Of a DNA stretch of 64,000 nt, positions 1 through 64,000 are shown in pieces. How positions within the stretch are numbered: position 1 is the first letter of the stretch; each line of letters starts with the position of its first letter. The translations under genes were made by a program, and so were the position numbers. The notes beneath the pieces are model-generated. The model had not been told where the DNA came from, made no database searches, and worked only from the letters and a program-made list of their open reading frames with translations. This DNA comes from Heliocidaris tuberculata (taxonomy: Eukaryota > Echinodermata > Echinoidea > Camarodonta > Echinometridae): contig CM046832.1 in the NCBI GenBank assembly GCA_025618425.1, positions 20,203,917 to 20,267,916 on the forward strand. The letters are read 5' to 3'.

Positions 1-1480
1 ACATTCTTTGGGATAAAAAAGAGAGAACAAGTTTTTGGCATTCATATTCTTATGTCTAAAATACTACATTTACGTTTGTAAATTTCAAAGAAACATCCCT
101 CTTATGTTGGTATTGCACAATTTATTAAGACTCAAAAGAAACTGAGTATTATATTGGAAAATAAAAGGGTAAATTACCATTTCATTTAAGTGGAGGTTTG
201 AAATGTAATTTGTTACTTTTGATTTTCTCCCACATTAAAGGATTTATCTAAACTTATTCTTATGATCAATGCTTCTTCTTGTTTTGTTTTCTTTCATTTT
301 GTTTTTGTTTTGTGTGTATGTATATGTGCATATGTATTACATGTATATTGCTGTTGATTTTTTTCTCATTATTTTTTGTAAGCTATATATATATATATAT
401 ATATATATATACTGTATTAGTGTTTTTGTTTTGTTTATATCTTATATGCTCTTTACAACAATAAAACATACATAAAATAAAAATAAATGCTTTTACACAC
501 TTACATTATAAGGTGATAACACAGGAAGAAGCAGATACATGATGTTGCCGAAAATCCATAAAAAATCCATAATCCTACTAGATTTTCGTCAGGGGGACTA
601 GGCTTTTCAATATCACACCATGAAGCTGAGTAGAGATTAAAGAAAAGAAAAGCAGCAGTTAAGAAGTCAGAAAATATTACACTTTACATCGATGCTTTTT
701 GTTTAACTTTTTTTTTTTGGGGGGGGGGTAAAATTAACAAATGGTCAAATTAGTTTTGCTATTTCTATCATTCTAAAAAAATCTCCATGCATACATATTC
801 ATATTATCATATGACTTCCAGCCCCAGAAGGCAAAGCTATGCCATTTGATGTGGGTAACATTAAAAGCTTTTTTAAACAATTAAATTGTTAAAAGATGCT
901 CCATCCAGTATTTTGTTTCTTTTGCATCATAAAAAAACTATGGAGATCAGCATGAACCTTGCATATAAAGAAAGGGAAAATCACATTCTCTATATGTCAG
1001 ATTATGTACGGTACAGTTCATTATCTTAAAAGGTTTATTATATATTTACTAATTTATTATTCATATTATCCATCCATGCACAACAACCTGAACAATGATT
1101 AATAATGACTGAGATAATAATGCAAACTTGCAAAGTATCATAACCCCTAAAAGTGTGGACTTTCTCAATTTAGCACAAGGTTGTCCCATCCCATTTAAAA
1201 GAGCACATAAAGTGAAAATATATATAAATAATATCAGGCCTGCAGCCCTGCACTGCACTCACGTCTGGGAGGTAGCTTGGCAACTTCACTGAGAGGTGTG
1301 CTGCATTTCAAACTGTTCGGGCTAAAACACACATCCCCCATCCTCCCTGGAGGATAGGCCCTGCAAAAAGACACAAGAGGTAGAATTAGGAGATTTAACA
1401 AATATCTGTATTCTACAGGCAGTCTCAAGCAAAGACAAAAATAGGATTCTCACAGAATCCAACAGTATATATGGCTGTGG
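1..1480. other. AT-rich stretch without a recognised gene
   Basis: I see no supportable coding region here. A TA dinucleotide microsatellite lies near 383-411, and a T run followed by a G run near 709-728. Short open frames here are low-complexity or lack any recognisable motif. Nothing else could be assigned. Confidence 0.6.
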
Positions 1481-1489
1481 GTCCTAAAA

Positions 1490-2238
1490 TAGTCCAGCCT
1501 GGCCTCTTTGAGAGGGAAGTTACTATTCCCGAAGCCCAACATAGAGGGAGACATAATACATAGTACAAGACATAGTACAAGACCCCATAGCAGCCAACCC
1601 CACAAAGAGTCCAGTACAATACTTTCCCACCTTGGAAATCCTAGGCATCAATCAAGAGATTCTTGACCCTGATTGGTCAAAGATACCTGGAGGGTAATTC
1701 GGGCCCCCATAGTAACACGTGTTAAATTGAAGCACATCAAAAATTCATATTTAAAGTACCATCAGTGTTTAAATATTTAAACACTGATGGTACTACAAAA
1801 TAAGGTACTTTATTTGGGCACTTAAACGGCTACATCAAATACTGTGAAGGCTGAAACGAGGCTAATCACGAACTACGACTTTTCACTGCTGTGAAGTTGT
1901 GAACAGTGGAAATGCACTGCAGATCAAATAATTCCTCTAAAAAACCCAAAGGCGTTCAAGATTCCAGATAGGGGTGAAATATGAAAGAATGTGACTTCCA
2001 AACACCATTTCTCTTGAAAAGATTTACAGCCGACAAGTATTCAATTTTATATGAATATTTTTGATCAGCTACCATTACGTCATCTTACTTACGCTAGTCC
2101 CAAATTCATCGGCAGCGGATGAATTACTCGTGTGTGCCCTATGGGGTCTTGTACTATGTCTTGTACTATGTATTATGTCTCCCTCTATGTTGGGCTTCGG
2201 GAATAGTAACTTTCCTCTCAAAGAGGCCAGGCTGGACT
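1490..2238. repeat. Inverted duplication flanking a perfect 40-bp palindrome
   Basis: About 100 bp at 1490-1587 reappears as its reverse complement at 2139-2238, nearly identical; both carry the doubled motif TAGTACAAGACA. Between the arms, 1755-1794 is a perfect 40-bp palindrome centred on AAATATTT. Seen directly: two independent dyads with different centres, so this is not one simple hairpin. It is probably non-autonomous transposon debris, but no target duplication was established. Confidence 0.7.
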
Positions 2239-2426
2239 AGTCCTAAAACTTAACAGATCCTACTTCGTTCCAATTGCCCTTAATGTTGTCAAGCTGATAT
2301 GGCATTTGCCAAGACTCTCATCACATGTGCAAAATGGTTGTGTATACATTATAAGTCTATACATAGTCTTTATGGGCATGGCTAAACACCAAACGTCTGA
2401 ATCTCATAACACAGGATTTTATAATG

Positions 2427-2750
2427 AATCAGGGTGGTCCACAAACAAAAATACAAACATGTAAAATCGCAACTGGAAAGAAGTATAAACTGATGTACGC
2501 GAAGCGCAATGTCCCTTGCGGGCGGAGTCCAGAGCCTGCTTGTGGGCCCTGGAAGTTCTGTGGTTCTCTGACTCTGAGGCTTTCTGGTGCAACATCAGGC
2601 ATATAATTATTTTGAAGCATTTTGAAACAAATTTTATGAATGACTAATATTTCATAAATAATTTGGTTTGTCGCTGATTTTAAAAAATGTAGTTTCAAAA
2701 TTCAATCCTGTCGCTGTTACATGTTAAAGCCCCTTGTAGACCACCCTGAT
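2427..2750. mobile_element. Small TIR element (MITE-like)
   Basis: The left end near 2428 reads ATCAGGGTGGTCCACAA, and the right end near 2734-2750 is its inverse with one change. Similarity continues inward in gapped form. The roughly 320-bp interior encodes nothing recognisable. No convincing target duplication was found, so the superfamily is open. Confidence 0.45.
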
Positions 2751-2989
2751 GTATACAGATACACTCGTGCAGTACGAGTGTGGAATTTAACTGTATGGGG
2801 GATGTAACGAGGCACATGCCTATGTGATCTACTAATTCATAAATGCAGCTGCACCTTGACGCGTGGAGTACAACAGGCATGTTGTCAGTGAACACATTCC
2901 TGCGAATTTCTTCAAACAAGGGAAATGCCCAGGGCAGTCTCGCCTGCATCACGCAATTTTCGGGGCAAAATTTTCGTTTGGTGAAAAAT

Positions 2990-3840
2990 CAAAGGTTGGA
3001 ACACTTAAGGGGTGCTGCCCCTGAGCCTTCCCCCCCCCCCCCCCTTGTGGGCCAGGTACCCCATCTGTATAACTTAAATCCCTTCAAGTAAGATTTATTG
3101 GATGGTGAAGTTCATTTGAAATCAAGCTGTGTGTTTTAAAGCAGCAGAATATGTGTACATGAAATAATTGCCATTGGGAACACTTTTGGGGTGCCAGTGG
3201 TGCCCCTCCATCAGACGCCTTGAAGATAATGGTCTACAATACTTCAACAATTTGAAGTCTCCTTCCCCTAACAATGATTCCTACCTAGTTTGCTTACAAT
3301 CTACATGTACATGTGGCAATACGTTTTTAACAGAAGAAAGAAAAATGTCAATTTGGTGTCACAGGCTCTTGGGGGGAGGGGGGCTTTTGACACCCCCCCC
3401 CCCCCTGCCACTCCATCCCTCCTTAAGGGATAGGTACCCTAGTTGCATTCATTTAGATCCTCTTTGCCTAAGGATGATTCTTACCTAATTTGGTTAGAAC
3501 CCAGCCATGCATTTAACAAATATCTCATTTTCACAATAGGGGCGCTTAAGGGCTGCTGCCCCTGAGCCCCCTTGGAGGCAAGGTACCCTGTTTCAGAAAT
3601 TGAGGTCTCCTTCCTTTAAGGATAATACCTACCAACTTTGCTAACAATCTTGCATCAGGGCTTAAAGAAGAAGCAAATATGAATCTAATTACTGTCATTA
3701 TTGGTGCTCTTGGGGGTGGTGCCCCCAAGACCCCCCCCCCCCCCCCCCCCCCCGGTAGGTACCCCTATCTATATTAACTTCGATCCTCCTTGCCTAAGGA
3801 TGATCCCTGCCAATTTTGGTTGAAATCCACTACCAACAAA
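2990..3840. repeat. Degenerate tandem repeat, unit about 150-190 bp
   Basis: Successive copies share a GC-rich segment (TGCCCCTGAGCC and C runs), then a GGTACCC-type motif (near 3053, 3432, 3582 and 3758), then a segment like AAGGATGAT, then a segment like TTGGTTGAAATCC. Copies diverge considerably. This is non-coding satellite-like DNA; open frames across it are by-products of the C runs. Confidence 0.65.
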
Positions 3841-5632
3841 GAAGTCAAATGCATGTGTACAATACATGCACATACTACATGTACATGAACATACATGTAC
3901 TGTACATATGTAAAGACAAAACTGAAATTTACCAAAAACTTAACCAAGTTAAACTGTCAGTAGATGACCTTTAATGTGATGAAAATGTAAGATTTGGGTA
4001 TTCATTTGAAAGAGGGTGACATGAAGACAATCCCTACCAAGAATGATGCCAAGTTTCAAAGAATTTGAACAAATAATTTTGAAACAAAGTAAAAATTCAA
4101 AAACTTAACCTCAGGTTAAGTTTTTGGAACACAATTTAACTCAATTGACCTTAATTGACCTTTGACCTTGACTTTTGACCTGAAATTTGTTCCACATTAT
4201 CTGTGATACTCTACAACACTTATGTTCAAGTTTCATGGAAATCGGACATATACTTTTGAAATGAGAGCATTTCCAAAATTGTTGACGCCGTCGCCGCCGC
4301 CGCCGCCGCCGTCGGAAAAGCGGCGCCTATGTCTCGCTTTTTGCTTACGCAGGCGAGACAGAAATGGTGGCTCATATCATGGAAGGTCATACAGGGTTGA
4401 ACAATAACCATCAAGAATGATCACTGGAATATTGCATTGAATTATATGTAACTAAATGGAAGTAGGAGTAAAATTAGAGAAGATGAAGAGGGATTTTATT
4501 TTTGTTCTACTTCAATATGGTTTGATATTTATGTAGGTTTTCTTTTTCATTCGAGCAATTTCAAATGAAACAAGAAATTACAATAAAATGTCTTTGTATG
4601 GCCTTCTCGAGTTTCTGCAAATGTTCAGCAAGAAATTCTGGTGACAGTGAGTCGATGTTAAGTAATTTCCTACACTAAATAAATTCCTTTAACTTCAGCC
4701 CTGGACCAAACACTAAATGAAACACCCTAACTTAACCTGAAACCCAATTGCAATGCTTATATTTTTGACGAAATAAAGCCCAATGTCGCCAAGGCAAGTG
4801 TCGGGTCATTACTGCTACATTTACACAATAAAATCAAGATCTGTATGTGAGTTAACAAGCATATACGCATATGCTCATGATTCACCTTGTACATTCATTG
4901 GGGAAAGAGAGTGCGCATGCATGAAAACTTTTGACCAATACACTGCCAATCAGAGTCTATAAATACTTGTACAGTCGTGTAATGTATATGCAAGCCTAAT
5001 TAACACACTGGGACTAATGTGCCTTGTGTAAAGCTAACCGTAAAAATCATACATTTCATGGAACAATAGCAGTGTCTATTGGAAAATAGAATGCGCATGT
5101 GCAAAAGTCCTTATGAATGAAGCTGACAAGCATGTGCCATGATGTGGAGCCACGCAAGTCGAATAAGTAATGTTGTTGGAGATGTCAACCATCGTAGCTA
5201 TTGGTATTTCGGTGTTTACCTATGTCCAGTTCACTATTAGTCGTATTCTGTCATTAATCCTGTTAATCCTATTGTGAACAACATACTGCAATCGTAGGTG
5301 TCATCAGTGTTAATGGCAGATTTGGCAGCATCAATTTTTGATAAATAAATTGTGGCGGTAAAAACTAAAAGCAACGCCCTTTTCCTTTAGATGCTTTATG
5401 CATGTTTATTGAATATTCAATACTAGTTGACTGAAATGTTCAATGTTAAAGGTGTGGTGTTCAATGTTAAAGGTGTGGTGTTCACTTTCGAGTAATTCGT
5501 TCATCACTTTCAGTTTATGAGTTCAAAATGACTTTGAGGAATCACAAGATATATCTTTTATGGAGTGATATTCAGGATATTCATAACAAAAGGAGATCAT
5601 TTTGGACTAAAAAACACTAGGATAGATGTCAG
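3841..5632. other. No recognised gene; repeat remnants
   Basis: Contains a (GCC)n-rich tract at about 4286-4312 next to a small dyad (GTCTCGC ... GCGAGAC) at about 4330-4360. An exact tandem duplication of about 24 bp (TGTTCAATGTTAAAGGTGTG) lies near 5440-5480. The segment resembles debris at the edge of the preceding tandem repeat. No gene could be supported. Confidence 0.5.
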
Positions 5633-6248
5633 GTGGCAGCATTTGTTTTTGTTAACAGACTTCATCCTGGAATGTTCATGGAATGGGCATCTTTAATTGG
5701 GCTTGGCAGAGTTGGAGCAAGCTTCAACCATTTTCAAGCTTTATATAAACCTTTTGGAAGGAGGAAAGTACTAACAGCTGTATGGGTGGAATGTTTCAAC
5801 CCGCTGCTACGAGTTCCTGGAAGGACAACCCCGACCTTATCACCAGCAGAGGTAAGCCCCCCCCCCCCCCCTATTATACATAATAGATTATTCCTATGAA
5901 TAGTATGTAAATGTGTCTATGCAGATTTTGTTGTACATAGTCATTATGATTGTGTGTGTGTGACTGCGAATAAATGTGTAATATATATATATAAGCTTGG
6001 TTACATATCATCCCCCCTCACAGGTTTACCAAAATATCTTGGAGCAAACATTCAAGGGATCAGCAAAAGGAAGTTTCGAGCATTGGAAAAACCCCTTCAA
6101 CTTCTATCATCTTCTGCTGGATCTTGATGACAGGTCCTTATACGCTTGGCTTAGAGGACACCATATCATCGCCAATTCCATGACCTGTGAAGAATGTATC
6201 CGATGCTGCAAGGAGGTGAAAAACTCTTCAAAAAGGGAGGGGGCATGA
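5633..6248 (+). CDS. Unrecognised gene, 3' part: two phase-0 exons
   Basis: The exon at 5633-5851 is preceded by a TCAG acceptor and followed by donor AGAG|GTAAGC. The exon at 6024-6248 follows a pyrimidine-rich acceptor ending CACAG and ends in TGA. Both junctions are phase 0, and the joined frame is open for about 147 codons. The product is not low-complexity: a first part with HPGMFMEWASLIGLG, then a C-terminal part with LYAWLRGHHI and a CEECIRCC cysteine cluster. I do not recognise the family. Upstream exons were not identified, so the N-terminus is missing. It lies just ahead of L2 LINE debris and may be a host gene or a transposon-borne gene. The reading rests on splice-phase agreement and composition. 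Confidence 0.5.
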
Positions 6249-6454
6249 TCTGGAGATGTAGAGGGTCTGTCACCTGGCCCCGGAGCACAAGTTATTATGC
6301 ACTCCATCATTCCATTTTTGGGAGATCCAAGTTTGATGTCCGGGACCTGCTAGTCTTTACGAGAGAGTGGATATCATCCTCATCCTTGCAACGTTGTGCT
6401 ATTTCTGCCGGTATGGACTAAGGAAGTATCTGGACTATGCGAGTGTTGAAAGAT

Positions 6455-6915
6455 TTGTTCGTCACGACCCATCTCGATTACTGCAACAGCCTCCTCATTG
6501 GACTACCCAACACTCAGTTATCTGCACTGCAACATCTTCAAAACACCGCCGCAAGGCTCATAACATGCTCGAGGAAATCTGAACACATCGCTCCTATCCT
6601 CTGATCTTTGTACTGGCTCCCAATTTCACAACGGCTACAGTTCAAGATCTTGCTCTTAACATTTAAAGCTAAACATGGTCTCGCTCCTACATACCTTACT
6701 GCACTGATTTCTCCCAAATTGTTGACTAGTTCATGTAGATTCAGATCCACAACCCATGCATACCTTGATCTCTCACCAGGACCTCAGCCCTGCACTAGAT
6801 ACGGTGACTGCGCCTTCTCCTTAATCGCACCTTAACTCTGGAACAGCCTCCCAACAGAAGTCTGTGATGCCCCTTCCTTGAACACATTTAAGTGTAGACT
6901 GAACTATACTTCATT
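6455..6915 (+). pseudogene. L2/CR1-like LINE reverse transcriptase, C-terminal remnant
   Basis: The frame from about 6455 reads THLDYCNSLLIGLPNTQL and then LQNTAARLI, the conserved post-catalytic segment of L2/CR1-type reverse transcriptases. After an in-frame stop (near 6600) it resumes with WLPISQRLQFKILLLTFKA and a YGDCAFS motif, again typical. The catalytic palm is absent (5' truncated). The stop shows it is dead. The 3' UTR continues to about 8272 and is interrupted by a foldback element. Confidence 0.85.
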
Positions 6916-7117
6916 TTTTGTGTATCATACTCTGTAAGCTCTAAAATAGTATTCATAGTGTTGTAGCCACGTTGTAATATAGTATATTGTAATTTAAATA
7001 TAATTTTTGTTATTCTAGTATTTTAGAATTAATGTAATACATTAGATATATACAAATGTATTTTCATATGTATCTAGTACCCTAGTTGTATTATGTTGTA
7101 TTATAATATGTTATTCT

Positions 7118-7703
7118 TAAAGGAGAATGAAACCCTGGGGTAAAAATCATTTTTAATGAAAAGAGAGGATAGAGAGAAGCAATTTTTTAAAAGTTCCATC
7201 AAAATTGGTTAAGAAATGAGAAAGTTAAGAAAGTTTGAAAAGACCAATTTACTTCCTATGGCGATCCTCAAATTGGCAATGTTGCTTCAAAATGACAGGT
7301 TTAGTAGGACAACTCTCCATGTTTTGTACACAAAATTTCATATTTTCCTTATTGTCTCTCAAGGTGCAGCTTGTCTCCTCCTTAGCTCAAGATATATCAT
7401 GGAGAAATGTATTTGACACAACATATGTTGAGTTCACAGAAAGACAAGCATTATTTTTAGAGATAATGGAGAAAATATGAAATTTTGTGTAGAAAACACA
7501 TGAAGAGCTGTCCTACTCTACCTGTCACTTTGAAGCAACATTACCAATTTGAGGATTGCCAAAGAAAGTAAATTGAGACTTTTCAAACTTTCATAACTTT
7601 CTCATTTCTTAACCGATTTTGATGGAACTTTTTAAAAATTACTTCTCTCTATCCTCTCTTTTTATTAAAATGGATTTTTCCCAAGGGTTTCATTCCCCTT
7701 TAA
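7118..7703. mobile_element. TTAA-flanked foldback MITE (Kolobok/piggyBac-like target)
   Basis: The element at 7122-7699 is flanked on both sides by TTAA (7118-7121, 7700-7703). The ends are inverted: AGGAGAATGAAACCC on the left, and AGGGGAATGAAACCC read inward from the right. The arms extend more than 200 bp at high similarity around a short centre, so the whole 578 bp can fold on itself. TTAA duplication is known for piggyBac and Kolobok elements; which applies is inference. It is inserted in the LINE 3' UTR and carries no coding capacity. Confidence 0.75.
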
Positions 7704-7714
7704 TATTGTAGTAA

Positions 7715-8272
7715 AGTAGAATTGTAGAATTAATGTAATTCAATAGATTTATTCAGATGTACTTTTAAATGTATAATGAAATAAGGTATTCGTGATATTG
7801 TAGTAATGTAAAGTAATGAAAATGTATTTATATGCATGTACTATCTAATTATCCAATGTAAAGTGCATTGAAATGTATTATGTAATGAACTATATAAAAT
7901 TAATGTAATTCAATAGATATTCAGATGTACTTTTGTATGTATCATGAAATAAGGTATTTGTGATATTGTAGTAATGTAAAGTAATGAAAATGTATTTATA
8001 TGTATGTATTATCAAATTATCCAATGTAAAGTGCACTGAAATGTATTATGTAATGAACTATATAAAATTAATGTAATTCAATAGATTTATTCAGATGTAC
8101 TTTTGTATGTATCATGAAATAAGGTATTTGTGATATTGTAGTAATGTAAAGTAATGAAACTGTATTTATATGTATGTATTATCAAATTATCCAATGTAAA
8201 GCGCAATGAAATGTATTATGTAATGCGCTATATAAATGTGAAGTATTATTATTATTATTATTATTATTACAA
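7715..8272 (+). repeat. L2-like LINE 3' UTR: tandem ~150-bp units and (ATT)n tail
   Basis: Roughly three copies of a 150-bp unit containing AATTCAATAGAT, TGATATTGTAGTAATGTAAA and AATGTAAAGTGCA. The last copy ends GCGCTATATAAATGTG followed by (ATT)n at 8248-8270, a common 3' terminus of L2-type LINEs. It is continuous in origin with the reverse transcriptase remnant upstream. Confidence 0.75.
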
Positions 8273-9749
8273 GAGAACTGCCCTTGATTTATCTAGTTTT
8301 ATTTTCTTTGTTGTAAGTTTGTTGACGACCTTGACGACCTTATTATTATGGCGATATTCCAGAGCAGTTCTCAGTAGAGGTAAAAATCGATGAAAGCCTT
8401 TTTGGGCGAAGGTTAGCTGGATTTTTATTAGTTATGACAACCGTTGCTGAATTATAGGTTATAGTTTGCAGAGCCATCTGTACACAGAGTTTGGCCAACT
8501 CAACTCCAGAGGGTAGCAGTGTGGCGCATGTTGTTTTGTTAGGGAAATATACGTAAGAGATAACTTTTGCAAGCCAAATAACCTAATAGTATAGTCATTT
8601 TACGGAAATGACCTCCCACTAATTGCAACAGAAAATATTTCAACTGTTCTATTATCATAATTATGTACTTTAAAACATGTAAAAAGTTCTAAGAAATCCG
8701 AATGGTGGAAAGTGATAAAAAATACCAAAAATCAAATTATTTTCCATTTTCTAAAAGCATAAACAGAGCCAACTATATAAATAAACTGGCATACTCGGTA
8801 TCAGCTGGACACACTCTGATGCACATTCTTTGTGTGCTTGCCCAACAAATCAGTGTGTGCCATATAACGTGTCTATCTTACACCAAGCTATATTTATACA
8901 ATGATGACTCTGGCTTGAAAGGACGCCCTCTGAAAAAAACAGATAATTACATTTCAGAATACAAGTACAAGTATATGTAGCGATGTAACCCCCCCAAAAA
9001 AAATTAGGATATAATGACAAGAATAGAAAAGAGAACTTGGCGCTTCACAAACTCTAGAGAGGCAAACGCCACAGAGAAAAATCAGCAATTATTTCTTCAG
9101 TTTTATACATGATTTTGAGCTTAAAATCAGATGGAAATTACAGAACTGCTTCGGTTTGGCCATTAAAGGTAGGAATGTGATTTTTAACCACTGAATTCAA
9201 AATTAAGTATTCTAAAAATATTTTTAATTTTTGTCCCCATATATCTTATCTATGTGTGTGCAAAATACCTGCTTTCCAGCAATTAATTGGGCATGAGGTC
9301 AATACTATTTACAGTCATACCTCATGGCCTGCATTGCAAGAGTGGGTTAAGCTAGGTGATTATTGTTTGATAAAGTGTCTCCTGCAGTAAAATTTGTATC
9401 AGTATAAAACTGAACTGGGAAAGAGTCAAAATTGACCGATTGCCATGTAATAAGAACCAACAACAGGAACCCAAGAGGAATCCTCTGCGACCGTGTGGAG
9501 GTTTTCGCATCTGGAACAAGTTAGGCAAATCACTCTGCATCAAAGCATTTGCAAATCGTTGAAGTGATGAATTCTTTAATTTAGAAATTGAGCAGAAAGA
9601 AAGTATGGTACCAGTTTATTTATGTGTACGGTAGCCTTAGCCTGGAAAGGTTCTTTGAAGAGTAAAAACAAACAAGATGAATGAGACTGCGTCTCCTATA
9701 TGCCTCCGCCTATAAAATTCAGTTGATGGCTCAAACTGTTCTTGAAATA
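8273..9749. other. No recognised gene; diverged repeat
   Basis: Nothing coding could be supported. The segment around 9060-9270 resembles, at low identity, 14690-14870 (both hold CAGCAATT/GGCAGGGA, TTTCTTC, a CATGATT motif and a GGCCATT motif in the same order). This suggests an old dispersed repeat. Confidence 0.45.
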
Positions 9750-9912
9750 AACAACACAAAAAGTCAGTTCCCCCTAAATCAAAATGGCGTAACTTTTTAA
9801 CGAAAAGGTCAGTAAGTGTAGGAACACTCCTGCCAAGTTATTTTGCTTAAAACCTCTTCGTTAAAAAGTTACGCCATTTTGCTTAAGGGGAAACTTACTT
9901 TTTGTGTTGTGT
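9750..9912. repeat. Inverted repeat with ~60-bp arms
   Basis: The left arm holds AACACAAAAAGT and, further in, AAAATGGCGTAACTTTTTAA. The right arm is the reverse complement ending TTTTTGTGTTGT at about 9911. The loop is about 40 bp. It is a hairpin-capable MITE-like element without coding potential. Confidence 0.7.
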
Positions 9913-10214
9913 TTACATGTATCGTGACAACCAGAATAAAAAGCAGACAATTACAAGTTACATGTAGTTGACCTTACATTTGACCTTACATTTGACCTTA
10001 CACCTTAAAACCCAAAAGTCCTATGGACCTATGACCAAAACTCAGAGATACAAAAATTCTTATTATGTATGAATACGTACATGTAAACCATGGAATAATC
10101 TTCACAACGACACCATTACTGCCCCAAGTGTGCATAGTTTTGAAGTAGCTTTAGATAGGTGCTGGAAAAATGAGCCCATCAAGTACGATTATGAATCGCC
10201 TGCACCAGGAAATG

Positions 10215-10300
10215 ATCCAGCCATCTTAAACAGGAAGAAGAACTTGGAACTGAATACAGGGGCATAGTATCTTCCCTAGGTATCCCTAGGTATTAAGATT
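10215..10300 (-). mobile_element. 3' fragment of a SINE (minus orientation)
   Basis: This segment is the reverse complement, with small differences, of the tail of the tRNA-derived SINE at 18600-18690: shared GGAAGAAGAACTTGGAACTG and the CTTCCCTAGGTAT block. The tRNA-like head is absent. A truncated copy of the same family. Confidence 0.65.
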
Positions 10301-10419
10301 AACACGCATTTCAATGGGATGTCGGCGAACTTGTAGAAGTACTTTGATGAAACGATGCATATGCGCACCGCTGGCATCAGCAGGGCGTGGCCACATTGTG
10401 ACCTAAAGTTCACTTTTCG

Positions 10420-11935
10420 CACGTGGGTACATTCTTCCCATCTTCTCATCTTATGCATATTCATTTTCTCCCTGTCCAGCTGTCGAATGAAAATTGGGGT
10501 TTTCAATCATACTTCTAGATTCAGTAAATCAAGCTCGTTCCAAACATACATAATTTGCCAAATATTCAACATCATTAAAATACAACAAAATTGGCTTAAA
10601 AATAACCTTACTTGTCATATAATCGATTCATAAAACCATGGTTTAATTTTGGTTTCTATGGTGATTTTTCTACGGTTTTCCAGGTATCAACATACATTTA
10701 TTTTGATTGTTTATCATCCACTCTTCAAATTGTTCATTTGGTATTACAAGTCTCATTCGCTAGTTGTTTGTTTTTTTTAGCCCCCAAAGTTGAGGTAGTT
10801 TCATTAACTTTCCTATTTATTTTGACCTTAATCTCGGAAATTCGTCGGAAATTCGTTGAAATCACAGCAAAAGCAGCCAATTTCTATCAAGACGTGGATT
10901 AGTCGTACGCCGCCTGCATTGGGGTAGCAAAAGTCCAATTTCTCATAGCAAGTGCTGCGTTTCATGCAGGATTCTGCGTCATGGGCAATAAACAAGCATC
11001 AACCTCAGATATAAATTTATACTAAAATTCCATTTAAATGAGTTACATCATGATTCCTCCATATTCAGATTCTTTAAAATGTAATAATTCGATTTTGTAT
11101 ATGTTTAAGGCGATACAATGGTTCGATTTTGAGAAAAAAAGAAATTTCAAGCTACATGTATCCAAAAATTTGCCACGTCCCACTGCCACATACATAATGC
11201 ACTGCTCTGACAAAAACATGGTCAAAATCATCTGAGGTTGCTACAAATTACCTTATTTCTCATAATTTTAGGAGTTTACAATCTCAACCCTTAATTTGAA
11301 TTTTCTACCTTCGACGTGAAATTGTTATTAAATCGTTAACAATATCCCAAAACATGAAATATCACCTCACACACTGCAATTTGGATCCGTATTGCATAAT
11401 TTCCGACAAATTTCTGGATGAAGGTCAAAATAAATAGGAAAGTTAGTGAAACTACCTCAACTTTGGGGGCTAATAAAAAAAAAAACAACTAGTGAATGAG
11501 ACTTGTAACACCAAATGAACAATTTGAAGAGTGGATGATAAACAATCAAAATAAATGTATGTTGATACCTGGAAAACCGTAGAAAAATCACCATAGGAAC
11601 CAAAATTACACCATGAATATATGAATCGATTACATGACAAACAAGGTCATTTTGAAGCCAATTTGAAGCCGGGCGATAAAATTTCCACCACTAAAGAGTC
11701 CCTGGTGACAACCCTGTAGTGGAATGACATGGAACCTCTAACATACAGAGTAAAATATTTTTTTGTGATTGGTACCCTTTAATGAGATTAAACAGTGGCA
11801 AATTATATATGTGCGGAACAAGCTTGGTTTACTGAATCTAGAAGTACAATTGAAAACCCCAATTTTTCATTTGACAGCTGGACAGGGAAAAAATGAATAT
11901 GCATAAGATGAGAAGACGGGAAGAACGTACCCGCA
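10420..11935. mobile_element. 1.5-kb foldback element with long arms
   Basis: The left arm (about 10423-10860) and right arm (about 11400-11935) are reverse complements with indels. Shared blocks include TCTCATCTTATGCATATTCA, the CCCTGTCCAGCTG block, GGTTTTCCAGGTATCAACAT and CCTATTTATTTTGACCTT. The right arm has about 90 bp not present in the left. The unpaired centre is roughly 500 bp and holds no recognisable gene. It is non-autonomous in appearance; superfamily not determined. Confidence 0.75.
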
Positions 11936-11992
11936 GGGGCGGCGCTACAGGGGGGGCAGGGGGGCAGCCGCCCCCCTATCATTTTTCAAGCG

Positions 11993-12031
<39 letters not shown>

Positions 12032-12180
12032 AGAAGGGGGAAAAAAGGAGAAAGAGAAGGGGAAATGGAGAAGGCTAGGCCATGCAATTATGACAACTGC
12101 TTTAGTCCTTTTTGTTATTTCAAGACCCTCGACATGCGACGTTGCTATACGCGTCATTTTGCCCCCCCCCCCCTTCTCTT
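11936..12180. mobile_element. Possible partial hAT-like MITE end
   Basis: Starts CAGGGGCGGCGCTACAGGGG, the same end sequence as the bounded MITE at 59501-59765, and shares CCCCCCTATCATTTTTCAAG with it before a poly-A tract. No matching right terminus or target duplication was found, so it is either truncated or ends in the following poly-C tract. Confidence 0.45.
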
Positions 12181-15100
12181 TTTTTTTATTATTATTTGAA
12201 TGGACCTGTTGTTTATGCTCTTAAAAAGTTCTGGATATAAGTATTTTTCCTCTTTTTTGATGACGTCAATCAACCGGTCCAGTGAGTCCAGCATTGGAAA
12301 TGCACGGGGGCGACGGGCGATTTCGTCCTCGTCGGCCCCCATTATCGCCCCAATAAATGCTGGAAAACCTGTATTTGGGGGCGACCGTTTTCATATGAGT
12401 CGCCCCCATCAGTGATTCGAAAGAAAATCACTACTATGCTCAAAAAGCAGCTAAATTCAACCTTTTATCTCGTTGTTGACTCGGAGCTTAGTACATGGCG
12501 AATGTGTAGCATCGTGAGTGCTAGATGGTCGACCAAATGACAATTATAGCTAGATACACGCATAATACAGACACAGTAACTACACGCATTCTATATCAGG
12601 GTTGTATAAATTCATCGAGAGCTTCATTTCACTTAGTCTTTGCACGACACCTTTTGTGAAAATTTCCTTTCCGAAAAGTAATATCACTGTTACAATGATA
12701 GGTCTAAAATTACCATCATCCGTGTAATGAGACTATCATTAGATCTACGACCGGATACAACACACAGAGATATTGTCCCTTACCACATTAAGTCCGTAGT
12801 GACGTAGTCACCTCAAAAAAACAATCTGTAAAGCCAAAGCCTGCCTAAAAAATGTGGAATTAGTGTCATTTTTTCAAAGCACGCGGCGCTTAAGTCGGGT
12901 TGTGAGAAACAGAGTCACCGAAAACGTTCTACAAATCAAGAAATCGGTAGATTTATGACAGGGTTTTTTACTTATCGCGCGCGAGATCGATGCTCATCGA
13001 GTGAGATGGTATCCGCGAAAAACAAATTGGAAAAGAAAAATCGTCCGGAACTGTGCACATTCACAGTGTATGTGCGTACCTACGTCCTAGCGGACTTAAG
13101 AGTATTATGTGTGAGAGAAAAAAAAAAACCAACAAAAACACACACACACACCCACACCAAGCCCGCCTTTTCGCGTAAATTAAACATCTCCGCGGGAAAT
13201 ACGCCTGACAGCAAATTCGGGTGAAATTGACCTATTGTTGATTTATTCCATCAGTTTTGGAAAAAAAAAAAAGAAGTAATCTGTAGGGGGGGGGGTGAAG
13301 TTAAAATTTTTTAAATCTATATTTTAAAATTAAATTAGGCAGTATGACGTAAAGTAAACCTGTGCATGAGATAGTACGATTAGTACCAATGTAACAGCAA
13401 TCACAATATCACAAAAAAACCCAAATTGACAACCAATCTGCACTTTCCATTAAAGTGGTAGCCTCAATAATATAAGAAATAGCCCCATAAAATTCAAAAG
13501 TAGCCCCAAGGAAAAAAAAAAAGTAGCCCCTAAAAAAAAAAAAATTATTTCCTAGGCTGAGTGAGTCACGGCAACACTGACATGAACACCTAACACGGCA
13601 ATCCTCTGTAATAAGCGAAAATCCCCGTCCAAAAACTCCTGAAATTTCAGTTCCGTTTGGAAACGGATGATCAAATTAAGATGCTTGATAATGACTAAAT
13701 CAAGTCCTTCGTTCGTGCCATGTCATATCTCATAACTATTGCACAGATTATCAAAACTTAGATTAACCCGATCAGACGGCGTCTGACAAGGACACATATA
13801 GACTTTGATTGCGACATCCCTCAATGTCACTAAAAACAATGTACAAAATTAATTGAAAATGTATGTTAAACTTCCAATTTCACATTATACTCACATGAAA
13901 TCAATTGCTTGGATGGATTTGTTGAAGTTCAATCCCCAGCAAGCCATCAGGCAGTGTCCACAGGGTATAAAATTTCAACTTTTGACTGCTAAAACCTGTC
14001 CATCGCCATACTTCGTGACAGCGCTGTGTATAGTTATGCACGGGTGTGACCTTTCAAAAAGTGCATCGATTACATTCTGCCATTACGGACTGTGGGCAGA
14101 TGACGCAATAAATCATCGTTTTTGGTAAGTTGTAAGTTGGTCAACTAAATTTAACTTAATGAATGCAATCAATCAATAGTTGAAGTTTTATTTAGTTTAA
14201 TTTTTAGATGAAAAATATATGTAATTTCAACGAAAAGCATGTAGTCGCACTTTTGAAGTCCTGGGATGGCAACGTTAGAGAATGGGCAGCTCGTACAGCG
14301 CTGTCGTGAAATGACAGCGCTGTGTATAGTTACAAAAAGATCAAACTTTATGTTTTGCAAAAATATGAATAATTTATTCATCAATAATACTAGAGTCTAT
14401 TACATGGAATATTTTCCTCCTATAAGTTATTAAAGTTTAATCTTAGTATGATATGGATACTAGGATACTTATATTAAACGGGGTAACGCAAGTCATTGTG
14501 TACATTTCCTGATCGCCGCGAGTGCTGACATCTCCCCCAAAAAAAATCGGTCCCTATCGCGCACACATGAAAGTCCCGATTTTCCGTGTGCGCGATCGTA
14601 GAAATCGATGTGCGCATGCGATACCAAGTTTCTTTGTAGTCAAAATTTTATTTGCCGAGTTTAGTCTAAAACATCAGCGGTATGGAAACAACATGCGATC
14701 ACGAAAAAAATTGGCAGGGATTTCTTCGGTTTTGGACATGATTAGACTTTGGATTTTGCTGGAAATATCAGAAGTTCTCCCTAACGGCCATTTACAGTAG
14801 TGAGATTTTAAAGAGCTGAATTTGAAAGGAAGTATTTGAAATATTTATCTTTCCCCCCCCCCCATACCTTAAGTACATGCCATAGAAAATCATGAAAATG
14901 ACTAGTATTTTTGCATTTGTCCAGCGTACTTGGGTCAATATGACCACTATAGTATTACATGTATTACATGGTGTGATTACATGGATTATTTTCCTCCTAT
15001 AACTTGTTGAAGTTTAATCTTAGTGTGATACACTAGGAAACATGCACTTATACATGTACATGTACATCTTCTTCTTCTTCCATTGACATGGTTGAGTACA

Positions 15101-15655
15101 GTCCTCTTTGCAGAGTATGATGGGGGGACCTAAAGCTACGCACTTTGTTTCCAGCGGCTAAAAATTCACTTTTTCAATGATCTATGCCATTTTTTTTCAT
15201 ATATCTTGGTTCTACATACTCTTAAAATTAAATTCCTGAGAAAATTCCGACGGACAAATATCAATAACATTAATTTTCAAGTCTATGTCGATACCCATGT
15301 TGAATTTGGTTGAAAAAATGAAAGGGTCCTAAAGCACGTAATAAATGAATGCAAATCTTGATTTTTAAGCTGACTGACGTGAATTTCATCCCGATATGCA
15401 AATAGTGATAATATCACCAAAAATAAAGGAAAATTACTCATTCTTTTTGGCGAATGTAAATAATAATCTCGTTGCTCAGGCACACCAAGAGTTTGGCACA
15501 TTGAACGCGTCGCATTGCGCTTATTTGCGGGGTGCATAGGTTTAGGACCTGCATAGCTTTGGGACCCCTGACCATATAGTCGTATTTGAATGTTGAGGCT
15601 GCAATCACAAGAACACATGACATTGAGTGCAGTGAAAAAGAACTAAGCTACAGTG
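12181..15655. other. No recognised gene; scattered short repeats
   Basis: A 20-bp string TGACAGCGCTGTGTATAGTT occurs near 14016 and again near 14312. Poly-A, poly-C and CA tracts are frequent (for example 13120-13150 and 14852-14862). A diverged repeat at about 14690-14870 resembles 9060-9270. Several short open frames exist but none has family motifs or compatible splice sites that I can support. Confidence 0.45.
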
Positions 15656-15659
15656 CGAG

Positions 15660-18170
15660 TAAAAGCTTATCTGAATATAAGCTGTACTACTCAACAGCTT
15701 TTATGGGTGAATAGGCTTCAATAGCTTTTGTGCGTATCAGCGGGCCTTTTTCCAGTCTAGATCACTGTAGATCACTGTAGATCATTCATCATCAGTTTAT
15801 GTTCCTACATGAGAGGAAAATAATTATTCAAAATTTCACTTTCAACTCTGAATCCCCAAATTTGTGGCACAGTAAGAGTTGAAGAGTCCCTGACTCAGGT
15901 AATCTAGCAAATCTAAGAAAATGAAATCTTGCTTAGAGTAATTTTGTTGTCTGTTTTTGACTGCTGCAACAGTGAATGTTGGACACCTGGACACAGGATT
16001 CCCACATAAGGCGATAAGCATCACTCACACTTATGCAAGGTTATTGCCTATTGGAGATGACCTAAGCATGGGCCTATTATAAGTGTGATGTATTATTACA
16101 TGCTTGTTACAAAATTGATTAATATTACATGCGTACATTTTGACGCAAAAAAACAGCTGAAAACGGGGTAAATTTCTTATTATGGAGGTAAGCATTTACA
16201 GGCAAACTATTCAAAATGTCCGCACACATGAAATGTCCATTCATTGCAGTGTGGCCAGCGAAAAAAATACAATTCTGCTAGGGTCTATATGAAAAATTTT
16301 ACTGCTAAATCAAAATTTTACTCAAAAATTCTCTGACAAGCAAAAAAAAAAAAAAAAAAAAAGGTTATCAGCATTTTGGGGTATATTTTTACTCAAAAAA
16401 TTCTGATAAGCAAAAAAAAAAAACACCAGAATTCTGCTAAAATTCTGCTAAATTTTGTCAAATTATGCCTAGCATAATGCTAGATGCTAAAATCGGTCAA
16501 AATTCTGCCAGAAAGCAGAATTCTGCCAACTCTGGCAACCTGGATTCATTGTGTAGTAAGCGAACGAACGTATGGTGGTGGATCCAGTGTCCGAACACTT
16601 TTCAGAAAATCAACGATAGCAAATAAAATATCCAACGAATATCGGTCAAACTTACATAATGAATGCTCAAAGTCCTACAGAAAAAGAAGTTGATAGAATT
16701 TTAAAAAGACAACGTAGATTTAATACGATATTCCCTTCCGAGTGAACCCCTTCCCGACGCAGCGTTTTGGTCCCTTGAAAAAGGTACCTTAATCCTGCTA
16801 GAAGTCAGACAGTTTTTTCATTTTCTTAAATAAATTTTATAATATAATCCATTAAACGAAAGAGTTAAATTTGAGAAACCCACCCTCCCCGTTTGCAACT
16901 GACAACAACATGCACTGTCAATACATGCAACAAACTTCAAGTTCAACAATACACAGAAATCAATAGATGGGAATGGCTGTCTGACAACTGACGGATTTCT
17001 TTTTCGTGAACCACAGGAAGTTAGCGATCATTTTTTGTTAAAGATAGGCATAATTTTTCCATGCATGATTGGGGAAGTGCAAGCACTAGCACAGGGATCG
17101 TTCTCCTGGGAAATGCATTGAATTTCAACCTTACTATAAAGCTAGACATAAAAAAGTGAGTTTTACAGAGCTGTAAGACGTAAGGTATCGTGCTAATAAA
17201 AGTCGAAAACTAGCACTCCTGAAATGTTAATTAATTTCAAACCTGAATAAATATCTGAATCGACAAGATTTTTCAACCAAACTACATATGGAGAAAGTAC
17301 AAGAACTGTGTTACATGACAAGCGTCCGTGAAGTGTGCGTCGAGCAACAACGCATCGATGTCCAAAATTGACTGACTGCGCGCACTGTCTGAATTCTAGC
17401 AGGATTACGGTACTGTAGATCTATTTCTGAACGTGTGAAACCTAGTAATAGTATGGGAAAAAGACACGGAAAGAATTCCTTTTGCAACAGCCACCCTTAA
17501 CCCACTAATACATGTACAAGCTTATCTGAAGATAACCTTGTACTCAGACTAGCTCTTTTATGGGTGAATAGGCTTCAATAGCTATTGTGTGTATCAGCAG
17601 GCCCTTTTCCAGGCTAGATCATTCGTACAGGAGAGGAAAATAATTATTTAAAATTTCATTTTCAATTCTGAATCCCCTAATTTGTGGCACAGTAAGAGTG
17701 GAAGAGTCCATGAATCAGGTAATCTAGCAAATTTAAGAAAATTAAATCTTGCTTAGAGCAATTTTGTTGTCTGTTTTTGACTGCTGCAACAGTGAATGTT
17801 GGACACAGTCCCACATAGGCAAGGGCCCATGAGTGCCCTTAACCCTAACCCTAACTCTGAGTCTAAAGTCTAAACCCTACCCTAACATGCCTAACCCTAA
17901 CCCTAAACCTAACCCTAACAAGGTTATATTATAACCTTGTATGGTGGTTGATCCAGTGTCCGAACACTTTTCAGAAAATCAACGATAGCAAATAAAATAT
18001 GAAACGAATATCTGTCAAACTATACATATTGAATGCTCAAAGTCCTACAAAAAAAGAAGTTGATGGAATTTTAAAAAGACAACGTAGATTTAATACGATA
18101 TTCCCATCCGAGTGAACCCCTTCCCAACGACGCGGCGTTTTGGTCCCTTGAAAAAGGTACCGTAATTCCG
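15660..18170 (+). repeat. Broken direct duplication (two paired blocks)
   Basis: Block A: 15660-15995 recurs at about 17519-17812 (shared GGGTGAATAGGCTTCAATAG and TTGCTTAGAG). Block B: about 16565-16795 recurs at 17938-18168 (shared GATCCAGTGTCCGAACACTT and GGTCCCTTGAAAAAGGTACC). Order and orientation are kept, but the first unit contains about 600 bp of A-rich sequence between blocks, while the second has a short telomere-like tract there. The simplest reading is a tandem duplication of a repeat followed by different insertions. Confidence 0.75.
17836..17930 (+). repeat. Interstitial telomere-like repeats (CCCTAA)n
   Basis: Degenerate CCCTAA units (ACCCTAACCCTAACTCTGAG, CCTAACCCTAAACCTAACC), the complement of the TTAGGG telomere repeat. 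A few more units (GCCCTAACCCTATAACCCTA) lie near 18335-18355. The tract is short and imperfect, embedded in ordinary repeats, so it is interstitial rather than a chromosome end. Confidence 0.8.
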
Positions 18171-18204
18171 AACGTGTGAAACCTATGGGAAAAAGACACA
18201 ACCT

Positions 18205-19032
18205 TGGTATCAATAGTGTGGTTTTCATACGCGTAATCCCACGCGTATGAAAACCCATTTTAGGCGCTTAACTTTACACGTTCGGTAATACAATCTGTTC
18301 GGAGTTACAATACTTGACTGTACATTGGATAAGTGCCCTAACCCTATAACCCTACATTTATAGGCTATATTAGCTAATATGCCCAGTAATCCTCGAATTG
18401 GCAAGAATCCTACCTAGGATATCAAAAAACAGAGCAGAACAGAGGTATAGAATTTCTGTTGAGTGGAAGTATAAAGCCTTTAGTGCACCAAGCTTTGCCG
18501 TCAATTGCTCGTGGTGTCGTGGTAAAGGCGTCTGGTCAGAGTATTCCTTCTACACATCACTGACGTTTAAGGGCCTAGCTGGGTTCGAATCCCGCTCTTT
18601 CTTACCTAGGATACCTAGGGAAGATACTGAACGCAGGCACTAGGCCTCTGTATTCAGTTCCAAGTTCTTCTTCCTTTTTAAGATGGCTGCTGATAATTTT
18701 TTCAGTTATGAATTGATAACGATAGCGTTTATTCTGTTATACTGTAAATAACAGAATTTCAACCCAAGAAACCTGACTAATTATTCACTTGGTCAGGCTG
18801 ATTTAATGGCGGCTGGGCATAATAACGAATTTGGCCCATTTATATATATATATTTTTTTCATTTTGGGTGGCTGTCGCAAAAGAAACTCTTACTTAGTCT
18901 TACCAAAGAGACCTTTGTTTCAATAGTGTGGTTTTCATACGTGTAGTCCCACGCGTATGAAAACCCATTTTAGGCGCTTAACTGTACACGTTCGGTAATA
19001 CAATCTGTTCGGAAATACAATCCTTGACTAGA
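18205..19032 (+). repeat. Dispersed pair of ~120-bp repeats with internal dyad
   Basis: About 120 bp at 18205-18325 recurs at 18915-19032 in the same orientation. Each contains CAATAGTGTGGTTTTCATAC, then a short centre, then its inverse GTATGAAAACCCA, then CACGTTCGGTAATACAATCT. The SINE at 18400-18690 lies between them. Possibly the two ends of one larger element, but no target duplication was seen. Confidence 0.65.
18400..18690 (+). mobile_element. tRNA-derived SINE
   Basis: The region at about 18505-18600 has a tRNA-like head: an A-box-like segment TGGTGTCGTGGTAAAGG followed about 55 bp later by GGGTTCGAATCCC, a good RNA polymerase III B box. The flanks are not tRNA. The tail (TACCTAGGATACCTAGGGAA to about 18690) recurs in inverted, truncated form at 10215-10300. 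Recurrence plus the internal pol III promoter indicates a SINE. It is not a functional tRNA because acceptor and anticodon stems cannot be formed convincingly. Confidence 0.65.
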
Positions 19033-19775
19033 CTCCATACGTGGGGCCGGGTGGAATTGAAACGGCGGGCAATATGGGCGTGAATGAAGCCGACCCATGG
19101 CAGCCATGCTCGCATCATGGCCATGCCCATGACCATGTGTCGCGTCAGTTGAGTTAGGCCTAGACTATTTACTTTTAGTTTTAGAGTACTGTTCTTTATG
19201 GAAAAAAAAAATAAACATACTATACATACGGTCTGTGAACTGTGGTTGGTCACTGGAGATCTACCTCTGCAGTAGTTTTAATAATAAAAACTTGGGTTTT
19301 CCTTTCAGTTTCACAGTTTCAATCTTTCAGTTTGCCGTCATAGAAATGAATATGCAATAACGTAGTCTTGGTTCAAGTTGGTCAGAGGAGTAGGTCAGAG
19401 GAGTGTCTGGCAGCTTGTTAGAGCAGTCAATAATACTGATCGAAGAAGGGAGGGAGAGGTGGAGGGAGAGGTTGAGGGGGGGGGCATGGAGAGCCGACGC
19501 CCAATCCCATTGGGATGGATGTTTGCTTCCCTCATATATAGGCAGGGACGTCGGATGGGGGGGGGGGGGCAATTATTATATTCTTATAGAAGACCAGTTA
19601 GAGAGCTTGATTGAACTTAAAAGATGGCATAGCTTTATTAAGGTACTGTGCAGGCAGACATCTTTGTAGTCAAGTCTCCATGTGCAGGTCTCATACAAGT
19701 ACTCATTGTTTCATAACTGACCTAGCCTAGCCTGTCATGAGTCATGGGTTACAGGTCACAAAATTGTATATTTAT

Positions 19776-19922
19776 ATAATATTGAATGGCCTTGAGTGGG
19801 ATACAAGGATATATCGCACGAGCTATGAGCATATTTCACGAGTCGGCACGACGAGTGAAATATTTTCAAAGCTAGTACGATATATCCTTGTGTCCCACGA
19901 AAGAAAAGCCATTCAATATTAT
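19776..19922. mobile_element. 140-bp hairpin MITE
   Basis: The ends are inverted: AATATTGAATGGC on the left and GCCATTCAATATT on the right. Similarity continues inward through ACAAGGATATATCG and the ACGAGTGAAATATTTTC centre. Flanks are AT-rich (TATA, ATTATT), so a TA-type target is possible but cannot be fixed. Confidence 0.65.
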
Positions 19923-20040
19923 TATTATTAATTGTATGATACCTAGTTCCTCAATTTTCACCATTATGTTTTTGTATTGACTTCGACATAAAACACAGGT
20001 AGAAAAACATTTTTGTCCTTACCCAAGCCAAGCATCTTGC

Positions 20041-21718
20041 AATGACAATGACAATGACAATGACAATGATTTTATTTCCCATGTCACCCCTTCCAGGGTA
20101 TTGGAGAAACAATAATTCACAATCAGTTTGTATACACAAGAACAACTATATACAAATATATACAATATTTACAGTATGTCTGCGTAAAAAAAAAAAAAAA
20201 ACCAAAAAAACACACAACTACAACAAGCGTACAATATTATGCACTGATTTGCACAGACACTTATTCCGTAACGTGGGTGTAATGGAAACTAGAATATTGC
20301 CTGGCTATAACAAACAATGTACATGTATAAAATTAATTAAATAAAAGTGTAAGAAGCAATGAAACAAAGCTAAACTACAACAAAACAACTCAAAATATAG
20401 TAGGTGCACCTATCAGTATATACATTGTATAAACATATTTGAATATTATATATTGTACAATATTTAAGCATGGAGGGACATTATCCCCTGACAGAATTTC
20501 GCTAGATTAGTTAAAACCTTCATATCTTTAGAATTAAACAATTGCTCCATTTTCAATGAACTTGGTCTGTTTCGGAAGCACGGTTTTACAAATCTCTTTC
20601 TCATAGCATCTGTTGCCGAGCATTCAAAAATATAAATATAATACACAACGTACAAATTCTGTCTTTTCTTGCAATATTAACATATCTACCAGTTTCAACA
20701 GGAAGTTTATGATTCGAGCAACGAAATTTCGACAAATGAACTCTATTTGAAAAAGGTAATTTGATAAGGTAGTTTTCAAGACCAACATTGTTCTTAAAAA
20801 TTCTATAATTAGTGCAATACGTACTTTCATGGATATTACTTCTCCAATTTTGCGATAAATGTCTCTTAATCTCAATCTAATCGCTGAACTAAACCATGAA
20901 TAAGAAACATTTCTGTTGTCATAAAATATATTAGACATACCAATCTCGTGGAGACTACGTTCAATATATAATAACCATGGGGAAGAATAAATAGCTTTGT
21001 CATGTAAAAGTTTCAAAATATTACAAACTGTATTTGCTAATTTAGCCTCTTTACCATTAACAGTTCGGAACCAAAACTTTAGCATTCGTTCCTTAATATT
21101 TAAAGACATTTCCATCCTTCCAAGTTCTCCAACAGCCATGCCATTGTGTGTGTTCTTCCGTAGTCGTAAAACCTGTTTACAGAACTGGGTTTGCAACAGT
21201 TCTATCTGAGAAATATTTCCATGTCCCCAAATTTCACTTCCGTACAGAAGAATTGGCACGACAAGACGGTCGAAAAGTTCAACTTGAATATCCAACGGCA
21301 ACCTCAGTTGCCTTGATTTTATAATCAAACTGTACATTGCTCTTTTTGCTTGATTATATTGTTTATTAATAGCTCTCTTAAACTTATTGTTGTAAGAAAA
21401 TATCACACCCAAGTACGTATATTCCTCTACAACTTCTACTATGTCATTATTAAACTTAAACTGCGCATATTTTCGAACTTTTCCTCTCGAAAAAATAACT
21501 ACTTTTGTTTTACTAATGTTAACCTCTAGTGACCACAAGTTACAATAAACGCTAACAGCATCAAGAGCTGCTTGCAATTCATTCTCATTTTTCGCAAGTA
21601 GGATGGTATCATCTGCATACAACAATAGTGAGAAAAGTTTCAAGTATATATCAACACCTTCCGAGAGCAATGAATTGTCAATTTTAGTAGGTAATAAGAG
21701 CTGCGCGCATACATCCAT
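20041..21718 (-). pseudogene. 5'-truncated LINE: reverse transcriptase and C-terminal domain
   Basis: A 364-codon open frame (20624-21718) starts inside the reverse transcriptase palm; the catalytic box reads LLYADDTILLA at residues 32-42. It continues with VNISKTKVVIF, YTYLGV and PILLYGSEIWG, standard for the C-terminal half of non-LTR RT. Beyond residue ~335 the frame slips: a KLPVETGRY...CTLC motif typical of LINE C-termini lies in another frame (20650-20710), and the very end (about 20464-20630) is in a third relation. The 3' end at about 20041-20090 has AATAAAATCATTG followed by (TCATTG)n, a LINE-style microsatellite tail. Truncation and frameshifts make it inactive. Confidence 0.9.
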
Positions 21719-21799
21719 TGTCTTAACCTTTGCGTATTTAAGCGCGTATTCACTTTTTTACGCGTCACGCGCACCCCAAACCATGAGATACATGTCAAA

Positions 21800-22019
21800 G
21801 GCCCGAATTCACAAAGGAGGTTTAAACCATGGTAAGGTTTAAACCTGGTTTAAACCTCCGTAAGCGTACTAAAATAAGCGTAAATAAGCGCACATTGCCC
21901 ATGCGCGCGCTCAAAGAAAATATATGATTGGATCGGATTCCGTGCGCACGTACGCTGAAAAAACCCAGGAGGGGGTTTAAACCATGGTTTAAACTAAACC
22001 TCCTTTGTGAATTCGGGCC
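21800..22019. mobile_element. 220-bp TIR element (MITE)
   Basis: Left end GGCCCGAATTCACAAAGGAG, right end its exact inverse (CTCCTTTGTGAATTCGGGCC with a small internal offset). A second inverted block, GTTTAAACCATGG, lies just inside. The interior has no coding capacity. The flanking dinucleotide AA may be a target duplication. Superfamily uncertain. Confidence 0.75.
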
Positions 22020-22080
22020 AATAAGTTTCGCGCAATTTGTTGCATCTACGCGTAGCCTGAATGTCATCAGAATGACACGT

Positions 22081-22120
22081 GCGCGCCACTGATCTCTGTA
22101 TAGAGATCAGTGGTGCGCGC
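22081..22120. repeat. Near-perfect palindrome
   Basis: GCGCGCCACTGATCTCTGTA is followed immediately by a close inverse copy ending GGTGCGCGC. It could form a stem of about 18 bp. Function unknown; possibly the ends of a very small MITE. Confidence 0.6.
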
Positions 22121-22846
22121 GCACAGGATCAGTCTAAAAACACAAGATATTTCATAAGTAATTCTTAAAAAGGCCGGAATTCTACACAACCAATAGAAGT
22201 CAACATAAGAAAGGTCAAACCTAGAACTCTTACTCTTTTAAGAAACCTTTTAACTGGTTAATTCCCACCATTAACAGCACTGCTAACCAATTAACAAAAC
22301 TACCTTGTCACTGCGAGTCGATTACTTTCCCCATAGATACACGTGTAATTTGGGTGTTCTACGTTTTGTGTGGCAACATAAAAAGGCCGTTTTCAAACAA
22401 AATTGGCCAGAATTCTACATATGAGATGATTATATTTTTATGCTCAGCAGCTTCTTTGTTTCTTCAATATTCATATTCCTTTTTAACTGAATTAAATTGT
22501 TAAAAAGTGAAAAAGATATAAGTATTTCTAAAAGTTGAAATTTACGTTTTTCATGATTAATGTACAGGGCTCTATGGAGGGAATCGCAGAGGGAAAGTGA
22601 TAAGCGCGCGCATGGTAGAGAATGCAACACACTTTTTGGTATGTGGGGATATATTGCACGGTCATCCGGGTACTTTTACACAAACCATGAGATATTGTTT
22701 TAAAATTGCACGGTCATCCGGGTACTCTTGCGCAAACCATGAGATACGCCAATTTTTCTGGTCGCCTGAAAACCCTTCATACAAATAATAATTAGTTATA
22801 CCTGCTAGTCTGTATTTGCAGACTCTGTTAACTAGCTATCACTACA

Positions 22847-22859
22847 CCTCCCTTTCTTT
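22847..22859 (-). promoter_or_regulatory. Polypurine tract of the gypsy element
   Basis: On the minus strand AAAGAAAGGGAGG abuts the first bases of the 3' LTR (TGTAGTGATAGC). A purine run directly upstream of the 3' LTR is the plus-strand priming site in LTR retrotransposons; the exact match of position supports this. Confidence 0.8.
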
Positions 22860-23256
22860 AAAAGAGGTTTACATATACATATATATAAAACTTCTTAAAC
22901 TCTACAGAGTGACAGGGTGGACTACCTGTACACTCGCGACTGTACTAGGGGATTATTCTGCCCCTTAAAGCTGGAGTACTGTCGCTTTCAAATATATACT
23001 TATTATACGCGACAGTCCATATGTTTCAGGTTGCAATTCGCGATACTGGAATTCTGCGTTGAGGTTGAGTGATATCTGTTGATTCTTGAAATCAAAGTGA
23101 TTGATTAAATCCGGTTATACTGATAAATTATAACATGCAAGTATATATCATGCACATGCAATCCTGCAGTTATGTTTTAGAGTCCAAGTTTAACTCTATA
23201 ACTATTAACTATTTACAAAATGCGAAAGTCTTTCTCTGTTGTTCGCTTTCAGTTAT

Positions 23257-23504
23257 TTACAAGTTCAAGCGATCTGGCGGTTTAACAACTCGTCCGCTTC
23301 TTGTTGTTCTGGGTGATGACGTAGTTGCGCTTTCATCTGATGCTGGTTGCTTTGTAGCTTCTGCGCTGTCATCTAGCTCGAAGTCATCCTGCGTTGGTAG
23401 TGAATAGACTCGGCTTGTTGTTGACGTGGAACTGGCCTGAGGTGACGTCTGTTTCTGCGACGTATCTCGCCTGTTTCTGTCTCGACCTGGTATGATCTGT
23501 TTCA
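23257..23504 (-). pseudogene. Decayed C-terminal end of gypsy pol
   Basis: After the TGA at 23502-23504 the same frame continues with NRSYQVETETGEIRRRNRRH, a usual chromo-like/C-terminal continuation in Mag-type elements, so the stop is a nonsense mutation. Further on the coding signal changes frame and ends TRSGRVVKPPDRLNL, a common terminal motif of this lineage. The tail therefore holds one nonsense codon and one frameshift. The segment between here and the polypurine tract (22860-23256) is 3' untranslated sequence. Confidence 0.75.
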
Positions 23505-26384
23505 ATTTTGGACAGATTTGATGATACCACGTTTCGACCAGGTGTTGGTTTTCATGTCTTGGAGTATGACATGATCTCCAGGCTTCAGCTTTGACAAGTC
23601 TCGAGCATGTTTGTCAAATCGCTCTTTTTGCTTCACCTTATGCTCCTCCTTTCTTCTCCCCACTGAGCGAGTATCGATCCGTTGGTTGTCGAGTAAATTG
23701 TCATGCATGGGGAGGTTCGATCTAAGTCGACGATTGTACAGGAGTTCTGCGGGAGACTTTCCGCATGCTAGTGGTGAACTTCGATAGACTTGTAGAGCCC
23801 TGTGGATATCTTGTCCACTGTGCTGTGACTTCTTTATGAGATTTTTGACAATCTTCACAGCATTCTCTGCGAGGCCATTGGATTGTGGATAATGTGGACT
23901 CGACGTCGTGTGGTGAAAATCCCATTCTTTTGCAAAGCTCTGGAACTCTTGGCTTGCAAATTGAGGACCATTATCCGACATCAGTTCACATGGTGTTCCA
24001 TGACGAGCAAATATTGCTTTCATGTGGTTGATCACGGCCTTGCTACTAGTTGAAGTCATAGTACATACTTCAATGAACTGGGAATAGTAGTCGACGATGA
24101 CCATGTACTCTCTATTGTTCAGTGTGAACAAATCAACAGCAACTTTCTCCCACGGGCGGTTCGGCACAGCATGAGGATGTAGACTTTCAGCCTGCTGCTT
24201 TGGTTTGTACATCAGGCATGAATTACAACTTTGGACCATTTCAGCTATGTCTGTGTTAATTCTGGGCCAATAGATGACTTCTCTGGCACGTTTCTTACAC
24301 TTCTCGATGCCTAAGTGTCCTTCATGGATTTTGTTTAGCATGAACCGTCTCATAGTAGTGGGAACAACTATTTTGCTGCCTTTGAAGATGATGCCATCTG
24401 CTTCAGAGAGTTCACCTCTGATGTTCCAGTATTCTCTGACTCTAACTGGACATTGCTGCTTTGTTTCTGGCCACCCATCTCTGATGATGCCTAGCAGCTC
24501 TTGCAGTTGATCATCTTTCTTTGTCTCTTCGACAATCTGATTTCGTTTGTTTGATGTAACTGGCATGCTCTTGACAATAGCATCTACATAGACTCTGATA
24601 TCTTCCTCTGTTTCAGCATTCAACTCGGCATTTGGATCTACTGCTCTGGACAATATATCAGCAGTATACATGTACTTTCCAGGCGTGTACGAGACTTTGA
24701 GATCATATCTCTGTACCCTGATGAGTAACCTTTGAATGCGTAGGGGACAGTCACCCAGTGACTTGACAAACAGTGGAATAAGTGGCTTGTGATCAGTCTC
24801 CACTTCTATTTGTTGTCCATAGATGTATTGATGGAATCTTTCACATGCATATGTGATTGCCAGTAGTTCCTTTTCGATCTGTGCATATCTAGTCTCTGCA
24901 TCAGTCATTGATCTAGATGCATATGCGATCAGAACCCAATTTTGATCATGTTGCTGTAGTAGCACTGCACCAATGCCATTCTTTGATGCGTCTGCTGACA
25001 GCTTGGTTGATTTCTTGCAGTCATAGAAATGTAGGACTGGCTCTTGTATCAGAGCTTGTTTCAACTGATTCCATGCATCTTCTTGTGCATGATCCCATGT
25101 CCACACATTCTTTTTGTCTAGTAGACTTCTCAGAGGTGCTGACTTGTTGGACAGATCTGGGATAAACTTCCCTTGGTAATTGATCATACCCAAGAACCTT
25201 TGGACATCTTGCCGACATTTCGGTCTTTCCATGTTCAAGATAGCAGACACCTTCTTTGGATCAGGTTGAACTCCTTGATCACTGATCAAGTCACCAATGA
25301 ATGTGAGTTTCTTGACACTGAACTCGCATTTGTCTTTGTTCAACTTGAGATTCATTTTTCTTGCAGTGCTGAGAACTTCTCTCAATCTGTCATCATGCTC
25401 CTGTTGGGTAGTTCCCCATACGATCACATCATCCATCATTGTGTTGACTCCCGGAATGTGTGCAAACATTTGGTGCACTATCTTGTGATAGACTTCCGGA
25501 GCACTACAAATACCAAAAGGTAGTCTCAAGAACTTGTACCTTCCGTATGGAGTGATAAACGTACAAAGTTTGGAGCTTTCATCATCTAGTTGGATCTGCC
25601 AAAAACCACTAGATGCATCTAACTTGGTGAAGTACTTGGCTCCTGCAAAGTGTGCAGTTATTTCAGCTCTAGATGGCAATTGATAGTGTTCTCTTTTGAC
25701 TGCTCGGTTCAGGTCTCTTGGATCTAGACAGACTCTGAGTTGACCAATCGTTTTCATCACCACCACGAGAGAAGAAACCCAATCAGTTGGCTCATCAACT
25801 GGTGTGATTACATCCATTCGTTCCATCTTATCTAACTCGGTTTTGAGTTTACTTTGAAGTGGAAATGGAACTTTGCGACATGCATGTTGAACAGGCTGTG
25901 CATTCTCTTTCAATGTGATGTGGTGTTTACCAGGAAGACAACCTAGACCTACAAACACATCTTGATAGTCTTGCACTACACTTTTGCCTGTTCCCTGTTC
26001 AGTTTGTTTTTCAACATGATACACTCGTTTCACCAGACACAATTCTTCACTTGTCCGTAATCCTAACAAAGGCTGACGATTTCCAGGAATGACTAGACAC
26101 GGCACCTTGTGTTTGATTCCTTTGTACTCAACTTGTACAAAACAACGACCTTTGACTGGGATAGCTGTTTCATAGTAGCCCGTCAACATCACTTTGGCTT
26201 TTTGCAGCTTTGGTTTTGGTTTCAATTTGTGAAAGACTGTCTCAGGAAGAAGATTTTCCTGGGCACCAGTATCAATCTTGAATTCAACTGGCTGGTCATT
26301 GACTAGGAGATTGACTTTCCATTCTTCTGTGGATTCTTTTGATTCGACAGAACAAATCGTGAAACCTTCTGAATCTACCTCCAA
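23502..26384 (-). CDS. pol: Gypsy pol: protease, reverse transcriptase, RNase H, integrase
   Basis: 960 open codons. Retropepsin DTG at residues 38-40. Reverse transcriptase about 175-360, with LDASSGFWQ (Asp256) and catalytic box TMMDDVIVWG (Asp318-Asp319; usual first residue Tyr is Met here). RNase H about 455-575, with Asp465, a Glu near 504-506 and Asp531 (ETDHKPL). Integrase: HHCC zinc region with His687, His690, Cys720 and Cys723, then D751, D804 and E840 (D-35-E). The domain order RT-RH-IN is Ty3/gypsy, and the sequence is closest in feel to Mag/SURL elements, an inference from motifs. The N-terminal Met is not a true start: the frame is open upstream and was probably fused to gag, separated now by a one-base slip near 26420. 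Confidence 0.95.
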   Translation of the reverse strand: MEVDSEGFTICSVESKESTEEWKVNLLVNDQPVEFKIDTGAQENLLPETVFHKLKPKPKLQKAKVMLTGYYETAIPVKGRCFVQVEYKGIKHKVPCLVIPGNRQPLLGLRTSEELCLVKRVYHVEKQTEQGTGKSVVQDYQDVFVGLGCLPGKHHITLKENAQPVQHACRKVPFPLQSKLKTELDKMERMDVITPVDEPTDWVSSLVVVMKTIGQLRVCLDPRDLNRAVKREHYQLPSRAEITAHFAGAKYFTKLDASSGFWQIQLDDESSKLCTFITPYGRYKFLRLPFGICSAPEVYHKIVHQMFAHIPGVNTMMDDVIVWGTTQQEHDDRLREVLSTARKMNLKLNKDKCEFSVKKLTFIGDLISDQGVQPDPKKVSAILNMERPKCRQDVQRFLGMINYQGKFIPDLSNKSAPLRSLLDKKNVWTWDHAQEDAWNQLKQALIQEPVLHFYDCKKSTKLSADASKNGIGAVLLQQHDQNWVLIAYASRSMTDAETRYAQIEKELLAITYACERFHQYIYGQQIEVETDHKPLIPLFVKSLGDCPLRIQRLLIRVQRYDLKVSYTPGKYMYTADILSRAVDPNAELNAETEEDIRVYVDAIVKSMPVTSNKRNQIVEETKKDDQLQELLGIIRDGWPETKQQCPVRVREYWNIRGELSEADGIIFKGSKIVVPTTMRRFMLNKIHEGHLGIEKCKKRAREVIYWPRINTDIAEMVQSCNSCLMYKPKQQAESLHPHAVPNRPWEKVAVDLFTLNNREYMVIVDYYSQFIEVCTMTSTSSKAVINHMKAIFARHGTPCELMSDNGPQFASQEFQSFAKEWDFHHTTSSPHYPQSNGLAENAVKIVKNLIKKSQHSGQDIHRALQVYRSSPLACGKSPAELLYNRRLRSNLPMHDNLLDNQRIDTRSVGRRKEEHKVKQKERFDKHARDLSKLKPGDHVILQDMKTNTWSKRGIIKSVQN

Positions 26385-26407
26385 GAGCTGCAGTTCATTG
26401 ACCTTGG

Positions 26408-27158
26408 CTACTGGGGTTCTACAAAATGGTTTTGCTTACCGCACTTCTTGCATGTTTTACCTTGTGCGGGACATTTTTCTTTGCTATGTCGGTTTCCGCA
26501 CCTACTACATGCTTCACTGTTAGTACGACCTTTAGGTTTCGACTGTTTTGACTTTGAACCAGATTTCTTCTTAGTCTTGCTGAAAGAATCTACCGGAATT
26601 GAGGCATTTTCCCCTCCGGAACTCAACGCTTGTGCCTGCGTTCGAGTTTGTTCAGCCGCACGACATACTTGCAACGTTTTATCCAATGTGAGATCATCTT
26701 GCCTCAACAAACGTTCTCTTAGACCATCGTCTAAAATACCACAGATAATTCTGTCCTGGATAAGACTCTCTTTCAACATGGAAAACTCACACGACTGAGC
26801 ACGACTCCGCAGTTCTGTTGCATACTGATCAACACTCTCATTCACTAACTGAAATCTTGTGAAAAATCTATGTCTCTCATACGTCAAATTACGTTTCGGC
26901 ATGCAATATTCCTCATATTTGTCCAACACTTTCTCAAGCTTCATGCTCTCACCCTCAGCAAATACAAACGTATTATATAATTCCAAGGCAGCATCACCTA
27001 TCACGTGTAGATCGAAGCATTGATGTTTGTGACTTTTCGTCTTTTTCAGACATTCCTGAGGCAACATTGTACAGTGTGAATTTCTGTTTGAACCTTTTCC
27101 AGTTCTCGGAAATATTTCCCTTTAAGTCGAGTGGAGGAGGTTGACTGAGATTTGCCAT
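26408..27158 (-). pseudogene. gag: Gypsy gag with zinc knuckle, frameshifted
   Basis: The start is best placed at ATG 27156-27158 (MANLSQPPPLDLKGNISENW, a typical Mag-like gag N-terminus). That frame runs into a stop near 27005, while the coding signal resumes one frame over at LHVIGDAALELYNTFVF, so a one-base indel lies near 27010. The capsid-like region continues to a CCHC knuckle CSRCGNRHSKEKC. A second partial knuckle (CKKCGKQNHF) runs out of frame at 26408, where a single-base loss in a T run would explain both the missing Cys and the separation from pol. Confidence 0.88.
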
Positions 27159-27530
27159 TTTGTTTCTTTTTGTTTCTTAGCCTAGTGTACTAACTCACAT
27201 GAACAGAGTAACAATTAGCTTAAATTTCTTTTTGTATCTTTGCAACAATTACTTTAGCTTAATCATTAAACTTTCACTGAGTTTTCTGTATGTTCATGTC
27301 CCATTATGTCACGCTTACTGCCCGTTATACTGGAATGGCCCGGCACAGAAGAGCTATGCACTCCAATCCATACAACGACAGAGCTAAATATTATGGACAT
27401 AACTACATTCACTTAGACTCTAAGCCCTCTCATCATCTCTCACATCACAAAAAAGAATTGGATTGAACTGGCCTGATTTCAATGAATCCTCCATATAGCT
27501 GGGTTGCTCAGCAAAACACTTGCTGCTGTA
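27159..27530 (-). other. Gypsy leader between primer site and gag
   Basis: About 370 bp of non-coding sequence between the primer-binding site and the gag start, as expected for the 5' leader (packaging region) of an LTR retrotransposon. No further motif was identified. Confidence 0.7.
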
Positions 27531-27541
27531 TCCTGACACCA
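27531..27541 (-). promoter_or_regulatory. Primer-binding site, tRNA-Leu-like
   Basis: On the minus strand TGGTGTCAGGA lies immediately after the 5' LTR end (TATAATA). It is complementary to a tRNA 3' end TCCTGACACCA, which matches the acceptor stem of animal tRNA-Leu genes starting GTCAGGA. The tRNA identity is from general knowledge. Confidence 0.75.
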
Positions 27542-27621
27542 TATTATATTCTTATAGAAGACCAGTTAGAGAGCTTGATTGAACTTAAAAGGTGCAGGCA
27601 GACATCTTTGTAGTCAAGTCT

Positions 27622-27658
27622 CCCTGATAGCAGACTGACATCTTAAAGACGTCTTAAA
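27622..27658 (+). repeat. Left 37-bp terminal inverted repeat of the giant transposon
   Basis: Begins CCCTGATAGCAGACTGACAT and continues CTTAAAGACGTCTTAAA. It matches the inverse of 42346-42382 at 36 of 37 positions (A versus G at position 19). The inner half already contains the AAGACGTCTT motif that builds the adjacent arrays. Confidence 0.92.
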
Positions 27659-30600
27659 CTGGTCAAAACTCGTCCAACTCGTCATACGTCGTAAACATGA
27701 CATCTTTACGATGTCTTAATGACGTCTTGTAAAAAGATGATTTTTGTAGCCAAAATAATGACAATAATATGACGTGAATAAGACGTCTTGAAGACGTCGA
27801 TAAGACGTCTTCAAGACGCCTATATTAAGACCACTTTTGTCATTATTTTTTACAAAATTACGACATTTTAAAGACAATTTTAAGACGACTGTATAAGACC
27901 ACTAAAATACCGTTTAAAGACATCTTTAAGACGTCTTTAAGACGTCTTTAAGACGTTTATCAGACGTCTATAAGACGACTATATTAAGACCACTTTTGTC
28001 ATTTTTTAAAACCAAAATACAACATATTTAAGACGTATCTAAGACGTCTAGAAGACCGCTAAAATACATTTTAAAGACACCTTCAAGACGTCTTTAAGAC
28101 ATCTACAAGACGTTAATAAGACGTCTATAAGACGCTTATATTAAGACCACTTTTTTCATTTTTCTTTACCAAAATACAATATCTTTAAGACGTATTTAAG
28201 ACGTCTAGAAGACCACTAAAATACATTTTAAAGACATCATTAAGACGTCTTTAAGACGACTACAATACGTTGATAAGACGTCTATAAGACGCCTATATTA
28301 AGACCACTTTATCATTTTTTTAAAACCAAAATACGACATCTTTAAGACGTAATTCAGACGTCTATAAGACCGCTAAAATACATTTAAAAAACATCTTTTA
28401 AGACGTCTACAAAACGTTTATAAGATGTCTATAAGACGCCTATATTAAGACCACTTATGTCGATCATTATTTTTACAAAAATACGATATCTTTAAGACGT
28501 ATTTAAGACATCTAGAAGACCACTAAAATGCATTTTAAAGACATCTTTAAGACGTCTTTAAGACGTCTACAAGATGTCAGTAAGGCGTCTATAAGACGCA
28601 TATATTAAGACTACTTTGTCATTTTTTTTCCCCAAAATACGACATCTTTAAGACGTATTTATGACGTTTATAAGACCGCTAAAATACATTTAAAAGACAT
28701 CTCAGTTCAAGACGTCTACAAGACCACTTTTTTCCCATTTTTGTCCAAAATATGACGTCTTTAAGACGTAATTAAGACGTCTATAAGACCGTTTAAATAC
28801 ATTTTAAAGACATCTTTTAAGACGTCTACAAAACGTTTATAAGACGTCTATAAGATGCCTATATTAAGACCACTTTTGTCATTATTTTTTCCAAAATACG
28901 ATCTTTAAGGTGTATTTAAGACGTCCAGAAGACCACTAAAATACATTTTAAAGACATCTTTAAGACGTCTACAAGACGTTAATAAGACGTCTATACGACC
29001 GTTTAAATACATTTTAAAGACATCTTTTAAGACGTCTACAAAACGTTTATTAGACGTCTATATGACGCCTATATTAAGACCACTTTTGTCATTATTTTTT
29101 CCAGAATACGACATCTTTAAGACGTATTTATGACGTTTATAAGACCACTAAAATACATCTTCAAGACATCTTTAAGATGTCTACAAGACCATTTTTCCCC
29201 ATTTTTGATCAAAATACGACGTCTTTAAGACGTCTATAAGATCCAACTTTTTGATATTTTTTCCCAAAATACCACATAATTAAAACGTCAATATAGATTT
29301 GCCATTTTCTTTTTCATTGTTCTTTAGGTCTAGATCTAGAAGACCACTAAAATGCATTTTAAAGACATCTTTAAGACGTCTTTAAGACGTCTACAAGATG
29401 TCAGTAAGGCGTCTATAAGACGCATATATTAAGACTACTCAGTGTCATTTTTTTTCTCCAAAATACGACATCTTTAAGACGTATTTATGACGTTTATAAG
29501 ACCGCTAAAATACATTTAAAAGACATCTTCAAGAGGTCTACAAGACCACTTTTTTCCCATTTTTGTCCAAAATATGACGTCTTTAAGACGTAATTAAGAC
29601 GTCTATAAGACCGTTTAAATACATTTCAAAGACATCTTTTAAGACGTCTACAAAACGTTTATAAGACGTCTATAAGATATTAAGACCACTTTTGTCATTA
29701 TTTTTTACCAAAATACGATATCTTTAAGGTGTATTTAAGACGTCTAGAAGACCACTAAAATACATTTTAAAGACATCTTTAAGACGTTGATAAGACGTCT
29801 GATACGACCGTTTAAATACATTTTAAAGACATCTTTTAAGACTGTCTACAAAACGTTTATAAGACATCTATAAGACGCCTATATTAAGACCACTTTTGTA
29901 TTTATTTTTTTCTCCAAAATACGACTTCTTTAAGACGTCTTTAAGACGTTTATACGACCACTAAAATACATTTTCAAGACATCTTTAAGATGTCTACAAG
30001 ACCATTTTTTCCCATTTTTGATCAAAATACGACGTCTTTAAGACGTCTATAAAGATCCAACTTTTTGATATTTTTTCCCAAAATACCACATAACTAAAAC
30101 GTCAATATATAGATTTGCCATTCTTTTCTTTTTCATTGTTCTTTAGGTCTAGATGTCCGTAGTATAGTAGTAAATCATGTCACTGTGTGAAGCGTTTATT
30201 TTCGTAATGACAGCAATATGACGTCTATCACTGGCGTACACATGCATTGGGGCAGTTGCCCCCCCCCCCCCCTCAAAAAAAAAAAAGTTCCACGACCAAG
30301 GAAAAAGAATTCAGGAGAAAAATTAAGAAATTAAGAAAAGGAAAGGGAAAGGTTAAAATATGAAATCATTTTTTGGATATTGTGGAAAAATCTATCACAA
30401 AATTAGATTTTCATTTTAAGAAGGTCAAAATTTTCGCTCTCTCGCGTGCTCGATGTTCTGCCCCCTCCAAATCATTTAAGTTGGCTCATTACGCCACTGG
30501 TCTTTATTATATATTTAAGATGTCTTCAGGTCGTACTTTTTTGTCAGTTTTGGACCAAAATAAAAGCGACATCGCGAAGACGTCTTAATTAAAGACGCCT

Positions 30601-30665
30601 TTACAAAAAGCCCCTTTTATTGGCATTTCCGTCCAAAATACGATATCTTTAAGACGTCTTATACA
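27645..30665 (+). repeat. Left subterminal satellite array, ~158-bp units
   Basis: The landmark TATATTAAGACCAC recurs at 27821, 27980, 28137, 28294, 28441 and 28601, a spacing of 147-160 bp. Each unit packs many AAGACGTCTT/AAGACGTCTA palindromes, an AAAATACATTTTAAAGACAT block and a CCAAAATACGACATCTTTAA block. On top of this, about 820 bp is duplicated in tandem: AAGATGTCAGTAAGGCGTC at 28571 and about 29396, and GATCCAACTTTTTGATATTT at 29240 and 30054. A separate C-rich, A-rich insert occupies about 30230-30505. No coding potential. Confidence 0.9.
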
Positions 30666-32480
30666 TGTACGGTCACTTTTTTTGTTTTGTTCAAAAAGAG
30701 TGACGTCAAATATACATGAATTATATTACTTTTCTATCTTTAGTAATTTACTCCCTCCTCATTTCGTTTTTAACGCTTAAATTAAATTAAAAAATAATAA
30801 ACGATTATTATTAATTATTACACGGTATTTTAAAGCACTAGCTATCATGTCAAAACAAAGAGAAAAGTTTGAAAATGTGTGCATTGCATGCTATGATCGA
30901 GCACAACGATCATGCTGAGCAAGCAGAAATCATATAGCAGCTAGCTAGCTTGCATGTAAACGGTACGCGTTCGTTCGGCCGCTGCCAGCCTAGCCTGAAT
31001 TGAATGAAACATGCATATGCATTGCACGCTTAATGCACGGTACGTGTCTGATTCCGACTACACAAAACTACAGCCGAGGCCTGCCGAAGAAAATTTTACT
31101 TTACTTTTACTTTAGAGATCAGCATTCCCATTGAATTTATACAATTACCGGTACTCGGTCTACATCAACCTGTACTGAATTTGCATACCGTACCGTTTGT
31201 CTTTGTTGAGTAAGTCTAAAAATATTTTAAAATTTCTTTAATTTTTAATTCTAACATGTCTAACGTTAACTTAACGGTCGACGGTTGACATGGTTGACGG
31301 TTAAAAAACTTGAGCTGAGTGGCATGAGTGGCTATGGCCTTTTGTAACGGAAACCTGGTTAACCATGTTAACGGTTAGACTATTACAAAGTTAACTTTAG
31401 AGAGTTAGACCTGCTACGAAAGTAGTCACAGTGTCAGTGATCAACAATTGAAAGAGATTTTTTTTTAAATATCATCTGACTTTAGGCCTAGTAATAAAGC
31501 AAGCCAAAGTACGTTAATGTTAATGAAAACTAACGGCTTAATTGCCATGATTGCAGAATACCCTACCATTTTCTGGCTAGACTACATGCATATATGACAT
31601 GTTATGTATGAATGCATCGTTCTTTAAATGTACGTGTTGTCTACTCTGTTATGGTAGGGTATTCTGCAATTGTTCCTAACTGTTAGACCTAACTGTTACT
31701 ATCTTGTTAGTAATTGTTAGCTGAAAAGTGAAACTGAAAGTTGACTAAAGTAGAGTAGATCTAAGCGGTTATGTCCCTTCTCTTTATAACCCATTTTCTC
31801 CGTTGTTTTGTACATGACCTTGAAAGACTAGCGTATTTCAAAGGGTAATTTATAAGCATTTAGACTGTCCTTGTTAGGCAAGCTATATATCATTTAAAGC
31901 TTAGAATCCCTTCTTTTAGGTGCTGTAAAAAACAAGAAACCTAAATTTCCGAATTATTCGTGGTATTGAGTCGGCGAGTCACATTTCTAGTAAACTAAGA
32001 ATATGCCAAGAGTGAAATATCAACAACTTATTGTACAATATGTTTGTTTTTTTGTTGTTTTTTTTGTCACTGAAGCATTGCTTATTGCATCATTTCACAG
32101 AAGTTTTCTCCTCAAAACATTACAGAGAATCCCCAATTAAATGTTGTTTAATTTAAAACTTGCAGTTACAGTTGAACTCTGCAAAAATGATACACTACCC
32201 CTAAACCTTAATTCCACCTGGGGATGATGGAGGAGGGAGGCTCCATCAATCACTTTTGATAAACTGACAAAAAATTCTGTATGCAGTATGCTCCATTGAG
32301 GTTCCCAGTAGTTGTAGTTTGTACATGTACATCCACTGTCTTACTAATGAGAGCCAAAGACTTGAAAAAGAAATACATAAAAATTGATACAACATAAAAA
32401 CTGACATGAAGGAGGATAGAAGTTTAACGAATAATAGAAACCCTATGAATTACAGAAATTTTAATGGATTTTATTTTCAG
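30666..32480 (+). other. Giant transposon, region upstream of the first recognised exon
   Basis: About 1.8 kb where the promoter and 5' exon(s) of the DUF4806-type gene are expected. I could not identify a convincing 5' exon: the first recognised exon starts in phase 2, so at least one earlier coding exon should exist. A 121-bp hairpin element lies at 31550-31670. Confidence 0.5.
31550..31670. mobile_element. 121-bp MITE with perfect 20-bp TIRs
   Basis: ATTGCAGAATACCCTACCAT at 31550-31569 is exactly inverted at 31651-31670. The 81-bp centre is AT-rich and non-coding. Target duplication not resolved. Confidence 0.7.
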
Positions 32481-35400
32481 AACTCAAGTGCCTGTGTATT
32501 AAGGTTGAGGCGTTGAAGGAAGAAGTGAAAGCAAATTCAAAGCTTCTTCGACATGTTCTCCATATCATCACGCAAGGGAGAGAGGAGGAGGAGGTCGAGC
32601 CGAACGACATGCCCTCTCTGCCTCTTAATCATGTGGAGGAGATGACCGCACTAAATGATGCTTTGAAGGATGCGTCAAAGAGAAAGTATTTTGTAAGCAA
32701 AAAATGTGTTAATGTTGAATTGAAGTAGTGAAAGAAACTTGACCTCCTGTTCATGTTACGTGTAGTTGTTAAAAGTAGAAGTGAAGATTTATTTTATTCT
32801 AAGTCTTAGTTTAATACAATTCGATTATGCCATTGGCAAGCGTAATTCAAGTATGCTGCTTGTTACCCTTGAAGTTAACAAAAGAAGAAATAAAAAATTA
32901 CTTAATTCCATAAATGACTGATTATATAGCAATTTAAAGATTTTTTTTTTTTAAGTGCAGGAAGACAAGTGCTAGAATATTTTTCCATGTTAAACTCAGA
33001 ACATATTCATTAACCATATTGATGGCAACAATAATGTATTTATAATTTCTATATCAATTCAAAAAATACATTAGAATGATATATTCTAAAGCAAGCAGTT
33101 TTCAGGCTCAGCAAAAAATGTTTTCCTCCAATTTTTTTTTTTTTTTTCATAGATATTTGTGTGCCATTTGGGAACAGTATTTGGAAATTCACCCCTTGCT
33201 GTGATGTTTTTCAGGAATGATAAACAAGAGTAATGCCATTGAGGATTTTCTAAAACTGATCAGTTCATATACTTGATTGCTTGTGCATCTAAATTATGAA
33301 GGTGATGCATGAAAAGGCAAGTAATAGCACAGATTTCATTGCATACTCCAGATGTCCATGATGAGTAAAGTAGGAGGAAGAACAGTGGTGGAAGCTGTGA
33401 ATCGACAGCTGCAGACCTTGATGGAAATCAGGCTTGCCAACAAGTACAACTGGAAAGGTCAGCGAGGTGACTAGATCAAATTCTGCATGCTGAAAGGAGT
33501 GATTGGTGTAATATTTGGTAAATATAAAGCATTTTATTTGGATAAAATATAAATTTAAAAAGCAGTTGCATTTTAAAAACTATTCCTGAGTCAGGGGAAT
33601 CTCTACAAATTAAGTGTAGGGTAATTAGGAATCAGTCTGGAGCACTTGTAAAATTTGTATAACTGTGCAACGGTTTGCCAATTCGAATCAGAAATTGGAT
33701 GGTAGATTCCCTGTTGGGACCTTCATGAGACAAAGCCCTACATAGACCGAATGGGGGTGCCTCGCATGCAATGCTTAACCACTGTCCTTATGAGAGAATC
33801 GGGTGAGGTGCCTCACCCGACACGATTACAACTAAGCCGAAGTCAGAAATTAGAAAATAGCAGCCTAAATATTGAAAATGATGTATTCAATACAGTGGGC
33901 ATACCAGCTTTTTTCAAATTTCTGACATTTGGTTGAAATTTTTATGTAAATACAAGGTAGTGTATGGCTCATCAGTTTGCTTCCTCGCTGAGTGCAAGCG
34001 CTAGAATGTGTGCACCGACATGTACAGTGCTTGCATGTACATGGCTTGCGCTTGCATTTGCTGAGGAAGTATATCAGCGAGCCATACACTGCCATGTTTT
34101 ACTTGAAAATTTTACCCAAATCTTGGAAATTTCAAAAAGATGGTAACCCATCTGTTTTTATAAGATATCATTTTCAGTATTTAGGCTGTTATTTTGCAAT
34201 TCCTGACTTTAGTTTAGCCGTAATCATATCGGATGAGGCACCTCACCCAATTCTCCCATAGGGATAGTGATTAAGCATCGTGCAAGCCACCCCTCGTACG
34301 GTGCCTGTGGGAGACCTCCGTCTGCATAGGACAAGAATCTTAAAAGTCAGAAAATGTTATTTCTCCTCCAAACAGACGGATTTCTCTGTTTAAGATCACA
34401 GATGTCTTTGTGTTTGTGAAAATTGTTTGTTTTCATACTCTAAATTTATCCGAATATTTTTCTCATAATTAAAAGTGATATATTTCTGATCTGGCAAGGA
34501 CGAATGCATTAACTTGACTTCGCATGGTCAAGGATTTATCTAGTTTTTCTTACTTCGGGCAACATTTGGGAAGAAATTGAAATTGTAAGAATCCCTTAAC
34601 TGTTGACCCCATGACTTCTTGATACCGACTGACTTTACAACAGCAACTGACCGTAATTTTAAAGCCAAACTCCAGTAATCACAGTAGGTTCAGACATAGA
34701 TTAAACATGCCAAACGTTTTGAAATAACGAAATCTAATTGCAAATCCAGCATGGTGAAAATTGTAGGCTCGTGAATTGGTCATAATCAATTATACCTCGG
34801 AGAAAAGACCCGTCTAATTAGAGAAATCCTTGCTTATAAAGTAATTACTGATCAATTACTCATTATCTACCAGAATCATTTGGCACATAATAAGCTTCAT
34901 TTGGATTTTGCTCAACTTCATTTGGATTACACAAAATAGGAAGAATTCTTAATTTTTTAGATAGATCAACCACTGAACGATTAATCCATGCTTTTGTTAT
35001 GTGCCACTTTGATTTCTGTAATAGTTTGCTTTCTGGTCTCCCTTTTTCTCAAATTCAAAGACTACAACCCTTCAAAATTCTGCAGCCCGACTTGCTACAC
35101 GTACGAAGAAACATGAATCAATAACCCCAGTCTTACGAGATTTGATAAATTATAATTATGAACCCAGTGCATCTTTTCATGTCTTTTTCTCTCTTCCTTA
35201 CTAAGTGCATAGAGACATGCAATTATGCTTATGTGTTATGCGCTATATAAGAATGTTTAATTATTATTATTATTATTATATACATATATGTATATATATG
35301 TTGGGAATACTGTTGGAATGCTGTACAAACAGTTAAAATGTAGTCGGGTTGCAGTTAGAATTAGTGCTGTCGTTGAGAAAAAAAATCTGTCGACATGTCA

Positions 35401-36497
35401 TATTAAATTCTAGCCAACAACGACAGATTGTCGACAGAGTGATGGTTGGTAATATTTTGAGGAATTTGAGTCATACATTGCAATAAGGCTGTAACCGATC
35501 ATCGGATCGGACGCAGATACCGATCTGATTATGTCTGATCGGGATTGTATTTCCGATCGCCAATCCCCCTACGAGATTGACATAATCGAATTCAACATTC
35601 CAACTTGCAGTTTTGAAACGCAAACAAATTAGCAGCGATTAGAAAAACATAAATTTTCACTTCTTTATTTTAGGAAGATTTTACGTCAGACGTTCAAGGA
35701 TAATTTCGGTGGTGATTAAAAAAACATAATTTTTCACTTCTTTATCTTACGAATATTATATTTACATCGGAAGTTCAAGAATAATTTTGAAGGCAAACGA
35801 ATCTGCGGCAATTAGAAAAAAACATTAATTTTTACTTCTTTATCTAATATGCAAATGGTAATTATGTCAGGTGTTTAAGAATGATTTTAAAATGCAAATG
35901 AATAGATTGGTGCCGATTAGAAAAACCAGGGAGGTGGGATGATTTAACTACTCTGATTTTGTCGACTTTATCGAATCTCTGTCGACATGTCGTTTTCCGT
36001 CAGAAAACAGTGTTTGTCGACAAACGTATCGACAAAAGGCCTGTCGACAACAGCACTAGTTAGAATACACTTTGAATGCCATTCAGTATTTCTTTACTCT
36101 GAATGCACTTCAAAAGATTTGTATATAAGCAAAACTTTTCAGCCGCCCTCATAATCGGCCTGAAGATCAAATGTTCTCAGAATGCAGTTGCACTATTATG
36201 AATGCACTTCAAATATACAAGAATTACCACAGAATTTCATTCCAACAGCATTCTTGCTGATCCTGTCTCTAGTGTGACTAGAGTTTTAAGTTATCTATTT
36301 TTTCAACAGATGCTGTACGAAGTAATCCTGGATTACACGACACAAAATTAAAGGATGTAGAAGAGGCTATGAAGCGATATTTAAGATATGCATATCAGCG
36401 CTTACCAAAGCCACTCCCAGGACCCAGGAATTTGCAACCAGCACCAGGATCACCTGAAGAGATGATTGTTGAGGAAGCTGAAGCTGAATCCAATTGA
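32481..36497 (+). CDS. DUF4806-domain-like protein, three recognised exons (5' end missing)
   Basis: Exon 32481-32692 (acceptor TTTTCAG, donor TTT|GTAAGC), exon 33352-33457 (acceptor CTCCAG, donor AAAG|GTCAGC), exon 36310-36497 (acceptor TTCAACAG, stop TGA). Phases match: 0 at the first junction, 1 at the second. The first exon encodes a charged, coiled-coil-like stretch (VEALKEEVKANSKLLRHVL) and an acidic linker. The join of exons 1-3 gives the DUF4806 pattern: a helix ending in RKYF, then VGGRTVVEAVNRQLQTLM, the conserved NKYNWK, and LKDVEEAMKR. The C-terminus is Pro- and Glu-rich. AATAAA signals lie at about 36767 and 36799. DUF4806 proteins are expanded in several invertebrates and have no settled function. 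Position inside the TIRs suggests transposon cargo or an element-encoded factor; that is inference. Confidence 0.8.
33716..34335. mobile_element. ~600-bp foldback element in intron 2
   Basis: The two halves are reverse complements of about 80% similarity: CAATGCTTAACCACTGTCC with GGGATAGTGATTAAGCATCG, GGTGAGGTGCCTCACCCGA with its inverse, and CGCTGAGTGCAAGCG near the centre (about 34030). No coding capacity; exact ends and target duplication are not certain. Confidence 0.7.
34975..35280 (+). pseudogene. L2-like LINE fragment in intron 2
   Basis: A damaged frame near 34980-35150 reads CHFDFCNSLLSGLPFSQIQR, then ATRTKKHESITPVLRDL, the conserved post-palm segment of L2/CR1 reverse transcriptases, with a frame change near 35065. 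The 3' end reads GCGCTATATAAGAATGTTTA followed by (ATT)n at about 35262-35278, the same tail type as the LINE at 8230-8270. Confidence 0.8.
35362..36058. mobile_element. hAT-type non-autonomous element in intron 2
   Basis: 697 bp flanked by an exact 8-bp duplication GTTAGAAT (35354-35361, 36059-36066). Ends TAGTGCTGTCGTTGAG and its inverse with changes (TGTCGACAACAGCACTA). The interior has several ~90-bp degenerate direct repeats (AAACGCAAACAAATTAGCAG-like, 35620-35920) and TGTCGACA motifs. An 8-bp duplication with TAGTG/CAGTG-like ends is typical of hAT elements. No transposase. Confidence 0.82.
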
Positions 36498-39400
36498 TCA
36501 GGACAGCCGAGTGCTCTAGTTATGTATATGTTTTCTTTTTTTATGCCTCCACCCACTGAAGGTGTGTGCCGAAGGCGTTATTTATTTATTAATTTATTTT
36601 TTAGTTTTCTTTTTTCTGTTCAGGTACCTTTTTTTTTTACCGGAATTGTCACATGATGTTATCTTTTATTTTTAATGTGTTATTGCACTGCTGTTCATAA
36701 AGTTGGAATGAAATTGTTGGCATGTGTACATGTACATCTATTTATGAAATTATTATGAAGGGTTCACAATAAATGAATGTACACATCCTCAGATTTCAAT
36801 AAACTAAACTGAATAAGTATTGTCTCGCATGAATCCTAAAGCATGTATTATTACATGTATGCGTATAAAGCAACCATGGCACTTTAATTACTCTGCATTG
36901 GTAATTACTCTTAATTCCTTACAAAATGGTACTTCTTAGATGTCATCAACTCTGTTTCAAACCAGGGACTTCTTAGTTATTGGGCTATTTCTGTACATCT
37001 GAAACATGGACGTACCCAGTCGAGTACTTAAAGCTGGAAAAATGAATAAATGATACTGTAACAATCGATTGATAGAGCACTCTGAGGTAAAAAAAAATAA
37101 AAGAATTATTCCAACATTATGAGCAACAGTATACAATGATGTTGAAGGCTATATGATTGACGTTGATGGTTGTGCTATAAACCCCTCTGTAAAATATTCT
37201 TGTACAGTCCAGGTGCTGCGTGTGTAATAAGGGTTTTGCTATTTTACAATATTCCTTTGTGAATGAAGTGCTTGTAGCATTGGTGAGGATGGTGAAAATG
37301 ACTTTCCAGTATAAGTCTTGACATTATCAGTTAACTGATGGCCTACACTAAAACTTTCAGCGTAAATTTTTTACCTCAATAAGTAAACAAATATTCAACA
37401 AAAAGTTAGGGAAAATGACAACATATTTTCTTAATTTTCTGTTGCTGCCAAAGATATTTTCATTTGAACCAAGCCAATTCTATTGCAATTATGAAGTTTT
37501 ACAATGGTGCTTCCATTCCCAACACTTTCTTTGTTGGAAGTCTTTGCCAATTTATTAGTGATATGTATCTCATTTTTCTGCAGCTCATTTGTATTTATAG
37601 CTATACTTTTATTTAAACTGTTTGCACCGTATCAAACTGTATGTCAATGTATATGTGATACATGTATTTGCTATAGAATATTCATTTTATGAGCATGATA
37701 TACAAATATTGATTGCAACTTTTAGGGGCACAGTTAAAGGCAGTCAATCAGTGGTGTTTGCATGTTTTCTGGGCTGACCCAAGAAAACTTTGTCCATGGT
37801 CAAGGCTGGAGTTGCATGAAGGAAACCTAGCACTAGCTTTGTGATCTTTGTGGCGTAATAGCTAGTACGCCACAAAGATCACCTAGCTAGTGCTAGCATG
37901 ATGTGTTCACTCAATAGTAGGCACAACATTAACTCCAGGCTGAACAGCCATGCCACTGCGGCCGCCGGGCCACTTGCCTGGTCTGGCAAGAGTATGACAC
38001 AAGGTCTGTCAGCTGCATAGTGTGTAAGGTACCATCACAGCCATACACAATGATCTATGTCAGGGAGTTGAGCATTTTGCTGACCCTCGATATACTTTCA
38101 AATTGACCTAGATTCGTATACTGTACAAAAAGGTGTTCACTGCACCAGCAAACAGATTTTACTCCAGATTTCCTTTGAAACTATGGTACAAGGTTATCTA
38201 GCATCTGTACTGCGCCCATCAATTTTTAGTTGTTGTTTTTTTTTGATGGAAAGAAGAACATGCAAGTGGAGGTCTATTTTTTTAACATACTATTGTTGTT
38301 GAGTAGAAATTTGGTGGTCAAAATATCAAGTCAAATAGCTACATGTAGCTGACTTCATCACCTGTCGACAAAACAATGGTTGACAATGTTGTATTCATGA
38401 TATAGCTGTGCATCCACCAATATCTTCCCATGTTAAACACACTTTTATTGTTACTATACTGTGGTGGATAGTCACCCCAGAATAGACAAAGCAGCATGTA
38501 TAATCAACACAAACTAGTGATCAATAGCAATAACTTTGTGTTACTTTCTTACAGAAATTTTTTTTTTTCAATTATCATTGACCTTTAGCAAAATCAGGAA
38601 GGTGCAAATGTTATGCAGCACTCAACCTGTATAGATTAGCCTTGTCTTGTGAAATCAATACAACAGCACTATACTTTTGATTACGATTATATTCCATTCC
38701 TAACATTTCTGATTGTTTTGATGGAAAAATTTTGCACTCACTGTTGATCTTTATGGCTTTCTTTTAAGTTTTAAACAACTCATAATTCTTTTTGTGCAAA
38801 GCTAATTAGTTATACTGAATCAAATATGTATGATATACATAAGATAATAACTGTTCCCTTTGTAGCTGAAAAATATATCATAGCCCAAAATACAACAAAA
38901 TAAAGGCTGACATACATGTATTTTTATGATTAATGCTGCCAGATATATTTTTGTCTTTCATTGTACCCCCCCCCCCCCCCCCACTTTTAGAGGGGGAATA
39001 TTCAACATTTACTGTTGATATTGTGTTTTGCATACATGTTGTCATATACTGTTATAAACTTGTATTTTTGGTGTTATTTAATTACTGATAGCACACACTG
39101 TTGCAGCTGATGAATTTCATACCTCAAAAGTGAATATCTTGCCTATAATACAGTTGTACATGTATACCCTATCTTAGCCATTCTGGGGATAGCTTCAAGA
39201 GTTGAATTTGACTCTTTTTTTTTAGTTTTTTTTTTGTTGTATCACTGCTTTAGTCAGATCAAGCTCAGAAAAGAGTCAGAAGATGTATGCTTCATCTATA
39301 TTGGATAGTCAGTCAAAGAGATTTTGAACTGGAAATCATAATTGCGCATTGTCATTTAAACATGACTCGAGTCCAGCTTTACTCTTTGTGAAACAGTTCC

Positions 39401-41224
39401 TGGGATGTTTTCTTTTTTAATCACTTGTTTATACTTTTATTTACTTGTATCTAATTTTAACAGTAGTAGTAGTCATGTAGTAATATTTATTTGAAATGTA
39501 TCAAGTATGAGTAGAAATTGATTTTGTATGTTACAAGTTGTGTCATTTGATCAGTGTTGTAAATAGAAACAAAAATTCGGGGAGAAAGGATTTTTTTTTT
39601 TTTATTATCCTTTTATATTGGAAGCTCATGATATTTTTATGTACATAAACATGTATTTATCTCTAAGCACTATCCAAAAATGATGTGCCAAAAATCTTTC
39701 CAAATTGAGATGTTATGCAATACCCGTTCCTTGTGATCAGAAACACAAGTTCCTTTTCTAGCCTGAGCTGAGGACATGACCGTGAGATTGATTTTGCTCT
39801 ATCTTCAGTTCAGGTCAATTGTGGGGTTCAAATACAGAACATAATTGCAAATGCAAAGAAATTGTCCTAAAGGTCGCATGGGAAAATCATATCCATAACA
39901 GAAATATGAGACCACACACTGGTTTTGTTTTTTATGCCAAAACAGGCACCCACCTTTTTGCTGGGTGCCATAGGCAATATGTTTTGGAGTTGGAGTTTGG
40001 AGTTATCCGTCCATCTATCCATCTGTCTCGCTTTTAGAAATGAAACGTGTGCCAAACTCATTAGCATGATCAAGGCCGTCTTGTGAGATTGTGAGTACAA
40101 ATAATGAAAGATGCACAAGACCTGACGTAGCTGTATACATGTATACCACATATTCTTCTCCGAGCTTTCGGCTAAATAAGCCTTTTTCAAGGATCTACAA
40201 CAAAATATAAGAAACAAACTTAATGGCAAGCGTAAATGAACTGAAAGGAACTTAGGAAAAACAAAAATAAAATGTTCAAACTAATATAAGCAAAATAAGG
40301 TAATATAAACGTAAAAATTATTACCTGCAGTAGTGGTTCTGTGGTTCTTGCTCATGTACGTGTGTTGAATCACATGATATGGTCCGTCACACGAGCTCAG
40401 TTCCGTAACATGATTAGGGCTGGAAAGGATATGGGGTAATTTTGATTTTGCTTTATCAACGGGGAGATTCACTTACGTGAATTTAAGTTACTATTTTTGT
40501 TTTCATATATCTTTTTGCTTTGAAAGGATGCAAAATATAAGATGTACATGTATGGACAAATCATGGGGGGGGGGGGGGTTATTTAAAAAAAAGGAAAATT
40601 TTATTAGATGTTCACCACGTATATATATTGTAACCGAAATACATTAAGGTTACCAGCAAAGCTTTGTTTTACTGTAGGAATTATCGAAGCAACTTCTTGT
40701 ATTTCTTGATACATGTATATTTAATATGTGCATGCTGCCAACATGAGTATTTGTTTTCATATTTATTATGTATACTTATTAAAGGTTGAAGTATAAAACT
40801 AATGCCAGCTTGATGTTACTCTTGCATGTAATTCGTATACTCTGTGTTATTGTTTGATTGCAGGCCTGGATCCAGGAAATGGGAAATACAGATGTTGCCT
40901 GTGTGGGGAGTAATGCCTTCACCTCCCATTGGATCCGGGCCTTGAGTGTATGGTTCCTCGGCATCTGTTCAGTGTGCTTGCACGAAGAAGTCGGAAATGA
41001 CAATGCAAGAAAAAAAAAAACACATCTACTGTCTTCTGAATCCGCTAACAAGTCTAGAATCATCAAACGTCTATGATTTGGTATCTCTGATGTCTTCTTT
41101 GTTGTTACCATGTCTCCAGGATGTACAAAAGACACTTTTTTATTCCTCTGCTCACATCATGTAAGTGCCAGAGGCATTACCAAATATGATCAAGGATATG
41201 ACGACTTAAGGATTAACCTGTCTA
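36498..41224. other. Giant transposon, region downstream of the DUF4806-type gene
   Basis: About 4.7 kb with no gene I can support. Starts with the 3' UTR and polyadenylation-like signals of the gene. A 33-bp-arm hairpin lies at 37828-37896 (GATCTTTGTGGCGTA and its inverse). Near 40158-40200, CGAGCTTTCGGCTAAATAAG followed by CCTTTTTCAAGGATC resembles a motif I associate with Penelope-like element ends, weakly. Short open frames here lack motifs. Confidence 0.5.
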
Positions 41225-42345
41225 AAGGACATCGTAAAGACGTCCAAATGACGTCTTATTTAGGTACTACACATGCAAAGGATGCTAAATGATGTCTTAT
41301 TTTTATAATAAGCATGTCTAAGAGATATCCTGAAGGCATCCAAATTACGTCTTATTTTGTGTAATAAAATACGTCTCGGAAACATCCTGAAGACATCCAG
41401 AAGACGTCTTGTTTTGATAAACACGTCTAAGAGACATCCTGAAGACATCCAAATGACGTCTTATTTTGATAATAAACACGTCTCAGAGATGTCCTGAAGA
41501 CATCCAAATGACATCTTATTTTGATAATAAACACGTCTAATAAGAATCCTGAAGACATCAAAATGACGTCTTATTTTGATAATAAACATGTCTAAGAGAC
41601 ATCCTGAAGACATCTAAATGACGTCTTATTTTGATAATAAACATGTCTTAGAGATATCCTGAAGACATCCAAATGACGTCTTATTTTGATAATAAACACG
41701 TCTCAGAGATATCCTGAAAACATCCAAATGACATCTTATTTTGATAAGAAACATGTCTTAGAGATATCCTGAAGACATCCAAATGACGTCTTATTTTGAT
41801 AATAAGCATGTCTTAGAGATATCCTGAAGACATCAAAATGACGTCTTATTTTGATAAAAAACATGTCTTAGAGATATCCTGAAGACATCAAAATGACGTC
41901 TTATTTTGATAATAAACATGTCTTGCAGATATCCTGAAGACATCCAAATGACGTCTTATTTTGATAATAAACACGTCTCAGAGATATCCTGAAGACATCT
42001 AAATGACGTCTTATTTTGATAATAAACACGTCTAAAAGACATCCTGAAGACATCTAAATGACGTCTTATTTTGATAATAATTATGTCTCAGAGACATCCT
42101 GAAGACGTCCAAATGACGTCTTATTTTGATAATAAACACGTCTATGAGACGTCATAAAGACATCCATATGACGTTTGTTGGGTAAAAATAACACGTCTAA
42201 ACGACGTCATATGGACGTCTTTTTTTATCAATAAGACGTAATAATGATATCAAAATACGATGTCTTTAAGACGTCAAACGTGGGTGCAAACTGATGACTT
42301 TTTGACGTCTTTACCTGACATCATTAAGACGTATAGCTTTTCGTC
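41225..42345 (+). repeat. Right subterminal satellite array, 55-bp units
   Basis: About 15 units with the core ATCCTGAAGACATCCAAATG followed by ACGTCTTATTTTGATAATAA and then ACRYGTCTTAGAGAT. The CCTGAAGACATC landmark recurs every 52-55 bp (41386, 41438, 41493, 41548, 41603 and onward). The last ~200 bp before the TIR become irregular, with AAGACGTCTTTAAGACGTC runs like those of the left array. Units are unrelated in period and most of their sequence to the left array, sharing only the ACGTCTT theme. Confidence 0.92.
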
Positions 42346-42382
42346 TTTAAGACGTCTTTAAGACGTCAGTCTGCTATCAGGG
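42346..42382 (-). repeat. Right 37-bp terminal inverted repeat of the giant transposon
   Basis: Read on the plus strand it ends CAGTCTGCTATCAGGG directly before CAAGTCT. It is the inverse of 27622-27658 with one mismatch. Confidence 0.92.
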
Positions 42383-42514
42383 CAAGTCTCCATGTGCAGG
42401 TCTCATACAAGTACTCATCGTTTCATAACTGACCTGTCATAGGTCACTCTATATTTAGTTATACCTGCTAGTCTGTATTTGCAGACTCTGTTAACTAGCT
42501 ATCACTACAGCAAT

Positions 42515-44735
42515 GAAGCTAGGTTAAGTACCCTCATGATTTTTTAACGCCTCTCACTTACCAGCTTCTCCATGGTTATATGAAGCAGGCAGGGGCGGCG
42601 GAGCCTCTTTCAAAGTGGGGGGGGGGCACTAGCAAAAAAGGGGCATCTACAGTACAAGGGAGGATTTTGTGACATTGTATTACCCGACAGTCTAACTTAA
42701 TTAACATGATTAATACATTATCAAGTATCATCTTCTTCCTTTTTATTGTGGTAATTCTGGACACAGTTTCAGCTTCCCTAATTAGCAGTTGTGTGTGATG
42801 AGCTAATGAGCAAGCGAGCGAAGCGAGCGTGCAACATAATGGTTAGAAGCGCGCATTTGAGTGTCCGAAGATCTACACCACTGGTCTACAAACACAGCAA
42901 ACGCGTATAACTTCACTCACATAATTTTGCAAAAAAATGGTTGTCTGTTCATAATTCTTGAATTCTTCACTCTGATCGGATTATGAAAGTTTATTTCATT
43001 ACCTGTAATTTGGTGTACATATTATCACATTTACTTCAGTATCCAGTGATCATTCTTTATTTGATTACCCATGTTCACAATTTTGTCTACTGGAATCTGT
43101 CAAAAATCACACACATATTCAGACACATGTTGTTCTTCTACTGAAAAATTCTAAGGGTCAAGGAGGTCAGGGGTGATCGCGAATGCTGAATATAAATTAC
43201 CTACATGCTGATGTATAATACTATGTGACGGGTAAAAAAATCCAGTGTCCAGTGATAGTTTTTATCTCTCATTTTGAGATCAAGCAGGCAAAAAAATGGC
43301 AAAATTTGGTCAATATCGGCATGGTAAGTCACGTGACCAGCATTTGATAGTTTCTGTGCGTAAACCCTTGTCATTCGTAACACATGTAATAGGGTCTGTA
43401 CTCAGAGAATTTATGCTATAGCACATGGGTCATGTACTGTAGCTCCGCTTGTCAATGTTTTATGATATAACCAGAGGTTGACAATGTTAGGATATCCTAT
43501 CATGTATGGAGGATTTTGTTGAAATTTTGCAATAGGGTCTGTGTACACAGACTACTTTGAGGCCGCCCTCGACATCAAGCAACTCGCTCATGATGACGGT
43601 CTCCTGCGTTCATAAATCCTGTTAATTGCAAATTGTTAATTTTCCATATTGTATACATATTTTCTTTGTATTTAAGAAGTAAATTGTTAATGTCTGACAA
43701 TGTGTTTATATACTTTTTTCTGTAATATTATTATATTTTGTATCATGCTGTCGAACACAGAAATAAAATCAATCAAACAACAACAAACAACAAACTAGGC
43801 CAGTATCGTCTGCTACGTGAACGAGATGAGCGAATACTACGTTTACTAACCATTATGAATTTTTAAGACTTTTTTTCTAACGCTGAAGTCCTTGGTTTGT
43901 GCATTATTTACAGCTATATATTGAAAATGACAACAGCAAATCAATTTAGGGAATGTCGAATGATCTTTTAATTCGTGCATTAGCCCTGTCGTTTTTCTTT
44001 AGGATTACATCGATATCAACATATCAACATACTTGATTTGGTAACTTTGTAGGGGCTTGATAAATTCTGAGCTGCCTGGCCTTACATGCTATCAGTGTAT
44101 GTAATATGGTGTAAAAATGAAGCCCAAGAAAAAAAGCACCGTAAAATCACCATGTGCTTCACAAAAGTAAACATATGCAAGTGACCGGAAATGCCAGACT
44201 CATTTTCCCCCATAGACTCAGTGTTAGACTAATGCGTATGGCCATACGCTTTCGTAAATGGGAGTATTCAGTCATAGATATCTTAATAATAGCATTATAT
44301 ATTTGAAAACCTTTCTATGCCTGGCTATTTATTTATCCTTCTGAACATCATTATACAAGACAGATATCAAAATTCAACAAGTTACCGAATCCCTTTATTG
44401 GATATGCTTGTCATTGCTGGATTTCATTATGTATTATAAAACCTAGCGAGCATAGCGAGCGAGTTTGGGGGGAAATTTTCAGAAAATATTGCCCTTACGT
44501 ATTTGGTGTAAATTATGGTCACATTTGAGCGAGCGAAATGAGAAATCCTTCGCTTTGGCCCGGGGGGGGGGGGGGGGTAGGCATTATGCCCTTCTTGCCT
44601 CCAGCTCCACTGCCTTACATTGTCGTTGTAGTAATATGGGTATACCCGTTACTAAAGCCGCACCGATTCTTTGAAGTTATAAATACGGCTCTTTTTGTAA
44701 AAAAAAAAAAACAGTGGGAAATATAGGTAAAATGG
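42515..44735. other. No recognised gene; remnant of a GC-ended repeat
   Basis: CAGGGGCGGCGGAGCC near 42591 looks like a hAT-type MITE end as at 59501, and (GCGAGCGA)-rich stretches at 42815-42830 and 44447-44465 are typical of that repeat class here, but no second end was found. The remainder is AT-rich and unassigned. Confidence 0.4.
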
Positions 44736-44739
44736 GGCA

Positions 44740-44965
44740 TTTATCAGAAGAGGAAAGGGCGCTTATCAGAGGTGCATGGAAAGGGGCACTTATAAGAGGT
44801 GAAAAGGTGCACTTATGAGAAGAAGAAAAGGGCACATATTAGATAGGGAAAGGGCCACTTATCAGAAGGAGAATGGGCACGTATTAGAAAAGAAAGGGGC
44901 ACTTTAAGTAGTAAAAAGGGCATTTATCAGGGAGAAAGGGGGCATTTTTCAGAATTAAAAAGGGC
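44740..44965 (+). repeat. Minisatellite, ~30-bp units
   Basis: Roughly eight degenerate copies of a unit like GAAAGGGGCACTTATCAGAA, spaced about 28-35 bp. Non-coding. Confidence 0.75.
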
Positions 44966-45895
44966 GCCCTGGATACACATCCGTGTTTACATTTATTTGT
45001 TAGCATGATTGATTTCCATTTGTATTACATTTTTATTCGTCAGGACCGATCTGTAATAATACAGATCTCTTGTTTTCTGATATCTGATTCTTGTGATGTA
45101 GGATAAATATATTTTAATGAAGAAATCTATCAAAAAAGAAGCTTCAGGCCTCTTTGTCTTTTTTAACGGAATCTGCAATCTTCGGTACTGCACGGTTATA
45201 ATTATGTAATCATTCACCCTTTTAAAAAAATTGTTTACTAAATACTCAAATACAATGATTATAGGCCTCTTGATATGCAGTACAGTTTCGTTATTTAAAT
45301 GACAAGTGCAAACTTTTGAAAATGTTGCCCAATTTTACCAATGTTGACAGTAACAACATTCTCTGATTTTCACTTCAATTAGTCATTATGTTGACAACTC
45401 CAGAGCATTTTGGGCAGCAAAGCTTGGTTCAGGGGCACTTTGGTGCTTTTTCAGGGCGTGATACACCCCTTCCCGATGGAAATTTTTTGTCAGTTTGTAT
45501 ATTTTTGTAATGTACACCCATACGCCTTTCTTCTGACAATTATGACAGAATTTGGTTCACTGGCCTTAAGGGGAAAAATTTGCCCTAATATTTAGGGGCC
45601 GTCTGACAACCTATCCCGATGGAAGATTTTGTCCGTTTTTAAGTTTTGGTAACATTGTATAGTCATACAACTTTCTTCTGACAAAGTTTAAGTTTGGCGC
45701 ACGCATATGTTAGATGGGTTGAAATCGACCTGACTTGGGGGCCGGGGGGGGGGGCTAGGGGCCGAACCCGGCGGCTCCGGTCAGGCTGACAAGCTTTTTG
45801 TTAATGACATGGATGTTCTTAGTAACTTTAAGGGGGTCAAATCTCATATGTAAAATGGGGTGACTATTTAGGGACAGGCTCATACTGTACATGTA
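44966..45895. other. No recognised gene
   Basis: A weakly repeated motif TTCTGACAA occurs at about 45531 and 45674 within similar surroundings (TGTACACCCATACGCCTTTC and CATTGTATAGTCATACAACT), suggesting a diverged direct repeat of ~140 bp. A G-rich stretch lies near 45737-45760. Nothing coding. Confidence 0.45.
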
Positions 45896-45929
45896 GTTAT
45901 ATTTGTTTATTAATATTCGGAACCATGTT

Positions 45930-46170
45930 CGGAACCATGTTCGGAACCGAATCGTACGCCAAAAATCCTAAACAACATGGTTCTACCAGGGAGGTCGAGA
46001 GACACCTCCCTGGTTTTATTACCATGGTTTTTTTAACATGGTAAAACCGTGGTTTCACGATGGGTTTATTACCATGGTGTTTTGATTGTAAAGCCATAGT
46101 TTCAATCATGGTTTTATAACTATGTTTTCTGAACATGGTGAGACGATGGTTTAACCATGGTAAAACCATT
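45930..46170. repeat. Cluster of ACCATGGT-type short dyads
   Basis: Many variants of ACCATGGTTTT, AACATGGTAAAACC and GGTTTTATTACCATGG occur in both orientations. The segment also has a tandem GTTCGGAACCAT near 45921-45945 and a dyad around CCAGGGAGGTCGAG. Likely a decayed foldback element; no coding potential. Confidence 0.6.
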
Positions 46171-46494
46171 TTTCTTTTTTTAATAATGTAACGTGAGTAA
46201 CCGAACATTTGCAGGGTTAGCAGAAAGTAGGTTTCTTCTTCTGGAGTTTTGATACCGTATTAAGGTACTCTAATATGTGTGCATTGTTGTAACTAAATCT
46301 CATTTACCTAACACATGGAAGAGAACAGGAGCTTATAAATTAAGATGTAACTGTACCTCAAAACCTCTCCAAATGAAACGTAACCATGGAATTGCCCATA
46401 TTCAGTATATTTGTAAAAATCAATTATCATTTTGTGTTACTGCAAAGATGTCCAATTTCGAATGCTTACCTGTCCTTACACTCGCCTCACTCGA

Positions 46495-46830
46495 TTCTAG
46501 GACAACTACCCCTGGAAAACTACCCTGGACAACTACCCCGGACAAGTACCCCCTGGACAACTACCCCCTAAGACAATTACCTCCAGGACAATTACCCACC
46601 GGACAATAACCCCCGGACAATTACCCCCCAGGAAAAATTACCCCCCTCCCCATAAAATTACGGTTACCCCGATACCCCCCCCCCCCCTCCGACAACAACC
46701 CAAGAATCCGGGGGTAGTGGTCCGGTCCGGGGGGTAGTTGTCCTAGGGTAATTGTCCTGGGGGTAGTTTTCATTCTGGGGTAAATGTCCTGGGGGGTAAT
46801 TTTCCTAAGTGGTAGTTACAACTGTAGGCC
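46495..46830. repeat. Minisatellite foldback of TACCCC-GGACAAC units
   Basis: The left half has units such as GGACAACTACCCC repeated about ten times. After a poly-C tract near 46675-46690 the right half carries the inverse (GGGTAGTTGTCCTAGGGTAA). The two halves could pair. Confidence 0.8.
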
Positions 46831-47559
46831 TAGGGGATAGTTGTCCGGATATGGCCTCACTCATCTTCCCGTCACATTCGTGGCCGCGCCCCACCTGTTC
46901 TCAAACTTTACTCGTGTCAACGCTAACTGGCAGTATAGTTCACTGTCATACATGCACGCTCGCTCCAATATACTCTCCGACCGGCCCATCCACATTTTCC
47001 GGTAGGAGAACAATCCAACTCACCGCAGGCAATAATACAGTGTCTGAAAACTTTAATCCAATCACTTTACAGTCGTTTGATTAGATCACAATAAAACACT
47101 TGAAATGTAACTTTCTACAGTTTCCATCCACATGTTATTGTTATCAAAAGATTCAGGGGACCATAAAATTCAGGTCTACTGGGACAGATGCTTCAATTTT
47201 AAAACAAAATAGGAGTAAAAGAGAGTAAAAACAGGTTGGAAAATAGTATTGCTGCAAAACTTCAAGCCTCCATGCCCGGTACCGTATACAAACTAGGGGT
47301 TCGCGGGCTGCGAAAAAAAAGGGGGGAAAGGTCATTTTTGTGGTTGAATAGAGCTAAGAAAATTTGCAAACATCGAAGAAAAAAAAAATAAGAGGGAAGA
47401 GGAAAGAGAAAAGGAAATGGAGAAAAGAGAAAGTAGAAGAAAAAAGAAAAGGGGAAGGAAAGGAAAACAAAGCAGAAAGAAAAGAAGGAAAAGAAAAGAA
47501 GGAAAAGAAAAGGGAAGGGAAGAAAAAGAAGGAAATACTGGTCAATTTTTTTGCTCGCT

Positions 47560-48655
47560 CGCTCGCAAGAACACTGGAATTTTAATATTCGGGCAAAAGG
47601 TATCCCCCTTCGGCATTGGGCTGTAGCTCCCCTCCCCCGCCCCACGGATTTTCAAAGTTCCCGCATATTCGGGCAGCAAGGTACTAGAATATCCTAATAT
47701 TTGGGAAGCAAGGTTCCCAGTTAATAATATTATGTAACTTGTGTATGTAACTTTATTTCCACCAGGAAAAGCTTTTAAAAACTGGAACACTGGAATTTTA
47801 ATATTCGGGCAAAAGGCATCCCCCTTCGGCATTGGGCTGTAGCTCCCCTCCCCCTGCCCCGCGGATTTTCAAAGTTCCGATATTCATATTCGGGCAGCAA
47901 GGTGCTAGAATATCCTAATATTTGGGAAGCAAGGTTCCCAGTTAATAATATTATGTAACTTGTGTATGTAACTTCTGTACATTTCCACCAGGAAAAGTTT
48001 TTAAAAACTTTGCTCGCTCGCTTCGCTCGCTCGCAAGAACACTGGAATATTAATATTCGGGCAAAATTAGGCATTCCCCTTCGGCATTGGGCTGTAGCTC
48101 CCCTCCCCCTGCCCCGCGGATTTTCAAAGTTCCGATATTCATATTCGGGCAGCGAGGTGCTGGAATATCCAATATTTGGGAAGCAATGTTCTCAGATAAT
48201 AATATTTTGCAACTTGTGTATGTAACTTCTGTACATTTTCACAACGAAAAGTTTTCTAAAAATTTGCACGCTCGCTTCGCTCACAAACATTTGAAAAGTT
48301 GATATTTGGGCAAAAGGCGTCCCCTTCGGCAATGGGATGCAGCCCCCCTCCCCTAAAAACTTTTTTTTTTTAATTGCTCACTCGCTTTGCTCGCTCGCAA
48401 AAATTTAGAAATTGAAAAGTTGATTTTCGGGCAAAAGGCATCAGCCTCCTCCTTGCGAAAAATGTGGTATGATCAAGATCTCTACATCTGCGATTTTCTT
48501 TTGTTAAAATTTGTGTGGGGGGGATTAGGGTACAGCATTTTTGTCGGCAAATTTGGGTGTCACACCCTATAAATTTGGCTGCAAATTTGGGTATCACAAT
48601 TACTCCCCCCCCCCCCCCATTCAAAATGTTCTAGCGACGCCCCTGGCTGTTAGTT
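47560..48655 (+). repeat. Tandem repeat, 215-255-bp units, with MITE-like right end
   Basis: CATTGGGCTGTAGCTCCC-type landmarks occur at 47614, 47830, 48085 and (diverged) 48330. Units also share GCTCGCTCGCAAGAACACTG and TAATATTTGGGAAGCAAGGT. The right part (48400-48640) matches, inverted, 56766-56980. It ends TTCTAGCGACGCCCCTG, a hAT-like terminal form. A purine-rich tract precedes it at 47380-47540. Confidence 0.75.
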
Positions 48656-48817
48656 ACGGTAGACTCTAAGTAGTATATTATAGTAACTAGTATATTCTTT
48701 TCCTTTCTTCGACTTTTTATCCAATAAAGTGATGAACTACAATCATTTGTGAGCCAGTCTCCCCATGATTTTGAAGTTTTAGAAGTAAAATTATTTGTGA
48801 TGTATTGGTCAGAAATT

Positions 48818-51800
48818 TACGAAGCCCCATAAGGGCCGAATCGGACAACGTAAAAAAAAAAAAATAATACGTACGTACGTAGTAATATTACGTACGTACG
48901 TAATATTACTACGTACGTACGTAATATTTACGTACGTAATAATTATTAATTACGTACGTACGTAGTATTTATTACGTACGTACGTAATAATAATACGTAA
49001 GTACGTAGCATTTATTACGTACGTACGTAGTATTTATAATACGTACGTACGTAGTATTTATTACGTACGTACGTAGTATTTATTACGTACGTACGTAATA
49101 ATAAAACGTGAAAAGAGTGAAATCCACTTTTTGAATCTCAAACAAATGTCTATCCTATCCTTATCCGTCGATTCCCAGATGATTTGCCACAATATAATAA
49201 GCGCTATTGTGAGCTCATGTCTAGTGTATCTCAACATGATTATGTGTGTGCATGGTGAGTGTGTCCCTCCCTTTTCACAGCGGCATCCGGTACCATAATA
49301 TTTTGCTTCCAATAGAAGCAGGAAAATCAGAAAAAATCAGAAAATCGGACAACTTCTTACTTCTGGACAAGTTATGAATTTTTCAGAACACGAAACACTA
49401 TTTAAAACAATGAAAATCACTATGACACTAGACGATTTTTTTTTTTTGATTTTTTTTTTTTAATCTGTCGCTATGTACGATTCTTCGTATAGACGCAATG
49501 TTTCTTAATATTTAGAACCCTATAGCTCTCTATCATAGGCGGTAGTAGAAAGGGGGCAGACGGTAGCTTCCATCTATGGGGGGCAAAATATCCCCCCCCC
49601 CCCACGATAATAACATTTTTGGTATTGCGATCAGCTTTCTAGTACTCTAAACATGTTAAAAGACAAGGTTACACTATTGCAACACCCAACCTCGTAGCCA
49701 GGATTTCATTTTCAAACCTTTTTTTTTTAGGCGGAAAATTAGTTCGACGCCCGGACTGCTTTTCAATTATTTGGACGCAAAATATGTACTGCACTGTAGG
49801 CCTATGTAACAGGGGTGGGTGCAGGGAGGGGGAGTTTCCCCCTTCCTGCGCGAAGCGCGAAATTTAGCTCTGACGTTTGAGAGAAAGTTAACGGCTCGTA
49901 GAAAATATTTTTTTAGGCGGAAAGTTAATATAGTTCGACGCCCGGACTCCTTTTCAATTATTTGGAAGCAATACTGCAATGTGTGTAAACAGGGGTGGGT
50001 GGAGGGAGGGGAGTTTCCCCCTTCCCACGCGAAGCTCTGACGTTTTAGTAAATTTGAGAAAAAAATAAGGGCTCGTAGAGCCTTTTTAGGCTTATTTTTT
50101 TCTCTCACTACCCCTCCCCCCGCTTTTTCTTTCACTCTGTCGCTATGTACGATCCCTCGTATAGACGCAATGTTTCTTAATATTTAAAACCCTAGCTGTC
50201 TATCATAGGCGGTAGTAGAAAGGGGGCGGATGCTAGCTCCATCTATCGGGGGGGGCAAAATATTCCCCCCCCCCCCGATAGATGGAGCTAGCATCTGCCC
50301 CTGCCCCCTTTCTACTACCGCCTATGGTAGACAGGGTTCTAAATATAAAGAAACATTGCGTCTATAAGAGGGATCGCACATAGCGACAGAGTACTACATC
50401 CTGCATCCGCCCCTGTCGTGGACTGTCAGTGTCAGACTCATAGGCGTAGCCAGGGGGCCTGGGGGCCATGGCCCTCTCCCTATTCAGCCCCTAAAAAGAA
50501 GCGAGAGTGAAAAAGCGGGGGAAGTGCAATGAGAGAAAAATGCCTAAAAAGGCGCTACAAGTCGTTATCTTTCTCTCAGAATTTGCTAAAACGTCAAAGG
50601 AATTCCCCCTCCCTGCACCTACCCGTTACATACAATGCAGTATTGCGTCCATGCATGCAAATTGAAAAGCAGCGCGTCAAACTAACTTTCCGCCTAAAAA
50701 AGGGTGCTCTCACATTTGCTATAAAACTTAAGAGCTTTCGCGCTACGCGAGGGAAGCGGGAACCTCCCACCCCCCCCCCCCCCCTCCCTGCACCCACCCC
50801 TGGATTACAGTGCAGTATTTGCGTCCAAATAATTGAAAAGCAGCCTGGGCGTCAAACTAATTTTCCGCCTAAAAAAGGTGCTACGAGCCGTTATCTTTCT
50901 CTAAAATTTGCTATGAAACGTCAGAGCTTTCGCACTTCGCGTGGGAGGGGGAAAACTTCCCCCTCCCTGCACCCACCCCCTGGGGAGCACGCTTTGCATG
51001 TTCTCATCAATTTCGCACGCTTCGCGTGCTCACAACCGCCACTCCTAAAATGAAATCCTGGCTATACGCGGTTCGATCCTTCACGTCTGGCCCCCGCCCC
51101 CCCCCCCCCCCTATTGAAAAAATATATCTATAATAGGGTTCAGAAGCCCCCTCCCACTACATTGTCGGTCTCTCAGGGTTGTCGGTCTCGTTAACTGAAG
51201 CCAAACTAAACGACGCCACCAACTCGATAGGGATCGCAGATCGCAAAAAATGTAGGTGTTGCCAGGGGGGCGGTAGGGCAGTCGCCCCTCCCAATAAAAA
51301 CCGCCACCCCCCCCAAAAAAAAAGCGAGAGCGAAAAAGGGGGAGGGGTAGTGAGAAGCCTAAAAAGGCTCTACGAGCCGTTATCTTTCTCTCAAATTTAC
51401 TAAAACGTCAGAGCTTCGCGCGGGAAGGGGGAAACTTCCCCTCCCTCCACCCATGCACCCATGCACCCAGTATTGCTTCCAAGTAATTGAAAAGGAGTCC
51501 GGGCGTCGAACTATAACTTTCCGCCTAAAAAATGTTTGCTACGAGCCGTTATCTTTCTCTCAAATTTGCTAAAACGTCAGAGCTTTCGCGCTTCGCCCGG
51601 GAAGGGGGACCCCCCCCCCCCTCCCTGCACCCACCCCTGTTACATACAGTGCAGTACATGTTACCTAAAATGAAATCCTGGCTACGCGGTTTGGTGTTGC
51701 CATGGTGAAACCTCGTCCTTTAGCATGTTTAGAGTACTATCAAGCTGATCGCAATACCACAAATGTTATTATCGTGGGGGGGGGAATATTTTGCCCCTCC

Positions 51801-53629
51801 CCCCGATTGATGGAGCTAGCACCTGCCCCCTTTCTACTACCGCCTATGATAGACAGCTATAGGGTTTTAAATATTAAGAAACATTGCGTCTATACGAGGG
51901 ATCGTACATAGCGCCAGAGTGAAAGAAAATGCTGAAGCATGCATTTTTAAAGCACTAACAAGCTTATTATATATTGTCAAAATGCGAAATCAAATTATAT
52001 TTTCGTGCGAGGGGGGGGGGGGGGCTTGAATGGTTGGAGGCAATTAACTGCTCACTCTACCCCCCCCCCCCCCCTGCGCTTCCGGCGTCTAATTAGGTTC
52101 AATACTAAGTTCAAGTTAAAAGGAAATCATATTCTTGGATAAAAAATTTAGAGATTTTATTATCAAAAATATAAAGAAAATAGGCCTAATGCCTTGTGGG
52201 GGATTTGGTCACAAACTCATGACAAAAAAAAAAAAAAAAAAAAAATTGTCTAGTGTCATAGTGATTTTCATTGTTTTCAATAGTGTTTCGTGTTCTGAAA
52301 AAAATTCATAACTTGTCCAGAAATCCGATGAGAAGTTGTCCAATTTTCTGATTTTTTTTTCCTGATTTTTCTGCTTCTATTGGAAGCAAGAATATGGTAT
52401 CGGATGCCGCTGTGAAATTTCTAGGCACTATTATAAACTTTCATGGAAGCATCATATTGATAATGTATGTAAATTGATATCCAGAAACATTGGTATGATT
52501 AATAAACTCAAATGGTCTTTTCCGCCAAACATTCTTTTATCACTATACTCCACACTGGTTTTATCATATCTAAATTATGGAATATTAGCTTTCAAGTTCA
52601 AGTACAAGTTCAAGTTCGCTTTATTTCATATTCACATTTCACATTTCAGTGTTAATACATTATTGTCGGTTGTAGGTTTGTTAACAAGAATTAATAACGA
52701 TGAAAATTAATAGTGTTTATGTAATAAACATGATTACAATATATTGTATCAGTTTTGGTTACTTGTAATTTAAAAGAATGACTATAACAAAATTGGAAAT
52801 GAGGATATGAAGGAGCCTAAAGTAAAAGCAGAGCTTGTTGGTTATAGGCTCCAGAGAGTAATAAAATATATAAGTCTTACAGGGTTGTGTAAAAGAACAA
52901 GAAACAGTTAAAGTTAAGTTTAAGTAAAACAACTACATGTATTATTAAAGTTTCATCAAATGTGAAAGAATAATCAGCGAAGGATACTTAAGTGCAATAA
53001 ATAAGAAAAAGTATGGATTTAAGCACGGAAGAGGATAGATATCGATATCAGATTGATAATTGTATAATCGCTATGATGAACATACTACCCATGCGCCTGG
53101 GGAAACAGTGCGGCATGCCTGTTAGAGTTTTTTTATTACAGAAAAAATGCTATGGCTTAATGCTGTAATAATAAGAATGAAATAAAATCTAAATCTGAAA
53201 TCTGAAATCTGAAAAGGGAGGGACACACTCACCATATACGCACACATATGTTAAGATACTCATACTAGACATGAGCTCACAATAGGCTTATATAATTATA
53301 TTGTGGCAAATCATCGGGGAATCGACGGATATAAGGATAGGAAAAACATTTGTTTGAGATTCAAAATGTGGATTTCACTCTTTTCACGTTTTATTATTAC
53401 GTACGTACGTAATAAATACTACGTACGTACGTGTTATTATTACGTACGTACGTAATAAATACTACGTACGTATACGTAATAAATACTACGTACGTACCGT
53501 ACGTACGTAATAAATACTACGTACCTACGTAATAAATACTACGTACGTACGTAATAATTATTACGTATACGTACGTAGTATTTTTATTTATTTTTTACGT
53601 TGTCAATTTGGCCCTTACGGGGCTTCGTA
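48818..53629. mobile_element. 4.8-kb palindromic TIR element
   Basis: Flanked by GAAATT (48812-48817, 53630-53635). Ends TACGAAGCCCCATAAGGGCC and, inverted, the same with one change. The arms correspond over most of their length: ACGT-rich tracts (48860-49105 with 53395-53580), AAAAGAGTGAAATCCAC with its inverse, CAGCGGCATCCGG with its inverse, and a 150-bp block around CTATGTACGATTC. That block occurs four times, in alternating orientation: near 49465, 50138, 50272 (inverted) and 51775 (inverted). Between them lie arrays of ~170-190-bp units (TTTTCAATTATTTGGA; AGGCGGAAAGTTA), opposite in orientation in the two arms. The right arm is interrupted by a LINE. No coding capacity; family unknown. 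Confidence 0.83.
52418..53209 (+). pseudogene. 5'-truncated LINE inserted in the palindrome's right arm
   Basis: 52418-52595 encodes a reverse transcriptase tail: ISRNIGMINKLKWSFPPN then LSLYSTLVLSYLNYGILAF, typical of LINE RT C-terminal to the palm. The 3' end has AATAAAATC followed by (AAATCTG)n at 53187-53212. TGAAA flanks both sides (52413-52417, 53210-53214), and the left arm of the palindrome (CCCTTTTCACAGC) shows the uninterrupted site. A (TTCAAG)n tract at about 52591-52620 may mark a second small insertion. Confidence 0.8.
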
Positions 53630-53772
53630 GAAATTTGGGGTAAAATGCTCTGAAATAAGGTAGAGGTTGCACCCGGAGATTGCACCAGAGAGCATCTAAA
53701 ACCCCTGAGCTTCCAGGGCCCTTAAGCGGGCCCTTGACCCTGGTCGCAAGGGACTTCGCGCTTCGCCCACAT

Positions 53773-53776
<4 letters not shown>

Positions 53777-53816
<40 letters not shown>

Positions 53817-53829
53817 CTCTCTCTCTCTT
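53777..53829. repeat. Compound (AT)n(CT)n microsatellite
   Basis: Uninterrupted ATATAT run followed by CTCTCT. Confidence 0.95.
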
Positions 53830-54350
53830 CTTAAGGTGCGAAACCCCCTCCTAAAAAAAGCTTGTACGGGCTTGCCCATGCGCTATAGGGCACACATAAG
53901 TAATTCATCCGCTCGCAATGCATGCCGGTGAGGCGGATCGAGCAAAGATGATTTGAAATTAATTGATTAGAAATATTCATATAAAATTGATTCATTGTTC
54001 TCAGTAAATTTAAAAAGCGTAAATGGTGTTTAATAAACATACTCTTTCCAATTTGAGACCTTAGCTGAAGTTGGCTAGCCTTTTATTATTTTTAAAGGAT
54101 TTATTTTATCACGGGTGCACTTCCACTGTTTCAATGTGCGAATGGGCGGAAATTTCGGCTAGCCTTGTTTCAGCCTAAATATCTTTTTTAATCGCTGGGA
54201 AAGTGCCCAAATGAGGTACTTCATTTGGGAGATTTTTATATTTTGTCTCTGTTCTGTGAATTTAAACGATTTATACCCAGGGGTTTTCAAAATATGATTT
54301 TTAGATAACCTTCGTTATAACACGTAAGTGAATGGGGCCGTGAATTACTT
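53830..54350. other. No recognised gene
   Basis: Mixed-composition sequence with nothing recognisable as coding, RNA or repeat; GCTAGCC motifs occur twice (near 54072 and 54158). Confidence 0.4.
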
Positions 54351-54364
54351 ACGTGAGCCCTATA

Positions 54365-54492
54365 TAGCTATAGCGAACCTAGCCCAGCGTTGTTATGGAA
54401 ATGTCGTCTGCTTTTGTTGGTCTGGGGTTGCTTTTAAACTGATGTAGATTACTCTTTTTGGAAGCTTAACTGCTTAAAGTATCATTTTGAGG
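54365..54492 (+). promoter_or_regulatory. Possible promoter and first non-coding exon
   Basis: TATATAGCTATAG near 54360 precedes ~120 bp that end in a strong donor TTTTGAG|GTAAGTTGG (54491). This is the arrangement of a transcription start with a short leader exon spliced towards the open frame at 55009. It rests on sequence form only. Confidence 0.25.
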
Positions 54493-55008
54493 TAAGTTGG
54501 GAACCAACACTAATAAAAACATGCAACATTTGTCTAGTTTAACGTTATATCTTGTATGACGCTCGCCGCTAGTTCGAAATCTAACTTAATGCTGATGAAA
54601 GTAGATCTCACGTTATCGTTAGATCTAAATTCTAACGTTAACGTTAGATCCGCTGCGCTTCGTCTAAGTTAGTAGGTCTACATATACACAGTGAGTAATG
54701 ACAGCCAAGTTCTGCATGGTTGTATAGAATTCAAATAGAATTGATTTTAATCATATTTCTTAGAACGAACTGACATGTTAATAGATTTAAACAGCTGCAA
54801 ACTAAAAAGAAATATTTCACCCTTGTTTTTGAAACACAGTTCATATGGCATGGATGGTCAGGAATTGGTAGGATCTAAATTAAACGATATCGAATGAAGT
54901 TGGAGTTAGACCAAGTCCTACAACAAACGTCATAGGCATAGCTACGGCCTACGCCTGTACTTCGCCAGATTTGATTTGAATTGTTAAATTAATTTGCACG
55001 ACTGAAAT

Positions 55009-55320
55009 ATGGCACGGTTCATCTTTTCTAAAGAGGAGTGGTGCATGCACTTTAGTGAGATTCTGGAAAAAAAAACGAAAAAGAGTTGGGGAAATGGCTG
55101 TTGGCTCTTCACAGGGCCGGGCGAAAATACAAATCGGGCCATGCATGGAAAGGTAACGTTAGATGTTGTCATATCCCAGGATGGTGTTTGCAAGACAGTG
55201 GTGCGTTCCACGCATCTGGGCTTGCCTCACCTATATGACGAATATTCATGGGTCATGAGAACTTTCATATTTCATCTTCATCGATGCTTCATATCTGAGC
55301 TTGAAGCATCACATTTATAA
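55009..55320 (+). CDS. Candidate exon with HNH-like WLFTGPG segment
   Basis: An open frame of 103 codons beginning ATGGCACGG. Residues 29-37 read CWLFTGPGE, reminiscent of the zinc/HNH (His-Me finger) homing-endonuclease-like proteins common in marine invertebrates, where a C-x-L-F/W-T-G pattern opens the domain. The downstream His and Cys ligands of that fold are not evident. An alternative is a shorter exon ending at donor AAAG|GTAACG near 55152, still phase 0. An acceptor-like CGCCAG lies near 54967. I could not find a phase-compatible next exon. Host gene, transposon gene or chance are all possible. Confidence 0.3.
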   Translation: MARFIFSKEEWCMHFSEILEKKTKKSWGNGCWLFTGPGENTNRAMHGKVTLDVVISQDGVCKTVVRSTHLGLPHLYDEYSWVMRTFIFHLHRCFISELEASHL

Positions 55321-55339
55321 AACCTAAGATCTTGCACGC

Positions 55340-55470
55340 TTCGCGCGCGGGAGGCAGGGCCGGGGGGATCCTATGGGGGGGGGGGGGGCCTGGGCCTGGG
55401 AAGCACGTATGTTTCGCGTGCTCACAACCACCCCCCCCCCCTAAAATGAAATCCTGGCTACGCGGTTGAG
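55340..55470 (+). repeat. Fragment of a dispersed repeat
   Basis: Contains CGCTTCGCG, GGGAAGCACG, GTTTCGCGTGCTCACAACC, C and G runs, and ends AAATGAAATCCTGGCTACGC. The same ending occurs near 51045, 51668 and inverted near 49690, so this is a solo copy of the unit inside the 4.8-kb palindrome. Confidence 0.65.
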
Positions 55471-56765
55471 GTCTAGTTGTGATCTTCATATAAAATATTA
55501 TAGACCTCTATTGATGAATATTTCTTCTCTAGTGTCCCTTTTGATATTTGTTTGCCAAGTCCTCATTCCATTGTCTCTCGCTCTTTCGTATAGCTCCCGT
55601 AGTTATATTGCCGGTGAATCGCTAGCCCTTGGCCTTGGAGACGAGAAGATAAGACCTGGAACTGTTCCTTGCTCGCCAGTAGTAGCCCCTCCTCGCATGG
55701 AGATCTCGAACGTGGCTTCGAACTAAGCTTCCTCCCACCAGTCAGAGCTACCCCTGCCGCTGCTGCCTTGTCAAGAATTGTGGCCCCTGGTCCACTGTTG
55801 GTAAGCTGAATTTCACTTGAACTTCTGTTCGCATGGTTTCTTGTGAAGGTTGTAATAATGCTTAGGACTAGCTAACACCAAAGGAATGATTCATACTCTT
55901 GGCTTTCTGTGTGGAAAACATGTGTCTTGTATTTCAAACATTTCGGGGGGGGGGGTGTCGCTTCAGAATCTAAGCTAGGATTTTCTGTCGATCAAAGTTA
56001 TTCAGGTTCATTTTCCGCCTCAGAGGTTTGCCTAAGATAGGGAAATTTAAATTTAATAATTAGTCTATCACCATTACAAAACGCTTAACACGCCTCCCAT
56101 TCGAGCCGGCTAGTTTCGCTCTCCTCGATCTCCCGTCAGACTCAGTCTCATTTTTAAAATCTCTCTCTCTCTCCCTCACTCTTCCTGCCGCCGCCCCCTC
56201 CCCCCTTCACACTCACATCATACAACATCCATGGATAATTATGCGAAACGTCTGTCCCCTATCTCCACTTCTATCCTTATTAATGACGGAATATAGGGCG
56301 AGAATATGAAGGAAAGGTGATTAGCAACCTTTTCTTTTATATTCTTTGTTTTTAAAAGACAAAGACAAAAATTGAAATTCTCTATTTTGATCCAACAGGT
56401 GCCATTCAACATCATCAATCGGCCGACACTTCATTCAGGCGAATCAGTGTGGAAAGGAAGCAGTATTCTCTACTAATTCTACAAGGAATCATACTCCCGC
56501 ATCTACACGTCAATCGTATTTTCATGCACGCAAATTGACAATAGTGAGTGATGTCACGGGGACCGTTCTCACTTGCCCGTCGTCATTACCCTTGATTAGA
56601 TAATGAGAAATTGATATCAGTTTTATCAGTAGATGCAACTCTACTATTTAGGGCTGAAATTATCCAGATTATAAAATTTTGACCTACTCTATACTGCACC
56701 AAAAAACTTTTCCTAGCTGTCAACAGCTGGCGTTCTTACACTAATTTGCACAGATTGGCATCTAA
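55471..56765. other. Possible exons, not resolved
   Basis: A strong acceptor-like tract (TCTCTCGCTCTTTCGTATAG) ends near 55586, and the frame from there stays open to a stop at 55723. A donor CACTGTTG|GTAAGC lies at 55799, and an acceptor ATCCAACAG at about 56399. The phases do not join into a consistent product with the frame at 55009, so no gene is called. CT-rich simple sequence lies at 56160-56185. Confidence 0.3.
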
Positions 56766-57440
56766 CATGTGGGCTTCGCTAGAACATTTTGAATGGGGGG
56801 AGGGGGGTGACACCCAAATTTGTCGGCAAAAATGCTACACCCTAATCCCCCCCCCCCCCCACACACACATAATAATAAAAGAAAATCGCAGATGATCATA
56901 TGGTCATATGGGCCCGTTTTCGCAAAGGGACGGGCTGACGCCTGTTGCCAAAATATCAACTTTTTTCAACTTTTTTCTTTATCAAATCTGCCCGTTTTTT
57001 CCATTGTTATCAGAAAACCTCGCTGCACAAATATGTGGATATTCTGGCTCCTCGCTGCCCGAATATGAAATGGTGATTGCCGAATATCGGAACTTTAAAA
57101 ATCCTCGGGGGTGGGGGGGGGGGGGGGGGGGTGCTGCAGCCCATTGCCGAATGTGGACCCCTTTTGCCCAAATATTAACCTTTCAATTAAACATTGGGCC
57201 GTTTTTCCTCCACTTTCCTTTCCTTCTTTTCCTTCTGTTTTTGTTTTCCTTTCCTTTCCATTTTCCTTTTTTTTTCTTCTTCTCCTTTTTTCCTTTCTCC
57301 TCTTTCTTTTTTTCTTTCTTCTTCCATCTCCCTTTTTCCCCTCCTTTTTTTTTTTCGCCGACAGAGGTGGCGCATTTGCCGACAGCAATTTTAAGTGGGG
57401 GTGTGACACCCCCTACCTCTAGCGACGCCACTGACCGTGT
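56766..57440 (-). mobile_element. Repeat related to 48400-48640, inverted orientation
   Basis: Starts CGCTAGAACATTTTGAATGG and ends CTCTAGCGACGCCACTG; the first part matches, inverted, the end of the repeat at 48655 (GTCGGCAAA, CACCCAAATTTG). The centre is pyrimidine-rich (57215-57360). Ends of the form TAGCGACGCC suggest a hAT-like MITE; no 8-bp duplication was found. Confidence 0.55.
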
Positions 57441-58009
57441 GCATGCCTTAATAACAACAAAAGGTTTTTCAAAGTTTCAACTCATGTAGAAAATTAAGGA
57501 TTATTCTGGAATAAAAATCAAGAAAATCATAACATTTACTCGGAAAAGTCGTTGTTGTAAAAGTCGTTGTAACTTAATCATGTTAACCCTTTCAAGACAA
57601 TTGACCACATTTTGTGGTTTGGCTCAATAATTTTTGATCCAGAGCTCTAAAAAATATACCAGATGCATGAGTAGAAAGAGCAAAATTTTCTGCACACACT
57701 ATGTCCATTTTTATTGCATGACCATATTGCGTTTGATGCCAGGAATTTTAAAAACAAGAATAAGCTTTGAGATCCTTAAATTGGCAACACATTGAGAGGT
57801 TTAAAATCATTGTTTTTCATCAAAATTGGCAATTTCTTTTACCTATTCAACAAAATTTTTAACTATGAATATTGTTTTAAAAAACATTACACCTTATTAG
57901 AACCATGTAGCACTAAAAGAAAAATATTATTGTTGCCAATTTGAAGAACAAAATGTGATCAATTTAGCCCTTAAATAATTCCTGTCCTGAAAGTGTTAAG
58001 ATAGTTACA
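57441..58009. other. No recognised gene
   Basis: AT-rich sequence; a loose inverted relation exists between ACCACATTTTGTGGT (57603-57617, a short palindrome) and ACAAAATGTGATC near 57950. Nothing coding. Confidence 0.4.
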
Positions 58010-58335
58010 TGTCGTTTTTCCGAAGGTTCATAATTCCGTAGGTTCGTTTTTCCGAAAATGAAAAATGGTTCATATTATTTCCGAATTAGGTTCTTAATTC
58101 CGAAAAGTGACGTAGGGCTCTATTGCATTTTCGGAATTACTAACCTTCGGATTTACGAACCCTTTTCTATTTTTTGAATTACGAACCTTCGGAATAACAA
58201 ACATTCGGAATAATGCAACAAATTAATGTTCGGAATTATGAGCCCTATTTCATTTTCAGAATTATGAACCCCCTTCTATGGGAAATTTGTGCTTCGGAAT
58301 TACGAACCTTCGGAATTATGAGCCTTTGGAAAAAA
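58010..58335. repeat. Short-unit repeat of TTCGGAATTA in both orientations
   Basis: Repeated strings TTCCGAAGGTTC, AATTCCGAA, CGGAATTACGAACC and CTTCGGAATTATGA alternate in direct and inverted form. It behaves as a foldback minisatellite. Confidence 0.7.
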
Positions 58336-58502
58336 ACGAGTATACCCGATAAGATGGAGCGGCGCCAGGGAGACAAAAGTCTATAAAATCTCATACAAAC
58401 AAATAAAAAAAAAAATTTTTTACTCTTTTATTTTTTTTGTGTGTGGGGGGGGGGGGATATTACTTACACTCCTTTGTTTTAGAATTTCGGATTATGTCCT
58501 TT

Positions 58503-58790
58503 TTATGAAGTTTGTGAAATGTAACGATGGTTATACATCTTCTCGTAATAATCAAGTGCTTTATCAACCATTCTTAAAACATCCACCGGGATTGTGGACC
58601 GATCTGGAATAGACGTCAGCGTTGTTGTAGAAACGAACCCTGAAGACGTAAATGCTTTGTCAAAGGTTAACGAACTGGTGATCTTGTCCGACAAATACAT
58701 TTCCATCCAGCCATTGGTCCACTTTTCCTTGATGACGTCTAAAGACGAGTCCCATGTGAGCAGTTGATCGGTATATTCGGCTCCCATTAC
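58503..58790 (-). CDS. Last exon of a sulfotransferase-like gene
   Basis: On the minus strand, a pyrimidine-rich acceptor ending CATTTAG precedes 95 codons ending in TAA at 58503-58505. The peptide has LLTWDSSLDVIKEKW, then AFTSSGFVSTTT, then PVDVLRMVDKALDYYEKMYN. The order 'WD ... W ... AF.STGF ... P.DV...VD..L.YYEKLY' is the C-terminal signature of a sulfotransferase-family group found in bacteria and marine invertebrates. The PAPS-binding motifs would be in upstream exons, beyond or above 58790; none was identified within the window. An AATAAA on the minus strand near 58430 could be the polyadenylation signal. No disabling change is seen in this exon. Confidence 0.65.
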   Translation of the reverse strand, partial: VMGAEYTDQLLTWDSSLDVIKEKWTNGWMEMYLSDKITSSLTFDKAFTSSGFVSTTTLTSIPDRSTIPVDVLRMVDKALDYYEKMYNHRYISQTS

Positions 58791-58799
58791 CTAAATGAT

Positions 58800-59144
58800 A
58801 ACAAAAATGAAAAGGATTTTAAAATCGTGTAGATGATGACGTTTGCATCAATAACATATCCATGCATGCAGCATAGGGAGGAACCTGGGTACCTCCTCCC
58901 AAACTGCCCAGAAAAAAAAAATACCATGCACTTTCATATCCGACTCGCGGGGCTGCTTGCCTATCATCAGTGGCGTACTGAGCCAAACATTTTGAGGGGG
59001 CTGAGCATAGGCATACCGCCGTTGGATTAGAGTTCCTTTATTGGTTTGTGTTATACCGCCACCTTGTGGCAAAGTTATGTTATAGAATTGTAAACATGCA
59101 ATCGCCCCTTAGCGGCGCCGCGATTGAGAGTTGACCATTGTCTC
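58800..59144. other. Intron or spacer
   Basis: Lies directly upstream (minus strand) of the sulfotransferase-like exon, presumably intronic. Includes TCAGTGGCGTACTGAGCC near 58967, a hAT-like MITE end without a partner. Confidence 0.4.
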
Positions 59145-59200
59145 ATTAAACTGAGGTAACTTTAGCATTTATTGTGATTGGAGTGTCTTCCTTTATGGCG

Positions 59201-59223
59201 TGGTGGCAGCGGGATTCGAATCC
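59201..59223 (+). promoter_or_regulatory. Possible primer-binding site of the second retroelement
   Basis: TGGTGGCAGCGGGATTCGAA starts at the last base of the left terminal repeat. Its complement would end in CCA and contains a TTCGAAT T-loop-like string, as in a long match to a tRNA 3' half. The T-loop is two to three bases too close to CCA for a normal tRNA, so either a deletion occurred or the resemblance is partial. Confidence 0.45.
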
Positions 59224-59500
59224 TTGTCCATTGCACATTAGGTTGACCATTGCAAAATATGCATTCAATCGGTCAGAAAGCGTTCTGTGATAGGTAAATG
59301 CTAGGTTGGTCTGTTCAATTGCGGCTACACAATGCCCTAGTCCCATCCATGGACATTCGCGATGGCATATCCACTTTACATGTACCGGTATGCTCATCGT
59401 CCCCAGGCCCAGGAGCGCGGCATCCCTCCCCATTCCCTGTTGTAGATAATACTTGTAGATACGATTCTCATTTAGATTTCTATCAATGTAATCATAAACT

Positions 59501-59765
59501 CAGGGGCGGCGCTACAGGGGGGGCAGAGGGGGCGACCGCCCCCCCCCTATGATTTTTCAAGTAGTGAAAAAAGAAAAAAAAAGAAAAAAGAAGAAAAGGA
59601 GGAAGAAAAGGGAAGAAAAGAGAAGAAATAAGAAAGAGGAGTATTAAAAAGAGAGGTCTTAAACATATAACTCTATATTACCCCTGTTATTTAATGGAGA
59701 AAAAATATGACGTCATCTTTAGGTCGTCTTGCCCCTCCTATCAAAATACCCTGGCGCCGCCCCTG
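59501..59765. mobile_element. hAT-type MITE with 8-bp target duplication
   Basis: Starts CAGGGGCGGCGCTACAGGGG and ends CTGGCGCCGCCCCTG. CATAAACT flanks both sides exactly (59493-59500, 59766-59773). The 265-bp interior is poly-C and A-rich and non-coding. It is inserted upstream of, and creates an artificial start for, the gag-like frame. Confidence 0.88.
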
Positions 59766-59773
59766 CATAAACT

Positions 59774-61747
59774 AATCAATGGTAGTGAGAAGGAGACTGA
59801 TTATGAGAGTGATTATGATGACAGTCGTGATGAGAATGATGTTACTGACTGCGCATGTGAATGTGATTATGATACCGAGTGTCCTCGGGCTCAGGATGGG
59901 TATCCCTACCAATCTCCTCCCCAGGAAGATGAGAGTGATTATGATGGCAGTCATGATGATGATATATCTGACTGTGAATGTGATAATGATACTGAATATC
60001 CTCGGGCTCAGGATTGGTATCCCTGCCAATCTCCTTCCCAGTATGAGTTGTCGTACAGTGAGAAGAAGTATTCTCGGGACAGTTACCACCCTCCCTCCCA
60101 GGATATTGGTACCCTTCATGATAAACCTACTATCCACTCTAATAAACACCAACATGCAGATAAGTTTAGTTGCCCTATATGCGCTGAAGCTTGCCACCCT
60201 AATGACCATCATATTAGCGCTTGTCCGAACCTTCCAGAGGAAGACAAGTATTGCGTAGCGAAGGCTTCCCATGTTGCTAAGATCTATGGTTGTCTATGGC
60301 TGTCTGACATTGATGATGACATTCTGGCCGGTACTCTTGGCGCTACTTCGTCTGAGGCGGTATTAGATCTGTGTAGTGCAGATCATGACAGGAGTATTAG
60401 TGCTTTTGGTTGTGCTGATGACTCATCAGAGCTAGATGAGTCCCTTGAACATGTGAGAGATGCTTGCAGCAAGTCTGGCAACTCATCAGAGTTAAATGGG
60501 TTCCAGGGGATGAATTCGGTGCCAAGTTCCCGAACTATGGCCAGCTCTTCCATGTTGCCTGATCAGGCTAATCAGCCTCCTTGCGTTGACTTTTTTTGTG
60601 ATGATCAGCAGGTTCGGGTCACTTTTGTCAGTGGTGCCTCTAGGAATTTGATCAGTTCATCTACTGTTTCTAGACTTGGAGGTAGAACCTTGACCCCCTC
60701 CAAGTGGATGATTTTTCCTCAGGTATTGTTGGCGAGACATCACTTCTGTTTGAACTTCACGGCAAGAAGTTTCTCTTTGCTGGGTGGGTAGTTGAGATTC
60801 TAGACGTAGAAGTGCAAGCCGGCATTCCTTTCATGAAGCTGCACGATGTCACCCTTCGACCAGCTAAGCGTCAGATTCGTATCGGTGATGGTCCAGCATT
60901 CACCTATGGGCCTCCACACGTTAGCCTGGTCTCTCTGCTGGTTGAGATCTTTCCGTCATGTAAGCATGAGGTCAATCTTATACCACAGATAGCTGATGAG
61001 GGTAATCTAGCCCTTAAGTCACACCCCTTTCATATCGAGTGTTCTCAACAGGCTACTATCAGCTTTCCTGAGAGTTCAACCAATCGACCTGTGGGAGATC
61101 TGTCAGATTTATATCGGTTGCAGTCCCCCATCACCAGTCCATCCTATGCTTCAGATGGTGATACTGCAGTTGTGGACTCGCTTCTTACCAGCCGTCAGGA
61201 TTCCTTTACAGGGACTCATGGTCCCATCACACCCTCTCCTGACTATGATCTGTGCCACCAAGACGACACATCTTCTCTTCCCTGTGACATGACGTTCACA
61301 GACCTCCCTCGTCATAGCTGCCATGGTACTTCAGTTGGGTCATCGGCCTCTGTCACCACTGCCTTTGCTCTCGCAGGTCACCGTCCTCATACGGCGAAGG
61401 TCGACACCCCTCCTGGTCGCCCACCAGAAGCTGAGTTGTCCACCGCTGTAGACACATCTGCACCTCTCGCAGATCGAGCCCAGCCCTTCCCTGGTAAGAG
61501 AGCTGAACCTCCTCCTGGTCGCCCACCAGATGCTGAGCTGTCCACCGCTATAGACACATCGGAACTCTCGCAGATCGAGCACGGCCCTTCCCTGGTAAGA
61601 GAGCTGAACCTCCCCCTGGTCGTCCACCAGATGCTGAACTGTTCACCCCCATGGACACATCTGCCTCTCTCGCAGATCGAGCCTGGCCCTTCCCTGATAA
61701 GAAAGCTGCACCTCCTCCTGGTCGTCCACCGGTCACTTGCATGCTGA
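59774..61747 (+). pseudogene. Gag/protease-like polyprotein of the second retroelement
   Basis: The frame to about 60703 begins with an acidic region containing two ~40-aa repeats (CPRAQDGYPYQSP; YPRAQDWYPCQSP). A zinc-like motif follows, FSCPICAEACHPNDHHISAC, then LPEED, as in gag-related proteins of aquatic invertebrate retroelements. Then comes a retropepsin-like strand VTFVSGASRNLIS, where the usual Asp of D-S/T-G-A is Val. Near 60704 the signal moves one frame (GIVGETSLLFELHGKKFLF, VEVQAGIPFMKLHDVTLRPA), the usual continuation of that protease region. The C-terminal part is four 102-bp (34-aa) Pro-rich repeats (61411, 61513, 61614, 61716), with a one-base loss between copies 2 and 3. No RT follows. 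Inactive. Confidence 0.7.
61411..61735 (+). repeat. Four 102-bp coding repeats
   Basis: CCTGGTCGCCCACCAGA-like starts at 61412, 61514, 61615 and 61717, giving spacings of 102, 101 and 102 bp. The encoded unit is PPGRPPEAELSTAVDTSAPL plus about 14 residues. The 101-bp spacing is the frameshift. Confidence 0.88.
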
Positions 61748-61855
61748 TCATTGCCTGTGACATCACATCCACTCTAAGGAGTCGACCATGCCACCCCTAT
61801 GGCTCGAAGGACAGACCTCATCCTAGCCTCCCTCCGGACGTGTTCAGCAAGAGTC

Positions 61856-62442
61856 TTAAAGGGATACTTTGGTAGGCCTGCATGGGCGATTTCCGATGAG
61901 AGAGGAAAATATACTCGGAGCTTCGTGTCACTTCGATACAAGGACTTCCATCGCACGTGCTAAAACATGTGATTCATAGTGGACCACCTCTGAGATAAGA
62001 CTGGCTTGTGTTTTAAATTTCGCGCGGTGGGAAAGTAATCAAACATATGGAAAAGTAATTACAGAGCCAGCTCTCTGGTAGAGCCTGGGATTAGTTACGT
62101 AATCGTGGCGACAACGAGTCGCGGCAGGGCAGTGCAGAAGCGATGGCTAGACTAATCAACCAGAAGTTAACCGTGTTTTGTATTTGGAAATATTTCAGCA
62201 TTACACTAAACTTGTTTGGGGGAACGAGGTTACAACCAGTTACAAGACTAAGAGCCCGGGACTGGTTAAACCCGAAGTATTCGCCGAGCTCCAGTTCGGT
62301 CAACTTCGTGCCGTCCGATCATTTATGACCTTAGTCCGATGGCCTCGCACAACGGGCGTGCTATGTGTACAAGTAAACGAGCCTTTTGCAAATTCCGCAC
62401 GATTTCATTTCCCCATGAGTTCTCATTAGACTGCCCCTTTAA
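61856..62442. mobile_element. Possible TTAA-flanked element
   Basis: TTAA at 61856-61859 is followed by AGGGATACTTTGG; TTAA at 62439-62442 is preceded by GACTGCCCCT, whose inverse begins AGGGGCAGTC. Only the first few terminal bases match, so the call is weak. If correct, it is a second TTAA-target element of the class at 7118-7703. Confidence 0.35.
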
Positions 62443-63502
62443 CCTTGTTGCCATCAGTTATGACAGCGTACTGCCCTCAACCCCGACATCGTGAGAAAGA
62501 CAATCAATCAATCAGGACATGGTGTCCAGCTCAGTTGCACTCTTTGCTGCTGACCTCATATTGACTTTTCGGATTATTGACAATCTCTACTGAGCTTGCC
62601 CGTATGATTCCATTGTCTGGTTTCCTCCATAGTTCCTTTGTCATTTTTTTTCCCTCAGGCTTTTTTCCAATTTTTTTTTGTACACTGTAACATCAGCTTA
62701 GTCTATTTTTTGTATGTCCTTTTTCTTCCAGACAGGTGATCTGGGGGGGGATTTTCGTACATGTATGCTATATGTACTTTACGGGATGATTTTTGGTGAT
62801 TTTTTTTTCATGTTCTTGTGTTTGATTTTGTTGATATCATTTTTTTTGCTTACGCTCCATGGTGAGAGAAACGAGGTTATGAATTACATTGTTTGTGACA
62901 GGAATACGGAACTATTTCTTCTGTTGTATTTTTTTTTTTCACTTGTTTTGATTCTATGTCATCATGCTAGTATTATACTCCAGATACTATTGCCTATACA
63001 ATGCTGTGTCATTTTCAGGATTCATATTTCTGTGGAGGGGTGCTTATGGTACATACTCATTTATATAAGTATGATTTATAATGTTTTGGCTAAGCATGTA
63101 CAACCTTTTTGTGAAGGGATGTTCATGGTACATACTCATTTATGTTGGCATTATTCATGTTTTGACCAAGCATGTGCAACCTTTTTGCTCTATTGTTGTA
63201 GTTTTGATAGAGCAGGAAGGTCTGATTTTGTCCATCTCTTTGTTTTTAGCTATGCTCCACTCTATGGGTCATATTGATGTACATGATATTACACTTGATG
63301 TGCTATATATCCATTTTATTGTTCTGGGTTTAGCCCCCATATATGTACATGTATGTATGTTTATTTTGATGTACATGTACTTGCTAGCTGATCTTAAACC
63401 TTGCTCAAATTTTCCCCTTGTTGTAAATAGCTTGCTATAGAAGTGAAAAGCAGCTTGTTCTTTTCGTTGGTGTCTTTTGTTTTTTTTTTTGTCATGGTGG
63501 GG
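62443..63502 (+). other. T-rich 3' region of the second retroelement
   Basis: A ~95-bp direct duplication at 63020-63190 (GGTACATACTCATTTAT ... AAGCATGT.CAACCTTTTTG). A long hydrophobic open frame (62714-63277) results from T-rich composition and shows no envelope or other motif. The run-up to the right terminal repeat is GTCATGGTGGGG, possibly the polypurine tract. Confidence 0.5.
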
Positions 63503-63559
63503 ATTAAACTGAGGTAACTTTAGCATTTATTGTGATTGGAGTGTCTTCCTTTATGGCGT

Positions 63560-64000
63560 ACGACGAACAATACTTGCGAGCGAACAAAAAAAAATCGACA
63601 TTTTTTTAATGAAAAATATAATTTTGTCATAGATCTGGTAGGTAATTTGAATTTTTTTCTTTCCTCTTCTTCTTTTTTAAAGGGAACTTTGGGGGACTGC
63701 AGCCCCCAAGCCCCCCCCCCCCCTCCACCAGTACGCCAGTGCCTTATTGTTCCTATAATACCCTCTTTTTGATTATTTTCTGATATGCCACTGTTGCAAT
63801 AAATACAGGAAAACAACAAAGGCAAACTATTCGCAAAAGCATGTATATATACATCGGACAATTTTTATGCAGTGTATTATCACTCCTTGCAAGGCAACGA
63901 CAATTACAAAAAAAAAAAAAAAAAAAAAAAAAAACACACACACACTATATGATGGCCTGGCTAGCAAGGCCTCGTTGTTCTTTTATGGTACATGTACAGT
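63560..64000. other. No recognised gene; simple repeats
   Basis: Contains a C run (63709-63724) followed by CACCAGTACGCCAGTG, a MITE-end-like string, and a poly-A/(CA)n tract at about 63908-63946. Nothing coding. Confidence 0.5.

Follow-up and report, generated by a model that had tools for sequence, protein, structure and literature searches.

Whether the DUF4806-like gene enclosed by the inverted ends of a 14.8-kb insertion in the sea urchin Heliocidaris tuberculata helps to move that insertion, or is carried along by it, is the question raised by this locus. All coordinates refer to the window, which is the whole stretch of 64,000 nucleotides that was analyzed. The insertion is a real transposon and is probably a large non-autonomous cut-and-paste element of TRC/CACTA-like type that moved in trans with a captured piece of a DUF4806 gene.

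Boundaries and insertion site

The transposon extends from 27622 to 42382 (14,761 bp, plus strand), bounds that are set by its terminal inverted repeats (TIRs) and by an empty-site paralogue. The left 37-bp TIR, CCCTGATAGCAGACTGAC... (27622 to 27658, plus strand), pairs with the right 37-bp TIR (42346 to 42382, minus strand), and the two are identical at 36 of 37 positions. The paralogue of the insertion site, without the insertion, is found inside the same window in an LTR-like repeat (19574 to 19723, no strand assigned), with the empty site at 19666. This first block corresponds to 27542-27621 plus 42383-42435, and a second block of the site repeat, at 22788-22846, corresponds to 42451-42509. 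Both the element with its 37-bp TIRs and the uninterrupted LTR-like copy of its insertion site had been described in the original prediction, and both were confirmed.

Copy family and target-site duplication

The genome contains at least 29 TIR-paired copies of the element, which form a young family; this number is a lower bound because the genome searches score the best candidates only. When up to 3 mismatches are allowed, the genome has 60 + 54 matches to the terminal 23-mer, compared with 0 + 1 for a reversed-pattern control, and the TIR family is therefore more than a product of chance; 100 of these 114 ends are among the matches listed. Good but unpaired left ends at C9:5.06 M, C11:24.6 M, and C5:12.0 M and right ends at C2:42.2 M, C5:1.47 M, and C5:1.78 M are excluded from the 29. 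The length lies between 14.2 and 16.3 kb in 23 of the 29 pairs, and identity among lineages along the core is mostly 96 to 100%, with one dip to 85 to 89%.

Exons 2 and 4 of the DUF4806 gene are present in all 29 pairs, a constancy that would not be required of a neutral passenger and that counts against reading the gene as one. Same-TIR copies without the gene, which the original prediction had named as evidence against itself, are thus absent from the long family, but there are 18 short pairs (576 to 4400 bp, paired by eye and then measured) with nearly the same TIRs, and the 8 of these 18 that were read contain no DNA match to the DUF4806 gene.

A duplication of 7 to 9 bp had been proposed for the insertion. 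The 7-bp sequence CAAGTCT does stand on both sides of the window copy (27615 to 27621 and 42383 to 42389, plus strand), but it is atypical: 20 of the 29 pairs were looked at, one was masked, and 18 of the 19 readable copies show a duplication of 2 bp, with the window copy as the sole readable one showing 7 bp. In 20,000 shuffles of the flanks, a 2-bp duplication was seen in 2.9 copies on average and never in more than 10. The duplicated dinucleotides vary (AT, TT, TA, AA, CC, GA, GC, and TG). The longer duplication was accordingly rejected as a mark of the superfamily, and the window copy itself breaks the 2-bp rule, a point against a TRC-type reading.

Ends, superfamily, and the search for a transposase

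In the copies read, the TIR starts with CCC (CCCTGATAGC...). The animal TRC elements of the CACTA superfamily are described as having TIRs that may display a CCC start and as being flanked by 2-bp duplications, and 9 of the first 11 bases of the element's TIR are the same as in the published Tribolium TRC end (PMC1636069). SmTRC1 of Schistosoma has 2-bp flank repeats in 7 of 14 copies, resembles the element in its internal tandem-repeat region, and in some copies is situated within LTR retrotransposons (PMC1636069). Spongebob_HMa, a TRC/CACTA element of Hydra, shares the CCC TIR and the 2-bp duplication, and its transposase is likewise unreadable, with stops or frameshifts (PMC4298943). At 14.8 kb, the element is longer than the two sized TRC elements (approximately 5.2 and 9.2 kb; PMC1636069) and Spongebob_HMa (5.8 kb), and it differs from TRC in having no detected Transposase_21 ORF and in carrying a DUF4806 gene piece; no captured gene is mentioned in the passages on Spongebob_HMa that were consulted (PMC4298943). 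From its ends, we infer a TRC/CACTA-like membership. The original prediction had placed the gene either in an undescribed transposition system or in a host-gene capture. The former is not needed, because the TIR and the 2-bp duplication fit TRC, although no transposase ties the element to TRC, and the evidence favors capture without proving it.

With no transposase linking the ends to any superfamily, and with TIR starts being weak evidence, the ends could instead come from a different superfamily that makes 2-bp duplications, whether ISL2EU or one without a name, but we consider this unlikely. ISL2EU elements duplicate AT in A|AT|T targets and have TIRs usually starting with GG (PMC4482050), whereas the element has varied target dinucleotides and a CCC start.

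Subterminal arrays lie near both ends of the element, as identified by TRF and motif counts. The left array (27771 to 30002, plus strand) is built of 11-bp AAGACGTCTWT-type units within higher-order repeats of approximately 110 to 210 bp, while the right array (41287 to 42174, plus strand) consists of 16 copies of a 55-bp unit and also contains GACGTC/CGTCTT motifs. All 67 GACGTC sites of the element lie either in its first 3.5 kb or in roughly its last 1.3 kb, with none between. En/Spm of maize, a CACTA element, similarly has short-motif subterminal repeats near both ends; unlike it, the element has a TIR that is not CACTA, and TnpA and TnpD were not found. The GACGTC arrays are candidate recognition sites of a transposase.

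No transposase had been recognized in the element initially, and the Pfam profile check bears this out, as no transposase family was among the matches of 130 core ORFs of at least 40 aa in the window copy. Stop-to-stop ORFs in the core reach at most 137 aa, MIT_C reached 19.3 bits on the ORF at 39792-40034 (cutoff, 25), and an Rfam search of the element gave 0 matches. Transposase_21 (PF02992) gave 0 matches on the genome, with 14 control genomes silent too. An autonomous element with a many-exon transposase, its exons too short or too diverged for recognition, would accord with the length shared by 23 of the 29 pairs, which is expected if the whole interior matters, and with a few 250-bp bins off the gene, such as those at 34622 and 39872, that show complete or almost complete identity across all compared lineages. 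The ORF scan, moreover, covered only ORFs of at least 40 aa in one copy, and SmTRC1 is described as having several alternatively spliced transcripts (PMC1636069). The ORF results nevertheless make this explanation quite unlikely, as does the finding of no clear coding-like identity pattern in the core, a comparison of low power in which the exons of the DUF4806 gene do not stand out either.

Among the copies and ends read, no autonomous partner or source of transposase was found. Longer copies were rejected as the autonomous form in two of six cases. In C12a (23.6 kb), a nested gypsy-like LTR element, classified by eye from its ORFs in the one 8.7-kb stretch read, accounts for 7.5 kb of the additional sequence, the remaining extra of approximately 1.4 kb lying outside that stretch; in C10a (21.9 kb), most of the extra is a nested 7.1-kb insertion that has inverted ends of its own and in which no ORF exceeds 129 aa. 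A 4.1-kb relative on C13 was also rejected as a transposase source. Its 217-aa IS630/Tc1-type ORF (HTH_29 and HTH_23 above cutoff, DDE_3 slightly below) belongs to a nested element that is flanked by TA and has inverted arms of 72 nt (72% complementary). Inspection by eye of 13.7 and 10.7 kb at two solo left ends, on C2 and C10, respectively, revealed no transposase. In the preferred reading, the element encodes no transposase and would be mobilized in trans by one that recognizes its TIRs.

Structure, decay, and origin of the DUF4806 gene

The spliced DUF4806-like gene of the original prediction is present but not intact in the window copy. With splice sites placed by eye, the exon called 2 (32481 to 32692, plus strand) encodes a coiled-coil-like stretch, judged by eye, and the start of the DUF4806 domain, and has a homologous stretch at C5. 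Exon 3 (33352 to 33517, plus strand) encodes the domain core and is followed by the donor GTAAAT, and exon 4 (36310 to 36497, plus strand) includes the stop codon; no first exon was found. The spliced protein scores above the Pfam cutoff of 25 for DUF4806 (PF16064) both with a shorter exon 3 (27.3 bits) and with the full exon 3 and an X at the stop (26.7 bits). The gene is judged not intact because exon 3, when extended to the splice site compatible with the domain, has an in-frame TAG at codon 111 (33472 to 33474, plus strand), which is common to 9 of 28 copies. When the spliced gene was searched against a protein database, 0 of 190 candidates reached an E value of ≤0.001. The DUF4806 profile gave 0 matches on the genome, in a search for which the domain is split among exons and the control genomes likewise yielded nothing. 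The last intron contains a fragment like a non-LTR-retrotransposon reverse transcriptase (34993 to 35135, plus strand; tblastx, class by eye), which matches 6458-6601 of the window, and a MITE-like pair of 117-nt inverted repeats (83%; 33771 to 34278, no strand assigned). The interior would contain a genomic piece of a DUF4806 gene, with exons, introns, and older retroelement debris, that was probably captured before the present copies spread.

No codon constraint was detectable. Across 28 of the 29 copies, there are 19 nonsynonymous changes, 5 synonymous changes, and 1 stop, compared with neutral expectations of.684,.277, and.039, respectively (transitions weighted 4:1). On these 25 changes, on which the test rests, an omega of 0.2 is rejected (P = 5e-6); on those shared by at least 3 copies, counted by eye (9 nonsynonymous to 4 synonymous), 0.2 is rejected (P = 0.008) and 0.5 is not (P = 0.23). 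Variable columns do not differ significantly between exons (25/567) and introns (42/667; Fisher P = 0.17). The gene is broken in 14 of the 28 copies, nine by the shared stop and five by a frameshift. Six stop-bearing copies are 99.70 to 99.88% identical to one another and therefore moved recently with a broken gene, and the recent subfamily of the window copy is among those so affected. From these comparisons the gene piece seems to decay without selection and is thus most likely a stowaway, not the engine of the element; it would ride along without being needed by the moving copy.

A more active part for the DUF4806 protein can be envisaged, that of a working accessory comparable to TnpA of En/Spm. 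As a BEN-type DNA-binding protein, it would attach to the GACGTC arrays and bring the ends together, with the catalytic transposase coming from a partner. The presence of exons 2 and 4 in every pair, the open frame kept in 14 of the 28 copies, some of them recently moved, and the many candidate binding sites in the element would all suit such a role, and in Hydra, DUF4806 is listed among the expanded domains beside transposase domains (PMC7642931). We regard it as very unlikely, given the lack of detectable constraint, the broken half of the copies with a stop common to the recent subfamily, the shorter same-TIR elements without a gene match, and the absence of both the TIR core and the arrays from the two outside DUF4806 loci that were read. 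Two unbroken copies, C18a and C11a, are 99.75% identical and moved as recently as the broken ones, so protein supply in trans is possible; that the DUF4806 (BEN-like) protein of unbroken copies is a second transposition protein acting in trans on all copies through the GACGTC arrays, as an accessory that a TRC-like system has newly recruited, is more improbable still.

Read as a stowaway, the gene shows clearly how a TIR transposon can carry and amplify a gene, with one gene piece present in 29 copies or more, ends that look like animal TRC/CACTA ends, and enough recent copies for selection on the cargo to be measured. This suggests that DUF4806 expansions in other animals may partly be transposon cargo, and flanking TIRs need to be checked before such expansions are read as adaptive. 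Pack-TYPE elements, such as Pack-CACTA of Arabidopsis, are non-autonomous TIR elements with host coding DNA (PMC8903248), and their features of TIRs, a target-site duplication, and no transposase match are all found here. They differ in having been described in plants, where the CACTA elements annotated in rice and maize in that study had 5-nt duplications (PMC8903248).

A further difference is that no close donor gene was found for this element in the genome search or by tblastx. Seven diverged DUF4806 matches, unannotated relatives, lie outside the 29 TIR pairs; the best is 56% identical in the genome search and 61.5% identical over 52 residues by tblastx, and capture is therefore not directly demonstrated. 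The donor may possibly have been lost, be masked or old, or have come from elsewhere. At the two outside loci read (17.8 and 19.7 kb), the TIR core and GACGTCTT/AAGACGTC are absent. As a possible point against the preferred reading, the locus on C6 has, in addition to the gene, two stretches of 56 and 47 bp that match the element at 30390-30499.

Structure, insertion site and probable superfamily of the element

The element at 27622-42382 is 14,761 bp long, with terminal 37-bp inverted repeats (TIRs), as originally predicted, that match at 36 of 37 positions. It interrupts an LTR-like repeat, and the predicted empty-site control is present within the window as an uninterrupted second copy of the insertion site at 19666; blocks paralogous to the insertion-site repeat lie at 19574-19723 and 22788-22846. 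The LTR label comes only from these paralogous repeats and from minus-strand matches at 26.0 to 26.9 kb that were recognized by eye as resembling the zinc knuckles and proteases of retroelements. En/Spm elements carry subterminal repeats near their ends, and these are resembled by the 67 GACGTC sites that are concentrated at both ends of the element and missing from its middle.

In the genome (897 Mb, 69 contigs), 30 of 40 scored matches to the left end were 98 to 100% identical over almost the whole end, and 32 of 40 scored matches to the right end were at least 97% identical. Pairing of ends gave at least 29 elements, 23 of 14.2 to 16.3 kb and six of 21.9 to 53.3 kb, with three left and three right ends without a partner excluded. 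Six copies, including that in the window, share 99.70 to 99.88% mutual identity, copies C18a and C11a are 99.75% identical, and divergence among three copy groups is 1.3 to 2.1% (nine copies compared). The transposon family is real, young, and mobile. Two copies contain nested insertions: a 7.5-kb gypsy-like LTR element (classified by eye) with long gag- and pol-like ORFs in C12a (stretch L099), and a 7.1-kb insertion at element position ~9055-16177 in C10a (L011-L013), with the CACTA-like ends CACTAAGAA...TTCTTAGTG and no ORF longer than 129 aa.

Flanks were inspected in 20 of the 29 pairs, of which 19 were readable and one had a masked right flank. In 18 of the 19, the 2 bp on either side of the element were the same (AT, TT, TA, AA, CC, GA, GC, and TG), against a mean of 2.9 of 19 for shuffled flanks, and none of 18 copies tabulated agreed at 3 to 6 bp. 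A duplication of 7 to 9 bp had been predicted, but the window copy is the sole readable one with a 7-bp flank duplication (27615-27621 and 42383-42389), and there the 2-bp position is mismatched; our guess is an aberrant insertion. A CCC-starting TIR and a 2-bp duplication are shared with animal TRC elements of the CACTA superfamily, as described in PMC1636069, and with a Hydra family assigned to TRC/CACTA by these same features in PMC4298943. The Tribolium TRC end in the former source equals the element's TIR at 9 of the first 11 bases, a match with a chance of 0.4% for random ends starting with CCC. A genome search for Transposase_21 gave 0 matches and control genomes were equally empty; the putative superfamily assignment therefore draws on the ends and the duplication.

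The DUF4806 gene, its origin and selection

The predicted spliced DUF4806 gene is present: three exons (exons 2 to 4; 32481-32692, 33352-33517, and 36310-36497) encode a DUF4806 protein scoring above the Pfam cut-off. The splicing model is supported by a diverged locus on contig C5, where matches to all three exons follow one another in unchanged order (49% identity over a 57-residue core). A first exon was not located, and the window copy has an in-frame stop at codon 111 in the middle exon, common to 9 of 28 copies. Five further copies have frameshifts, and 14 of 28 are unbroken across exons 2 to 4; copy C11b, lacking an exon 3 match, was omitted from the codon count.

A protein search of the genome gave 96 matches among 100 scored candidates. 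These included 29 near-identical matches each to exon 2 and exon 4, one per TIR pair, and seven more outside the TIR pairs, 40 to 56% identical, on contigs C5, C6, and C7. Neither the 10-base TIR core nor GACGTCTT/AAGACGTC occurs in two outside DUF4806 regions, one of 17.8 kb and one of 19.7 kb in which 1,562 bases were masked, and DUF4806 therefore exists apart from the element. In the outside region on C6 (L050-L051, 14405-14531 of the joined stretch), 56- and 47-bp matches to 30390-30499 of the element are found at a distance of ~4.6 kb from an exon of a decayed DUF4806 gene copy.

Of the codon variants across the 28 copies, 19 were nonsynonymous, 5 were synonymous, and 1 was a stop, where mutation only, with transitions weighted 4:1, predicts 68%, 28%, and 4%, respectively. 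Because dead copies drift anyway, we also considered variants in at least three copies, which represent lineages that transposed; counted by eye, these were 9 nonsynonymous, 4 synonymous, and 1 stop. An omega of 0.2 was rejected for all variants (P = 5e-6) and for those in at least three copies (P = 0.008), and an omega of 0.5 was rejected for all variants (P = 0.01) but not for the restricted set (P = 0.23). Variability in the exons was not significantly below that of the intron separating exon 2 from exon 3. The gene piece is apparently unselected.

Transposase search and a possible role in trans

The original prediction that the element holds no recognizable transposase was borne out: at E ≤ 0.05, the 130 ORFs of at least 40 aa on both strands of its interior hit seven Pfam families (lowest E value, 0.0011), with no transposase among them. 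Eighteen shorter pairs have a right end related to that of the element. Judged by eye and from ORF length, neither 8 of these 18 nor two solo ends sharing the terminal bases showed a transposase of their own, and no additional close pair of terminal 23-mers was seen by eye among 100 of 114 ends. The one transposase-like ORF in these relatives and solo ends, and the only one of them scanned with Pfam, a 217-aa IS630/Tc1-type ORF in a short C13 relative, was rejected as the engine, as it sits in a nested element (L101, 1764-3924) with 72-nt inverted arms and TA flanks.

The favored reading is that the element is a non-autonomous transposon of TRC/CACTA-like type that has captured a piece of a DUF4806 gene, which is apparently not under selection. 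In this reading it is comparable to the gene-piece-carrying Pack-TYPE elements of plants (PMC8903248). Between the two options originally proposed, an undescribed transposition system or a captured host gene, capture is favored, since no codon constraint was detected, although the donor copy was not found among the 100 scored candidates. Less probably, DUF4806 is a transposition protein acting in trans. In favor of this alternative, exons 2 and 4 are constant (29 of 29 TIR pairs), the frame is open in half the copies, a BEN link has been reported for the domain (PMC11075544), and DUF4806 is listed beside transposase domains among Hydra expansions (PMC7642931). The codon-111 stop belongs to a recent burst, so transposition does not require the complete protein in cis; the unbroken C18a and C11a moved equally recently, so the protein may be supplied in trans. 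In the open-access literature covered, no description of DUF4806 within a transposon was found.

Other features of the window

Within the element, an ORF at 39792-40034 matches MIT_C below threshold (19.3 bits against a cut-off of 25), which may reflect chance or a second captured gene piece. Nested inverted repeats of 71 to 190 nt, 89 to 93% complementary around a 565-nt center, form a foldback-like element at 10425-11932. At 48838-53565, ACGTACGTACGT-type repeat arrays in inverted orientation are separated by ~4 kb, and additional large inverted repeats occupy 49.4 to 52.3 kb between them; this region has the appearance of a further large element, palindromic or with TIRs.
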